Below, piece by piece: positions 1-50,016 of a DNA stretch of 50,016 bases. The stretch is from contig CANQPO010000005.1 of NCBI GenBank assembly GCA_947625695.1, positions 1-50,016 on the forward strand. Direction: 5' to 3'. Origin of the DNA: an uncultured Clostridia bacterium. GTDB lineage: Bacteria; Bacillota; Clostridia; Christensenellales; Borkfalkiaceae. Position 1 is the stretch's first letter. The number at the start of each line of letters is the position of its first letter. The position numbers were made by a program, and so were the translations under genes. The notes below the pieces were generated by a model that had not been told where the DNA came from, searched no databases, and saw only the letters and a list, made by a program, of their open reading frames with translations.

Positions 1-189
1 GTAGTGCGTGGCCCCCTTCTTGACCGCCCAATCCTTCATGGCGTTGGCGACGGCGCTCGCAATGTTCGAATCGAGAGGTTCGCCCGCGTCGATGGTCCTG
101 CGCAGGGACTTATACACCTCTTTGGGCAACGAGTTCTTCATCACCTCGTCGCCGAAAACGTTGCTTCCGAAAAGTTCGGTTACGTCCAT
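1..189 (-). CDS. glnN: Glutamine synthetase type III, N-terminal fragment (cut by window edge)
   Basis: These 63 codons are the first residues of a type III glutamine synthetase, which condenses glutamate and ammonia with ATP in the cytoplasm; the rest lies left of the window. The protein starts MDVTELFGSNVFGDEVM and contains LPKEVYKSLRRTIDAGEPLD, then NAMKDWAVKKGATHY at the cut. This matches the GSIII N-terminus, including the family's GATHYTHWFQP region where the window begins. The ATG at 187-189 is preceded by AAAGGAGAAGAA, a good ribosome binding site. A near-consensus promoter lies about 45 bp upstream. The assignment rests on recognising the N-terminal motif, since no catalytic domain is visible. 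The symbol glnN is the usual name for GSIII. Confidence 0.88.
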   Translation of the reverse strand, partial: MDVTELFGSNVFGDEVMKNSLPKEVYKSLRRTIDAGEPLDSNIASAVANAMKDWAVKKGATHY

Positions 190-232
190 TTTCTTCTCCT
201 TTGCTTTTATTTTATGCCCTGATGCGATTACA

Positions 233-261
233 ATTATATTGTTTCGGGGAGTTTAAGTCAA
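233..261 (-). promoter_or_regulatory. Sigma-A promoter of glnN
   Basis: On the minus strand there is TTGACT (256-261), a 17-bp spacer, and a perfect TATAAT (233-238). The predicted transcript start is near 226, giving a leader of roughly 37 nt before the glnN ATG at 189. I see no operator or riboswitch fold in that short leader. Confidence 0.8.
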
Positions 262-303
262 ATATTTCGCCGCTCTGTTCCTTTTATAAAAAGTATAAGC
301 GCA

Positions 304-331
304 GCTTATGGAAGATTCCACTTCCATAAGC
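304..331. repeat. Perfect 11-bp inverted repeat next to a terminator
   Basis: GCTTATGGAAG (304-314) and its exact complement CTTCCATAAGC (321-331) enclose a 6-nt loop. It sits just beyond the T-run of the terminator at 331-360 and upstream of the glnN promoter. It has no T-run of its own. It could protect the 3' end or act as a backup terminator hairpin; no function can be read from sequence alone. Confidence 0.6.
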
Positions 332-360
332 GGAAAAAAGGAGCGGGTGTCCCGCTCCTT
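331..360 (-). terminator. Rho-independent terminator of the LRR lipoprotein gene
   Basis: AAGGAGCGGG (338-347) pairs perfectly with CCCGCTCCTT (351-360) around a 3-nt loop. In minus-strand orientation the stem is followed by a run of six T (334-339). It starts a few bases after the TGA at 365-367, so it ends the 365-1441 transcript before the glnN promoter. Confidence 0.88.
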
Positions 361-364
361 CTGT

Positions 365-1441
365 TCAGTTTGCAGGCGCCTCGTAGCCGTTGTGGTCGAG
401 GGTGCCGTCCGTGCAATAGATGTAGAAATCGACGTAGTCGGTCGGCTCGCGGTCGGTGAGGAACCAGTCGTTTGCCTTTTTCACCGCCTTCCACTCCGCC
501 ATGGAGCCGCCAAAGCGGATGGATTTCAGCGCATTACAGAAGGAGAACGCCGAAGGGCAGATCTCTTTGAGCGAGACGGAGAGGGAAACGTCCTCGAGCG
601 CGGTGCAGTTTTGAAAGGCGTCCTCGGGAATGGTCGCGGAGGAGCCGAGAGAAGCGAACCTGAGGGCGGAGCAATCGGCAAAGACGCCGTTGCCCAACGT
701 TTGCGTATAGGGGCCGAGATTGGCGTTCTCGATCCCCGTACAGCCCGTGAAGGCATACTCGCCCACCGTGCGAAGATAAGGGAAGGCGGGCAAACTTGTG
801 AGAGAGGTGCAGCCTGCGAAAGCGTTTTTACCGACGATCTCCACGCCGCTCGACGTATTCCCGAGCGACTTAAGCGCGGTGCAGCCGCTGAACGCAAGGT
901 CCCCTACTGTTTTGAGGCTCGCGCGGGGAAGGCGCACCGTCTTGAGGTTGGTGCAGCCGTAGAATGCGCGCGTGCCGATGCTCTCGATTCCGTCGGCAAG
1001 CTCCACGCTCTCGATCGCGGCGGCGTTGGGACGGACGTCCCCGTCGGGCGAGAAAAAGCCCTCGTCGCGCACGCCCACCACGCGTTTGCCGTCGGTGCTG
1101 TAGGCGGGAACGACGACGTCCTTTACCTTCGTCGTGCCGATGGAGACGTAGCAGCCGTCCTCCGCGTCCTCGTAACTGAGCCCCATCGTCATGCGGGAGG
1201 CAAGATCGTCGTCGCAACGAGTGCAGACATTATAAATATTGTAATCGTGGCCGAGGGCATAGAGGGTCTCCTCCAAAACGTCGCCGCAGCCGCTGCAACG
1301 GCTTTTGCGATACCCGTCCTTTACGCAAGTGGGCTCCTGCTCGTCGAGCACGACATAATCATGTTGATGTTTGCAGCCGCCAAGCCCTACCGCCATCGCC
1401 GCGATGAGTACGACTGCAAGAAGATACATTCCTTTTTTCAT
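365..1441 (-). CDS. Small BspA-type leucine-rich repeat lipoprotein
   Basis: A 358-residue exported lipoprotein. Residues 1-22 are a basic then hydrophobic signal, with the lipobox LGGC placing the acylated cysteine at position 23. Residues about 24-75 hold His/Cys clusters (KHQHDY, CSGCG, CTRC), a small module often seen ahead of repeats in Firmicutes surface proteins. About 140-310 are BspA-type (LRR_5) repeats of the form AFxxCxxLxxVxLP, ending in a typical EWKAV cap. Such repeats usually bind proteins or glycans at the cell surface; no enzyme motif is seen. I chose the ATG at 1439-1441 because GGAAAGGAAATC lies just upstream and the predicted transcript starts near 1485, so an in-frame ATG at 1486 would fall outside the mRNA. 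It has its own promoter and terminator. Confidence 0.85.
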   Translation of the reverse strand: MKKGMYLLAVVLIAAMAVGLGGCKHQHDYVVLDEQEPTCVKDGYRKSRCSGCGDVLEETLYALGHDYNIYNVCTRCDDDLASRMTMGLSYEDAEDGCYVSIGTTKVKDVVVPAYSTDGKRVVGVRDEGFFSPDGDVRPNAAAIESVELADGIESIGTRAFYGCTNLKTVRLPRASLKTVGDLAFSGCTALKSLGNTSSGVEIVGKNAFAGCTSLTSLPAFPYLRTVGEYAFTGCTGIENANLGPYTQTLGNGVFADCSALRFASLGSSATIPEDAFQNCTALEDVSLSVSLKEICPSAFSFCNALKSIRFGGSMAEWKAVKKANDWFLTDREPTDYVDFYIYCTDGTLDHNGYEAPAN

Positions 1442-1491
1442 AAGCCGATTTCCTTTCCGCCGCAAGATCACGGCAGGACGTTTCACCTGTT

Positions 1492-1520
1492 AGTATAGCA
1501 CTTCCGCAAAAAATTTTCAA
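1492..1520 (-). promoter_or_regulatory. Sigma-A promoter of the small LRR lipoprotein gene
   Basis: On the minus strand TTGAAA (1515-1520), a 17-bp spacer and TATACT (1492-1497). It lies between the end of the GH51 gene (1547) and the lipoprotein start (1441). It gives the lipoprotein independent transcription even if the GH51 message reads through, since no strong terminator is visible at 1521-1546. Confidence 0.78.
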
Positions 1521-1546
1521 CCGATTTTTTTGCCTGCGCGCCTCTT

Positions 1547-3523
1547 TTACGCAAGATTTTGCGCTTGTTTGTGGAATACAAGCACGCTGAAACTGCGGGG
1601 AGGCAGACTGCAGCTCCTTTCGGCAGTGGGCGCCTCCTCATAGGGACGTACCTTTTCGGGCTCTTCGGCGGTGTTGTAATCGCCCAATTCCGCCTGCATG
1701 CGGATGATACGGGTGAGTTTACCGAAGTCGCAGTCCCCCGTAAATTCCGCCGTAAGCTCTTCCTCTCCCGCATTTACCACCTTTACATAGGTGAACCCTT
1801 CCCGCTCGGAAGCGGTGACGTACACCTTTTCGGCGTCTGCGGCCGCCTTGAGAATGCAATTCCCCGTATAGAGGCTGTAGAGCATCTGCACATAGTAGTT
1901 GGCGGAAGGATATGCCGCTTTTCCGTCGAACCAAATCATGTCGGGGCTCCACTGCGTATAGCCCAGCCGCCCGAAGAGGGGCGCATAGGAGGACATGACA
2001 ACGACGTCGGAATTGCGCTCCATGCCCGTCATGAACGCCGCCTCCGCAAGGGCGCCCTCCCAGCAATTTGCCTGCGGGGCGTTGAAGAGCGCGCAGCCGG
2101 AGCCGGGCACGTGCGCCGCGTATTCGCCCGCGTACACCTTGCAGTTGCGGGGATACTTGTCGTAGACGTTCGCATGGTTATAGAGCCACTCGGGGGAGAC
2201 GTAGAAATGCTCGTCCGAGCAATACACAAAGTCGGGGTTCTTTTCGAGATTTTTCTTGGTCCACGCCCACGCGCTGTCGTAGCTCGGCGTTTCGAAGGTG
2301 GGACCGACCGTCCCTACGATCTTGAGCTCGGGATATTTCTCGTGCAGGCGCTTTTCAAAGAGCTCGAAGCGCTTATAGAACTCGTTGGGGCGCTCCACGC
2401 CGTCCTTCTGCTTGGGAGAAGCCTCCCACTGCTCGTTGCCCACGCCGAGATATTTGAGGTCGAAGGGCTCGGGATGACCGAGCTCGGCGCGCACTCTCCC
2501 CCATTCGGTGTTCTCGCCGCCGTTGGCGAACTCGATGAGGTCAAGCGCCTCCTGTATGAACACTTCGAACTCGGGGCTGTCCACGGGGACGAACTCAGAG
2601 GACATATATTGGCAGGCGATCCCCACGCTCACAACGGGGAGGGGCTCGCAGCCGAGGTATTCGCAGAGCAGGAAATATTCGTAGTAACCGATGCCCAGCG
2701 TCTGCCCGTAGTGGGAGAACTCGGAGCGGAAATTGTTGTGCTCGTCGGTGGCATGCACCGCCCAGCGGTTCCAATTGTGCCTTCTCCGCTCCACGGGACC
2801 GAGCGTCTCCTTCCAGAGGTATCTGTTCGCGAGGCTGTTCCCCTCCACGACGCAGCCGCCGGGGAAACGCAAAAATGCGGGCTTTAATTCCTTCATCAGT
2901 TCCACGAGGTCGCGGCGGAACATCCCCTTGATCGCGTTCTCGGGGATCATGGAGAATGCGTCGAGGTGCACGGTGCCGCTCCCGCCGAGCAAGAAGCAGA
3001 AGTCGGCTTTTTCGGCGTCCGCTACCGCTTTGAAACGGAAGGCATAGCGGCGCCACTTGCCGTCGGCCTTGATCTTGATCTTCTTTTCGAGAAGCGCCGT
3101 CCCCTTTTGGTAGACCCCCACCGACGCCTTTCCCTTATAATCGTAGGAACGCACCCACAGGGAGACCGAATACTTCATTCCCTTTGTGAGGTAGATGCCG
3201 TCGTAAGCCTTGTTTTTGACGCCCGTCCCCGCCGCCGCCTTGAGGCGCAGATAGTGGGGATTTTCGGGGAAGAGCGGGCGGTCGGACTTGATTTTCATCT
3301 CCACCGCAGCACCCGCGGGATATGGCGTCCAGCCGTAGGAGCCGTCCTCATCCACGATATAGCGATCCCATTCGCCGTGGACGTCCTTCGCTTCGAAGTT
3401 GCGGTTCTCGAGCATTTCGGCATAGAGTCCGCCGTCCACACAGTAGTTCAGGTCCTCCAAAAAGAGCCCTACCGTTCTCGAATGCAGGTTGAGTTTCCCC
3501 TCCTGCGAGATCTGAATCTTCAT
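1547..3523 (-). CDS. GH51 alpha-L-arabinofuranosidase (probable, intracellular)
   Basis: A 658-residue glycoside hydrolase family 51 enzyme, expected to release L-arabinofuranose from arabinan, arabinoxylan or their oligosaccharides. There is no signal peptide, so it probably acts in the cytoplasm on imported oligosaccharides. Visible order: N-terminal strands (LHSRTVGLFLEDLNYCVDGG), a carbohydrate-binding-like beta domain around 60-190, then a catalytic barrel beginning near FLRFPGGCVVEGN. The acid/base is Glu364 in LGVGNEQW and the nucleophile is Glu467 in YAGEYAAH. The C-terminal part is a beta-sandwich. The ATG at 3523 follows AGGAGATAGTT. Only 37 bp separate it from the Na/phosphate gene upstream, with no promoter or terminator seen, so the two are probably co-transcribed. 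GH51 also includes a few endoglucanases, so arabinofuranosidase is the likely, not proven, activity. Confidence 0.9.
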   Translation of the reverse strand: MKIQISQEGKLNLHSRTVGLFLEDLNYCVDGGLYAEMLENRNFEAKDVHGEWDRYIVDEDGSYGWTPYPAGAAVEMKIKSDRPLFPENPHYLRLKAAAGTGVKNKAYDGIYLTKGMKYSVSLWVRSYDYKGKASVGVYQKGTALLEKKIKIKADGKWRRYAFRFKAVADAEKADFCFLLGGSGTVHLDAFSMIPENAIKGMFRRDLVELMKELKPAFLRFPGGCVVEGNSLANRYLWKETLGPVERRRHNWNRWAVHATDEHNNFRSEFSHYGQTLGIGYYEYFLLCEYLGCEPLPVVSVGIACQYMSSEFVPVDSPEFEVFIQEALDLIEFANGGENTEWGRVRAELGHPEPFDLKYLGVGNEQWEASPKQKDGVERPNEFYKRFELFEKRLHEKYPELKIVGTVGPTFETPSYDSAWAWTKKNLEKNPDFVYCSDEHFYVSPEWLYNHANVYDKYPRNCKVYAGEYAAHVPGSGCALFNAPQANCWEGALAEAAFMTGMERNSDVVVMSSYAPLFGRLGYTQWSPDMIWFDGKAAYPSANYYVQMLYSLYTGNCILKAAADAEKVYVTASEREGFTYVKVVNAGEEELTAEFTGDCDFGKLTRIIRMQAELGDYNTAEEPEKVRPYEEAPTAERSCSLPPRSFSVLVFHKQAQNLA

Positions 3524-3560
3524 AACTATCTCCTGTTTTTTCCGCGGAATTTACATTCCG

Positions 3561-5252
3561 TCATTGATTTTGTTCGATCGAGTGCGCGATAAAGGTGATG
3601 TGGTCGGCGGCGCGCTCGAGGTTCCCCACCAGATTGATGGAGACGTTGGAATTCTGCGGCTGGCACTTGCCTTCGTTGAGCCGCGCGATGTGCGACGCGA
3701 TCAGATCTCGGCGGTCGCGGTCGATCTCGTCCTCCAAAGCGTCCACTTCGGCGAGCTTGGAAAAGTCACGGAAGAGGAAGGTTGCGAGGGAGACCACGTA
3801 CAGCTTTTTCAGCTTGCCGTACATTCCCTTGAGCATCTCGAGGAAGTCCTCCGAAAAGATGAGGTCGTCCTCTAAATAGTGATCGGTGTATTTTGTGATG
3901 TTATCGGCGAGTTCGCCGATACGGATGATATCGTTGAGCACATAGTGCAGGGAGGAGACGGTGCGCTCCTCTTCGAGAACGAGGGAGGACGAGGACAGTT
4001 TGACGAGGTAGGAGACCGCCGTCCTGTTCATCTGCGCAAGCTCGGCGTTTTTATTGTCCACCCGCGTCTTGACCGAGATGTCCTTTTTGAGGAAGGCCTC
4101 GAACGCCTCGTCGAGGGTGTTCATCGCATAGGTGAACGCCTTGCCCGTCTCCTGATAGAGGTGCCCCAATGCGACCGAGGGAGAGCGCAAAAGACGCTCG
4201 TCCAGATCGGAGAAAAGGGGCGGCTGCTCCTCTTCCTTGCTCTTGTCGCGCACGAGGTGTTCCGCGATCCACACAAATACCTTGATGAAGGGCAAGAACA
4301 GCAGCGTGTTGAGCACGTTGAAGAGGGTGTGGAAGGTCGCGATCTGCAGGGTGGGCCCCAACCCCGTCTTGCCGAACACGGCAATGTCCGAGGGGAAGAT
4401 GGCGGCGAGAACGGTGTCTGCAAAGCCCGTCCAAAAGACGAGGACGATCATAAAGATGATCGCGCCGAAGAAGTTGAAGAGGAAGTGGATGAGAGCGGCG
4501 CGCTTTGCGTTCGCCGAGGCCCCAAGCGAAGAGATGAGTGCGGTGACGCAGGTCCCGATGTTGGAGCCGATGATGATGTAGAGCGCCGCGTTCCCTCCCC
4601 CGCCGATGGTGATGCCGAGGCTCGCCATGGTGATAATGATGGCGTTCACCGCCGTAGAGGACTGCACGAGCGCAGTGATCGCAATGCCGAGCAGGAGAAG
4701 GAGGAAGGGATTTTTGATGACGGAGAGAAGATCGGAGATCGCTTCAAATTCCTCCGAACCGTTGTCGAAGGAAAGCGCCCCCGACATGAGCTTGAGTCCC
4801 ACAAAGATGAGCCCGAACGCCGCAATGACGTTGCCGAGCGACTTGGTTCTCTCACTCTTGGAAAACATCGTGAGGAACACCCCCACCGCAGCGAGCGCGA
4901 GGAAGAGAACGGTGATATCCGACCCCGCCAGCGCGATGACCCAAGCATTCAGTGTGGTGCCGATGTTCGCCCCCATGATGATGGCGGTCGCCTGAAAGAG
5001 GGTCATAATGCCCGCGTTGACGAGACCGACGACCATGACGGTGGTAAAGGCGGAACTCTGTCCGAGAATGGTCATCGCGGTGCCGATCCCGACTCCCGCA
5101 AAACGGCTTTTTGCCGTTTTATTGAGCATTTTTTGTAGTTTGCCGTGGGCGAGCTTCGTCATATTCTCGGACAGAATGCGCATTCCCACAAGGAAAGTGC
5201 CCACGCCGCCGAGGATCTGCATGATGATTTTTACAATGTCCCATGCACTCAT
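3561..5252 (-). CDS. Na/Pi cotransporter family protein with C-terminal PhoU-like domain
   Basis: A 563-residue membrane protein of the NptA/YjbB type that couples sodium to phosphate movement. The first half has about eight to ten hydrophobic segments arranged as an inverted repeat. Each half carries the family signature: QSSA at 65-68 and QSST near 200, both followed by glycine-rich hydrophobic stretches such as MGANIGTT and IGSNIGTC. Residues about 360-560 are a helical PhoU-like domain ending in NLERAADHITFIAHSI, the usual PhoU signature. The ATG at 5252 has AGGAGAGCAAAAGGACCAC before it. A near-consensus promoter lies about 75 bp upstream. The GH51 gene follows after 37 bp; I see no functional link between the two. 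Confidence 0.92.
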   Translation of the reverse strand: MSAWDIVKIIMQILGGVGTFLVGMRILSENMTKLAHGKLQKMLNKTAKSRFAGVGIGTAMTILGQSSAFTTVMVVGLVNAGIMTLFQATAIIMGANIGTTLNAWVIALAGSDITVLFLALAAVGVFLTMFSKSERTKSLGNVIAAFGLIFVGLKLMSGALSFDNGSEEFEAISDLLSVIKNPFLLLLLGIAITALVQSSTAVNAIIITMASLGITIGGGGNAALYIIIGSNIGTCVTALISSLGASANAKRAALIHFLFNFFGAIIFMIVLVFWTGFADTVLAAIFPSDIAVFGKTGLGPTLQIATFHTLFNVLNTLLFLPFIKVFVWIAEHLVRDKSKEEEQPPLFSDLDERLLRSPSVALGHLYQETGKAFTYAMNTLDEAFEAFLKKDISVKTRVDNKNAELAQMNRTAVSYLVKLSSSSLVLEEERTVSSLHYVLNDIIRIGELADNITKYTDHYLEDDLIFSEDFLEMLKGMYGKLKKLYVVSLATFLFRDFSKLAEVDALEDEIDRDRRDLIASHIARLNEGKCQPQNSNVSINLVGNLERAADHITFIAHSIEQNQ

Positions 5253-5325
5253 GTGGTCCTTTTGCTCTCCTTTGAGCGAACACCCTTCGCCCCTATGTAC
5301 AAAACCCCAAACTAAACCATGTATT

Positions 5326-5354
5326 ATTATACCGAATGCGCCGCAGATTGTCCA
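5326..5354 (-). promoter_or_regulatory. Sigma-A promoter of the Na/Pi-GH51 unit
   Basis: On the minus strand TGGACA (5349-5354), a 17-bp spacer, and a perfect TATAAT (5326-5331). The predicted start is near 5319, leaving a leader of about 66 nt. I found no convincing PHO-type direct repeat overlapping it. Confidence 0.82.
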
Positions 5355-5539
5355 TCAGATTACAATATATTGAAATCAATAAATTGAAGATGCGCTTTTT
5401 TGTGGAAATTTGGCCCGCCGCATGTGCAAAATTGTCTGTTTTTGTGATTTTGGGTTAGTGTGGAATTATTTATTGACGATAGGGCGGAGATATAAATGCC
5501 CTTTTGAGGAAGAATTCGGAAAGCGGGCGCAAAAATCGC

Positions 5540-5568
5540 TTGCCAAGCCGCCCGCCGTTTGATATAAT
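5540..5568 (+). promoter_or_regulatory. Probable promoter reading into the repeat cluster and tRNA-Pro
   Basis: TTGCCA (5540-5545), a 17-bp spacer, and a perfect TATAAT (5563-5568) on the plus strand. No coding sequence follows within reach. The first downstream items are three hairpin repeat elements and then tRNA-Pro, 350 bp away. It may drive a long tRNA precursor or an RNA made of the repeats. Confidence 0.6.
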
Positions 5569-5603
5569 GATATGGCAAATTTGTTGCGGGAGTATGCAAA
5601 AGA

Positions 5604-5700
5604 TTCCCAAAAAAGATTGTAAAGCAAGATTTTTTGGGAAAGAGAAGAAGCCGCCGCAAAGAAGAGCTTTTCGCAAGAAAAGCGTAAGACGGCGGCGAGC
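5604..5700 (+). repeat. Composite hairpin repeat, copy 1
   Basis: The first module is an 11-bp stem: TTCCCAAAAAA (5604-5614) with TTTTTTGGGAA (5630-5640). An AGAGAAG linker follows. The second module is an outer stem GCCGCCG (5650-5656) with CGGCGGC (5690-5696). It encloses a 7-bp stem closed by a GCAA (GNRA-type) tetraloop (5666-5683). Positions 5646-5700 are identical to 6133-6187 (55 nt). It lies immediately downstream of the 5540 promoter. Confidence 0.85.
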
Positions 5701-5710
5701 AAAAACAGGG

Positions 5711-5797
5711 TTTCCAAAAAAGATTGCGAAGCAAGGTTTTTTGGGAAAGAGGAGCCGTGGCGGAGCAAAATTGCCCTTGCCGTTTACGGAAGGGCTC
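5711..5797 (+). repeat. Composite hairpin repeat, copy 2 (diverged)
   Basis: The poly-A/T hairpin is present: TTTCCAAAAAA (5711-5721) against TTTTTTGGGAAA with one bulged G. AGAGGAG follows. The second module has a different sequence but still folds: a GCCCTT...AAGGGC hairpin (5773-5795), with GAGCC (5752-5756) and GGCTC (5793-5797) as possible alternative outer arms. It is the same layout as copy 1 with little identity in the second half. Confidence 0.65.
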
Positions 5798-5811
5798 AGA
5801 GCGTATATAAA
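5783..5811 (+). promoter_or_regulatory. Possible closer promoter for tRNA-Pro
   Basis: TTTACG (5783-5788), a 17-bp spacer, and TATAAA (5806-5811). The -35 match is only four of six. It would start RNA near 5818, about 105 nt before the tRNA, and its -35 lies inside repeat copy 2. It is an alternative to the 5540 promoter. Confidence 0.35.
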
Positions 5812-5818
5812 ATAGAGC

Positions 5819-5918
5819 TCCCGAAAAAAGGCGTAGCATTTTTTCGGGAAGAGGAGCAACAACGGAGCGCACTTGCGCTTTGTGCAAAGCACAAAGCGCT
5901 CAAAGCGGAGTTTGTTGC
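5819..5918 (+). repeat. Composite hairpin repeat, copy 3, abutting tRNA-Pro
   Basis: A perfect 11-bp stem TCCCGAAAAAA (5819-5829) with TTTTTTCGGGA (5839-5849) is followed by AGAGGAG. The outer arms of the second module are GCAACAA (5856-5862) and TTGTTGC (5912-5918). Inside is a perfect 11-bp hairpin, GCGCTTTGTGC (5875-5885) with GCACAAAGCGC (5889-5899) and an AAA loop. The arm sequences are unrelated to those of copies 1 and 4, but the architecture is the same. It ends 5 nt before the tRNA. Confidence 0.75.
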
Positions 5919-5923
5919 GACGA

Positions 5924-6000
5924 CGAGGCGTAGCGCAGTTTGGTAGCGCGCTTGGTTCGGGACCAAGAGGTCGTGGGTTCAAATCCCGTCGCCTCGACCA
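5924..6000 (+). tRNA. tRNA-Pro (anticodon CGG)
   Basis: A 77-nt gene folding as a complete cloverleaf. The acceptor stem is CGAGGCG with CGCCTCG. The D arm is GCGC...GCGC with TTTGGTA in the loop. The anticodon stem is CTTGG/CCAAG with loop TTCGGGA, giving anticodon CGG. The T arm is GTGGG-TTCAAAT-CCCGT-type, and ACCA is encoded at the 3' end. It closely resembles E. coli proline tRNA of the CGG type. It reads the proline codon CCG. Three partial copies of its anticodon/T-arm half lie within the next 300 bp. Confidence 0.97.
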
Positions 6001-6035
6001 ATAGGACGGATTTCCTTTCGGAAGTCCGTCCTATT
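6000..6035 (+). repeat. Perfect 11-bp inverted repeat directly after tRNA-Pro
   Basis: AATAGGACGGA (6000-6010) and TCCGTCCTATT (6025-6035) are exact complements, with a small TTCC/GGAA stem inside the loop. The position, starting at the last base of the tRNA, suggests a tRNA 3' processing or termination structure. No T-run follows, so I do not call it a terminator. Confidence 0.65.
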
Positions 6036-6052
6036 GCATGATGTGGTGTGTA

Positions 6053-6079
6053 CCACGACCTCTTTTGGCACGAACCAAG
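6053..6079 (-). repeat. Inverted fragment of tRNA-Pro (anticodon arm and variable region)
   Basis: Read on the minus strand, this 27-bp piece begins CTTGGTTCG and ends AAGAGGTCGTGG. It matches tRNA-Pro positions 5951-5976 except for a few changes and one insertion in the 3' side of the anticodon stem. It lacks acceptor and D arms, so it is not a functional tRNA. Confidence 0.75.
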
Positions 6080-6092
6080 AATATATAAGGGC

Positions 6093-6187
6093 TCCCAAAA
6101 AAGATTGCAAAGCAAAATTTTTTGGGAAGAGGAGAAGCCGCCGCAAAGAAGAGCTTTTCGCAAGAAAAGCGTAAGACGGCGGCGAGC
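6093..6187 (+). repeat. Composite hairpin repeat, copy 4
   Basis: A 10-bp stem TCCCAAAAAA (6093-6102) with TTTTTTGGGA (6118-6127) is followed by AGAGGAG. The second module (6133-6187) is identical over 55 nt to copy 1: GCCGCCG (6137-6143) with CGGCGGC (6177-6183) around a GCAA-tetraloop hairpin. It lies 487 bp from copy 1, on the other side of the tRNA. Confidence 0.85.
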
Positions 6188-6195
6188 TTCGACGA

Positions 6196-6256
6196 GGGAC
6201 CAAGAGGTCGTGGAGTTTTTCAAAATGCGCGCCGCAAAGGCGCAAATCCCGTCGCC
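6196..6256 (+). repeat. Direct fragment of tRNA-Pro split by an insertion
   Basis: GGGACCAAGAGGTCGTGG (6196-6213) matches the 3' anticodon stem, variable loop and T-stem start of the tRNA. CAAATCCCGTCGCC (6243-6256) matches its T-arm 3' side and acceptor start. Between them 29 bp replace the two bases GT. The 3' CCA and the 5' half are missing. A third, shorter match lies at 6284-6299 (GTCAAGAGGTCGTGGG). Confidence 0.72.
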
Positions 6257-6331
6257 GTGAGAATTCGCCCACGATGGCAAGGAGTCAAGAGGTCGTGGGC
6301 CCTACCGTTGCCTCGTACTTGAACGCAGCAA

Positions 6332-6390
6332 GATTCCCTCGTGGACTTTTTGTATCGGACTTCGGTATTGCCCGATCGGCTCGGAATGAC
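6332..6390. repeat. REP-like palindrome, GATTCC...GGAATGAC type
   Basis: The ends GATTCCCTCG and TCGGAATGAC form partly complementary arms around internal short palindromes. The pattern resembles dispersed extragenic repeats of the GTCATTCCGAG...GAGGAATC kind that recur in many bacterial genomes. Only one copy is present here, so calling it a repeat depends on that recollection and needs a genome search. Confidence 0.4.
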
Positions 6391-6460
6391 GCGGGCGAGA
6401 CGGCTGAGTTCAATATGATGTGCCCTACCCCTTGGGCCCTCGAGGGTGGTGGGGGTGAAA

Positions 6461-6540
6461 ATTACGTCACCCTGAGCTTTGTCGAAGGGTGTCCGCATTA
6501 TAATAAGGACATGTTTCGACTGCGCTCAACATGACGTAAT
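6461..6540. repeat. Inverted pair of REP-like elements
   Basis: Left arm 6461-6494 and right arm 6507-6540 are inverted copies matching at 25 of 34 positions, around a 12-nt AT-rich centre. Conserved blocks, read from each outer end, are ATTACGTCA, TGAGC, GTCGAA and TGTCC. The differences are three 3-nt blocks. Two of these compensate each other within an arm: CCC...GGG on the left and TGT...ACA on the right, so each arm keeps its own small hairpin. The layout resembles two head-to-head REP sequences. Confidence 0.75.
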
Positions 6541-6559
6541 TGGGAAAGTAACCCCCACC

Positions 6560-6600
6560 TGGCGCCTTAGGCGCCACCTGCCCCCTTACAAAGGGGCAGG
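6560..6600. repeat. Two adjacent short palindromes
   Basis: TGGCGCC/GGCGCCA (6560-6576) is a 7-bp stem with a TTA loop. Directly after it CCTGCCCCCTT/AAGGGGCAGG (6577-6600) is a 10-bp stem with one bulged C. Both sit at the edge of the 132-bp tandem array. Neither has a T-run suited to termination. Confidence 0.6.
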
Positions 6601-6685
6601 TCCCCCACCCCCTTAATCCCCCTCCAGTGGAGGGGGTTCTGTTGGGCTACGCTTGCTCTCCCGTGGAGGAGGTGAAAATAAGGTG

Positions 6686-6707
6686 CCCCCTCCCCTACCC
6701 CTCCCCC
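6686..6707 (-). other. G-quadruplex motif, copy 1
   Basis: On the minus strand this reads G5-A-G4-TA-G4-A-G5: four G-runs of four or more with loops of only 1, 2 and 1 nt, a textbook stable quadruplex pattern. It is about 330 bp past the stop codon of the 3704-residue protein, on the strand that would be RNA if that transcript reads through. Confidence 0.8.
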
Positions 6708-6817
6708 GCTTACGCGAGGGCGGACAAGAACACCACCCACCCCCTTAGTCCCCCTCCAGTGGAGGGGGTTCTGTTGGGTTACGCTTGCCCTCCCGTGGAG
6801 GGGGTGAAGATAAGGTT

Positions 6818-6839
6818 CCCCCTCCCCTACCCCTCCCCC
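6818..6839 (-). other. G-quadruplex motif, copy 2
   Basis: The same G5-A-G4-TA-G4-A-G5 minus-strand motif, exactly 132 bp from copy 1 in the next tandem unit, with no base change. Confidence 0.8.
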
Positions 6840-6943
6840 GCTTACGCGAGGGCGGGCAAGGACACCACCCACCCCCTTAGTCCCCCTCCAGTGGAGGGGG
6901 TTCTGTTGGGTTACGCTTGCCCTCCCGTGGAGGGGGTAATGCG

Positions 6944-6976
6944 AGAAACAGCGAGGAAATTATCCTCGCTGTTTCT
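6944..6976 (-). other. 14-bp perfect hairpin downstream of the giant protein gene
   Basis: AGAAACAGCGAGGA (6944-6957) is exactly complementary to TCCTCGCTGTTTCT (6963-6976) around a 5-nt AT loop. It lies 60 bp after the stop at 7037. Neither strand continues into a T-run, so it is not a standard terminator. It could stabilise the mRNA 3' end or pause transcription. Confidence 0.6.
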
Positions 6977-7036
6977 GTGGATCGCTCAAAGCGTCCTCGG
7001 AACGCTTGCCAATACTACTTTTTGCAACGCGACCAT

Positions 7037-10000
7037 TTAATACGTTGTGTAGCCGTGGAGCGTTTCATCACCGCCCAATATTTTAATCGTATTGCCGTCC
7101 GCATCTTTGATTGTGATTGTAATAGCAACATGCCCGTAATTCTTTTTTGAATTTCCATCGGGAGTAACCGTTACTTGATCGGACAGATTCAATCCGCCTA
7201 CCTGTTGATCGGTATACTCATGAGTAGCATGATTTGTCTCCCCCTCATAGTTAGTATTATTATTAGCCCAAAAACGATAGACAATATCAATCATTATCGA
7301 CTCGCGAGGAGCACCCTCAAACGAAAGAACAGACAGATTGGCTATAATCGTGTGCTTTGCAGCTCCGCCAAACAATCCACCGCCCGAACGGCTACCATTA
7401 ACGGAAAGCGCTATCGGCGTGCTTGCCCACAGTGCTTCTACTCTGGTCTCAGCGGAGTTTTCGGCGAGTTCGAGCTTTTCGACTTTTGTCCACTTGCCGT
7501 CCGAGCCCTGTGTGAACCAGCCGAGGAAGGTGTAGCCATCGCGCGTGGGCGTCCAAAGGGTGTACGTGCTCTGGTAGGTGATGGTATAATCAGTATCTGC
7601 GTTGAGCTGATAGGACTCTCCCTCGTATTCGATATAGCATTCGATCGCGCTGTAATAGACGATGGTATCTTCGCCGTATTCCGCGGTGAACGTGGAGCCG
7701 TAAGGATCGTAATGGAAGGAGGTCGTACCCCATTTGCCTTTGCGGTTGCCGATGCTTCGGATCTCGCTGCTTGCGGGAAGATCGTAGACGTCTTTCTCGG
7801 CCGTGATCTCGTCCGTTTTGATGACGCCCGTGTTATCGGAATAGGTAACGGTCGATTCGAGATAGAGACGAGTCTTGAACACGTATTTTCCGGTCGGATG
7901 ACCGCCGTCATATTCGGCCTCCCACTTTTCAGGATCGAGGCAAGCATCGGCGCGGAAGGTGACCTCCTTGAGTTCGGTCACGTACACGGGGTAGATATCC
8001 ATGTTGCCCGTGATCTCCCTGTGCGGCCAGATGTACGTTCTGCCCTCTTCGGTCGTCTGCGGGCAGATGATGTTATGGCTCTCGGCGAGTTCGTCGGCAT
8101 AGACATGGGAGCTTGAGGAGAGTTGCCCGTCAAAGTTGAGCGCATCACCGAAGAAACTGCTGTTGAAGCTCCCCGTGTAGTTAATGCGGATATCGGATAC
8201 GGAGCCGCAGTCGGCGCCATTCACACTCTTGAAGTTTACGGTGTAGGTCGCAGTAGAGACGACCGCAACGTCATGTACGACGACCTTAGCATTGCCGCAG
8301 GCAAAGGTAAGTTCTACTGCCGCGCCGGCGTAGGACGCACCCTTTGACAAGAAGCCGTACTTCGCTGTCGTCATGCCGCTGTCGCCGAAATCAAAGATGT
8401 TGCTTCCGTCGTCCTTCTTTGTGAGTTTGAACTCTCTGCCCCCTTGCAATGTCTCGTTGCCGTTATTGCCGCAGAGAATATAGACTCCGGTCGTCGTCTG
8501 CGAAACACCCATTTTGTCATAGATTTCTTCACTGAACGTACCGTGGGGGAGCCCTCCCTTCGAGGTACCGGAGATAGAATAGGTGGCCGCAAAGTTGCTG
8601 CCGCTCCGCTCGATGGCCGTAATGGTGAGCTTGACCTGCTCGATCCACAAGGCGTAGAGCTCAACGTCGTATGCCTTTTCGCTGTTCGTCGCAGCGTTGT
8701 CGTCTACACGGTACTCCGCGACGTCGGTGACCATCTTCCAGCCTGCTTCATCCTGCGCAAACCATGCAAGAAGTTGATAGCCGTCGTCCGAGGTGGGCTT
8801 AAATACGTTCTCAATCTTCGTCTCGGCGTCCAGGAATATCGCGTCGTGATAGTAGCCCTTACCCGCAGTGTAACTATTGAGAGAAGCTGTTTCGATGTCG
8901 CTATAGAAGCGCACGGTGATGGAGTTGTTCTTCCAATGAGCGAAGATGGTGTTCTGCTCGTCGAAGTTGTCGCTATCGCCGACCTTCCACCCAAAGGCGT
9001 CTTTGATGACGTCGTCGTTGATGTCCTCAATTTGTATGCCACCGCCGAAGCGTTCGGTGTAGAAGCCCATGAAGTCGTAGCCGTCCTTCTTGAGCCCCTC
9101 GGCATGATGGGCGAGCGTTGTGCCGTTTTCGAGGGTCACCTGATTGCTGCCGTACACGTAGAGGAGCTTCCGCACATAGTACACGTCGCCCTGCACGCCC
9201 TTGCCATCGTCGAATGCGCCATCGATGCGCTTGAAGCCGTTTGCCGCATAATCTTTGAGCGGATAGAGCGAATACTGGTGAATGACGTAGGTGATGGGCG
9301 TGTACTTTGCCCTGATGACGATCTTGCCATCCGCTCCGTCGCCCCTTTCCGGCACGACATAGCTATTGAGGTCGATATTCCATTCGCCCGTGTAACCGTC
9401 CCTGTGCGGCACGGCGGGAAGGTCTTCTTGAGTGAGGGAAGAGCCGATCTGCTTGTTTCTCGGCTCGATCTCATCGAAGATGTTGCCGGTTTCGTCCCCA
9501 AAGTACACATTGACGCCAACCTCTTCCCAAACCGCCGTAAAGGTGGTGGCGGCCAAAACATTTGGCAAATGATCCATGTAGGTCTTGTCGCTCTGCCAGC
9601 CCGTGAGAATATACACATACTCGCCGACCTCTGCTTGGACATTGAGGCAAAGTTTGAAGATGGAGTCGTAGGTGAACGTGTAGGTTGCAACGTACTTTCC
9701 GTCTTGCAACGTGAAATCTACGCCGTCCCAATCTGTGATCGGGTATGCGCTCTCGAAGGTGATGTTATACTTGTTAGGCGTGTACTGCGCGGTGAACGTC
9801 TTGTTTTCCACTTCCTCCGAGAAGGTTGCGGGAACAGCATTATCCCATTGCGTGAAGGTGTAGCCCGTTCTTGCGTTTTCGACCCCTTCGGGAAGGACGA
9901 TTTCCTCGCCGAATTTGCCCGTGACAGACGTTTTCTTGCCGTTGACGTCGAAGGTGACGGTAAATTTGACGTCCTCCCAGACGGCGGTAAGCTCGAGCGC

Positions 10001-13000
10001 ATTCTCGCTGTCGAGATGCTGCCACTTGGCAAGGTCGGTGATGATGTGTCCCTCCGGGCACTTAAAGCCGACGAGTTCCTTGACAAAACCGTCCCCTCTC
10101 GCCCGCGTGCCGATATGAAGATCGTATGGACTGTTATAGGTATAATTGTCTGTCTTGACATATTGGCCGCCGGAAGAGACAAAGCCGGCAGACGGGATAT
10201 CGTAGTCGCTCGTGAAGCAGACGGTGTAAGTATTGGGAACCTCCACCGCATTGATCTCCATCTTGGGTTCGAGACTCGTAGGCTTCTTCCACTCCCAATG
10301 ATAGCCAAGCGCAGGCTCGGGCGCGCCCTCGAAGGAAGGATATTTGAGCTCGCTGTAAAACTCTTTCGTCAGCATGTCGTAGACGATCTTCTGCTCGTCT
10401 ATGAGCATTCCCTTGACAAAATATTTGATGCTGCCGAGCTGCCCTTCGAGGTAAGTGGTAATCGCCCAATCGGTTTCGACAACCTTTTGGCTCATGGCGT
10501 GATCGAGCGTCTCCTGCACGTTGCGGTCTGCAACGTTCGTAACGCCATAGTCCATCACGTTCTGCGGGTTGCGGTAGCGAAGGTCGGCGTTCAAATTGAG
10601 AATGGACGCGACCGTGAGCGACGCACTGAGCCCGCGCAGCACGCCCACCCCGCTCGATTTCAGGTTGATGTCGATATCGGAGAGAACATTGGAGAGCGCC
10701 GAACCGGTGATGACGAGATCCCAAAGCGCGCCGCCGTTCTCGCCGCCGCCCTCCGTAAACTTGTACGACTTGAGGTAGGTTGCAAGTTGGGCGCCGAAGT
10801 CCTTCTTTGCCTCGCCTGTGCCGCCGCCCGAACTCGAATCGCCGCCCGCATTCTTGAGCGCATTCGAAATCGTGCTGCCGAAGTTGAAGATGAAATCGAC
10901 CTGGTTGAGAATATCCGCCATGAAGTTTTCCATCGGCATCATGCGGTAGATCTCCTCTTTCTTCGATTCGTCCTCGGGGTTTGTGATGCGCTTGATATAG
11001 ACGTTTCCGTTCTTGATGGTGAGGTCTACCCAGCCCGCGCTCTTGAAGATATCAACGACAAGGCTCTCCTTGCTGTATTCGATGTGCACGGTGATGCCGA
11101 TATCGCCATTCTCGTCCACATCGACGGAGATCGCCATCCCGACCTTCACATCCTTGTTGATAATTCCGGCTACGTTCGCATTGATGTTGATTTCGCCGTC
11201 GATGTAGAAGTTCTTGTTGAGCGCGTAAGTATTCGCCCCTTCGCTCTGCCCTTCGCCGTGCGTGGCGCTCTTGACGAGGGAGAGAAGAAGTTTTTCCGCG
11301 CCGAGGAAGGTCTCGTATTCGCCCTCGGGAAGGAAAGGCGTTACTTTGCCATAATCAATAGCGCCGTGAAGAGAAGTGTTCTCCGTGCCCTTCGTGTTGT
11401 AAATGTTGAGAAGGTCGAGCTCTTGGAACTTGCCGTACTCTTTTACCGTTCCGTCCTCGCCTTCGACGTCCTGTGCCTTGATGAGGGTAGCCTGCACGTC
11501 GGCAAGTCCCTCTATTCCATAGATCGCCTCGGAATTGAGCGTAATGGAGAGCGTCGTCGTGCCCGCTTTGCCCTCTTCGCCCCCTTCGTCCGTGATCGTG
11601 AACGCTTTCAGATAGTCTGCGATCGACACGGCCTTGGCGTCTTGCGCGTCTTGCGCGTCTTGCGCGTCTTGAGTACCTTGAGTGTCTTGGGTATCCTGCG
11701 CATCCTGCGTCTCCGAGAGCGCCGCCGCCTCGCTGTTTTTGCCGAACAACTCGCCGAGAAGCCCCGACGCCTTGCCCGTCAAACTGTTGAGAAGCGCCGA
11801 GACGCTGCTTATGGTCCCCTGCGCTTTTTCGCCGAGCAGCTTGCCCATAAACGGCGTGAACGCCTTGAGCTGGGCGACGTTTTCCAGCGAGAGCCATTTT
11901 GAGATCATGTAGTTGTTGAGAATATCCACATCGACGCCGAGCATGGGAAGCACGGAAGAAAGAAGGGTGAGGATCTCGCTTGATGGCGCATAGAGCCGCA
12001 CGGGATCGTAACCCGCCGCCTTGTTCGCAGCGTCCACGCGATCAAACTGCGAGAGGGTGACGTAGAAGTCGAGGTTGCCGTCCTTGACTGCCTCTCCCTT
12101 GTCGTCCTTGGCGGGCGTATTGTCCGCACCGAGGGCAGCGTCGAGGATGAAGAGGTCGATATAGAGGCTGTTGTCCGCCGCATTCTTCGCTGTGATATTG
12201 ATGGAGGCATGCGCGAACACGTCGGTGTCTATCCAGAGGTTCTTGCCGTCTACGTCGAGATGAATGAGGGTTTTCTCACCGCGGTGCGTGGACATAGAGG
12301 CTTCGATGTCATACTTGACGCCACCAAAGTCTTTATAGGCGTCTTCGGTAGAAGTGACCTTACCATTAAAGGTAAGCGTAAGATCGGTCGTGTTGAGCAG
12401 GTCTATCGCGGAGCCGAGATAGCCGATGAACTCCTTGAATTGCTTCGTGCCCAAAAGTTCGGAGGGCATTGCGGGCACTTTGAGGACGGGCTTCCCTTCC
12501 CTATCCGTCGCGACCTTTCCTTCCGCGTCCTTCTCATATTCTGCGTTCTTCAGATAGAGCGAACCCTCAAACCCGAATTTGGGCGTCTCCAGAGAACCGC
12601 TCAAGTCTATGCCGATCTGCGCGTCGGAATTTTTGCTTCCCATCTTAATGGCGAGGGTCTTGACGAGCTGCGTCCAATCGAACGCGGCAGATTCGCCGCC
12701 GCCCGAGAGCAGACCGAGGACGCTGTTGAGAGATTCGAGTTTCGGAAGCGGGTTATTATCCACGGGTTCGCCATCCACGATCTTTTTCTCGAGCATATTG
12801 CCCACGACTTCGCGCAGTTTATTGTAAACATTGAGAAGCGCGTCGCCGAGCGAACCAAGCTCGTTGAAGGCGATCTCCACGCCGACCGAACCGATCGCAA
12901 GCTGCAAGGTGTTCGTTTTGCGGTCATAGGCGATGGTCGCTTCAAGCGCCAACTTGCCCTGCAAGGTAAGACAAATTTGCGCATACACCTTGAGACCGTC

Positions 13001-16000
13001 GTCTCCGAAGGAGAGAACGGCGTTCTCGATCGTCAGGTCGAGCTGGGCGCCCTCTATGCTCAGCGTAAACGCTCCACTGAGCGAAAGCGCCTTGTCCTTG
13101 AGAATTTGTCCGACAATGTCGAACAGAGCGGTGTTGTCAAGGTCGAAGTAGCCGTCCGTGTCCGCTTCGAAAGACTTGCCCTCCCCTACCGTAATTTCCG
13201 CGCCAAGCGCACTCGCCGTGAGTTTCCCGTCTTTGGTAAGCGCAACATCTACGCCGCCGAGTTTTAAGTTGATGCCGAGCGCTTTCATCAGCTCTGTACC
13301 CTTGACGGCGAGGGAGAGCGTATTGTCCGCCTCCGTGAGGGTGAGGAAATCTGCAAAGTCGAGTTTCAACAGTTTTTCGATGAGGGACACTGCCTGCGCG
13401 TCGTTTTCCGCTCCCACAAGAGAGGTGACGAGGGCAATTGCCTTCTCTGCGGTGAGCGAAACTTTGAACGCCTGCGAAGCGTTTGTAGGGTCCGCACCGT
13501 AAATTGTGAGATAGAGCTTCCCGCCCGCATACACAACGCCAATCTGCCTAAGTTCCTTTTCGCCGTAAGTGAGGGTGAATGTGCCCTGCACTTGAAGAGG
13601 CTTCAAGCCGAGGGAAATGTCGCCTTCAACGGAAAGCTCGCCCGTCTTATAGGAAACTTCCGCGGAGAGATAGCCGCCCTTTATGAGATCGGCAATCGTG
13701 TTTGCGTAGTCTACGATTTCGATGTAGTCGTCCGTCTCTGCGGTGAACTCTTCGCCCGCTTCTATCGTGATTTCCGCTCCGAACGCAGTCGCCGTGATAA
13801 CGCCGTCTTTGGTGAGTTCCACGTTTACTTCGCCAAGGTCGAAGTTGAGATTGAACGCCTTTAAAAGCTCCGTGCCGGCGATGGCAAGCGAAAGGGTGTC
13901 GTCCTCCTCCGTGAGCGTGAGAACGTCTGCGAAGTTGAGGTTCAGCAGCTTTTCGATGAGGTCGGTCCCCTCGGTGTCGATTTCGGGAATTTCAACAAAC
14001 TTCTCTACGAGTTTAATTGCTTCGTTGATGTTTGCGGATACTTTCATTCCGCCGAGCTCGAGATAGACAACGCCCTCGCCGTAGATAATGCCGATCTCTT
14101 GGCTTGCGCCGTTATATGTAATGGCAAATTTGCCCTGTGCCGCAAACGGCTTTAAGCCAAGTTGGAGCGTGCCCTCGACGGAGAGATCGCCCGTCTCCAT
14201 TGCATAGGAAACATGCGCGGAGAGATAGCCGTCCTTTATGATATCGGCAATCGCGTTTGCATAGTCTACGATTTCGATGTAGTCGTCCGTCTCTGCGGTG
14301 AACTCTTCGCCCTGCTTGATTTCGACAGTTGCACCGAATGCCTTTGCGGTGAGCACGCCCTCTTTGGTGAGTTCTACGTTTACTTCGCCAAGGTCGAAGT
14401 TGAGATTGAACGCCTTCAAAAGCTCCGTGCCGGCGAGGGCGAGGGAAAGGGTGTCGTCCTCCTCTGTGAGCGTGAGCACATCTGCAAAGTTGAGGTTCAG
14501 CAGCTTCTCGATGAGGTCGGTCCCCTCGGTGTCGATTGCGGGAAGGGTGATAAACTTCTCTACGAGTTTAATTGCTTCGTTGATGGTTGCGGAAACCTTC
14601 ATGCCGCCGAACTCAAGATAGACGACTCCGTCGCCGTAGATAATGCCGATCTCTTGGCTTGCGCTGTTGTATGTAATGGTGAATGTGCCCTGTGCTTGAA
14701 GAGGCTTCAAGCCGAGGGAAATGTCGCCATCGACGGAAAGGTCGCCCGTCTCCGTTGCATAGGAAACATGCGCCGTAAGATAACCGCCCTTTATGAGATC
14801 GGCAATCGCGTTTGCATAGTCAACGATTTCGATGTAGTCGTCCGTCTCTGCGGTGAAGGGAGTTCCTTCTTTGATAGTGATTTCCGCTCCAAATGCAGTC
14901 GCCGTGATAACGCCGTCTTTGGTGAGTTCCACGTTTACTTCGCCAAGGTCGAAGTTGAGATTGAACGCCTTTAAAAGCTCCGTGCCGGCGATGGCAAGGG
15001 AAAGGGTGTCGCCCTCTTCCGTGAGCGTGAGCACGTCGGCAAAGTTCAGATTCAGCAGTTTCTCAATGAGGTCGGTCCCCTCGGTGTCGATTGCGGGAAG
15101 TGTGATAAACTTCTCTACAAGGGCGATCGCCTCGCCGATGTTTGCGGAAACCTTCATTCCGCCGAGCTCGAGATAGACGACTCCTTCGCCGTAGATAATG
15201 CCGATCGGTTGCGTCGCGCCGTTGTATGTAATGGCAAATTTGCCCTGTGCAACAAACGGCTTTAAACCGAGTTGGAGCGTGCCCTCGACGGAGAGATCAC
15301 CCTTCTCTGTTGCGTAGGAAACTTCCGCGGAGAGATAACCGCCCTTTATGATATCGGCGATCACATTTGCATAGTCAACAATTTCGATGTAGTCGTCCGT
15401 CTCTGCCGTGAACTCTTCGCCCGCTTCTATCGTGATCTCCGCGCCGAACGCCTTTGCGGTGATAACGCCGTCTTTGGTGAATTCTACTTCCACATCACCG
15501 AGGGCGAACTCCATGCCGATCGCGTGCAAAAGCTCGGTCCCTTTGACGATGACGGTGAGCACGTCGTTTTCCTCGCCGAGCGAGAGGACCGAGCCGAAAT
15601 TCAGCCCAAGCACCTTGTTGATGATGGCGTTGGCGTTTATATCGCTCTCCGCGCCCACGAGCGAGGAGACGAGCGCGACCGCCTCGTTGACGTTCGCCTT
15701 GATACGGACGCCCTCTACGCCGAGATAAACGGTATTCCCCTCGTAGATGACGGAGAGCGTCTTTTCGGCGCTGCCGTAGCCGAGGGTGATCTCCCCCGCC
15801 GCCTTTTTGGACGAGAGGTTGAGCAGGATGTTCCCTGCCGCATGGAATTCTCCCGATGCAAAGGAGAGGGAGACAGACAGATTTTCGTTGGAGAAGAGCT
15901 GAATGAGCGCTTGGGCGTAGGGAAGAACGGGGGTGTATCCCGCCGTGTCGAGCGCGACGTCTGTGCCTTGCTTAAGCCCGATCTCCGCGCCGAGAGCGGA

Positions 16001-18151
16001 AGCCGAGAGGCTCCCCTCCCCCACTTCGAGCGTCACGTCGCCGAGAGCGAAGTCCACCCCGAATGCAGAGAGAAGTTCGCTCCCCCTGATGGCGAGACGG
16101 AGCCCGTTTTCTTCCTCGGAGGAGAAGAGAGACGCAAACTCGTCCGAGAGCAAGGTGTTGATAAGCGCGCCGAGATCGAGCCCCGAAAGCGCATCGCCGC
16201 CCGACAATTCGGGAAGGGCGACGTATTCTTTGAGCAGCGCGATGCCCTCTTCGAGCGTTGCCTGCACCTTGATACCGTCGAGATCGAGATAGAGCGCGCC
16301 GTCGGCATAGGAGAGCCCCACCGCCTTGGAGAGCTCTACGCCGCCCAAGGCAAGGTCTACATGCACGTCGCCCGCAAGAGCAAGTTCTTTGAGGCGGAGA
16401 TCGAGCTCGCCCGAAACGGAAATTCCCTCGCCCTCATAGGAAATGTCGGCATGCAGAACGTCCGCAGTGAAGAGGTCGATGAGTTCGTTCACATAGGGCA
16501 TGAGAGGAGCATATTCCGTCTTTTGGGAAGCGCTGAGCGCGGGAAGATGCTCTTCCCCGAAGCCCAACTGCGCGCCGATTGCAAGCGAGTCGCCGAGCGA
16601 AATATTTGCGGTGACTTTTTCGACCGTGATCGCGTTCTCGCCGATGTTGAAATAGAAATCGACGGGAAGTTCCAACCCAAGGAGAGGGAGCACGGAATGA
16701 AGTTCCGCCTTGCCGCCTGAAAGCGTAAATTCGCCGCCCGCAAGCGCAGTGAGGAGGTCCTCCTCTTCCCCTTCCTCTTCGGCAAGAGCCTCGGGCTCCT
16801 TTGCCGTGAGGTCGGTTACGAGGGAAATGAGTTCGTCCAATTTGAGGGAAAGTTTCAAGCCGCCGTAGTTAAGGTAGGCGTTGCCCTCCTCCACCCACAG
16901 CGAAAGGGCGCCGAGCTTTGCCTTGGCGGCGAGTTTTGCGGGATCGAACGCCGCAAAGTCCGTTTGACTCAAGTCGAGATCGACAGTCCCATGATAGGGA
17001 GTATCGTTTACGGTGAGATCAAGGTCGAGAACGGTCGGATCGGTGAGCACGCTCCCGAAGCCCTCCGCAAGGCAGTCGAGCGCCGTGATCTCTTTTACAA
17101 CGGGCGCGTTGGTGACTTCGCCCTCGGCGTATTGATAGAAATATTCCTCATAGGCGTTTGAATGCGCCTTTTCGGTGTTGTATTCGTATTTGGTGGTGGA
17201 AGTGGAGACGCAGGGCGCCGCGATGGGTCCGTACTTCGCCGAATATTTTTCCTCGATGTCCGTTTGGAACACCTGCCAATTCTCGTCGAAGGTAAAGGTG
17301 ACGGAGATGGCGTTGAACTCGGGCGGCGTGGTGAGTCCGCCCGTGAAGATCATCTGGTTGATATAGTAGGCGGTCGCCCCCTTTGTGGTGAGGACGCCGT
17401 TCACCTCTTCCTGCCATGTTTCGGGCTTCAATTCGTAAGTAATTTGGAACCTGCCGTCCTCCGTCTGCGTGACGGGGCTCGTGCTTGCGACCGTGTCCTC
17501 CGCAATGACGTACACGCTGAGTTCATAGGCGGGCAAGCCGTTGGTCGCCTTGAAGCCGTTCTCGCCGCCGATCGTCATGATGTTGTAGGGCGCGCCCGTC
17601 TGCCAAACGGTGTTCAGGCCGTCGTAATTTTTGGAGGCGGGTTTGCGCCAGATGACTCTGTCCTTGTCCTTGAGGTAGCAAAATTGGCTCGCGCCCTTGA
17701 TGAGCGAACTCTCCGTAAGGTCGGCGGAGATGAGGGTGCCGTGGTCATATTGCTTGTAGGTTGTGATGGACTGCTGGATAACGGTATCTACGGTGCCGTG
17801 CATTTCGCCGTACCAGAGCGTCTGCTGGGAGAATTTCCAATTCAGGCGGGCAAAGACGTCCACGGGGGAATAGCCGCCCGTGAGGGAATAGATCTCCCCC
17901 TCTTCCACGGGAATGGAGGGAGACCCGTAGTTGAGGTCCACGGTGTTTCTTTCGGTATCTTTGAAAAAGGCAGATCCGACGCCGTACACGCCGAACATGA
18001 GCACCGCCGCCGTGCACAGCGTGACGATCGCCTTCGACGTGCGGGACATCCTCCTTTTGGCGCGAAGATGCAGCCCTTCCTTCTTATTTTTGACAGCGCG
18101 CGGACGGCGTTTGTTCTTGATTTCATGCATTCCGCTTTCGGTTTTTTTCAT
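7037..18151 (-). CDS. Giant exported repeat protein with 185-residue repeats and InlB-type repeats
   Basis: A 3704-residue surface or secreted protein of unknown function. Residues 1-40 are very basic; 41-60 are one hydrophobic segment followed by GSAFFKDTERNT, resembling the AYFTDTE motif after SipW-type signals of TasA/camelysin proteins. Residues about 385-1850 are beta-rich repeats of 185 residues, four of them nearly identical at the DNA level. A Gln/Asp-rich linker lies near 2150-2175. About 2640-3565 are InlB/Listeria-Bacteroides-type repeats (FDVNGK, GYTFTQW, GYTFLGWF patterns), then a beta domain to the end. No LPXTG, choline-binding or S-layer motif is seen, nor a C-terminal membrane segment. 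The ATG at 18151 follows AAAGGAGAAGAAAT, so I prefer it to an ATG 36 bp upstream. It has its own promoter and no clear terminator. Confidence 0.88.
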   Translation of the reverse strand: MKKTESGMHEIKNKRRPRAVKNKKEGLHLRAKRRMSRTSKAIVTLCTAAVLMFGVYGVGSAFFKDTERNTVDLNYGSPSIPVEEGEIYSLTGGYSPVDVFARLNWKFSQQTLWYGEMHGTVDTVIQQSITTYKQYDHGTLISADLTESSLIKGASQFCYLKDKDRVIWRKPASKNYDGLNTVWQTGAPYNIMTIGGENGFKATNGLPAYELSVYVIAEDTVASTSPVTQTEDGRFQITYELKPETWQEEVNGVLTTKGATAYYINQMIFTGGLTTPPEFNAISVTFTFDENWQVFQTDIEEKYSAKYGPIAAPCVSTSTTKYEYNTEKAHSNAYEEYFYQYAEGEVTNAPVVKEITALDCLAEGFGSVLTDPTVLDLDLTVNDTPYHGTVDLDLSQTDFAAFDPAKLAAKAKLGALSLWVEEGNAYLNYGGLKLSLKLDELISLVTDLTAKEPEALAEEEGEEEDLLTALAGGEFTLSGGKAELHSVLPLLGLELPVDFYFNIGENAITVEKVTANISLGDSLAIGAQLGFGEEHLPALSASQKTEYAPLMPYVNELIDLFTADVLHADISYEGEGISVSGELDLRLKELALAGDVHVDLALGGVELSKAVGLSYADGALYLDLDGIKVQATLEEGIALLKEYVALPELSGGDALSGLDLGALINTLLSDEFASLFSSEEENGLRLAIRGSELLSAFGVDFALGDVTLEVGEGSLSASALGAEIGLKQGTDVALDTAGYTPVLPYAQALIQLFSNENLSVSLSFASGEFHAAGNILLNLSSKKAAGEITLGYGSAEKTLSVIYEGNTVYLGVEGVRIKANVNEAVALVSSLVGAESDINANAIINKVLGLNFGSVLSLGEENDVLTVIVKGTELLHAIGMEFALGDVEVEFTKDGVITAKAFGAEITIEAGEEFTAETDDYIEIVDYANVIADIIKGGYLSAEVSYATEKGDLSVEGTLQLGLKPFVAQGKFAITYNGATQPIGIIYGEGVVYLELGGMKVSANIGEAIALVEKFITLPAIDTEGTDLIEKLLNLNFADVLTLTEEGDTLSLAIAGTELLKAFNLNFDLGEVNVELTKDGVITATAFGAEITIKEGTPFTAETDDYIEIVDYANAIADLIKGGYLTAHVSYATETGDLSVDGDISLGLKPLQAQGTFTITYNSASQEIGIIYGDGVVYLEFGGMKVSATINEAIKLVEKFITLPAIDTEGTDLIEKLLNLNFADVLTLTEEDDTLSLALAGTELLKAFNLNFDLGEVNVELTKEGVLTAKAFGATVEIKQGEEFTAETDDYIEIVDYANAIADIIKDGYLSAHVSYAMETGDLSVEGTLQLGLKPFAAQGKFAITYNGASQEIGIIYGEGVVYLELGGMKVSANINEAIKLVEKFVEIPEIDTEGTDLIEKLLNLNFADVLTLTEEDDTLSLAIAGTELLKAFNLNFDLGEVNVELTKDGVITATAFGAEITIEAGEEFTAETDDYIEIVDYANTIADLIKGGYLSAEVSYKTGELSVEGDISLGLKPLQVQGTFTLTYGEKELRQIGVVYAGGKLYLTIYGADPTNASQAFKVSLTAEKAIALVTSLVGAENDAQAVSLIEKLLKLDFADFLTLTEADNTLSLAVKGTELMKALGINLKLGGVDVALTKDGKLTASALGAEITVGEGKSFEADTDGYFDLDNTALFDIVGQILKDKALSLSGAFTLSIEGAQLDLTIENAVLSFGDDGLKVYAQICLTLQGKLALEATIAYDRKTNTLQLAIGSVGVEIAFNELGSLGDALLNVYNKLREVVGNMLEKKIVDGEPVDNNPLPKLESLNSVLGLLSGGGESAAFDWTQLVKTLAIKMGSKNSDAQIGIDLSGSLETPKFGFEGSLYLKNAEYEKDAEGKVATDREGKPVLKVPAMPSELLGTKQFKEFIGYLGSAIDLLNTTDLTLTFNGKVTSTEDAYKDFGGVKYDIEASMSTHRGEKTLIHLDVDGKNLWIDTDVFAHASINITAKNAADNSLYIDLFILDAALGADNTPAKDDKGEAVKDGNLDFYVTLSQFDRVDAANKAAGYDPVRLYAPSSEILTLLSSVLPMLGVDVDILNNYMISKWLSLENVAQLKAFTPFMGKLLGEKAQGTISSVSALLNSLTGKASGLLGELFGKNSEAAALSETQDAQDTQDTQGTQDAQDAQDAQDAKAVSIADYLKAFTITDEGGEEGKAGTTTLSITLNSEAIYGIEGLADVQATLIKAQDVEGEDGTVKEYGKFQELDLLNIYNTKGTENTSLHGAIDYGKVTPFLPEGEYETFLGAEKLLLSLVKSATHGEGQSEGANTYALNKNFYIDGEININANVAGIINKDVKVGMAISVDVDENGDIGITVHIEYSKESLVVDIFKSAGWVDLTIKNGNVYIKRITNPEDESKKEEIYRMMPMENFMADILNQVDFIFNFGSTISNALKNAGGDSSSGGGTGEAKKDFGAQLATYLKSYKFTEGGGENGGALWDLVITGSALSNVLSDIDINLKSSGVGVLRGLSASLTVASILNLNADLRYRNPQNVMDYGVTNVADRNVQETLDHAMSQKVVETDWAITTYLEGQLGSIKYFVKGMLIDEQKIVYDMLTKEFYSELKYPSFEGAPEPALGYHWEWKKPTSLEPKMEINAVEVPNTYTVCFTSDYDIPSAGFVSSGGQYVKTDNYTYNSPYDLHIGTRARGDGFVKELVGFKCPEGHIITDLAKWQHLDSENALELTAVWEDVKFTVTFDVNGKKTSVTGKFGEEIVLPEGVENARTGYTFTQWDNAVPATFSEEVENKTFTAQYTPNKYNITFESAYPITDWDGVDFTLQDGKYVATYTFTYDSIFKLCLNVQAEVGEYVYILTGWQSDKTYMDHLPNVLAATTFTAVWEEVGVNVYFGDETGNIFDEIEPRNKQIGSSLTQEDLPAVPHRDGYTGEWNIDLNSYVVPERGDGADGKIVIRAKYTPITYVIHQYSLYPLKDYAANGFKRIDGAFDDGKGVQGDVYYVRKLLYVYGSNQVTLENGTTLAHHAEGLKKDGYDFMGFYTERFGGGIQIEDINDDVIKDAFGWKVGDSDNFDEQNTIFAHWKNNSITVRFYSDIETASLNSYTAGKGYYHDAIFLDAETKIENVFKPTSDDGYQLLAWFAQDEAGWKMVTDVAEYRVDDNAATNSEKAYDVELYALWIEQVKLTITAIERSGSNFAATYSISGTSKGGLPHGTFSEEIYDKMGVSQTTTGVYILCGNNGNETLQGGREFKLTKKDDGSNIFDFGDSGMTTAKYGFLSKGASYAGAAVELTFACGNAKVVVHDVAVVSTATYTVNFKSVNGADCGSVSDIRINYTGSFNSSFFGDALNFDGQLSSSSHVYADELAESHNIICPQTTEEGRTYIWPHREITGNMDIYPVYVTELKEVTFRADACLDPEKWEAEYDGGHPTGKYVFKTRLYLESTVTYSDNTGVIKTDEITAEKDVYDLPASSEIRSIGNRKGKWGTTSFHYDPYGSTFTAEYGEDTIVYYSAIECYIEYEGESYQLNADTDYTITYQSTYTLWTPTRDGYTFLGWFTQGSDGKWTKVEKLELAENSAETRVEALWASTPIALSVNGSRSGGGLFGGAAKHTIIANLSVLSFEGAPRESIMIDIVYRFWANNNTNYEGETNHATHEYTDQQVGGLNLSDQVTVTPDGNSKKNYGHVAITITIKDADGNTIKILGGDETLHGYTTY
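11632..11706 (-). repeat. In-frame 9-bp microsatellite encoding QDA/QDT repeats
   Basis: Inside the giant gene, a 9-bp unit (minus strand CAAGACGCG and variants) is repeated about seven to eight times and encodes Gln-Asp-Ala or Gln-Asp-Thr. It gives a flexible acidic linker. The unit is a multiple of three, so copy changes would alter linker length without a frameshift. Confidence 0.85.
13560..15500 (-). repeat. 555-bp in-frame tandem repeats inside the giant gene
   Basis: The marker TCCGTCTCTG recurs at 13731, 14286, 14841 and 15396, exactly 555 bp apart each time, within long stretches of near identity. Each unit encodes 185 residues and includes TAETDDYIEIVDYAN, LSVEG, IIYGEGVVYLELGGMKVSA, TEGTDLIEKLLNLNFADVL and GTELLKAFNLNFDLGEV. 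More diverged copies continue to about 17000 and 12600. Boundaries are approximate because the similarity fades at both ends. Confidence 0.9.
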
Positions 18152-18225
18152 ATTTCTTCTCCTTTCCCGCGGGAAAAAGACCGTCACTGCGGGAAATTAC
18201 AAATATCATAAAATCCTATGACAAT

Positions 18226-18254
18226 AGTCTATCAAACTTATGACGAAATGTCAA
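18226..18254 (-). promoter_or_regulatory. Sigma-A promoter of the giant exported protein gene
   Basis: On the minus strand a perfect TTGACA (18249-18254), a 17-bp spacer and TAGACT (18226-18231). The predicted start is near 18219, with a leader of roughly 68 nt to the ATG at 18151. Confidence 0.75.
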
Positions 18255-18306
18255 CAGAATTTTGAAAAATTTACCAGAAAATCCCCCATGAAAATTAAAA
18301 ATACCG

Positions 18307-18338
18307 TAAAAAAACAGACTCCCTTGCGGGGAGCCTGC
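18307..18338 (-). terminator. Rho-independent terminator of the MoxR/vWA/lipoprotein operon
   Basis: In minus orientation GCAGGCTCCC and GGGAGTCTGT form a 10-bp stem with two G-U pairs and a 5-nt loop (18314-18338), followed by seven T (18307-18313). It lies about 25 bp after the stop at 18363, with an A-run before the stem as well. It separates the seven-gene operon from the giant gene downstream. Confidence 0.88.
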
Positions 18339-18362
18339 TTTTTTCGCTTCGTATGAGCGGCG

Positions 18363-21300
18363 TCAGTTCTCTTCGCCCTGTCCGCCCTGCTCGTCTTCTT
18401 CCTCTACTATGTCCTGAAGCTGCGTGACGGTCACGTAAGTTTCGCCGTTCCTTTCTTCAAGTTTAATGGAGTAGCGATGCCCGTTCGTCGCCGAGACGGT
18501 GTAGGTTTTGCTCACTTCGTCATAGGTGGAGGAGCTTGCACAATACTGCGTGCCTCCGCGCATGAAGCCCGCGACCTGCCCGTCTTCAAAGACATCGACG
18601 TTGTTGTAGGAATCGCCATAGTACGTGGCTTTATGCTCGGTCACGGTAACGGTCGCGTAAAGCGGAACGATTGTACCCGTCTCCGAGCTGTCCTCATTCT
18701 GATCGCCTTCGCCTTCCCCGCCTTCCGCGTCTTCGTCTTGCCCGCCTTCTTCTCCTTCACTCTTGCCGTCGTCATCGTCGCCGCCAACCTGCTCGGGATT
18801 TTCGTCGGTAAGAACAAGCTCGTAATAGGTGGTGGAAGTGATCTTGCCGCTGTTCACTCCTTCCGCGTCGGTTTCGAGATGTTCGCGGGTGCGGGAGATG
18901 CAATACGTTTTGTCCGTAAGCACAAGGATGGTCTCGACGTCGATCTCTGTGTCGCCCTTCTTGAGCGATACGTCATAGGGACTTCCGATCCTGCCGTTGA
19001 GGTCGGTTGCGAGCAGACGCTCGATCTCTACCGTATAGTCTCCGCTTTCCAGCGTTTGCACGCGGGTGCAAGCAACTAAGTCACAGCCGACAACATTGAA
19101 ATAAGAGTTTACGCTGAGCCCGAAGTAGAACTTGTAGGTGTATTCGCCATACTCCTGCGTCACGACAAAGAGATTGCCGTCTTTATCCAACTTATAATTC
19201 GCATGCTCGAGCTTGGTAACAACCGTGCCGTCCATCAGACGGATGTTGTGCTGCGCGCCGAGGTCCACATCGAGATACTGTTCCGTTAGATCGCCCTGCT
19301 CGTCGTACTCGCGCACGATGGTAATGTTCCCGTAAACGTTTTCAAACGTTCCCGAATAACCGAACATCGCAAGGAGGAAATAGAGAGCGTAATAGTAGTT
19401 GCTGTTTGCTCTTTGGATATAACGAAGCCCCACGACCTCATAGGTGTTGCCTTCTTCGCCGTGATAGGTCACTTCGATATCGAACCGATAGCCGGCGATG
19501 AGAAGGTAAAGCGCAAATTCCTCTTCTTGCCCTTCCTGCTCTTCCTCCCCTTCTGCGCTTATGATCTCGCGCACGACGGTGCATTGAAGCGCCTGCTCCT
19601 CGCCTTCGAAGGCGACTGCGCCGGTCACGCTGAATTCCGCACTGCCCGTAGGCTGGAAGGTGAGCAGACGGAGCGGCTTTTTGATCAAGTCGCCGTTCTC
19701 GTCTTCTTCGTAAGGAGCGGGATATTTATCTTTGGTGCTCTCCGCACGCTCGAAGCGGATGGGGAACCCGTTGTTGTTGATATAGGTGACGTCCTTGAAG
19801 GTGATGGTATCCTCAAACTTGCCGATCTCTTCAGACACAAAGCCGTATTCGTTTGCGTTTTCGTTCTCGGGGTCGCGCAGATAGACGGTGATCTCGCCGC
19901 TGCCGTCCACCGTGTAATAGTATTGCGTCTCGCCGTCCATGATCATGAACCCGTAGCGGGAGAAGCGCAGCGAGCGGAGGTCGGTGGTATAGTAGCCGTG
20001 CTCCGTATAATCGAGCTTTTCGATTGCGCCCGTCTCGGCGTCATAGCGGTAGATGCAGGCGTCCGTTTGCGCGGAATTCATATAGTAGAGGAGCTCCCCG
20101 TTGATGATGGTGTAAGTCCCTCTTTCTATCTGTCCGTACTTGTTGCGAAGCTCCGCATTTCCATGACCGTCGGGGACGAACACCGACCAGTCTTCCTCGT
20201 TGATATAGACGCGGCTGATCTCCTTATGTTCGACGGAGAAAACGCGATATCCCGAGGTCTCGGTGATAAGGATGATCCCAAGGATGCCCTTGAGTTCGAC
20301 CTTGCTGCCCGTTGCTTCTTCCTCATAGACGAGCGACCACAGATCGCCGTCCTTGCGGTATTCGCCGCTGCCGATGATCTCCTCTCCCTCTTCGTCGCTC
20401 TCTGCGAGGCGCAGGACCGTGAGCTTTCCGTAACCGTCGAAACGGAGCGCAACACCGCTGATATATTGGTTTTCAACGAGCAGATAGTCCGCAGCTTCGG
20501 GGCCGCGGCGGGTGAACGTGCCTCCCTCCTTGACGTCGAAGTAGTAGGTAACCGTGCCATCCTCATCGCTGAACAGGATCACGCCCTCTTCGGGAACCAA
20601 ATATCTCCCCTCGATGACATTCTCGTCCGCGTCGGTATAGCGCGCCTTGTAGGAGAAGCCGTCGAGCTTCAGTTTGCCGTCCTTCTCGGAAGTGAGCTCT
20701 TTTTCCATCGCGTTGAGCCGCGTGAAGTAGCTTGCGCTCGATGTGGAGAGCACTACGAAATCAAAGCCGCTCTCCGCGCTGTCTTTGGGAGTAAAGTGCA
20801 GAACGGGCGTTTCAAAAGCGGTGTCCTCCGCTTCGGAATAGGCGCCCTCTGTGACCTTGGGTTCTCCCTCTTCGGGGGTGACAGTGAGCGTTGCGCCGCC
20901 CTTGCCGTCAAAGGACAAGGTGACAGAGGAGTCCGCTTCGCCCGAGGCAAGCCGCTCTCTCAGCGTCCCGATGAACTTATCGAGCACAACGAACGTTTTC
21001 TTCTCACTATTAAGTTCAAAATAGAGATAGGTGTTGCCGTTTTGCACGCGGATGACGCCTGTGTAGCCGCTGAGCTGGGAATAGACCCCCGCGACTCTCT
21101 CCACGTCCTTCGCGCTGTAAACGGCGAAGCCGCCGACAAGGATGAGCTTGCCTTCATCGTCCTTCTCGCTCTTATATTCCTCGTCGTAATCGGTGGGCTC
21201 TTCGCCCTTGTAGGTGAAGGAATGCCAATAGGATACGTTGAGATTGGAGGCGACGCCGACGGAATAGACAAAGGAGTCAAGCCGCGTGACGTCGATGGGC

Positions 21301-23483
21301 TCGAGAATGAGCTCTCCTTCGGGATCAAGAGAGGTCTCTACCTTAAATTGATAGTTCCCCGTCTCTTCGTTGTAAGTGTAGGTGCCCTCGGCGACTTTGA
21401 GGAACTCTCTGTTTTCCGTATAGCCGTAAACAGAGGCCTTGTGCTCCTCCGCATTTTCGATCACAAGCAGAGGCGTGTAATAGTTTCTCCCTGCATTGCT
21501 CCTGTAATAGTACTCCGCATAGCCCGCATCCTTCTCTTCGAACACGCGCTTGAGCGTATTGTTTTCGTCCCTTTCGCTGCCGGTGAGATAGACATGCTTC
21601 CCATCATTCAGAAAGACGGAGACGATAGACCCGCCGAATGCGGAATCTTCCGCAACAAAGTACCCGCTCTTGGAAACGCCGCCCACCGTGACGACCGCAT
21701 TGCACGCGCCGTCTAGCTTGAGCGTGTTTCCGGCGTCGTCGGACGCCGTAAAGTCGAGCGCGCTGTCATAGAGCATATAACCTTCTCTCGAGCCGAACTT
21801 CACGAACTTGAACGTTCCGTAGAGAGAACCGCTCGTCGTGTAGAGGGAGAAGGTATCATTGGAGCCGGTCATGTAGAGATAATTGGTTTTCGAAGTCCCC
21901 ATATCCATGACGGCCGAGCCGAAGCCGTCCAGCTCGAGGAGATAGGCGCTCGGAACTGCCCCCATCTCACCGTCTTCCATGATGCCGCAGAAATACATCT
22001 GCCCGTGCGCGATGTCATCGTCCTCCCTTGCCATGAACACTCTCATGGGGGTGCCGCTCACCGTCACACTGCCGAAGAGCATTATAAGTTCGCTGCCCGT
22101 TTTCACACCGTCGGTGAACGTCGCATGGCAATAACCCTGCTCGTCGATATAATAGGTCCCTTCGGAGACCCCCGCCATGGAGGACCCTCCCCTTACCGTA
22201 TATTTGATCCCGTTGTATGCGTCAAGGGAGATCGTTTCGTAGGTGTAAACGCCTCTTCCGACGACATAGCGGTAATAGATCTGTCCGTCTCTCGCCTCGT
22301 TGTAATAGGCAAACCCGCTGCCGAAGAACTTCCCTTGAAGGGAGATGTTATCCGCTTTATCATAGAAGTAAAAGCTCTCCGTTGCGGTGACGTACTCGCC
22401 CTGATAATAGCTGCCGTACCGTTCGAGGATGAGGCGGTCGGTCTCGCCCTGCAAATGATAGATGACGTCCTCGCCGCCGAAGAGATCGGTATAACCTTCC
22501 TCCCAGATCGCGTAGAGGGTGGTGTCTTCGTCGAGGGATACTTTATCCTCCCGCTTGACGCCGTCGCCGTTGCGCAGAAGTCCGTCGATCACCTGAGAAG
22601 GATAATCTACCGTATCGACCACGCTGCGCGACCAGCCCATGAGGAGATACCCCTCCGCACGGAAGCGATCATAGGGCAAAACGACTTCGTCCCCATAGGT
22701 GAACTCAATCGTGACGATCTCATCGTCCATTCCTATGGGATAGTTGGAGAGGAGGGTGATCTGATAATGTCCTCTTTCGAGGTAAAACGTGAACACGTTG
22801 CTCGCGGGGTCCTCGGAGAGCGGACCGCTCTTGACTTCCCCTGCGTGCTCGGCGACTTCATAGCCCTTTACGGTGACGTCGGGGGTATAGTTCGCCGCGG
22901 GATAGTCGTAGCCTACAATATCCTCGCCCTGCTCAAACCCGTCACCTTCCTTCTGCAGCCAAACGTGCACGGTATAGCCCACCTTGTAGCGCGCGGTGAG
23001 CGTGACTTCGCTCTTCGGCATCTTGGCGCTCGGAGAAAGCGCGGCGCCGTTCATCTGCCACTCGCCGAATTGCCAGCCCGTGCGGGTGGGAACAAGGTCT
23101 TTTACAACGTCGGCAATCGTCTGCCCCTCTTTGGCATACAATTTCGGAGCGGAAAGCTGCCCGCCGCCGAGTTCGAGCTTGATCTCATACATCTGCTCCC
23201 ACTTGGCATAGAAGGTCTTACTGCTCTCCGCAACGACGGAAGTTACGGCATTGCCCGAAAGGTCGGCATTTTCGTACCAACCCTCGAAGCTGTACCCCTC
23301 CCTCTCGGGCGTGGGCAGCTGTACTTCGTCTCCGACAACCGCTACGATCTCCTCGATCGGAGCGCCGCCGTTTGTCTCGAAGCTCAATTTCACATCTTTT
23401 GTGGAGCAACCCGCCAGCACAAGACAGATCGCACTTGCAAAGAGCAAAATGCACGTGAGAATTTTCTTTCTGAAACTCTTCAT
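18363..23483 (-). CDS. Large InlB-repeat lipoprotein with repeated beta modules
   Basis: A 1706-residue lipoprotein. Residues 1-25 are a signal peptide with lipobox LAGC and acylated Cys26. Residues about 30-330 contain InlB/Listeria-Bacteroides-type repeats (REGYSFEGWYENADLSGN, TRTGWQFGEWQ, LLMGWSRSV). The rest is beta-rich, with a short module recurring as LxFDGxGxA...GxY: LDGFGSAVMDM, FDGKGGATLTV, LDGFSYKARYT, FDGYGKLTVL, PDGHGNAEL. An acidic Asp/Glu/Gly linker is at about 1565-1600 and the tail is EEEDEQGGQG. No enzyme or anchoring motif is recognised; surface adhesion or scaffold roles are guesses. The ATG at 23483 has GAAGGAG before it. It is the last gene of the operon, 32 bp after the LRR lipoprotein gene, and is followed by a strong terminator. 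Confidence 0.88.
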   Translation of the reverse strand: MKSFRKKILTCILLFASAICLVLAGCSTKDVKLSFETNGGAPIEEIVAVVGDEVQLPTPEREGYSFEGWYENADLSGNAVTSVVAESSKTFYAKWEQMYEIKLELGGGQLSAPKLYAKEGQTIADVVKDLVPTRTGWQFGEWQMNGAALSPSAKMPKSEVTLTARYKVGYTVHVWLQKEGDGFEQGEDIVGYDYPAANYTPDVTVKGYEVAEHAGEVKSGPLSEDPASNVFTFYLERGHYQITLLSNYPIGMDDEIVTIEFTYGDEVVLPYDRFRAEGYLLMGWSRSVVDTVDYPSQVIDGLLRNGDGVKREDKVSLDEDTTLYAIWEEGYTDLFGGEDVIYHLQGETDRLILERYGSYYQGEYVTATESFYFYDKADNISLQGKFFGSGFAYYNEARDGQIYYRYVVGRGVYTYETISLDAYNGIKYTVRGGSSMAGVSEGTYYIDEQGYCHATFTDGVKTGSELIMLFGSVTVSGTPMRVFMAREDDDIAHGQMYFCGIMEDGEMGAVPSAYLLELDGFGSAVMDMGTSKTNYLYMTGSNDTFSLYTTSGSLYGTFKFVKFGSREGYMLYDSALDFTASDDAGNTLKLDGACNAVVTVGGVSKSGYFVAEDSAFGGSIVSVFLNDGKHVYLTGSERDENNTLKRVFEEKDAGYAEYYYRSNAGRNYYTPLLVIENAEEHKASVYGYTENREFLKVAEGTYTYNEETGNYQFKVETSLDPEGELILEPIDVTRLDSFVYSVGVASNLNVSYWHSFTYKGEEPTDYDEEYKSEKDDEGKLILVGGFAVYSAKDVERVAGVYSQLSGYTGVIRVQNGNTYLYFELNSEKKTFVVLDKFIGTLRERLASGEADSSVTLSFDGKGGATLTVTPEEGEPKVTEGAYSEAEDTAFETPVLHFTPKDSAESGFDFVVLSTSSASYFTRLNAMEKELTSEKDGKLKLDGFSYKARYTDADENVIEGRYLVPEEGVILFSDEDGTVTYYFDVKEGGTFTRRGPEAADYLLVENQYISGVALRFDGYGKLTVLRLAESDEEGEEIIGSGEYRKDGDLWSLVYEEEATGSKVELKGILGIILITETSGYRVFSVEHKEISRVYINEEDWSVFVPDGHGNAELRNKYGQIERGTYTIINGELLYYMNSAQTDACIYRYDAETGAIEKLDYTEHGYYTTDLRSLRFSRYGFMIMDGETQYYYTVDGSGEITVYLRDPENENANEYGFVSEEIGKFEDTITFKDVTYINNNGFPIRFERAESTKDKYPAPYEEDENGDLIKKPLRLLTFQPTGSAEFSVTGAVAFEGEEQALQCTVVREIISAEGEEEQEGQEEEFALYLLIAGYRFDIEVTYHGEEGNTYEVVGLRYIQRANSNYYYALYFLLAMFGYSGTFENVYGNITIVREYDEQGDLTEQYLDVDLGAQHNIRLMDGTVVTKLEHANYKLDKDGNLFVVTQEYGEYTYKFYFGLSVNSYFNVVGCDLVACTRVQTLESGDYTVEIERLLATDLNGRIGSPYDVSLKKGDTEIDVETILVLTDKTYCISRTREHLETDAEGVNSGKITSTTYYELVLTDENPEQVGGDDDDGKSEGEEGGQDEDAEGGEGEGDQNEDSSETGTIVPLYATVTVTEHKATYYGDSYNNVDVFEDGQVAGFMRGGTQYCASSSTYDEVSKTYTVSATNGHRYSIKLEERNGETYVTVTQLQDIVEEEDEQGGQGEEN

Positions 23484-23515
23484 AAGGTTCTCCTTCTCAT
23501 TTTATTTTTCCGCTT

Positions 23516-26317
23516 TTATGCTTCTGTGGGTGCATAGACTGCATAAAGCGTGATATTTTCGGGAAGCGTGGGAAGATCGGACATCGCATATTCCGCCTCC
23601 GTCGCATTCTCAACCGTGGACCAGCCGAGGAAGGTATATCCCGCGCGAGCGGGCGCCGAAAGTCCGCCGCGCGCCGTTGTTCCGCTGATCCCCGACGACG
23701 AAATGGAAGAAACATACCCCTCCTCGGACACGGCAGTCCCCCAGACAACGGGACGGAACGAGGCGTTCCACCTTGCGCTCCAACCGTCGGGAGCCGTTTC
23801 AAACGGAGCGTAAACCGTCAACCCGACGCAGCCGTAGAAAGCATATCTGCCCATCTTCTCGATGCTCTCGGGCAAAACGACGGAATCCAATCCGCAATAG
23901 AGGAAGGCAAACTCGCCCACAGAGCGGAGCCCTGCGGGAAGGGTGACCTCCTTCAATTTCGACAAGAGACCGAAGGCGTAGTCGCCGATCTCTTCCAGCC
24001 CGCCGCCGAAGTTGATCTTCTCCACAGCGGCGCATTGCAAAAACGCGCCCTTGCCGATCTTTTTCAAGGAGTCGGGCAGGTTGAGCTCTGTAAGCGTCTG
24101 GGCATAACGGAACGCATATGCACCGAGCTCCTCCAATCCCTCATTAAACGTAACGGACTGCAGGGCGAGGCTCAGCATAAACGCGCGGTCCCCGATGGAG
24201 GTAACGGAGGAGGGAATGACGAGTTCCTCCGCCGAATTGTGATAGAAAGCCATCGCGCCGATGGTTTTCAGGCCCTCGTTCAGGACCAAACGCTCTACCG
24301 ACTCGCAGCTATAGAACGCAAGTTCCCCGACGCTCTCGAGACGGGGGCAGCCGGAGAGATCGATCTGCGTCAATTTATCGCATTGGAAGAAAGCGCCCAA
24401 TCCGATGGAGCGAAGCGTAACGGGGAATGTCCCGACCCCCGTAAGCTGTACACACTGGAAGAAAGCAAAGGGCGGGATCTCTGTAAGGTTATTGTTCAAT
24501 CTCACCTCGGTAAGCGCCCTGCAATCCATGAACGCCCCCTCGCCGATGTAGCGGACGCGGCTGAGTCCCTCGACGGACATGAGCGTCTCGCTTTCCGAAA
24601 ACGCATAGTCGGCGATCCCGATGACGTCGTCTTTGAGAACAACAGCGGCTATGTTGCGCTCCGTATCATATCCCACTACCCAATTTGCCGCATAGATCAC
24701 GCCATATGCATCGGAAACGGTATAGAGCCCTGTATCAAGGAAGGCGTTCTGCCCGATGTGAGTGACGGTATCGGGGATCAATTTCGCCCCGTTTGAGCGG
24801 TTATTGAGCGAAGGGCACTTGCTGAAAGCATATGTTTCGATGGACTTTAAGCCGACGCAGTTATCAAACGAAACATTGGAGAGAAATCCGCAATTACGGA
24901 AAGCCGATCTGCCCACTGTTTCAAGCAAAGAATTCCTCTCCATCTCCACCTTCCACAATTTCGGGCAGCGGTTGAAGGCATATTCGCCGATATATTTCAA
25001 AGAACTCGGAAATTCGACGGTAAGCAGTTCGGTACATCCGTAAGCCGTTCCCGCCGTAGTCGTTCCCGATTGGAAAGAATTGTCTGCAATGCCGACGATA
25101 TTCTCGTGGAAATCGGAGGCGGCAAGCGCGGTAAGCCCGTTCTTTACCTCCTCGGGAACATAAACAAGCCAATTCCCCACATAGGCGATCCCCTCCTGTT
25201 CGCTCAGAATGGGCGTGTCGCGGAAGGCATTGACCCCGACTCTTTTCACGCTTTCGGGGATCGTCACCGTCTTGAGCCGGCCGTCGCCGTCGAAACAGGA
25301 ATCGGGAACGTTCGCCGTGCCCTCGGGGAGAACGCACTCCGTGAGCGCCGTACAATCGGAAAATACCCCCGTTCCCAATGTCAATTCCTCATATTCCTCC
25401 GCAAACGTCACGGAAGTGAGCGACTTGTCGAGCAAAAACGCATAGTCGCCCGCGCTCTTGAGCCCCTTGCCTAAGGTGACGGAAGAGAGCGCATCCGCAT
25501 GGGAAAAAGCGTATTCACCGATCGTCTCCACACTGTCGGGGATCGCGGCCTCCTTGAGCGCAACGCAATAGTAGAAAGCCGAGTCGCCGATGCTCTTCAC
25601 CGTTTCCAAAATCGTAACGGAGGAAAGCGCGGAGCAATAGGCATAGGTATAGTTGGGGATCGCCGTGATTGCCGCAGGCAGATCGGCCTTTTCCAAAACC
25701 GTGCAACCGTAGAAGCATGATTCGCCGATAGAAGCGATCGTATCCGGAAGCGTGACCGTCTTTAACGCAGCGCAGTTGTAAAACACCCGAGTGCCGAGCG
25801 CGTTTACTTTCTCGCCGAGCGTCACGGAGGTCACCTGCTGGTTGTTGCGGAACGCGCCGTCCCCGATTTCGGTGACGGGCTTCCCGCGGTAAAGATCTTC
25901 GATCACGACGTCTCCCACCGAAGCGCGGGCGGAAGTCAGCGCCCACGCCGTTCCGTCGTCGATCGCTCTATACGTATATCCGTTGTCTGCGATCTTGTGA
26001 AAGGCAACCGCCTCCGACCATTCGGATGCGCTGTCCCGCGAACTCACCGCGCGCACGCGGATATCGTAATCTCCCTCCGCGAGCGAAAACAGGTTGTACG
26101 TGGGACGGCGGGCAGAGCGGCTTATGACGGCGCCCGTGATATCGGTGATCTCCAATTCATAGCTGCGCGCTCCCTCTACTGAGGACCAATTGAGGTTGTC
26201 CTCCTCGTCCAAGTAGAAATTCACGGGCACGGCAAGCGTCTCTTTCCCGCATGCCGAAGCGGCAAAGGTAATAAACAGAAGAAGGATCGCCGCGATCGTT
26301 GCATTTAACTTTTTCAT
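23516..26317 (-). CDS. BspA-type LRR lipoprotein with FN3-like and InlB domains
   Basis: A 933-residue lipoprotein. The signal ends in ASAC with Cys23 as the predicted lipid site; alanine at -3 makes it a slightly weak lipobox. Residues about 25-115 resemble a fibronectin-type III domain (LNWSSVEGARSYELEI, YDIRVRAVS). About 150-850 are LRR_5 repeats (AFxxCxxLxxVxLPxxLxxIG). About 880-933 is one InlB-type repeat (ARAGYTFLGWSTVE). The ATG at 26315-26317 overlaps the TGA at 26314-26316 of the upstream vWA gene, so the two are probably translationally coupled; GGCGGAGAAGCAACA precedes it. I prefer this start to an in-frame ATG at 26371 because the latter lies deep in the upstream gene and would place 18 hydrophilic residues before the signal peptide. 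Likely a surface-displayed binding protein made together with the vWA machinery. Confidence 0.88.
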   Translation of the reverse strand: MKKLNATIAAILLLFITFAASACGKETLAVPVNFYLDEEDNLNWSSVEGARSYELEITDITGAVISRSARRPTYNLFSLAEGDYDIRVRAVSSRDSASEWSEAVAFHKIADNGYTYRAIDDGTAWALTSARASVGDVVIEDLYRGKPVTEIGDGAFRNNQQVTSVTLGEKVNALGTRVFYNCAALKTVTLPDTIASIGESCFYGCTVLEKADLPAAITAIPNYTYAYCSALSSVTILETVKSIGDSAFYYCVALKEAAIPDSVETIGEYAFSHADALSSVTLGKGLKSAGDYAFLLDKSLTSVTFAEEYEELTLGTGVFSDCTALTECVLPEGTANVPDSCFDGDGRLKTVTIPESVKRVGVNAFRDTPILSEQEGIAYVGNWLVYVPEEVKNGLTALAASDFHENIVGIADNSFQSGTTTAGTAYGCTELLTVEFPSSLKYIGEYAFNRCPKLWKVEMERNSLLETVGRSAFRNCGFLSNVSFDNCVGLKSIETYAFSKCPSLNNRSNGAKLIPDTVTHIGQNAFLDTGLYTVSDAYGVIYAANWVVGYDTERNIAAVVLKDDVIGIADYAFSESETLMSVEGLSRVRYIGEGAFMDCRALTEVRLNNNLTEIPPFAFFQCVQLTGVGTFPVTLRSIGLGAFFQCDKLTQIDLSGCPRLESVGELAFYSCESVERLVLNEGLKTIGAMAFYHNSAEELVIPSSVTSIGDRAFMLSLALQSVTFNEGLEELGAYAFRYAQTLTELNLPDSLKKIGKGAFLQCAAVEKINFGGGLEEIGDYAFGLLSKLKEVTLPAGLRSVGEFAFLYCGLDSVVLPESIEKMGRYAFYGCVGLTVYAPFETAPDGWSARWNASFRPVVWGTAVSEEGYVSSISSSGISGTTARGGLSAPARAGYTFLGWSTVENATEAEYAMSDLPTLPENITLYAVYAPTEA

Positions 26318-29109
26318 TGTTGCTTCTCCGCCTTGTTCGCTTTGTGTTCCCGAATGATCTCGTGCAGCCATTTGAATTTGAACTTACGCACCAAAATATC
26401 GATCAGGAAGAGTATGATCGACGTGATCATGAAGAGAATGCGCGGATCGTAAACCCTTTCGAATTCGGTGACGAATTCTTCGAAAACGCTCCACGGGGAA
26501 TATTCATCGACCTCTTTGCCGCCGCCCCGTTCGGAGAGTTGCGCAAGCAGGGCGCCGCTGTCCGTAGAACCGTCGGTGTCCTCCCATGTGGAATACTCCT
26601 TGGAATAGGCGAACGCCTTATACAGCTCCGCCTCCGCTTTCACCTCGCCGTCCGCGCCGATCTTGCGCACCGTTATGCGGTAAAGACCGCTGTTTTTGGC
26701 GACGAAGTTGCAACGGGAGTAGCTGTTCGCCGCGCTCAAATAGGTGGTAACTTGCAAATCGTCCGATATTTCCTCTTCCGGCGTGGAGAGAGAGACCTTG
26801 CTCCCATCTCCGAGATAAACGATCTCGCCATCTATCCTCTCCCCTCCTTCGACGTCGAGGGAGGCGGAAATGCCGAGCTGGTTGATGTAATTTTCTTCGC
26901 GCAAATTGAGGGTGATTTCGCTCGAGCGGATATTCTCCGTCGGCATAAGATTTCCGACGACGTTGCGCAAAAAGAGTCTCCCGTTGGCGTCCGCCAAGAA
27001 TGCAGAGGACCATTCGCCATAGACGTCGCACATAAAACTGCCGACCATTCCTTTCCCGAACTTCCACTGCGAATAAATGGGAACACCGTATTCGCCCACG
27101 ACGACCGTGTCTGCGCTTGCGCGGGCGCGGGTGCCGTAAAATCCGTCGAGGGTGGTTTTCAGCCGCCACCGCGTGGCGAGCCCGCCGCCTTCCTCTTCTT
27201 CCTCAAAATCTTCGTGTTCGATTCCCGCCGCAAGATTGGAGAGCGGATCGACGATCACGGGATGGAATTCCACTTGATCGGTCTCTTTGATCGCGGGCGC
27301 GCTCAGATCGTCCTGCATCAACGCGCCGAGACGGGAGAGATCGTCTACCATGTACAATTTCCCGCCGCAGCTCGACGTCAAACGATCCATGGCGTCATAT
27401 TGGCCGCTCGGCATCTGGATCGCAACCACGGAAATGGTGATCTCGTTTTCCCTATAGAATTTTTCGGCGATGGGGAGATATTGATCTTCCGCCTCGGTCG
27501 GCGCGCCGTCCGAAACGATAATGATGTGGCGTTTATCGACCTGTTTCAGAGAGCGCAGCGCTTCTCCCGCGCGGCTGATCGCGCTGGAGTAAGTGGTGTT
27601 CCCTTGAATTTTCACCGACTCGATGGCCTCTTTGATGATGGCGTCCTGTGTGCGGCGTGTGGGCTGCAAAATCGTCCCATACGTCGTAGAGAGGGTGACG
27701 ATCCCCACGTAATCTCTGTCCGTGAGCACGTCAAGACAGTCTACGGCGCCCTCCTTTGCCGCCTCGAGCTTATCGCCTTGCATCGAACCCGAGACGTCGA
27801 TGACGATCTCGACCCCTACGGGAGGGGTGTAATCAATGGCTTGCACGGGGAGCATCTGTTGATAGAGAGTATTTACGAGGTCTCTCCGGTTGTAGGCGTG
27901 CGCCTCCCCTTCGACCGTTCCGCCCGTGGTGAACAAGCCGCCGCCGACCGTGCTCACATAGCTGTAAAGCAGGGCGTCAAACCCCGCGGGCAGGTCGGAA
28001 TTTGCAATATTGTTGAGAATGACCTGATCATAGTTCCTGAGAGCGTCGAGCGACTTGGGCACCTTCTCCGGCTCCATTTTGACGTTGACGACGTCCGCCG
28101 AATAAGGGATCTCCGCTTCCTTGAGAATTTCAACGAGTTGCTGCGACTGGTCCTGCTGTTCCAGAATGAGCACCCTCGTGAATACTTCAACGTTAAAGAA
28201 AGAATGATACTCGTTGTTATTTTCGAGCGTATCGCCGTTGACGCTTGCGCGCACGACGATCTCGTGAACGCCTTGCTCGGTGAAGGTCTTGCGGAAAGAG
28301 ACGATCTGCGTCCCTGGAATGAGTTCCACTTCCTTGGTCTCGGACACTTGGCTCTTATCGCCTTTGTCGGTCAGTTCCACAGTGGCCACGCTGCCGTTGG
28401 TGACGCCGAAAAGCTCCACATCGACGGAACATTCCTCATTGAGCCCCACATGATAGGTAGGGAATGTAATGTTCGTGACGCGGACGCCGTCCGTTTCAAC
28501 CGCCTCGGAAATATTGACAGTATCTATTTTGATCCCCTGCGCGGCAATGGAGCGGGCGACCGAGCGGGCGTTTTCATCCGTCTGCTGTCCGTCGGAAACA
28601 AGCACGATCTTTGCCGTTTCGGGATGTTCGAAGAGGGTCGCGGCATAGCGGAGCGCCGCCGCAATATCCGTTGCGGTGGTGTCGGGCAATTCCGACTCGT
28701 AATAAGCGTTTATGATGCTGTCCGTATCGAACGTGAAAGGAACGGCATAGCGCTGGTCGAATCCGAATGTCACGATCCCCATCTTAAAGCCGTCGTAGCC
28801 GCCCTCCGTGACGACTTCTTCCACAAAGGCATCCCGCCTGTCCGAACAGATCTGCTGGGTATCGGACATGTCCACGAGAATCAACACTTCATTTTCATCG
28901 TTATGCACGGTGTAGTGGAAAGAAATGCCGGAGAGCGCTAAAATGGCGAGCAGCATGACGATCCCGTGCATCACCATGGAGATAATGCGGTTGCGGGTGC
29001 GTCTGTACCGCTTGGAGAGAAAAAAGTACGGAAGCACCGTAAGAACGGCAGCGGGGATCAGCAGAAGAAGCAGCCACGGATATGTGAAATGTATGGAAAA
29101 TCCTTGCAT
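26314..29109 (-). CDS. vWA-domain membrane protein with two vWA folds
   Basis: A 931-residue membrane protein. Transmembrane segments are at about 11-31, 45-63 and near 885-905, so the bulk faces outside. The first vWA-like domain starts at LILVDMSDT, with Asp80-x-Ser-x-Thr as a possible metal site. Around 300-410 is a glutamine-amidotransferase-like fold without a recognisable catalytic Cys. The second vWA domain has a full MIDAS start, DVSGS at 438-442, with IIIVSDGAPTEAED further on. Such proteins partner MoxR ATPases and bind a divalent metal through the MIDAS. The ATG at 29109 follows AAGGAGGAAGGAAC. It lies 12 bp after the BatA-type gene and overlaps the LRR lipoprotein gene by 4 bp. 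Confidence 0.9.
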   Translation of the reverse strand: MQGFSIHFTYPWLLLLLIPAAVLTVLPYFFLSKRYRRTRNRIISMVMHGIVMLLAILALSGISFHYTVHNDENEVLILVDMSDTQQICSDRRDAFVEEVVTEGGYDGFKMGIVTFGFDQRYAVPFTFDTDSIINAYYESELPDTTATDIAAALRYAATLFEHPETAKIVLVSDGQQTDENARSVARSIAAQGIKIDTVNISEAVETDGVRVTNITFPTYHVGLNEECSVDVELFGVTNGSVATVELTDKGDKSQVSETKEVELIPGTQIVSFRKTFTEQGVHEIVVRASVNGDTLENNNEYHSFFNVEVFTRVLILEQQDQSQQLVEILKEAEIPYSADVVNVKMEPEKVPKSLDALRNYDQVILNNIANSDLPAGFDALLYSYVSTVGGGLFTTGGTVEGEAHAYNRRDLVNTLYQQMLPVQAIDYTPPVGVEIVIDVSGSMQGDKLEAAKEGAVDCLDVLTDRDYVGIVTLSTTYGTILQPTRRTQDAIIKEAIESVKIQGNTTYSSAISRAGEALRSLKQVDKRHIIIVSDGAPTEAEDQYLPIAEKFYRENEITISVVAIQMPSGQYDAMDRLTSSCGGKLYMVDDLSRLGALMQDDLSAPAIKETDQVEFHPVIVDPLSNLAAGIEHEDFEEEEEGGGLATRWRLKTTLDGFYGTRARASADTVVVGEYGVPIYSQWKFGKGMVGSFMCDVYGEWSSAFLADANGRLFLRNVVGNLMPTENIRSSEITLNLREENYINQLGISASLDVEGGERIDGEIVYLGDGSKVSLSTPEEEISDDLQVTTYLSAANSYSRCNFVAKNSGLYRITVRKIGADGEVKAEAELYKAFAYSKEYSTWEDTDGSTDSGALLAQLSERGGGKEVDEYSPWSVFEEFVTEFERVYDPRILFMITSIILFLIDILVRKFKFKWLHEIIREHKANKAEKQQ

Positions 29110-29121
29110 GTTCCTTCCTCC

Positions 29122-31098
29122 TTATGATTTATCCCGCGAATGCAGCGCCCATTCCGCGAATAGCAATACGACGAGCGCCGCGGCAAAGTAGACGAGAAGG
29201 TCGTCGTAAAAGCTCATGGCTTCCCGCTCTGCAAACGGATTTACGAGCGTATCCATCTCGAGATTGATGTTGCTTTCCTCTGCGGGCGGACGCACGAAAA
29301 TGTACTCCGTTTGCGCGCGTTTCCCGAAATAAGTCGTTACGTCAAAGCTGTAGGTCCCCGGGGTTTGGAGATCGAGCGTCGCAGGGAACTCCTCGATGGG
29401 TTCATCCTCCCCCGAAAAGAACACTCTGGCCCCCCTCCCGTTCACCGTGAAGCGTTCTCCCACCTCATAGGAGCTCTTTTCCACCGTGGTGGGCAGGAAA
29501 TAATCGAAGAGATTATACATCAGTATGGGCCACTCGGGCAACATGGCGATGTTGGAATAGTGCACGCTGAACGCTATGACGGCGGTCTTGACGTCCTGGT
29601 CGTTGCGGGCAAGCATGACGGGCGCGCCGTTGCACGACATGAGCACCTCATAGTCGTTGGAATAGTTGAGCTCAATATACGAACTGACCTGTATATTTTC
29701 GACGATCAGATTGCGCAGCAACGGATGATCGGACTTCTCCGCCGTCAGAGGAGTATGCGGGTTATTCAGATTGATCTGCCGTAGCGCGGTAATATCCGAA
29801 CCGACAGGAGACCCGAGTGGATCGAACAGGAGCACGACGCCGTCCGTGGGAAGATCTTTGGGCATCGTGTGCTCGAAAATATACACGTCGAAGCCCGAAA
29901 GCTCGGGGTCTGCGCCCTGCTGGACTTCGGTGATCTTGATATCCCACCGCGAGGAAAGCGCATTCGTCAAAGCGGCAAGAATGCCGTTGACAAAGGGGTT
30001 TGCCCCGACTGTATTCCTACCCCCGCTCGCGTACTGCACCTTGACGACTTCTTTGAGACCGCCATAGATATAGAAGTTGTTGTCGAGCGTGAGATCGTCC
30101 GCTTCGTCCACATAGACGTCGATTGTACGGAAGGTATGAAACCGTTCTTCGGCGCCGAGATCGTAATAGAAGATGTCCTGCGTATCTTCCCCTTTCCCAT
30201 AGCGGAAGATGACCGTCTTGGTCTGGTCGGCGTCGCAAAAGATCGTGCGCGAAAGGACGGGCATATCCACACCGCCGTTCTCCGAGTCAATGGCGTTTGC
30301 GCCGTGGACCTGCACGTTCAGTTCCACCTCGCGGTCCTCGCCGTAGCTTGCGAGCTCTACCGTGAGCTGGTAATAGCCGTCGTCCAACTCCGCGCGGGCG
30401 TCGAGAATGGCGACGTTTCGCTCACCCTCCTCGCGCACGGAAACAACTTCGATTTCCTCCGGAACGTATTGATAAGATTTATCGGTATAGACCTTTATTT
30501 TCGCATACGGATTTTCCGCAAGCACTTCCTCAGATAGCTCCATCGCTTCATCCAGATCGGAGGTACCGTAAGAGCAGAGCATCTCGCCGCTCTCGGGGTC
30601 CTCTTTGAGTCCGTTGAGGGAAGCGATGAGTTCGCTGCGGCCGCCCGAAGTGACCCGCTGGCACAGATAGTAGGGCGAATCGTCGGCAAGGATGACGGAG
30701 ACCCGCCCGCCCGCATCGAGGACGCGGTTGCTCTCGGCAATCGTCAGATCGACCGCGCGCGTAAAGCGGTTGCTCTCCTCCGATCCCGTGTACATGCTCA
30801 TGGAAGAGTCGATAACGGCGATAAGTTCGTTGTCCTCCCCTGCCGTTTCGTACACAATGGCGGGTTCTGCGAGAATGAGCGCCATCGACACGAGGATAAG
30901 GATCTGGCAAATAAACAGAAGCAGATTGCGGATCTTGCTCGTAGGTAATTTTTTCTTTTTATATTTCAGACTCAATTTCCAGACATAAGTACTTGAAACG
31001 TGCTTCGTCAAATAATTTGGTCTGATGATATAAATGAGGATAAGCCCCAAGACGCCGAGCAGTCCCAGCAGTCCGAGGGGCAAAAGTAATTGCATCAT
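29122..31098 (-). CDS. BatA-type vWA membrane protein
   Basis: A 658-residue protein with the N-terminal arrangement of BatA/aerotolerance-type proteins: membrane segments at about 5-25 and 57-79 separated by a basic loop with LSLKYKKKKLPTSK. A vWA domain follows, beginning VIDSSMSM (Asp97-x-Ser-x-Ser), a good MIDAS start. A long beta-rich extracytoplasmic region comes next, and a final membrane segment near 632-652 ends in a short charged tail. Its start overlaps the stop of the DUF58 gene (ATG at 31096-31098, TGA at 31095-31097), and no strong ribosome binding site is present, which points to coupled translation. A second ATG directly follows and could also be used. In known systems this protein works with MoxR and the DUF58 protein. 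Confidence 0.9.
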   Translation of the reverse strand: MMQLLLPLGLLGLLGVLGLILIYIIRPNYLTKHVSSTYVWKLSLKYKKKKLPTSKIRNLLLFICQILILVSMALILAEPAIVYETAGEDNELIAVIDSSMSMYTGSEESNRFTRAVDLTIAESNRVLDAGGRVSVILADDSPYYLCQRVTSGGRSELIASLNGLKEDPESGEMLCSYGTSDLDEAMELSEEVLAENPYAKIKVYTDKSYQYVPEEIEVVSVREEGERNVAILDARAELDDGYYQLTVELASYGEDREVELNVQVHGANAIDSENGGVDMPVLSRTIFCDADQTKTVIFRYGKGEDTQDIFYYDLGAEERFHTFRTIDVYVDEADDLTLDNNFYIYGGLKEVVKVQYASGGRNTVGANPFVNGILAALTNALSSRWDIKITEVQQGADPELSGFDVYIFEHTMPKDLPTDGVVLLFDPLGSPVGSDITALRQINLNNPHTPLTAEKSDHPLLRNLIVENIQVSSYIELNYSNDYEVLMSCNGAPVMLARNDQDVKTAVIAFSVHYSNIAMLPEWPILMYNLFDYFLPTTVEKSSYEVGERFTVNGRGARVFFSGEDEPIEEFPATLDLQTPGTYSFDVTTYFGKRAQTEYIFVRPPAEESNINLEMDTLVNPFAEREAMSFYDDLLVYFAAALVVLLFAEWALHSRDKS

Positions 31099-31994
31099 GA
31101 CATGACACCAACCTTCAGAAGCTCTCCGAAGAGGACGCGTTCAATGGGCTCCTCCGTGCTGACAGAGAGATACCCCACTCCCCTCCTCTTGCAGAAAGAG
31201 GAGATGTCCTCGATGAAATCATGAAACGCCTCCGCATAGGCGGCCTGCAAGCCGCGCGTAATGCGGACCTTCATATTCCTCGGGTCGGACACATCCACCG
31301 ACTCCGCGTCGATGAGGTTCATCCGTCCGTCATAGGAGGGGTCGATCTCCTCCGGCGTCAAAACCTGCACGAGGAGCACCTGCCGCTTCTTGTAGAGTAA
31401 ATAATCGACTGCCTTCTTCCAGTCGCTCTCGGTGAAAAAGTCGGAGATGATCACGGACAGCCCGTTGTTTTCGCCTGTATCCGTACAGCTCTTTACGCTC
31501 TTTTCAATATCAGTTTCTCCGTCGAACATCGCCTGTTCCAATCCGCCCATCGCGCGGAAAAAGGCGTTCTTTCCCACCATCGTGCCGAACGGGTTCTCCG
31601 ACTTCCCTTCCCTAAGAAAATTGATCGAGAGTTTATCCATGTTCTGCACTGCCAAAAAGCCGAGCGCCGCTGTCGCAGCCACGGCATATGCAGCCTTATG
31701 CGGATCCTCGCTGCCCATCGACGCAGAGCAGTCCAAAAACAGCTGGACCTGCATCTGTCTCTCGTCCGTGTACAGCCTCAGAAAGTACTTCTCAAACCGG
31801 CTGAACAAATTCCAGTCGATCCGGCGAATATCATCGCCCAGCTGATACTCCCTGAAATCGGCAAACTCCACCGTCTGACCATATGTCTTTACCAGGTGTT
31901 TCCCGCCGAAATATCCCGCAAGGCTCGATTTCAAATTCAATGACATCGCCTCCAGCCTGCTGAAGAACGCGTCGTTCAAAAGGGAACCTTTCAC
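31095..31994 (-). CDS. DUF58 family protein
   Basis: A 299-residue protein matching DUF58, the usual partner of MoxR. The family signature FREYQLGDDIRRIDWN is at about 47-62. A vWA-like fold follows with LFLDCSASMGS (Asp88-x-Ser-x-Ser), suggesting a metal site. There is no membrane segment or signal peptide, so it is cytoplasmic and probably links MoxR to the membrane vWA proteins. The start is GTG (31992-31994) with AAAGGCGGAAACAA upstream. No better in-frame ATG is available before the conserved region. It starts 19 bp after the MoxR gene and overlaps the BatA-type gene by 4 bp. Confidence 0.92.
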   Translation of the reverse strand: MKGSLLNDAFFSRLEAMSLNLKSSLAGYFGGKHLVKTYGQTVEFADFREYQLGDDIRRIDWNLFSRFEKYFLRLYTDERQMQVQLFLDCSASMGSEDPHKAAYAVAATAALGFLAVQNMDKLSINFLREGKSENPFGTMVGKNAFFRAMGGLEQAMFDGETDIEKSVKSCTDTGENNGLSVIISDFFTESDWKKAVDYLLYKKRQVLLVQVLTPEEIDPSYDGRMNLIDAESVDVSDPRNMKVRITRGLQAAYAEAFHDFIEDISSFCKRRGVGYLSVSTEEPIERVLFGELLKVGVMS

Positions 31995-32013
31995 TTGTTT
32001 CCGCCTTTCTTTC

Positions 32014-33009
32014 TTATGACTTCCTGTACTTCTTCTCTACTTCTTCAATGACCATGTTGATAACGTCATCCGCCGAAACACGCTCTGCTACCGCCTCGAA
32101 GTTGAGTTTAATACGGTGACGGAGTACGGGGAACGCAAGCTCGAGAAGATCGTAATATGCAACGTTGAACCGCCCCTTGATGAGCGCAAGCACCTTCGCC
32201 GCCGAGATGATCGCCTGTCCCGCACGGGGGCTCGCCCCGACGCGGATATACTTCTTCGCCGCTTCGGTGGCGCACTCTCCCTCGGGGTGGGTGGCTGCGA
32301 CCAAGATCATGGCGTACTTCAACACATCCTCCGCAACGGGGATCTGGTTGGCAGTCTTGCGCATCTGCAGAAGCTCTTCCCCCGTGCATGCCTTCTCCGC
32401 CACCTCTTCCATCGTCTTTTGGGTGAGGCTGACGATCTGAAGCAGTTCCTCCAAAGAGGGATCGGGCACGAGAAGTTTGAACATGAAACGGTCCATCTGC
32501 GCTTCGGGCAGAGGATAGGTACCGTCCTGCTCGATGGGGTTCTGCGTCGCGAGAACGAAGAAGGGCTCATTGAGCTTCCTCGACACGCCCATGACGGTGA
32601 CTGTGTGCTCCTGCATGGCTTCAAGCAGAGCCGACTGCGTCTTCGGCGTTGCACGGTTGATCTCATCCGCCAAAATGATGTTACTGAAGATGGGCCCGGG
32701 CTGGAAACTGAACTGCGAGTTGCCCTGATCGTCCTTTACGATGATGTTGGTACCCGTCACGTCCGCGGGCATGAGGTCCGGCGTAAACTGGATACGCGAG
32801 AAGGGAAGATCAAACACTCTTCCCAAAGAGCGCACAAGACGCGTCTTGCCGACCCCAGGCACGCCTTCGAGAAGGACGTTGCCCCCTGCGATCATTGCGA
32901 TGACCGTCCCCTGGACGACCTTCTCCTGCCCGATCACGTCCCGCGCGATCTGCTTGAATATGTTCGTGCATTGTTCACTGAATTGACTGATGTCCTTTTC
33001 TGTTACCAT
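32014..33009 (-). CDS. MoxR family AAA+ ATPase
   Basis: A 331-residue ATPase of the MoxR group, thought to remodel or help mature partner proteins with ATP. Walker A is GVPGVGKT (49-56), Walker B is IILADE (111-116), and sensor 1 lies in FVLATQNPIE (151-160). The lid contains MDRFMFKLLVPDPS and the arginine-rich GASPRAGQA motif typical of MoxR. Length is normal for the family. It heads the MoxR, DUF58, BatA-type, vWA order seen in Bat-like and MRP-type operons. The ribosome binding site is weak (AGAGAGACAG). The 71-bp gap upstream is AT-rich with no convincing promoter or terminator, so transcription probably comes from the membrane-protein gene before it. Confidence 0.95.
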   Translation of the reverse strand: MVTEKDISQFSEQCTNIFKQIARDVIGQEKVVQGTVIAMIAGGNVLLEGVPGVGKTRLVRSLGRVFDLPFSRIQFTPDLMPADVTGTNIIVKDDQGNSQFSFQPGPIFSNIILADEINRATPKTQSALLEAMQEHTVTVMGVSRKLNEPFFVLATQNPIEQDGTYPLPEAQMDRFMFKLLVPDPSLEELLQIVSLTQKTMEEVAEKACTGEELLQMRKTANQIPVAEDVLKYAMILVAATHPEGECATEAAKKYIRVGASPRAGQAIISAAKVLALIKGRFNVAYYDLLELAFPVLRHRIKLNFEAVAERVSADDVINMVIEEVEKKYRKS

Positions 33010-33080
33010 TGATCTGTCTCTCTTTTATAAAATAATTTTTCTTTATAAAATAAATTTATTTAAGATGCTTGCGTTTTTTG
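33010..33080 (-). other. AT-rich spacer with 14-bp palindrome before moxR
   Basis: This gap contains the palindrome AAATAAATTTATTT (33048-33061) and two copies of TTTATAAAATAA. I could not pair any TATAAA here with a -35 at proper distance. It may be a weak promoter, a protein-binding site, or simply an A/U-rich leader that helps moxR translation. Confidence 0.4.
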
Positions 33081-34286
33081 TTAGGGAAGCAGCCCCGAGC
33101 CGCCGCCCGAGCCTTCACCCGTGCCGTCGCCCGAGCCTTCGCCTGAGCCGCCCGTGCCGATATTTCCGTAATAGTCGGAGACCACGTCTTTTACACTGTC
33201 GGGGATGTTGCTGTCCGAACCGAGGCGGTCCTGCGCGTCTCCGTAGGAATCGCTGAAGGAATCGCCGTAGTAGTGCTGGCCGTCAACAATCTGTTGGTTG
33301 GTGACGTCGTGGCGCGAATTTGCGGGATCGTCGTTATTATTGTTGCCGTCTTCTCCGTCCTCGCCGCCTTCGCCGTCTTCGTAGCCTTCGCCGTCTTCGC
33401 CGCCGTCATCGGTGGGATCGCCCGGCTGTCTCTCCAAGTATTCATCCGGACCGATGTCCTCCACATCGAAGCCGAGCAGGACAAACGTCGCCGAAACTTC
33501 GAGGTTTCCTTTGACGTTCACATCCTGACGGTAGGGATCGCGCACGCCGTCCGACCAGCAGACAAACGCATAGCCTGTAGCGGGAACGGCATAAACGGCG
33601 GGAGCGTCCTCCCCCTCCTTGACCTCGATATCTCCCTCGACGGGAACGAGTCCTTCGGTGGGATCGTCAATGCTCCCTACGCTCGTTGTCCACTCGTCCG
33701 TGCAATACACGATCGTGCCGGTGTTGACGCCGGAAGCAACCTTATAGGTGCATACAAAGGTGCGCACGGGCTTGCTGCCCTCGATGAGCTCCATGCCGCT
33801 CGGAATGACGTCCGCATAGTAGAGGGAGGACACTGCGGTGCCGCCCGCAAAGCCGACGACGAGCGATACGGTGAGAAAGACGATGAGCGCAACCGACACC
33901 ACGATCTTCAAAAGCATGGAGTCCATCGACTTCATGGCATGGACGGCGTCCTCGCGCTGGCGGGTAGCGATGTAAGAATCGTCCCCTTCGAGCTCGAGCA
34001 TGGTGATGAGCCGCTCTTCGAGGCCCAAGGCGTCCACGCGGACGGCGATCTGCTTGGTGGTGGGTTTGAATTTAAAGAAGTAGAGCGGCAGCGATGTGGC
34101 GAGGAAGGCCACGCCGAACATGCCGAGCGCAAGCCAAAGCCCCGCGCGGAAGCCGAAGAACCAGCTGAAAAGCGCGGTGACAAGAAGCGCGCAGCTCCCT
34201 GCAATGAGTCCGTAGAAGAGGGACTTGAGGACCCCTTCCTTTACGATACGCTTGTGATACTTTTTGAAAAGAGGATTTGTTTTCAT
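33081..34286 (-). CDS. Operon membrane protein, DUF4175-like N-terminus with InlB-type domain and acidic tail
   Basis: A 401-residue protein, first gene of the MoxR cluster as it now stands. Two hydrophobic segments at about 20-75 are followed by KQIAVRVDALGLEERLITML, which resembles the DUF4175-type proteins often found beside MoxR. A third membrane segment is at about 125-150. Residues about 200-285 hold a divergent InlB-type repeat (VPATGYAFVCWSDGVRD). The rest is low-complexity: an Asp/Glu/Gly run near 295-325 and a Gly/Ser-rich end. The low-complexity part likely lies outside the cell as a flexible stalk. The ATG at 34286 follows TAGGAGTG. The domain calls are by pattern, and the DUF4175 link is only a resemblance. 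Confidence 0.75.
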   Translation of the reverse strand: MKTNPLFKKYHKRIVKEGVLKSLFYGLIAGSCALLVTALFSWFFGFRAGLWLALGMFGVAFLATSLPLYFFKFKPTTKQIAVRVDALGLEERLITMLELEGDDSYIATRQREDAVHAMKSMDSMLLKIVVSVALIVFLTVSLVVGFAGGTAVSSLYYADVIPSGMELIEGSKPVRTFVCTYKVASGVNTGTIVYCTDEWTTSVGSIDDPTEGLVPVEGDIEVKEGEDAPAVYAVPATGYAFVCWSDGVRDPYRQDVNVKGNLEVSATFVLLGFDVEDIGPDEYLERQPGDPTDDGGEDGEGYEDGEGGEDGEDGNNNNDDPANSRHDVTNQQIVDGQHYYGDSFSDSYGDAQDRLGSDSNIPDSVKDVVSDYYGNIGTGGSGEGSGDGTGEGSGGGSGLLP

Positions 34287-34327
34287 GTTTTTACACTCCT
34301 ATCCTTTTTTTCTTATATATGCATATG

Positions 34328-34362
34328 CCCTCCGCGAAGATCCAAGCGGAAATTCGCGGGGG
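34328..34362 (-). other. Hairpin in the 135-bp gap after the giant LRR lipoprotein gene
   Basis: CCGCGAA (34332-34338) pairs with TTCGCGG (34353-34359), extended by CCC/GGG across one bulge. No T-run follows on the minus strand. A small GGGGA/TCCCC hairpin lies nearer the stop codon, also without T. I see no -35/-10 pair for the downstream gene here. The gap may therefore be a read-through or processing site rather than a transcript end. Confidence 0.45.
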
Positions 34363-34421
34363 GAAACTGCATTCGTCAGATGAAACTCACCGACATTTCG
34401 GGGATGGCTCCCCTTTCGGCG

Positions 34422-37400
34422 TTATGCCTCCGGTTCGTAGTCAAAGATGACCTGAGCTGCGATGTCTTTCAACCATGCCACGCCGCAGGAAGCGCAAGTT
34501 TCGAAGCGGCTGTTGCGCACGCGGATCTGTTGAGCCGCGGTCCAGCCTCCGAACACGTTGGTTGCAATCGAGCCGACATTTGCCGAGAGTTCGATGCTGG
34601 GAATATTCACGCAGCCGTTGAAGGCATTTGTGCCGATCTCGGCGATGGACTCGGGCAGCACCATGGCTTTGGTGAGACTCGTGCAATTCTGGAAGCAATT
34701 TGAGCCGATCTTAGTCAGCGTCTCGGGAAGGTTGATATCCTCAAGTTTCGTGCAGCCATTGAACCAATTGGTGCCCATGCCGACGAGGTTATCGGGAAGC
34801 TGTACCTTCCTGAGCGACGCGGCGTTCTGGAACACGTAGTTGGGCATGGAGCTCGCGTTATCAAACGGGTTGCCCTCGAAGATGATCGTCTCAAGTTCCG
34901 ACCCGCTGAAGACATAGCCGCCCTTCATATTCGTGATCGTTGCGGGGATGGTGAGCGTCTTGATGCCGGCTGCTTCGAACTCATGCGAGTACAATGTCGT
35001 TCTGGGACCGAAATCAACAGACTCGAGCTTGGCGCATCCCTCGAAGTAGTACGACAAACTGTAATCTTCGCCCTTACTATCGATGACCTGAGGATCGCTC
35101 TCGAATACAGCGGAGGTCAATTCGCTCTCCGAGAAGGCATATGCGCCGAGCTTTTGCAACGTAGCGGGAAGAACGATGTTCTGCAGTTTGCTCTTTTCAA
35201 ATGCGCGGAACCCGATGCTTGTGACCTGTTCGGGGACCTCGAATTCGGTGATGCCCGCACCGGAGAAGGCATAATTCGGGATGGCTGTAACGCCTGCGGG
35301 GATATCCACCTTCGTCAAGTTCACGCAGTTCTGGAAGGTGTAGGTCCCCATCTCGGTGAGATTTGCAGGCAGGTGCACGGTGGTGAGGTTCGCGCAGTCG
35401 GAGAAGGTGTAGTCCCCGAGCGTCGTCATAGCGTCGGGAAGAACGATCTCCGTGAAGGGCGCACCTGCAAGCGCGTAGTTGGGAAGGCTCGTTGCGGTGA
35501 GCTCGGAGAGGTCGAGCTTGGTAACGCCGTCGAGCTTCAAGTTCTGGAACGTGTAGCCGGCGATCGTGGCATTCCCTGTGACCTTGAGCGTGTCTCCGGT
35601 GAGATTCATACTGTAAGGAAGCGCATAGATGATGACTTCATTCGTATCGAGCTTGGTCCCCACGACCATGCCCGACGAGAGGTCGAGCTTGGCATATCCC
35701 TGATCGGGGTTGCTACTACTGGTCGAGGCAGTGTTGACCTTATCGATCGTCGTGCCGCTCGTGAGCTTGAAGGAGGTGATCCCCGTGCATTCCGCGAAGG
35801 CGCTTTCACCCAAGACTTGCAGATTGCTGTTCAAGGTCACGACGCCCTTGACATACGCGCAGTTGCGGAAGGCCTCTTTGCCGATGTGCGTGAGCTTGGA
35901 GATATCGAGGTTCTCGATGTCCGTAAGGCTCGTGCAGTTCAGGAACACCTGGCCGCCGACTTGCGTGACGCCGCCCTCGGGCAGGATGACCTTTTCGAGC
36001 GCGGTGCATCCCTCGAAGGTGTGAACTGCCAATGCGTAGGTGACATTGCCCGTCGCAGTGGAAGAAAGACGGTCGATCTGGGTTGCCGAAAGGTCGATGT
36101 TCGTAAGGTTCGTGCAGTTCTGGAAGGTGTAAGTTCCGGCCGTCTTGATCGATGCGGGAACGGTGACTTCCTCAAGCACTTCGCAGCCTGCAAACATATA
36201 GTTGCCGAGCGCCGCCGCCGTAGCGGACGAGAGGTCGATGGACCGAAGATTGGTGCAGTTCTGGAAGGTGTAAGTCCCGAACGCGGAGACTTTGGCGCCG
36301 TTGAAGTTGACGTCCGTGAGCTTCGTGCAACCGCGGAACATATAGTTGGGCAGAGCTCCCGTGTAGCCCTTGTCGATATTGACCGTTTGGAGCGACTCGC
36401 ATCCGTCGAACATATAGGTACCGGCAGAGGCGGTGAGTTTGACGTCCGCGGGGATCGTCACTTCGGTGAGGTTGAGACACTTCTGGAACATGTAATTGCC
36501 CCACGAGGTGAACTGCTTGAAGTCGGCAAGATCGATGGAGGTGAAGCCGTCGCCCATGAAGGCGTAGTTGCCGACCTTGACTACGTTGGAGGGCAGAGTG
36601 ATCTTATTGAGGTTTTCGCACTCTGCGAAAGTGTAGGTGGCCGTCATGAAGGTGGAGCCGCCCGCGCACTTGCTGAGGTCTACCGAGGTAAATGCGCATC
36701 CGCGGAAGGCGTCTTGCCCGATCGTGGCGAGGCTCGTAAGGTTGCTGAAATTCACCGTAGCGAGACTCGTGCAGCCCTTAAACATCGAGCGAGGGATCTC
36801 CTTGAGATTGGGCCCGCCGACGAACTCGACCGATTTCAACTTGCTGCAGTTCTCAAAGGTTCCGTAATATGTCGACGAACTGCCCTTCGTGTTATAAGTA
36901 ATAGAGCCGGGGATCCTGACACTGGGGATGCCGCAATTCTGCAGGGCGCCCGCCTGGAAGCTCGTGAGCGAGGACAGATCGTTTGCCGCGCCGCTTCCGA
37001 TGTAGATCGCTTTCAGGTTCGCCGCGCCGTTGAAGGAGTTGAGGCCGATGGACTGGAAGCCTGCGGGCAGTCTCACGGTCTCCAGATTTTCGCAATCGAA
37101 GATGAAGAGACCTGTGTTTGCTGTCTGCACCTGACCTTTCACCGTGGAGAGGTGCATCACCTGCGTCTTGGAGAGGTCGATCTCCTTGATGTTGTCGCTG
37201 CCGCGGAAGGTACTCTGGCCGAGGAAAGCGAGGCTCGTAGGGAACTTCACGGACGTGAGCGAGGTGTTGTAGGCCAGCGCATAGTTTGCAAGGTCGGTGA
37301 GCGACGTGCAAACGGACAAGTCGAGGGACTTAAGCCCCGTATATGCGAAGGCATAGGTATCGATCGTCTTCAACGAAGCGGGAAGTTTGAGATCGGTGAG

Positions 37401-40400
37401 CGAATAACAGTACTGGAAGGAATACTTACCGATCTGCGTCATCGAAGAGGGAAGCGTGAGCTTGGCAAGCGAATCACAGTTCTGGAAGACGTATCCGCCG
37501 CTACTCTCAAGGTGCGTGCATGCCTCGAGATTGATCTTTGTGAGGTTATAGCAGTTCTGGAAGGCATATTCGCCGATCGTGGTCAAAACGCTGCCCGCCG
37601 TAAACTGCACTTCTTCGAGGTTGATACAATCCGCAAAGGCGTTTTCGCCGATCTCCTGCACGGAGGCGGCAATGACTACCTTTGTGATATCCGACTGCCC
37701 CTTGAAGGCGCCGGCGCCGATCTTGGTGCCCGAGCCGATCGTGATCTGCCCCTCAACCGCCTTATACACGAAGACGACGGAATCACCGTTTGCATCGTAG
37801 AGGGCGGGGAAATTGGCGTCCTTGCCCTCGGAGAAGTACTTGCTGTCTGCATCGACGGTCACCTGCTGCAATTTACCGCAGCCTGTGAATACGTTGTCGA
37901 TATTCTTGACAGACTTGGAGAGGTGCACGGTCGTTAAAGAGCCGCAGTAGATGAAGATCTTTTCACCCAGCTCCATGCCGTCTGCCGCCGTGGATTCGGG
38001 GAAAGTGAAGCTCGTGATCGCAGCTTTTTCAAAGACATTATTTCCGATGCTTTCGAGCCTACACTTGCCCGCATTGTCGCCCGTCTCGTAGGTTTCGAAG
38101 GCGAAGGTTTTGAGCGCGTAGTCTTGCTTGAAGGCGGTATTGCCGATGGAAACAACGTTCGCGGGCAGGGTGACATTGTCGAGATTGATGCAGTTGAAGA
38201 AAGCGCTGACGCCAATGGTGAGATCGGGCGATTCTTCCGTAGCCTTGGCAAATGTGACGGTCCGGAGCTGTCTCTGCATGTAGAACGCATTGTTGCCGAT
38301 CTCCGTGAGCTTGGTCGCCGCCGACAAGTCCACCGTCTTGAACCTGAGGGTGTTGTTGTAGTCATAGAACGCGTTGCTTGCGATGGACGTTACGTTCTTG
38401 GGGATGACGAGATCCTCCTGCGCATTGGCGAGGCTCACATACGCGAATGCATAGGAGCCGATCGTCTTGAGCGATTCGGGAAGTTTCAGTTCGGGAAGGA
38501 CCGCCTGGTAGAATGCGTCATCCAAAATCGCCGTCGTGCCCTCGGGGATCTCGAATTCGGTGAGATCGGTGCAGTAGCCGAAAGCGTATTTGCCGATCTG
38601 GAGATCGGAGACCTCTCCGTCAAAGGTGACAGACTGCAGAGGCTGATGGTAGAAGGCATAGTTCCCGATATACGTCGTGCGGGCGGGAAGCACGAAGGAC
38701 GTAAAGTTGTAGTACACATTCGTCGTTGTGTAACTCGACACATAGGAGAATGCGCCGTAGTAATCTACACCATGGCCACTTTCGCTGATCGACTGGCCGT
38801 CCTCGATCCTGAGCCCCTCTGTGCCGCCGGCTTCGAATTTGACTTCCTTGATGTTATAACTGCCGTTAAATACCCGTTGCGCAATGCTCGTCACCGTGTT
38901 GGGAATGGTGATGGAGGTGAGGCCCTTCCAGTTATAGATCAAGTACTGTCCCATCGTCTTGAGACCTTTGGGAAGGATGATCTCTTTTACGCTCGAGTTG
39001 TAGGTGCCATAGGTAGAGTCCGTATTGTACCCGTAGAGAGCATACTGCTGGAATGTGAGTTCCGCGTCGTCGGGCGTGCCGTCCTCCGCACTGTAGAGAG
39101 GTACAAGATCTTCAAAGGTGATCTTGCTCACATTATTGATGTCGCGGAAGGCGTAGGTGCGCACGATACGAATGGTGCCGGGCACCTTGATCTCACCCGT
39201 GGCGCCGGGCGAAGTGTAAAGCGCCTCATAGGCTTCATAAGTCACAGGAGCTCCGGCCGAGAGTTTGACCCCTTTGGTTGCATACAGCACGCCGTCGATA
39301 CCGGTGAAATATTGGTTTGCGGGATCGACCGTGACTTCCTTGAGGTTATTGCATTGCTGGAAGAGATCGAGAGAGTAGCCTCCGCCAAGATAAGAGGAGT
39401 TTTCGATCTGGTCGATGGTCTTGAGGTTCTTGGGAAGCTTGATGCTCACGAGCCCGTCGCAATTGTAGAAGATGGTGGTGCCGAGGTGCTCAAGGCGATC
39501 GGGAAGCTCAATGGTGACAAGCTTCGTGCAGCTGTAGAAGGCGCGCTGCTTGATCTCGAGCGGTTGCCCCTCTGCCCCTCCTTCGGGTGCGCGGAAGGTG
39601 ACGGTCGTAAGTTTGTCGCAGCCATTGAAGGCATTCTCGCCGACAACCGTGACGGACGCGGGAATGGAGATGCTCACCAGTTCATCTCTGTCTGCAAAGG
39701 CGGAAGGCGCGATCTCCAATACGCCGTCGGGGATCACAAAGTCGCCGCCCTTATCCATCGGGAAGAACAGGATGTTTGCGCCCTCGATATCGTACACGAC
39801 GCTATCCGCCGACCGGACGTAAGGGTTCGCCGCATCGACGTCGATGGTAGCGAGCTTGCTACCAAACACGCCGGAATAGCTGAATGCGGGGCATGCGGGA
39901 CCGATGTGCGCAGTCGTGACATAGGAGATATTTGTGGAGCCGTTGTCTGCCGCAAATACATAGTCGGCATACTCGATTTCGGTGCGGTCGGTATTGACCC
40001 AAACCTCGGTGAGCTTGGTGTACTTACCGAAGGCATACCGGCCGACGGTCTTGAGGTTTGCGGGAAGATGAAGCTCGGTGACCAAGGTGTTGGTGCCGGA
40101 ATCGCTGCCCGACGTAGTCTTATAGCCCGCATAGAAGGCCTTGGACTGGATATTGAGGTCGAAGTCGGTTGCCGTACCGGTGAACTCGATGCTCTCGAGC
40201 ACGGTGATGTGTCCGAATGCTTCGGACGCGATATTCACAACATAGCCGGGAATGACGATACCCGTAAGGAGAGGATGCTCGTAGAACGCTTTTTCCCCTA
40301 CCGACACAACGCCGACGGGAATGGTGTATACGCCGAGTTCTTTTCCCTTGGGTGCAAACACGATCTCTTTGCCGCTCACTTCGCCCTCATAATCTTTGCA

Positions 40401-43400
40401 GAGGAGGCCGTCGATCGAAGAGTACGTGCCGCCCGCCTCTACCGTGATCTCGGTAAGACCCGTAAGGGCCGAAAGAGACGATGCGTCAACAGCCGCAAGC
40501 CGTGCGGGGAAATGAATGCTCTTGAGCGCAGTACAGTTTTTGAACGCATTCTCGCGGATATCGAGCGAGGAGGGCGAAACGCCTGCGGGCGTGGAAAGGA
40601 ACTCGATCGCTTCGAGCGCCGTGCAGCCGCTAAATGCCTCCATCTGAATCTCGGATACGGTATAGCTGATATTGAGTTTGGTGAGTTTGGTCGCACTGTA
40701 GAAAGCGCCCTGCGGGATCACCGTCACGCCATTGGGAACGGTGTATTCGCCGCTCTTGGCGATGGGGAAGTAACGAACTTCCTTCATATAGGTGGCGGGG
40801 TTGTTGTAGAGCAACACGCCGTCATCGGAGGAGTACACGGCGTCCGCACTATAATCGGTCGCGTAAACGTTCACTGCGCGGAGCGCGGTGCAGCCTTGGA
40901 AAACGTTGCCCGCTGTACCGAACGTAATGAGCTTGACGGTGTCGGGAATGTTGAGCACTTCGAGGGAAGTACAATTCGTGAAGTCCAGAATACGCGTCAC
41001 AGGTTTGCCGCCGGACGTGGTGGGCACGCGCGCTTCCGTAACCATGCCGCCCGTGAGTCCGGGGCCCTTGGAGACGGAGACGCCGCCCCTTTCCGAATCG
41101 TCCTCAAACTCGAACACCACTACATAGGAAGCATACAAGACCCGATCTTCGTCCTGCAAATAGCCCCGCGTCATCTCCCCTTTGAAATTGGAAACTTCCG
41201 TGCCTCCGTCGTTGTCGTAATGCCATCCGGAGAAAGTATATTCATCGTACTTGGAAACCGCCACGGGAAGGGTGATCTTTTCGCCGAAGCGGATGGTCAT
41301 TTTGATATTCTTCAGATCATCGTTGCCGTATCTTCCGACATCGAACGTGATCGTATGTACGTTTGCCATCCAGCCCGCATAGAGCGTGCGGTTCTGCCCG
41401 TCGGTAAAGTAGGCGTCGTCATAGCGCAAGCCTTCGCCGTCCATGCCGTTGGGCGCAGTGTACCACGCTTCGAAGGTATAGCCGTAGAACTTGACCTCCT
41501 CCGCATTGGGCAAGTCGAGAATATCGCCGTCGGCAACATAGAGGGGTTTAGGCTGAATGTCTGCTCCTGCGTCCGCTCTGTCGATATCGAACGTGATCTC
41601 ATACACCTTGACGGTGATTTCCTTGGGAGAGGAAACAGTACCGTCCTCCGCCTTGGAGCTGACGGAGAGCTTGACATCCCCCGCCTTTGTGAAGGTAACC
41701 TCATAGGAAGTCCCCTCAACGGTGACGGGCTCGCCATCCCCCACCGTTACGATATATTCGGAGACATTGAGAACGGGATCCCAGCTGAGCACGCCCTGAC
41801 GATACACGATATCGCCCAAAGCGACGCGAAGGGTGATGGCGTCGGACTCGAGGGAGTCGGTCTTGCCTTCCGCCTGCGCACGCACGCTGACCGAATAGAG
41901 AGACTTGCCGCTCAGTTCCATCTCCGAAAGGTCGATGGAGGTGCCCGTCGCCTCGTAAGTCTTGCCGTCCGCGGTGACGACATATTTTTCCGCGCCTTGG
42001 GAAGCCGTCCACTTTATGGTCTTACCGTCGCACACGACCCCCGTGGGAGCCGCAAGACGGTCCTTGGTATAGGTGACGGTCGTGTCTGCAGGAGAGCTCC
42101 AACCGCGTGTAACGGGTTTGACCTTTACGGTGTACTCGCCCGCGTCATAGCTCTTGAGATCGAAAGAGGTCTGCGTGCCGACGTCGCCCGAGAACACTTC
42201 CTTGTCGCCGCTGAGCACGGTGACATAGTAGGACTTGGCGCCCGTAACGGCGCTCCAGGAAGCGACCTCGGTGGCGGGGTCCACAGAAAGACCGGACACT
42301 TTGTCGAGCAAGCGCAGGAAATCGAAGGGTTCGGACTCGGAGGTGACGTACCCGTTCGCCATTGCTTTTACGACAAAGCTGATGCCGGTCGCGGGCATAT
42401 CGCAGTTTTTGAAAGACCAGCTGCGGTTGGTTCCGAGATTGATATCGGTATGGTTGTGGTTCTCGGTGCCGCAAACGACGGAGAGCAGATACTGCTGCGC
42501 ATTGCCCACGCCGTTGAAGAGCACGGTGGTTTCCTCAACTTTAAATACGGAAACGCGCGCGAGCGCCTTGTTGTTGAAGTAGCGCACGGTCGTCTTGTCG
42601 CCCACCGTAACGCTCACCTGATATTCGCCCGCCGCCATAGACGCAAAGTCATAGGGGTTGGAGGTGAACTGGCTCGAGATTTCCTTCGTGGTGCCGTCGG
42701 GTGCGGTGATGGTGATCGTGAAACGGTCGTTTACGCCGCTCGTTTCCACTTCGATGCCGCTCTCGTCCACGGACACGACGGGATTGCCGTCATCCCATAC
42801 GGCATAGAGCGTGATATTCTCCTCGATGGGCTGCTCCTCGTAGCGATAGGAGAGCTTTTGCGCGGAATAGAACTGCGAAACATACCAGCCCACGAACTTG
42901 GAGCCCTCTTTTACGGGCGTGGGAAGATGGAAGAGCTTCCCGCCCGTGGTGGTAACGTCGTCGATCTCGGAAGCGCCTGCGCCCGTCTCGAATTTTACGG
43001 TGAACTCGGGATCAATGTGCTGAACAAAGCGCGCATACAGCGTGAGATCTCCCGTTACGGGCTGGGAGAAATAATAGAGATTTTTGCATGCCTCATCCGT
43101 GTACCAGTCGATGAACACTTCATCGCCCTTGGTAGGAGCGGCGGGAGCTGCGACCGTCTTGCCGTTGCGCACTTTGACAGCAGCAACGGACGAACCGCCC
43201 AGCGTATTGAAACTGACGGTATAATCTACCTTCAGAAGGAAGTTGTACGCCTTCTCCTTATAGGTCAAATTTACGGTCTTATTCTTGATGGTAGCGTCAA
43301 TCACGCTCCCGTCGCCGAGGGTCAATTTGAGAGATTCGCCCTCCAGCGCATATTCACCCTCTACCGTATCCGGAGAAATTTCAAGTTTGAACTTGTTCTC

Positions 43401-43574
43401 CGTAAACAAGGTGAGCAAATATTCGGAGCCTGTGGCGTCGTAATAGTACTCTTCCACCACGGTAGGCTCGGAAGGATTCACAAGTTCCTCTTCGGGCTTA
43501 CACGCGGTGACGACCGCCAGAATGCCTACCATCGCGAAGATGAGGCTCAACAGCGTCAGAATTCTGCGTTTCAT
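34422..43574 (-). CDS. Giant BspA-type LRR lipoprotein (3050 residues)
   Basis: A 3050-residue lipoprotein. The signal peptide ends in VTAC with Cys25 as lipid site. Residues about 30-115 are an unrecognised beta domain. About 118-185 and 190-262 are InlB-type repeats (ENITLYAVWDD). About 270-650 are Ig/FN3-like modules (VSWSPVxN, VxxWSAVTGAKSYYVTV patterns). About 660-820 hold two more InlB-type repeats (FYGYTFEAWYT, EYTFSGWHYDND). From about 830 to 3025 the protein is an almost unbroken run of LRR_5 repeats (YTFQNCTNLTxIDL, AFxxCxxLxxVxLP), which by length would be on the order of 90. It ends ASCGVAWLKDIAAQVIF. No other anchor is visible. The ATG at 43574 follows AAAGGAGCAG and there is a near-consensus promoter. 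It precedes the MoxR cluster on the same strand. Confidence 0.92.
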   Translation of the reverse strand: MKRRILTLLSLIFAMVGILAVVTACKPEEELVNPSEPTVVEEYYYDATGSEYLLTLFTENKFKLEISPDTVEGEYALEGESLKLTLGDGSVIDATIKNKTVNLTYKEKAYNFLLKVDYTVSFNTLGGSSVAAVKVRNGKTVAAPAAPTKGDEVFIDWYTDEACKNLYYFSQPVTGDLTLYARFVQHIDPEFTVKFETGAGASEIDDVTTTGGKLFHLPTPVKEGSKFVGWYVSQFYSAQKLSYRYEEQPIEENITLYAVWDDGNPVVSVDESGIEVETSGVNDRFTITITAPDGTTKEISSQFTSNPYDFASMAAGEYQVSVTVGDKTTVRYFNNKALARVSVFKVEETTVLFNGVGNAQQYLLSVVCGTENHNHTDINLGTNRSWSFKNCDMPATGISFVVKAMANGYVTSESEPFDFLRLLDKVSGLSVDPATEVASWSAVTGAKSYYVTVLSGDKEVFSGDVGTQTSFDLKSYDAGEYTVKVKPVTRGWSSPADTTVTYTKDRLAAPTGVVCDGKTIKWTASQGAEKYVVTADGKTYEATGTSIDLSEMELSGKSLYSVSVRAQAEGKTDSLESDAITLRVALGDIVYRQGVLSWDPVLNVSEYIVTVGDGEPVTVEGTSYEVTFTKAGDVKLSVSSKAEDGTVSSPKEITVKVYEITFDIDRADAGADIQPKPLYVADGDILDLPNAEEVKFYGYTFEAWYTAPNGMDGEGLRYDDAYFTDGQNRTLYAGWMANVHTITFDVGRYGNDDLKNIKMTIRFGEKITLPVAVSKYDEYTFSGWHYDNDGGTEVSNFKGEMTRGYLQDEDRVLYASYVVVFEFEDDSERGGVSVSKGPGLTGGMVTEARVPTTSGGKPVTRILDFTNCTSLEVLNIPDTVKLITFGTAGNVFQGCTALRAVNVYATDYSADAVYSSDDGVLLYNNPATYMKEVRYFPIAKSGEYTVPNGVTVIPQGAFYSATKLTKLNISYTVSEIQMEAFSGCTALEAIEFLSTPAGVSPSSLDIRENAFKNCTALKSIHFPARLAAVDASSLSALTGLTEITVEAGGTYSSIDGLLCKDYEGEVSGKEIVFAPKGKELGVYTIPVGVVSVGEKAFYEHPLLTGIVIPGYVVNIASEAFGHITVLESIEFTGTATDFDLNIQSKAFYAGYKTTSGSDSGTNTLVTELHLPANLKTVGRYAFGKYTKLTEVWVNTDRTEIEYADYVFAADNGSTNISYVTTAHIGPACPAFSYSGVFGSKLATIDVDAANPYVRSADSVVYDIEGANILFFPMDKGGDFVIPDGVLEIAPSAFADRDELVSISIPASVTVVGENAFNGCDKLTTVTFRAPEGGAEGQPLEIKQRAFYSCTKLVTIELPDRLEHLGTTIFYNCDGLVSIKLPKNLKTIDQIENSSYLGGGYSLDLFQQCNNLKEVTVDPANQYFTGIDGVLYATKGVKLSAGAPVTYEAYEALYTSPGATGEIKVPGTIRIVRTYAFRDINNVSKITFEDLVPLYSAEDGTPDDAELTFQQYALYGYNTDSTYGTYNSSVKEIILPKGLKTMGQYLIYNWKGLTSITIPNTVTSIAQRVFNGSYNIKEVKFEAGGTEGLRIEDGQSISESGHGVDYYGAFSYVSSYTTTNVYYNFTSFVLPARTTYIGNYAFYHQPLQSVTFDGEVSDLQIGKYAFGYCTDLTEFEIPEGTTAILDDAFYQAVLPELKLPESLKTIGSYAFAYVSLANAQEDLVIPKNVTSIASNAFYDYNNTLRFKTVDLSAATKLTEIGNNAFYMQRQLRTVTFAKATEESPDLTIGVSAFFNCINLDNVTLPANVVSIGNTAFKQDYALKTFAFETYETGDNAGKCRLESIGNNVFEKAAITSFTFPESTAADGMELGEKIFIYCGSLTTVHLSKSVKNIDNVFTGCGKLQQVTVDADSKYFSEGKDANFPALYDANGDSVVFVYKAVEGQITIGSGTKIGAGAFKGQSDITKVVIAASVQEIGENAFADCINLEEVQFTAGSVLTTIGEYAFQNCYNLTKINLEACTHLESSGGYVFQNCDSLAKLTLPSSMTQIGKYSFQYCYSLTDLKLPASLKTIDTYAFAYTGLKSLDLSVCTSLTDLANYALAYNTSLTSVKFPTSLAFLGQSTFRGSDNIKEIDLSKTQVMHLSTVKGQVQTANTGLFIFDCENLETVRLPAGFQSIGLNSFNGAANLKAIYIGSGAANDLSSLTSFQAGALQNCGIPSVRIPGSITYNTKGSSSTYYGTFENCSKLKSVEFVGGPNLKEIPRSMFKGCTSLATVNFSNLTSLATIGQDAFRGCAFTSVDLSKCAGGSTFMTATYTFAECENLNKITLPSNVVKVGNYAFMGDGFTSIDLADFKQFTSWGNYMFQKCLNLTEVTIPADVKLTASAGTYMFDGCESLQTVNIDKGYTGALPNYMFRGCTKLTDVNFNGAKVSAFGTYTFQNCTNLRSIDLSSATAAALGNYMFAGCEVLEEVTVPASIKTAGTYTFQNCTNLTNIDLSATQIDRLSSTATGNVTYALAVHTFEGCTALEKVILPEGGVTQVGGQVFLNCTSLTDIENLDISKLTHIGKEAFRNCAYVKGVVTLNSNLQVLGESAFAECTGITSFKLTSGTTIDKVNTASTSSSNPDQGYAKLDLSSGMVVGTKLDTNEVIIYALPYSMNLTGDTLKVTGNATIAGYTFQNLKLDGVTKLDLSELTATSLPNYALAGAPFTEIVLPDAMTTLGDYTFSDCANLTTVHLPANLTEMGTYTFQNCVNLTKVDIPAGVTAIPNYAFSGAGITEFEVPEQVTSIGFRAFEKSKLQNIVLPATLQKLGAYAFSESELTSAVFESDPQVIDSKGEDYSLSYYFEGCAKLESVDFGPRTTLYSHEFEAAGIKTLTIPATITNMKGGYVFSGSELETIIFEGNPFDNASSMPNYVFQNAASLRKVQLPDNLVGMGTNWFNGCTKLEDINLPETLTKIGSNCFQNCTSLTKAMVLPESIAEIGTNAFNGCVNIPSIELSANVGSIATNVFGGWTAAQQIRVRNSRFETCASCGVAWLKDIAAQVIFDYEPEA

Positions 43575-43607
43575 ATAGATACTGCTCCTTTATAAAACTA
43601 TAAATAT

Positions 43608-43636
43608 AGTATAGCATCTCGCCAAAATTGTGTCAA
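43608..43636 (-). promoter_or_regulatory. Strong sigma-A promoter of the giant LRR lipoprotein gene
   Basis: On the minus strand a perfect TTGACA (43631-43636), a 17-bp spacer and TATACT (43608-43613). The region upstream (43637-43800) is A/T-rich and could act as an UP element. It contains no gene, and I see nothing else in it apart from a 7-bp hairpin CAGCCCG/CGGGCTG at 43809-43825. This is one of the best promoters in the window. Confidence 0.88.
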
Positions 43637-43834
43637 ATTAAATTGCCGCATTTATTTATAAAAATCCCTTATATTTCCCCTGAATTCGTGTTTTTTGGTT
43701 TATATTTGCACTTTAAGTGAATATTTTCCAAAAAATTTTGATTTCTTCACAAAATATGATATCAGCGATCATCCGACGCCGTTCGCGGGAAAAACAAAGG
43801 GGAATTTTCAGCCCGAGGCGGGCTGGAAAAGGGC

Positions 43835-43868
43835 AAAAAAAGCTGCCGGACGGGGTGCATCCGGCAGC
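43835..43868 (-). terminator. Rho-independent terminator of parE-parC
   Basis: GCTGCCGGA (43842-43850) pairs with TCCGGCAGC (43860-43868) around a 9-nt loop. On the minus strand seven T follow (43835-43841). It lies about 17 bp after the parC stop codon. Confidence 0.9.
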
Positions 43869-43885
43869 CGAACTATAATTTCCCT

Positions 43886-46318
43886 TTATTCTTCAGCAAT
43901 ATATTTGAGGGCATACACAGCTTTGAGGGCGGAAATTCCCTTGAGCGTTCTGCCGCGGCCCGAGGCGACGTCGATGGGCACCTTCTCGGTGGGAAGCCCG
44001 AGCATGCCGTCCTCCGTGTCGAGGGCGAGCACATAGGGCACGGTCACGTAGTCGGCAAAGAGAATGCTCTCCCCCTCCTTGAGCGCCGCGATGCGCACCC
44101 CTTTGCAGTTGCGGTTCAAGGGGTCGATCTGCGCCGCGATGACGCGCTTGAACCTTCCGCCCGTGATCGCGACGACGATCTCTCCCTCGCCGTCGATCTG
44201 GGAGGCGAAGATGACTCTGTCCCCCTCCTTGAGGTTCATGCCGCGCACGCCGCCCGCAATGCGCCCCTGCGTGGGAACGTCGTCCTTCTTCGCGTTGAGG
44301 CACATGCCGCCCGCAGTGACGAAGAACACCGTCTCGCCTTCGGAGGGAATATCCGTCTGCACCGAGACGACTTCATCCTTTTCGGCGAGCTTGATTGCCT
44401 GAAAAGCGTTCTTGGCGAGGAAATATTCGCTCCACGCCGTTTTTTTGAGCATGCCGCGCGCGGTGATGAAGAGAAGTTCCCCCTCCTGCGCCGTGGCGGA
44501 AAAGAGCGCGACGGGCTTTTCCCCCTTCTGCGCGTCCTCTACGACGTCCGCAAGCGCGGCCCCCGCGTCCGAGAACTTGCAGGTGCAGTCCCCCGCCATG
44601 ATGCGGTAGCAGTTGCCGAAGTTGGTGAACACGAAGGCGTCCTCGTCCGAGAGGAGCTTGATGTGCTGCCCCATGAGCATGGACGGGCGGGTCTTGTCCG
44701 TTACCGCCTTGCTCGACGCGGCATAGTTCTTTTCGCTTATGCACTTGAGCGTCCCCTTGGCGGAGATGCACAGAATGCTCTTGACGCCGGGCTCGCGGAT
44801 GTCGGTGCGCTCGGCGTCGGCGTCCTTCTCGTCGAATACGAGGGTAGACTTCCGCGGCGTCTTGTACTTTTTCTTGATCTCGAGGATCTCTTGCTTGACG
44901 ACTTCGAGCTGCAATTTTTGGCTCCCGACGATCGCCGTCAGCTTTTTGATGAGTTCCTTGAGCTGTTTGAGCTCCTCCTCGAGCTTGAACACTTCGAGTT
45001 TTGTGAGGCGGGCGAGCCTTAAATCGAGAATGGCCTGCGCCTGCCGCTCGGAGAGGTCGAACCGCTTGCGCAACTTGTCGCGCGCGTCGGCGGTGGAGTC
45101 GGCGTTTTTGATGATCTTGATCACCTCGTCGATGTTGCGCACGGCGATGATGAGCCCTTCGAGGATGTGACAGCGCTCCTTTGCTTGCGCCAAATCGAAC
45201 TTGGTGCGGCGGAGCACCACCTCGCGCTGGTAGTTCACATAGTAGCGGATGATCTCCATCAGCCCCATCTGAAGGGGCTTTCCGCCCGCGATGGCGACCA
45301 TATTGATGCCGAACGTCGTCTCAAGGTCGGTGTACTTATAGAGCAGTTTCAGAATGGCGGGGATGTCCGCGTCCCCCTTCACCTCGATGACGGCGCGCAT
45401 GCCGCTCCGGTCGCTCTCGTCGGTGACGCGGGTGACGGAGGCGAGCTGTTCCTTCTTCTCTTCTCTGAGTTCTGCAATACGTCTGAGCAAATTCGCCTTG
45501 TTGACTTGGTAGGGAAGCTCTGTGATGACGATGAGTTTGCGGTCCCCCTCCCCCGCTTCCACGCGGACGCGGGCGCGCAGGGTGATCCGCCCCTTGCCCG
45601 TTTTATACGCCTCCTCGAGCTCGCTCGCGATGATGTACCCGCCCGTGGGAAAGTCGGGCGCGGGAATGTATTTGAGCATTTCGGGGAGCTTGATGGAGGG
45701 CTTGTCGATGTAGGCGACCACGCCGTCGATCGCCTCCCCCAAGTTGTGCGGGGGAATGTTGGTGGCGAGCCCCACCGCGATGCCCGACGCGCCGTTCACG
45801 AGCAGGTTGGGGAACCTGCCGGGGAGCATATCGGGCTCCTTCAACGAGTCGTCGAAGTTGAGCGAAAAGCTCACCGTGTTCTTGTCGAGGTCGCGCAGAA
45901 GCTCGAGCGCGAGGGGCTCGAGGCGGGCTTCCGTATAGCGCATTGCCGCCGCCGGATCGCCGTCCACCGAGCCGAAGTTGCCGTGCCCGTTGACGAGCGT
46001 TCTGCCCATGTTGAAGTCCTGCGCCATGCGCACCATCGCGTCGTAGACCGAACTGTCGCCGTGCGGGTGGTATTTGCCCATGCAGTCGCCGACGATGCGC
46101 GCCGACTTCTTGTGCGGCTTGTCGGGCATGAGCCCCATTTCGTGCATCGTGTAGAGAATTCTGCGCTGAACGGGCTTCAAACCGTCCTCCACGCGGGGAA
46201 GGGCGCGGTCCATGATGACGAATTCCGCATAGGGAAGCATGCTCTGCGGCAGCACTTCCTCGAGCGGGGTGACAAACAGATTTCCTTGCGGCGTTTGCGG
46301 AGTTTCACGCTTCTTCAT
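43886..46318 (-). CDS. parC: DNA topoisomerase IV subunit A (ParC-like type IIA topoisomerase)
   Basis: An 810-residue DNA breakage-reunion subunit that, with the ParE-like protein, passes one DNA duplex through another to decatenate or relax DNA. The catalytic tyrosine is Tyr128 in [13 protein letters not shown]. The quinolone region reads [13 protein letters not shown], with Ser89 and Asp93 at the two positions usually mutated in resistance, so it looks wild type. The tower and coiled-coil with [14 protein letters not shown] follow. The C-terminal beta-pinwheel (about 510-810) lacks a GyrA box (QRRGGKG), which favours ParC over GyrA. The ATG at 46318 follows AAAGGAGGGGACGG and overlaps the end of parE by 14 bp. 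A terminator follows. The ParC name is inferred from the missing GyrA box and the pairing. Confidence 0.9.
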
Positions 46319-48365
46319 CCGTCCCCTCCTTTCTGCCCTTTACTCTGTCCATAAAGGGATCGACCTTGTTGAAATTGGCGTTGCGGTTGAGAAATTCCTT
46401 TCTGCCCTCCACTCTGTCGCCCATGAGGGTGGTGATCATGCGGTCCGCCTCGGTGGCGTCCTCCACGGTCACCTGCGTGAGGTTTCGCTTCATGGGGTCC
46501 ATCGTGGTCGTCCAGAGCTGCTCGGCGCTCATTTCGCCCAGCCCCTTATAGCGTTGGATGAGGTACCCCTTGCCCACCTTTTCGATCTTTTCCTGCAATT
46601 CGTTGTCGTCGTAGGCGTATTCCTCGATGGAGCTGTTCTGCTTGTACACCTTGTAGAGGGGCGGCATGCCGATGTAGACGTGCCCCGCGTTGACGAGTTC
46701 GCGCATGTAGCGGAAGAAGAAGGTGAGGAGGATACAGCGGATGTGGAAGCCGTCCTGATCCGCATCGGAGAGAATGATGACTTTGTGGTAGTTGAGTTTA
46801 TCGAGATTGAAATCGTTGCCGATCCCCGCGCCGAGCGCGGAGATGATGGTGCGGATCTCCTCGTTTGCAAGCACCTGATCGAGCCGCTTTTTCTCGACGT
46901 TGAGGGGCTTGCCTCTCAAAGGCAGAATGGATTGGTATTGGCGGATGCGCGCCTGTTTTGCGGTTCCCCCTGCGGAGTCCCCTTCCACGATGAACAGCTC
47001 GTTGAGCTCGGGTTTTTTGCCCGAACAGGCGGCGAGCTTGCCAACAAGCATCAAAGAGTCGATGCTGTTCTTCGCCCGCGCCGTGTCCTTTGCCTGCCGC
47101 GCCGCAAGCCGCACCCGCGCTGCACCCTGTGCCTTTTTGAGAATTTCTTCGAACGCTTTTTTGTACCCGTTCTGCCCCGCAAGGGAGCGGAGCCCTTCTA
47201 CGACCGCGCTCTCGACGGGCGTCTTTGCCTCGGGGTTGCCGAGCTTTGTTTTTGTCTGTCCCTCGAACTGCACGTTCTTCATCTTGATGGAGAGCACGGC
47301 GGTGAGCCCCTCGCGGAAGTCGTCGCCGAGGAAATTGGCGTCCTTTTCTTTGAGTGTCTTGACGTCGCGGGCATAGTCGTTGAGCATTCTCGTGATCCCC
47401 GTGCGGAAGCCGATTTCATGGAACCCGCCCTCGGGGGTGGGAATGTTGTTGACGAAGGAGAAGAGGTTTTCGGTGTACTCTCCCGTGTGCTGGATGGCGT
47501 ATTCGATGATGATGCCGTCCTTTTCCGTCTTGTAATAGAGCGGCTTGCTGTAGAGCACCGTCTTGCCGTCGTTGAGCGATTTCACGAAATCGGACACGCC
47601 GCCGTCGTAGTGGAACTCCACGCTGTAAGGGGTGGAGGCGCCCGCAAGGTCGAGCTGCTCTGCATCTTCCCCCTCCTCCTCTGCCTTGAACTCGTTCATC
47701 GTGATGCGCTCGTCGGTGAGTTTGATGGTGAGCCCCTTGTTGAGGAAGGCGAGCTCGTTGAGGCGGTTCGAAACGGCGGAGAGCTGGAAATCGACGGTGT
47801 TGAAAACGGCGTCGTCGGGCATGAAATGCACATACGTACCGTGTTTTCTCGTCTTTTGCTTGGTGTCGGCAAGGGGCGCGACGGGCACGCCCGACTCCAC
47901 TTTTTTCTTCTTGACGTCGTAGGCGGAACGGAATTCCATCGCATAGGTGGTGCCGTTTTTGTACACTTCCACCTTGAGCCATTTGGAGAGGGCGTTCGTG
48001 ACGGAAGCCCCCACGCCGTGCAGTCCTCCCGAGAAGGAATAGTTGTGCTCGTCGAATTTCCCCCCCGCATGAAGTTGGGTGAATACGACCTGCACGCCCG
48101 AGACCTTCATCTTGGGGTGGATGTCGGTGGGGATCCCCCTCCCGTTGTCCTCCACGGAGGCGCTTCCGTCCTTGTGGAGAATGACTTCGATCTTGTCGGC
48201 AAAGCCGTTTGCCGCCTCGTCGATGGCGTTGTCTACGATCTCCCAGAGGATGTGGTGGAGCCCCTTTACCCCCGTGGAACCGATGTACATGCCGGGGCGC
48301 AGACGCACCGCTTCCAAGCCTTCGAGGACGGTGATGTCGCTTGCGCCGTAGTTGTTCTGAGCCAT
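46305..48365 (-). CDS. parE: DNA topoisomerase IV subunit B (ParE-like)
   Basis: A 686-residue ATPase subunit, partner of ParC. The GHKL ATP site shows [17 protein letters not shown] (73-79) and GGLHGVGAS (113-121). The TOPRIM domain has EGDSAGG with catalytic Glu461, and DADQDG (534-539) with metal-binding Asp534, Asp536 and Asp538. Most gyrase B proteins have DADVDG and GSAKQGRD; this one has DADQDG and GTAKQARI, a noticeable but non-catalytic change. The C-terminus has the usual [13 protein letters not shown]. Length fits ParE/GyrB without the large insert of proteobacterial GyrB. The ATG at 48365 follows GAGGTAACT. parC starts 14 bp before its end. Confidence 0.92.
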
Positions 48366-48398
48366 AGTTACCTCGAAATGTTGTTGTCCTTCGAAGTT

Positions 48399-48427
48399 AT
48401 TCTACCACATTTTGCGTTTTTTTGCAA
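48399..48427 (-). promoter_or_regulatory. Promoter of parE-parC
   Basis: On the minus strand TTGCAA (48422-48427), a 17-bp spacer and TAGAAT (48399-48404). The predicted start is near 48392, giving a leader of about 27 nt. The region between this and the divergent nifJ promoter (48428-48552) holds no gene, only small inverted repeats such as TTTCGGG/CCCGAAA. Confidence 0.72.
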
Positions 48428-48552
48428 ATATTTTCCGCCACGATTTGACATTTTCAGCCGAGCTCCTTTTCTTTTCCCTCTCTCCCGCCCAAAAGAGGGA
48501 AAAAGGACAACAATTTCGGGAAAATTCCCCGAAAAATTTTCTCTTCTTGCTA

Positions 48553-48581
48553 TTGACTTATCGTGATAAAATCGTTATAAT
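48553..48581 (+). promoter_or_regulatory. Promoter of nifJ
   Basis: TTGACT (48553-48558), a 17-bp spacer and a perfect TATAAT (48576-48581). The predicted start is near 48588, so the leader is about 74 nt and contains a 12-bp bulged hairpin (48585-48617) formed by AACGG/CCGTT and AAAAAAG/CTTTTTT. Confidence 0.85.
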
Positions 48582-48655
48582 AGGAACGGCGGCAAAAAAG
48601 CGTGCCTTTTTTCCGTTGCAAAAAACCGAAAATTTATATTTTTATGGAGGAATAA

Positions 48656-50016
<1,361 letters not shown>

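Follow-up and report, generated by a model that had tools for sequence, protein, structure and literature searches.

Operons of MoxR, DUF58 and vWA genes are widespread, and to our knowledge the target of the membrane-type vWA proteins is mostly unknown. The window (the whole stretch of DNA analysed, 50,016 nucleotides from an uncultured Clostridia bacterium, contig CANQPO010000005.1) contains such genes in one block with genes for very large lipoproteins, which raises the question of how the two belong together. The original prediction read seven of these genes as one operon for a dedicated ATP-driven system for folding, metal loading, assembly or display of giant repeat proteins. A gene block that combines a putative machine with very large surface proteins suggests that the two work together.

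Layout of the locus

The seven genes from A to P1706 and their predicted families were confirmed by ORF coordinates and domain matches, and so was the clear terminator behind them (Table 1). The gaps amount to 71 bp between A and MoxR, 19 between MoxR and DUF58, -4 between DUF58 and BatA, 12 between BatA and the double-vWA gene, -4 between this gene and the LRR lipoprotein gene, and 32 bp before P1706. The LRR lipoprotein gene most likely starts at ATG 26317, where an ATGA overlap joins it to the vWA stop codon, and not at the longest-ORF start 26371.

Table 1. Features of the gene block, listed in the order in which they follow on the minus strand
Feature	Positions	Strand	Properties
Putative sigma-70-like promoter	43608..43636	-	TTGACA-17-TATACT, TG before -10; consensus match
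3050-aa lipoprotein-like protein	34422..43574	-	4 Flg_new and 19 LRR_5 stretches
Gene A, 401 aa	33081..34286	-	three TM helices and Flg_new_2
MoxR-family AAA+ ATPase, 331 aa	32014..33009	-	AAA_3 and AAA_lid_2; without TM helix
DUF58 protein, 299 aa	31095..31994	-	DUF58 match; without TM helix
BatA-type vWA protein, 658 aa	29122..31098	-	BatA and VWA_2; three TM helices
Double-vWA membrane protein, 931 aa	26314..29109	-	two vWA domains; weak GATase1-like match
LRR_5 lipoprotein, 951 aa	23516..26317	-	LRR_5; one C-terminal Flg_new repeat
P1706, 1706-aa lipoprotein	18363..23483	-	Flg_new/InlB-type repeats near N-terminus
Intrinsic terminator, end of unit	18308..18344	-	16-pair stem and T run

The transcript likely starts at the sigma-70-like site, which with 11 of 12 matches is the top promoter-like site within 33000-46400 and is preceded by the gyrA terminator (43869-43841). 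The gene for the 3050-aa protein is separated from A by 135 bp, and a minus-strand scan lists neither a promoter-like nor a terminator-like site in this spacer. The start of the unit may lie upstream of the predicted one, at this giant gene, which probably also takes part in the linkage. The linkage is supported by the conserved gene order described below, but a promoter-like site with 10 of 12 matches inside the BatA gene (29541-29512) counts against a putative single transcript and could give the vWA and lipoprotein genes one of their own. Promoter-like sites as a class are not enriched over shuffles (10 found, 9.1 expected).

A 3716-aa protein encoded downstream was rejected as a member of the unit; it lies past the terminator behind its own promoter-like site (18254-18226), and phmmer at 1e-4 revealed no relative among the loci collected at that stage. 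The only RNA element found in the window at gathering thresholds is a tRNA-Pro.

The encoded proteins

The ATPase carries the features of the MoxR family, namely AAA_3 (3.6e-62) with Walker motifs, AAA_lid_2 (5e-16) and adjoining DUF58 and vWA genes; it scores 37.2 bits against bpMoxR (cut-off 27). Walker A and Walker B are intact in all 60 relatives. The DUF58 gene is the sole one found in the source genome, which is 81.6% complete. DxSxS and the later Asp are present in 64/64 relatives each, and T or S fills the middle MIDAS position in just 34 of them.

The BatA-type protein has an N-terminal double TM plus vWA architecture (BatA 4.4e-07, VWA_2 1.7e-08) and a less constant MIDAS, with the first Asp in 58/59 and the last Asp in 45/59 sequences. 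The 931-aa protein, which also has three TM helices, keeps the MIDAS of both vWA domains in all 52 near relatives if S/T exchange is allowed in the first; the source genome gives a single vWA match of this kind. Judged by hydropathy and charge, the vWA domain of BatA and both domains of the double-vWA protein are predicted to lie outside the cell.

For A, the predicted InlB-type domain was recovered as Flg_new_2 at residues 221-268 (24.7 bits, cut-off 23.6), which is predicted to be external. Residues 63-127 are predicted to be cytoplasmic, and five of the eight columns invariant among 54 relatives fall into this stretch. The tail is acidic and Gly-rich. DUF4175 matches A relatives weakly (8/54 and 1/30). 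The Flg_new_2 domain of A accompanies the LRR lipoprotein (36/54 versus 6/30, Fisher 8e-5, a value which ignores kinship).

In 41 of 48 loci A is preceded by an LRR-type gene, which the end of the locus often truncates. The non-LRR residues 262-640 of the 3050-aa protein align in 13/13 loci having that region intact, out of 15 fetched upstream, most of which were picked for an LRR fragment already seen. The lipobox Cys of the LRR lipoprotein is conserved in at least 95% of 51 sequences. Beyond its N-terminal repeats P1706 comprises about 1500 aa without Pfam or NCBIfam match, and a solved-structure relative for this body was rejected, as the InlB-type repeat alone was matched.

About 37 reading frames of the source genome contain LRR_5, and 17 contain Flg_new. 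The repeat type which A was predicted to have in common with the giant proteins is present, but it is weak evidence and too frequent in the genome to prove a link. We regard the conserved gene order as strong evidence for linkage.

Gene order in related genomes

The comparison covers 80 places in the first list, 25 of 31 outside the family and 17 of 39 outside the order; the places excluded by choice were fragments, weak hits and a number of full-length ones. An LRR lipoprotein gene directly follows the vWA gene in 70/123 loci, counted with labels that ignore ORFs below 150 aa. These 70 all fall on the same side of a single branch in the vWA tree (support 93, under the tool's star of 95) and come from six families within one clostridial order. 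Given this apparent single origin, the 70 loci are not independent, which counts against the explanation we prefer. In a set of named loci, whose organisms partly overlap the main set and whose labels ignore ORFs below 100 aa, the LRR gene follows in 27/30; L052, one of the three exceptions, leaves no space for it. The expectation that it would follow in close relatives was thus borne out. The lipoprotein regex used for the labels is loose, as it flags A on a hit sitting in a TM helix, and it can also miss cases such as L187, where a 138-aa ORF with a lipobox-like start after vWA went unflagged.

The next slot, predicted to hold the InlB lipoprotein, is more variable. P1706-type proteins fill it in 46 of the 70 loci, but an unrelated Big_3 lipoprotein does so in 13 and other genes in 10, and one locus ends with its contig. 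As the gap between the LRR and P1706 genes exceeds 60 bp in 21/45 loci and reaches 398, one transcript is less sure at the second lipoprotein. P1706-type proteins also occur away from the operon (L199-L201). Among the matches listed, 42 genomes have a P1706-type match of at least 250 bits, a threshold chosen at a gap between 250.6 and 185.8, and all fall within the 94 of 201 genomes having a vWA match; this co-occurrence was counted by hand and then tested, with kinship ignored.

The core without these lipoproteins, a pattern whose presence in close relatives would speak against the original prediction, does occur in more distant ones. LRR, P1706 or Big_3-type lipoproteins follow vWA in 0/17 loci of other orders and in 0/4 loci of family f4, and in nearer lineages non-homologous lipoproteins occupy the slot after vWA. 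The core therefore does not need these proteins, and one lineage added them. Both A and MoxR could be identified in 13 of the 17 loci; a contig end truncates L182, and DUF58-BatA-vWA alone, with neither A nor MoxR, is seen in L188, L189 and L198. Homology of the distant lipoproteins to the LRR and P1706 proteins was rejected both for those of about 500 aa, where the signal peptide alone aligns, and for larger ones, whose best alignments among those listed cover about 100 N-terminal columns with P1706 and about 175 with the Big_3 set. The first flanking ORFs of at least 150 aa are similar in just 124 of 2016 pairs from 64 loci, which indicates that the neighbourhoods were reshuffled around the unit.

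In seven copies (L084, L089, L094, L100, L045, L047, L057) MoxR and DUF58 are missing between A and BatA, which adjoin each other, and the vWA and LRR lipoprotein genes are retained. The absence of MoxR was counted solely where A adjoins BatA, because contigs often end at MoxR or DUF58. MoxR was found elsewhere in four of the seven genomes, and in two, G135 (95% complete) and G753, it was not found. These copies weaken the claim that the system is ATP-driven.

A putative membrane complex and known systems

We put a probability of about 0.5 on the reading, in our view the most likely one, that a vWA complex in the membrane has the lipoproteins as its extracytoplasmic subunits or as dedicated partners, and that a cytoplasmic motor of MoxR and DUF58 serves this complex. 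The locus would then encode a membrane complex rather than a chance neighbourhood, with BatA and the double-vWA protein in the membrane and their vWA domains outside, and with A reaching from its conserved cytoplasmic stretch to an external InlB-type domain. The external MIDAS sites would hold the LRR lipoprotein as a dedicated subunit or partner and, in many species, also the second large lipoprotein and the giant LRR lipoprotein. Inside, a MoxR ring with DUF58 as adaptor would act on the loops that A, BatA and vWA expose to the cytoplasm, and so assemble, reset or release the outer complex. Physical contact and the action of MoxR through the membrane proteins are our inference, and a surface role such as adhesion, ligand sensing or glycan binding may be supposed. 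The observed basis consists of gene content, order and conservation, the MIDAS sites of the 931-aa protein, the Walker motifs of MoxR and the copies without ATPase. The replaceable second lipoprotein, the P1706-type proteins outside the operon, the variable MIDAS of BatA and DUF58, the genomes in which MoxR was not found and the lack of such lipoproteins after vWA in the loci of other orders and of family f4 count against it. A bolder version, less likely than not, is a trans-envelope machine of gut Clostridia with the membrane vWA pair, A and the giant LRR/InlB lipoproteins as permanent parts; the ATPase, absent from some copies, would be a shared motor, and a single MoxR/DUF58 pair might then work in trans for several surface complexes.

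The view of the original prediction, that a MoxR/DUF58/vWA chaperone folds, loads or exports the lipoproteins as clients, seems to us rather unlikely. It agrees with the maturation of specific complexes by MoxR ATPases such as NorQD, as given in the accessible parts of PMC9976466, and with the reported interaction of MoxR1 with the secreted RipA (as cited in the accessible text of PMC12067865). The folding of a large co-encoded secreted protein by MoxR is an idea already published for the bifidobacterial PFNA operon, where the accessible text raises the possibility of MoxR folding the secreted FN3 protein (PMC8430577). Against it stand the about 37 LRR_5 and 17 Flg_new frames in a genome with just one DUF58 and one vWA match of this kind, the P1706-type proteins encoded elsewhere and the LRR lipoprotein retained in the seven ATPase-less copies. 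Still less probable is a sensor whose lipoproteins bind a ligand outside the cell and signal to the cytoplasmic MoxR/DUF58 by way of A and the vWA proteins: the cytoplasmic stretch of A is indeed conserved and its external part variable, and the ligand-type domains in the slot differ by lineage (LRR, Flg_new, Big_2, Big_3), but the unit lacks a recognised kinase, transcription factor or other output gene. That the lipoprotein genes were inserted once and kept by co-transcription without shared function would suit the single origin on the vWA tree and the swapping of the second lipoprotein for an unrelated one, but is very unlikely, as the LRR gene was never lost in 70 loci of six families though MoxR and DUF58 are missing from several copies, stays while the flanks differ, and co-occurs with Flg_new_2 in A. 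A conflict system was rejected, since the unit contains no recognised effector or propeller gene; neither DUF58 nor BatA is mentioned in the main text of PMC7159879.

Under the membrane-complex reading, gene order conserved over six families names candidate partners of a membrane vWA protein, and in some copies the membrane and lipoprotein part occurs apart from the ATPase genes. Judging from their records, many carriers inhabit the gut, and the lipoproteins probably belong to what these bacteria present to their environment. The carriers include a named strain, Anaerocaecibacter muris CLA-AA-M11, in which the question of partners may be directly testable.

The literature searched, by titles and abstract openings, contained no report of a MoxR/vWA-lipoprotein cluster. 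The unit shares MoxR, DUF58 and a vWA protein with BatA-type N-terminal double TM with the Bat (Bacteroides aerotolerance) operons. Those also include BatD and the TPR proteins BatC/BatE; in contrast, none of the eight proteins here matches TPR or BatD. MoxR-vWA-beta-propeller ternary systems differ as well, as no propeller family occurs in the unit. RavA/ViaA, in the parts of its description available, and NorQ/NorD, in the accessible parts of PMC9976466, also combine a MoxR ATPase with a MIDAS-bearing vWA partner, which acts on a target complex. NorD and NorQ are described there as soluble, whereas both vWA proteins here have three TM helices and domains predicted outside. The mycobacterial moxR1-DUF58-vWA operon beside ripAB, as far as the accessible text of PMC12067865 describes it, likewise has a membrane vWA protein and adjoining genes for exported proteins; RipA is a cell wall hydrolase, whereas here large repeat lipoproteins lie in the same gene block. 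The Bifidobacterium PFNA operon (pkb2-fn3-MoxR ATPase-duf58-tgm; accessible parts of PMC8430577) also unites MoxR-type ATPase and DUF58 genes with that of a large secreted modular protein in a gut bacterium. Its Ser/Thr kinase and transglutaminase-like protein are not among the eight proteins here, which instead include BatA-type and double-vWA proteins, A and three lipoproteins.

Layout of the unit and its proteins

The source assembly (1.89 Mb in 93 contigs, completeness 81.6%) carries the window on contig C5. The genes for the 3050-aa protein, A (401 aa, with an InlB-type domain), MoxR, DUF58, BatA/vWA, the double-vWA protein (931 aa), the LRR lipoprotein and the 1706-aa lipoprotein (P1706) follow each other in that order on the minus strand, with successive intergenic gaps of 135, 71, 19, -4, 12, -4 and 32 bp; the LRR lipoprotein gene starts at 26317 in an ATGA overlap. 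The whole unit is likely a single transcript, with the reservation that a promoter-like site lies within the BatA gene. Among the flanking features, the 3716-aa protein had no relative in the first set of compared loci, and an opposite-strand ORF (308-1498) over the gene for the 373-aa LRR_5 protein gave no Pfam match. The tandem array is located about 600 bp from tRNA-Pro (5924-6000).

Features of the window and P1706-type genes outside the operon
Feature	Coordinates	Strand	Remark
gyrB	46305-48365	minus	upstream of unit
gyrA	43886-46318	minus	upstream of unit
gyrA terminator	43869-43841	minus	
Promoter-like site	43636-43608	minus	ahead of 3050-aa gene; 11/12 consensus matches
Promoter-like site	29541-29512	minus	within BatA gene; 10/12 matches
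Terminator closing unit	18344-18308	minus	16-pair stem
Promoter-like site	18254-18226	minus	of 3716-aa gene
3716-aa protein	7037-18187	minus	next gene after unit; internal repeats, C-terminal Flg_new domains
Tandem array	6604-6937		132-bp units, 2.5 copies, 96% match
373-aa LRR_5 protein	365-1486	minus	GTG start
P1706-type gene	L199:8355-12152		outside operon
P1706-type gene	L200:3493-8550		outside operon
P1706-type gene	L201:9110-14341		outside operon

The 3050-aa protein has a lipobox-like N-terminus, four Flg_new and 19 LRR_5 stretches. According to hydropathy of the window proteins, TM helices are absent from MoxR and DUF58, while BatA and the double-vWA protein each contain two N-terminal and one C-terminal helices. 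In these two window proteins the loop between helices 1 and 2 is positively charged, from which their vWA parts are predicted to lie outside the cell. Of the three TM helices of protein A, the second and third enclose a stretch that is predicted inside; five of the eight invariant columns in an alignment of 54 relatives fall within it, and the InlB-type domain sits in the outer part. A weak resemblance of A to DUF4175 was seen for 8 of 54 relatives in one set (best 1.2e-4) and for 1 of 30 in the other.

Walker A and Walker B of MoxR are intact in 60/60 proteins. The MIDAS motifs of both vWA domains are kept in all 52 near relatives of the 931-aa protein, with S/T exchanges in the first domain. 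DUF58 retains DxSxS and the later Asp in 64/64, but T or S occupies the middle position in just 34 of these, and the BatA MIDAS keeps its first Asp in 58/59 and its last in 45/59. P1706 matches known structures through its InlB-type repeat only. Outside the vWA operon, P1706-type proteins occur in this genome and in one further genome (G084); at two loci (L200, L201) the protein adjoins a lipoprotein of about 550 aa, a pair which is possibly a second two-gene unit.

Distribution of the lipoprotein link

The double-vWA protein is present in 94/201 family genomes (E 0.001), and in 45/297 in the order search and 40/291 in the class search (both E 1e-30), totals which each include members of the narrower group. 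The comparison covered 123 loci: the window itself, 80 family loci, 25 found by the order search and 17 in other orders. If ORFs below 150 aa are ignored, an LRR lipoprotein lies directly 3' of the vWA gene (the double-vWA gene) in 70 of them, belonging to families f1, f3, f6, f19, f29 and f32. A single branch of the vWA tree (support 93, below the 95 at which the tool awards its star) separates exactly these 70 loci from the rest, and the character requires one change, versus a mean of 40.0 after shuffling (0/500 shuffles as low). Because the link has a single origin, it is without independent replication. Slow rearrangement was controlled for with the nearest ORF of at least 150 aa outside the unit, which was similar in only 124 of 2016 locus pairs.

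In the named-genome contigs, whose organisms are partly shared with the 123 loci, the LRR lipoprotein follows vWA in 27/30; two of the misses (L050, L051) are without it and the third (L052) has no room. Anaerocaecibacter muris CLA-AA-M11 (L042) has it, and ahead of A its contig encodes 1562 aa or more of an LRR protein; a second lipoprotein was not recognised on that contig.

The second lipoprotein is a replaceable part of the unit: after the LRR lipoprotein (n=70) follow a P1706-type gene in 46 loci, an unrelated Big_3 lipoprotein in 13, another gene in 10 and the contig end in one. The gap between the LRR gene and the gene of the second lipoprotein exceeds 60 bp in 21/45 loci. Upstream of A an LRR-type gene was found in 41/48 loci, often cut by the locus end. 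The N-terminal part of the 3050-aa protein is present in 13 of 15 upstream-fetched loci, most of them selected for an LRR fragment already spotted, and its non-LRR residues 262-640 align in 13/13.

None of the 17 loci from other orders of the class has an LRR, P1706 or Big_3-type lipoprotein after vWA, nor has any of the four loci of family f4. All 17 contain DUF58-BatA-vWA, with A and MoxR both recognised in 13; at three loci of family f53 (L188, L189, L198) no neighbouring A or MoxR was recognised. In other lineages nearer the window the place directly 3' of vWA is filled by non-homologous lipoproteins, either Big_2 proteins (L113, L114) or a pair, one of about 500 aa and one of 770-1230 aa; L115 also has a lipoprotein there. 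It follows that an old core later acquired external partners; on the evidence of the tree, the LRR version has a single origin. Immediately ahead of the core, two f4 loci (L161, L179) have ABC-2-type transporter genes, perhaps the older context; the L161 permease scores below its Pfam cut-off. The Flg_new_2 domain of A occurs in 36/54 proteins with an LRR lipoprotein at the locus versus 6/30 without.

Copies without MoxR and DUF58

The ATPase is the less constant part of the system. In four family copies (L084, L089, L094, L100) and three named copies (L045, L047, L057) A directly adjoins BatA, MoxR and DUF58 being absent; all seven retain vWA and the LRR lipoprotein. At L151 MoxR is present, cut by the contig end, and DUF58 is missing. 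Four of the seven carriers encode MoxR elsewhere (G033, G068, G752, G754) and G017 has short fragments only; genome searches found none in G135 (95% complete) and G753. Some absences may be explained by assembly gaps, since contigs often end at MoxR. Genome G200 contains four vWA copies (L109, L110, L111, L112) and three DUF58 genes, and gave no match with the window's MoxR as query. In two of its copies an LRR lipoprotein gene lies just upstream of A, overlapping the A start by 4 bp.

Proposed arrangement and known systems

The predicted locations fit a trans-membrane machine with cytoplasmic MoxR and DUF58, A, BatA and the double-vWA protein in the membrane, and external lipoproteins. The MoxR ring NorQ is described as reaching NorD directly (PMC9976466). 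In contrast, the vWA domains of the present unit are predicted outside and would therefore be beyond direct reach of the MoxR ring. MoxR would act through loops on the cytoplasmic side or through the inner portion of A, and the vWA proteins would contact the lipoproteins, which may be subunits, clients or sensors.

Among the titles and abstract openings that the paper searches listed, none reported this particular gene set. The closest published analogue is the Bifidobacterium PFNA operon (pkb2-fn3-MoxR ATPase-duf58-tgm), which already combines MoxR/DUF58 with a large secreted protein (PMC8430577). For that reason the concept of MoxR/DUF58 joined to a large secreted protein is not new.
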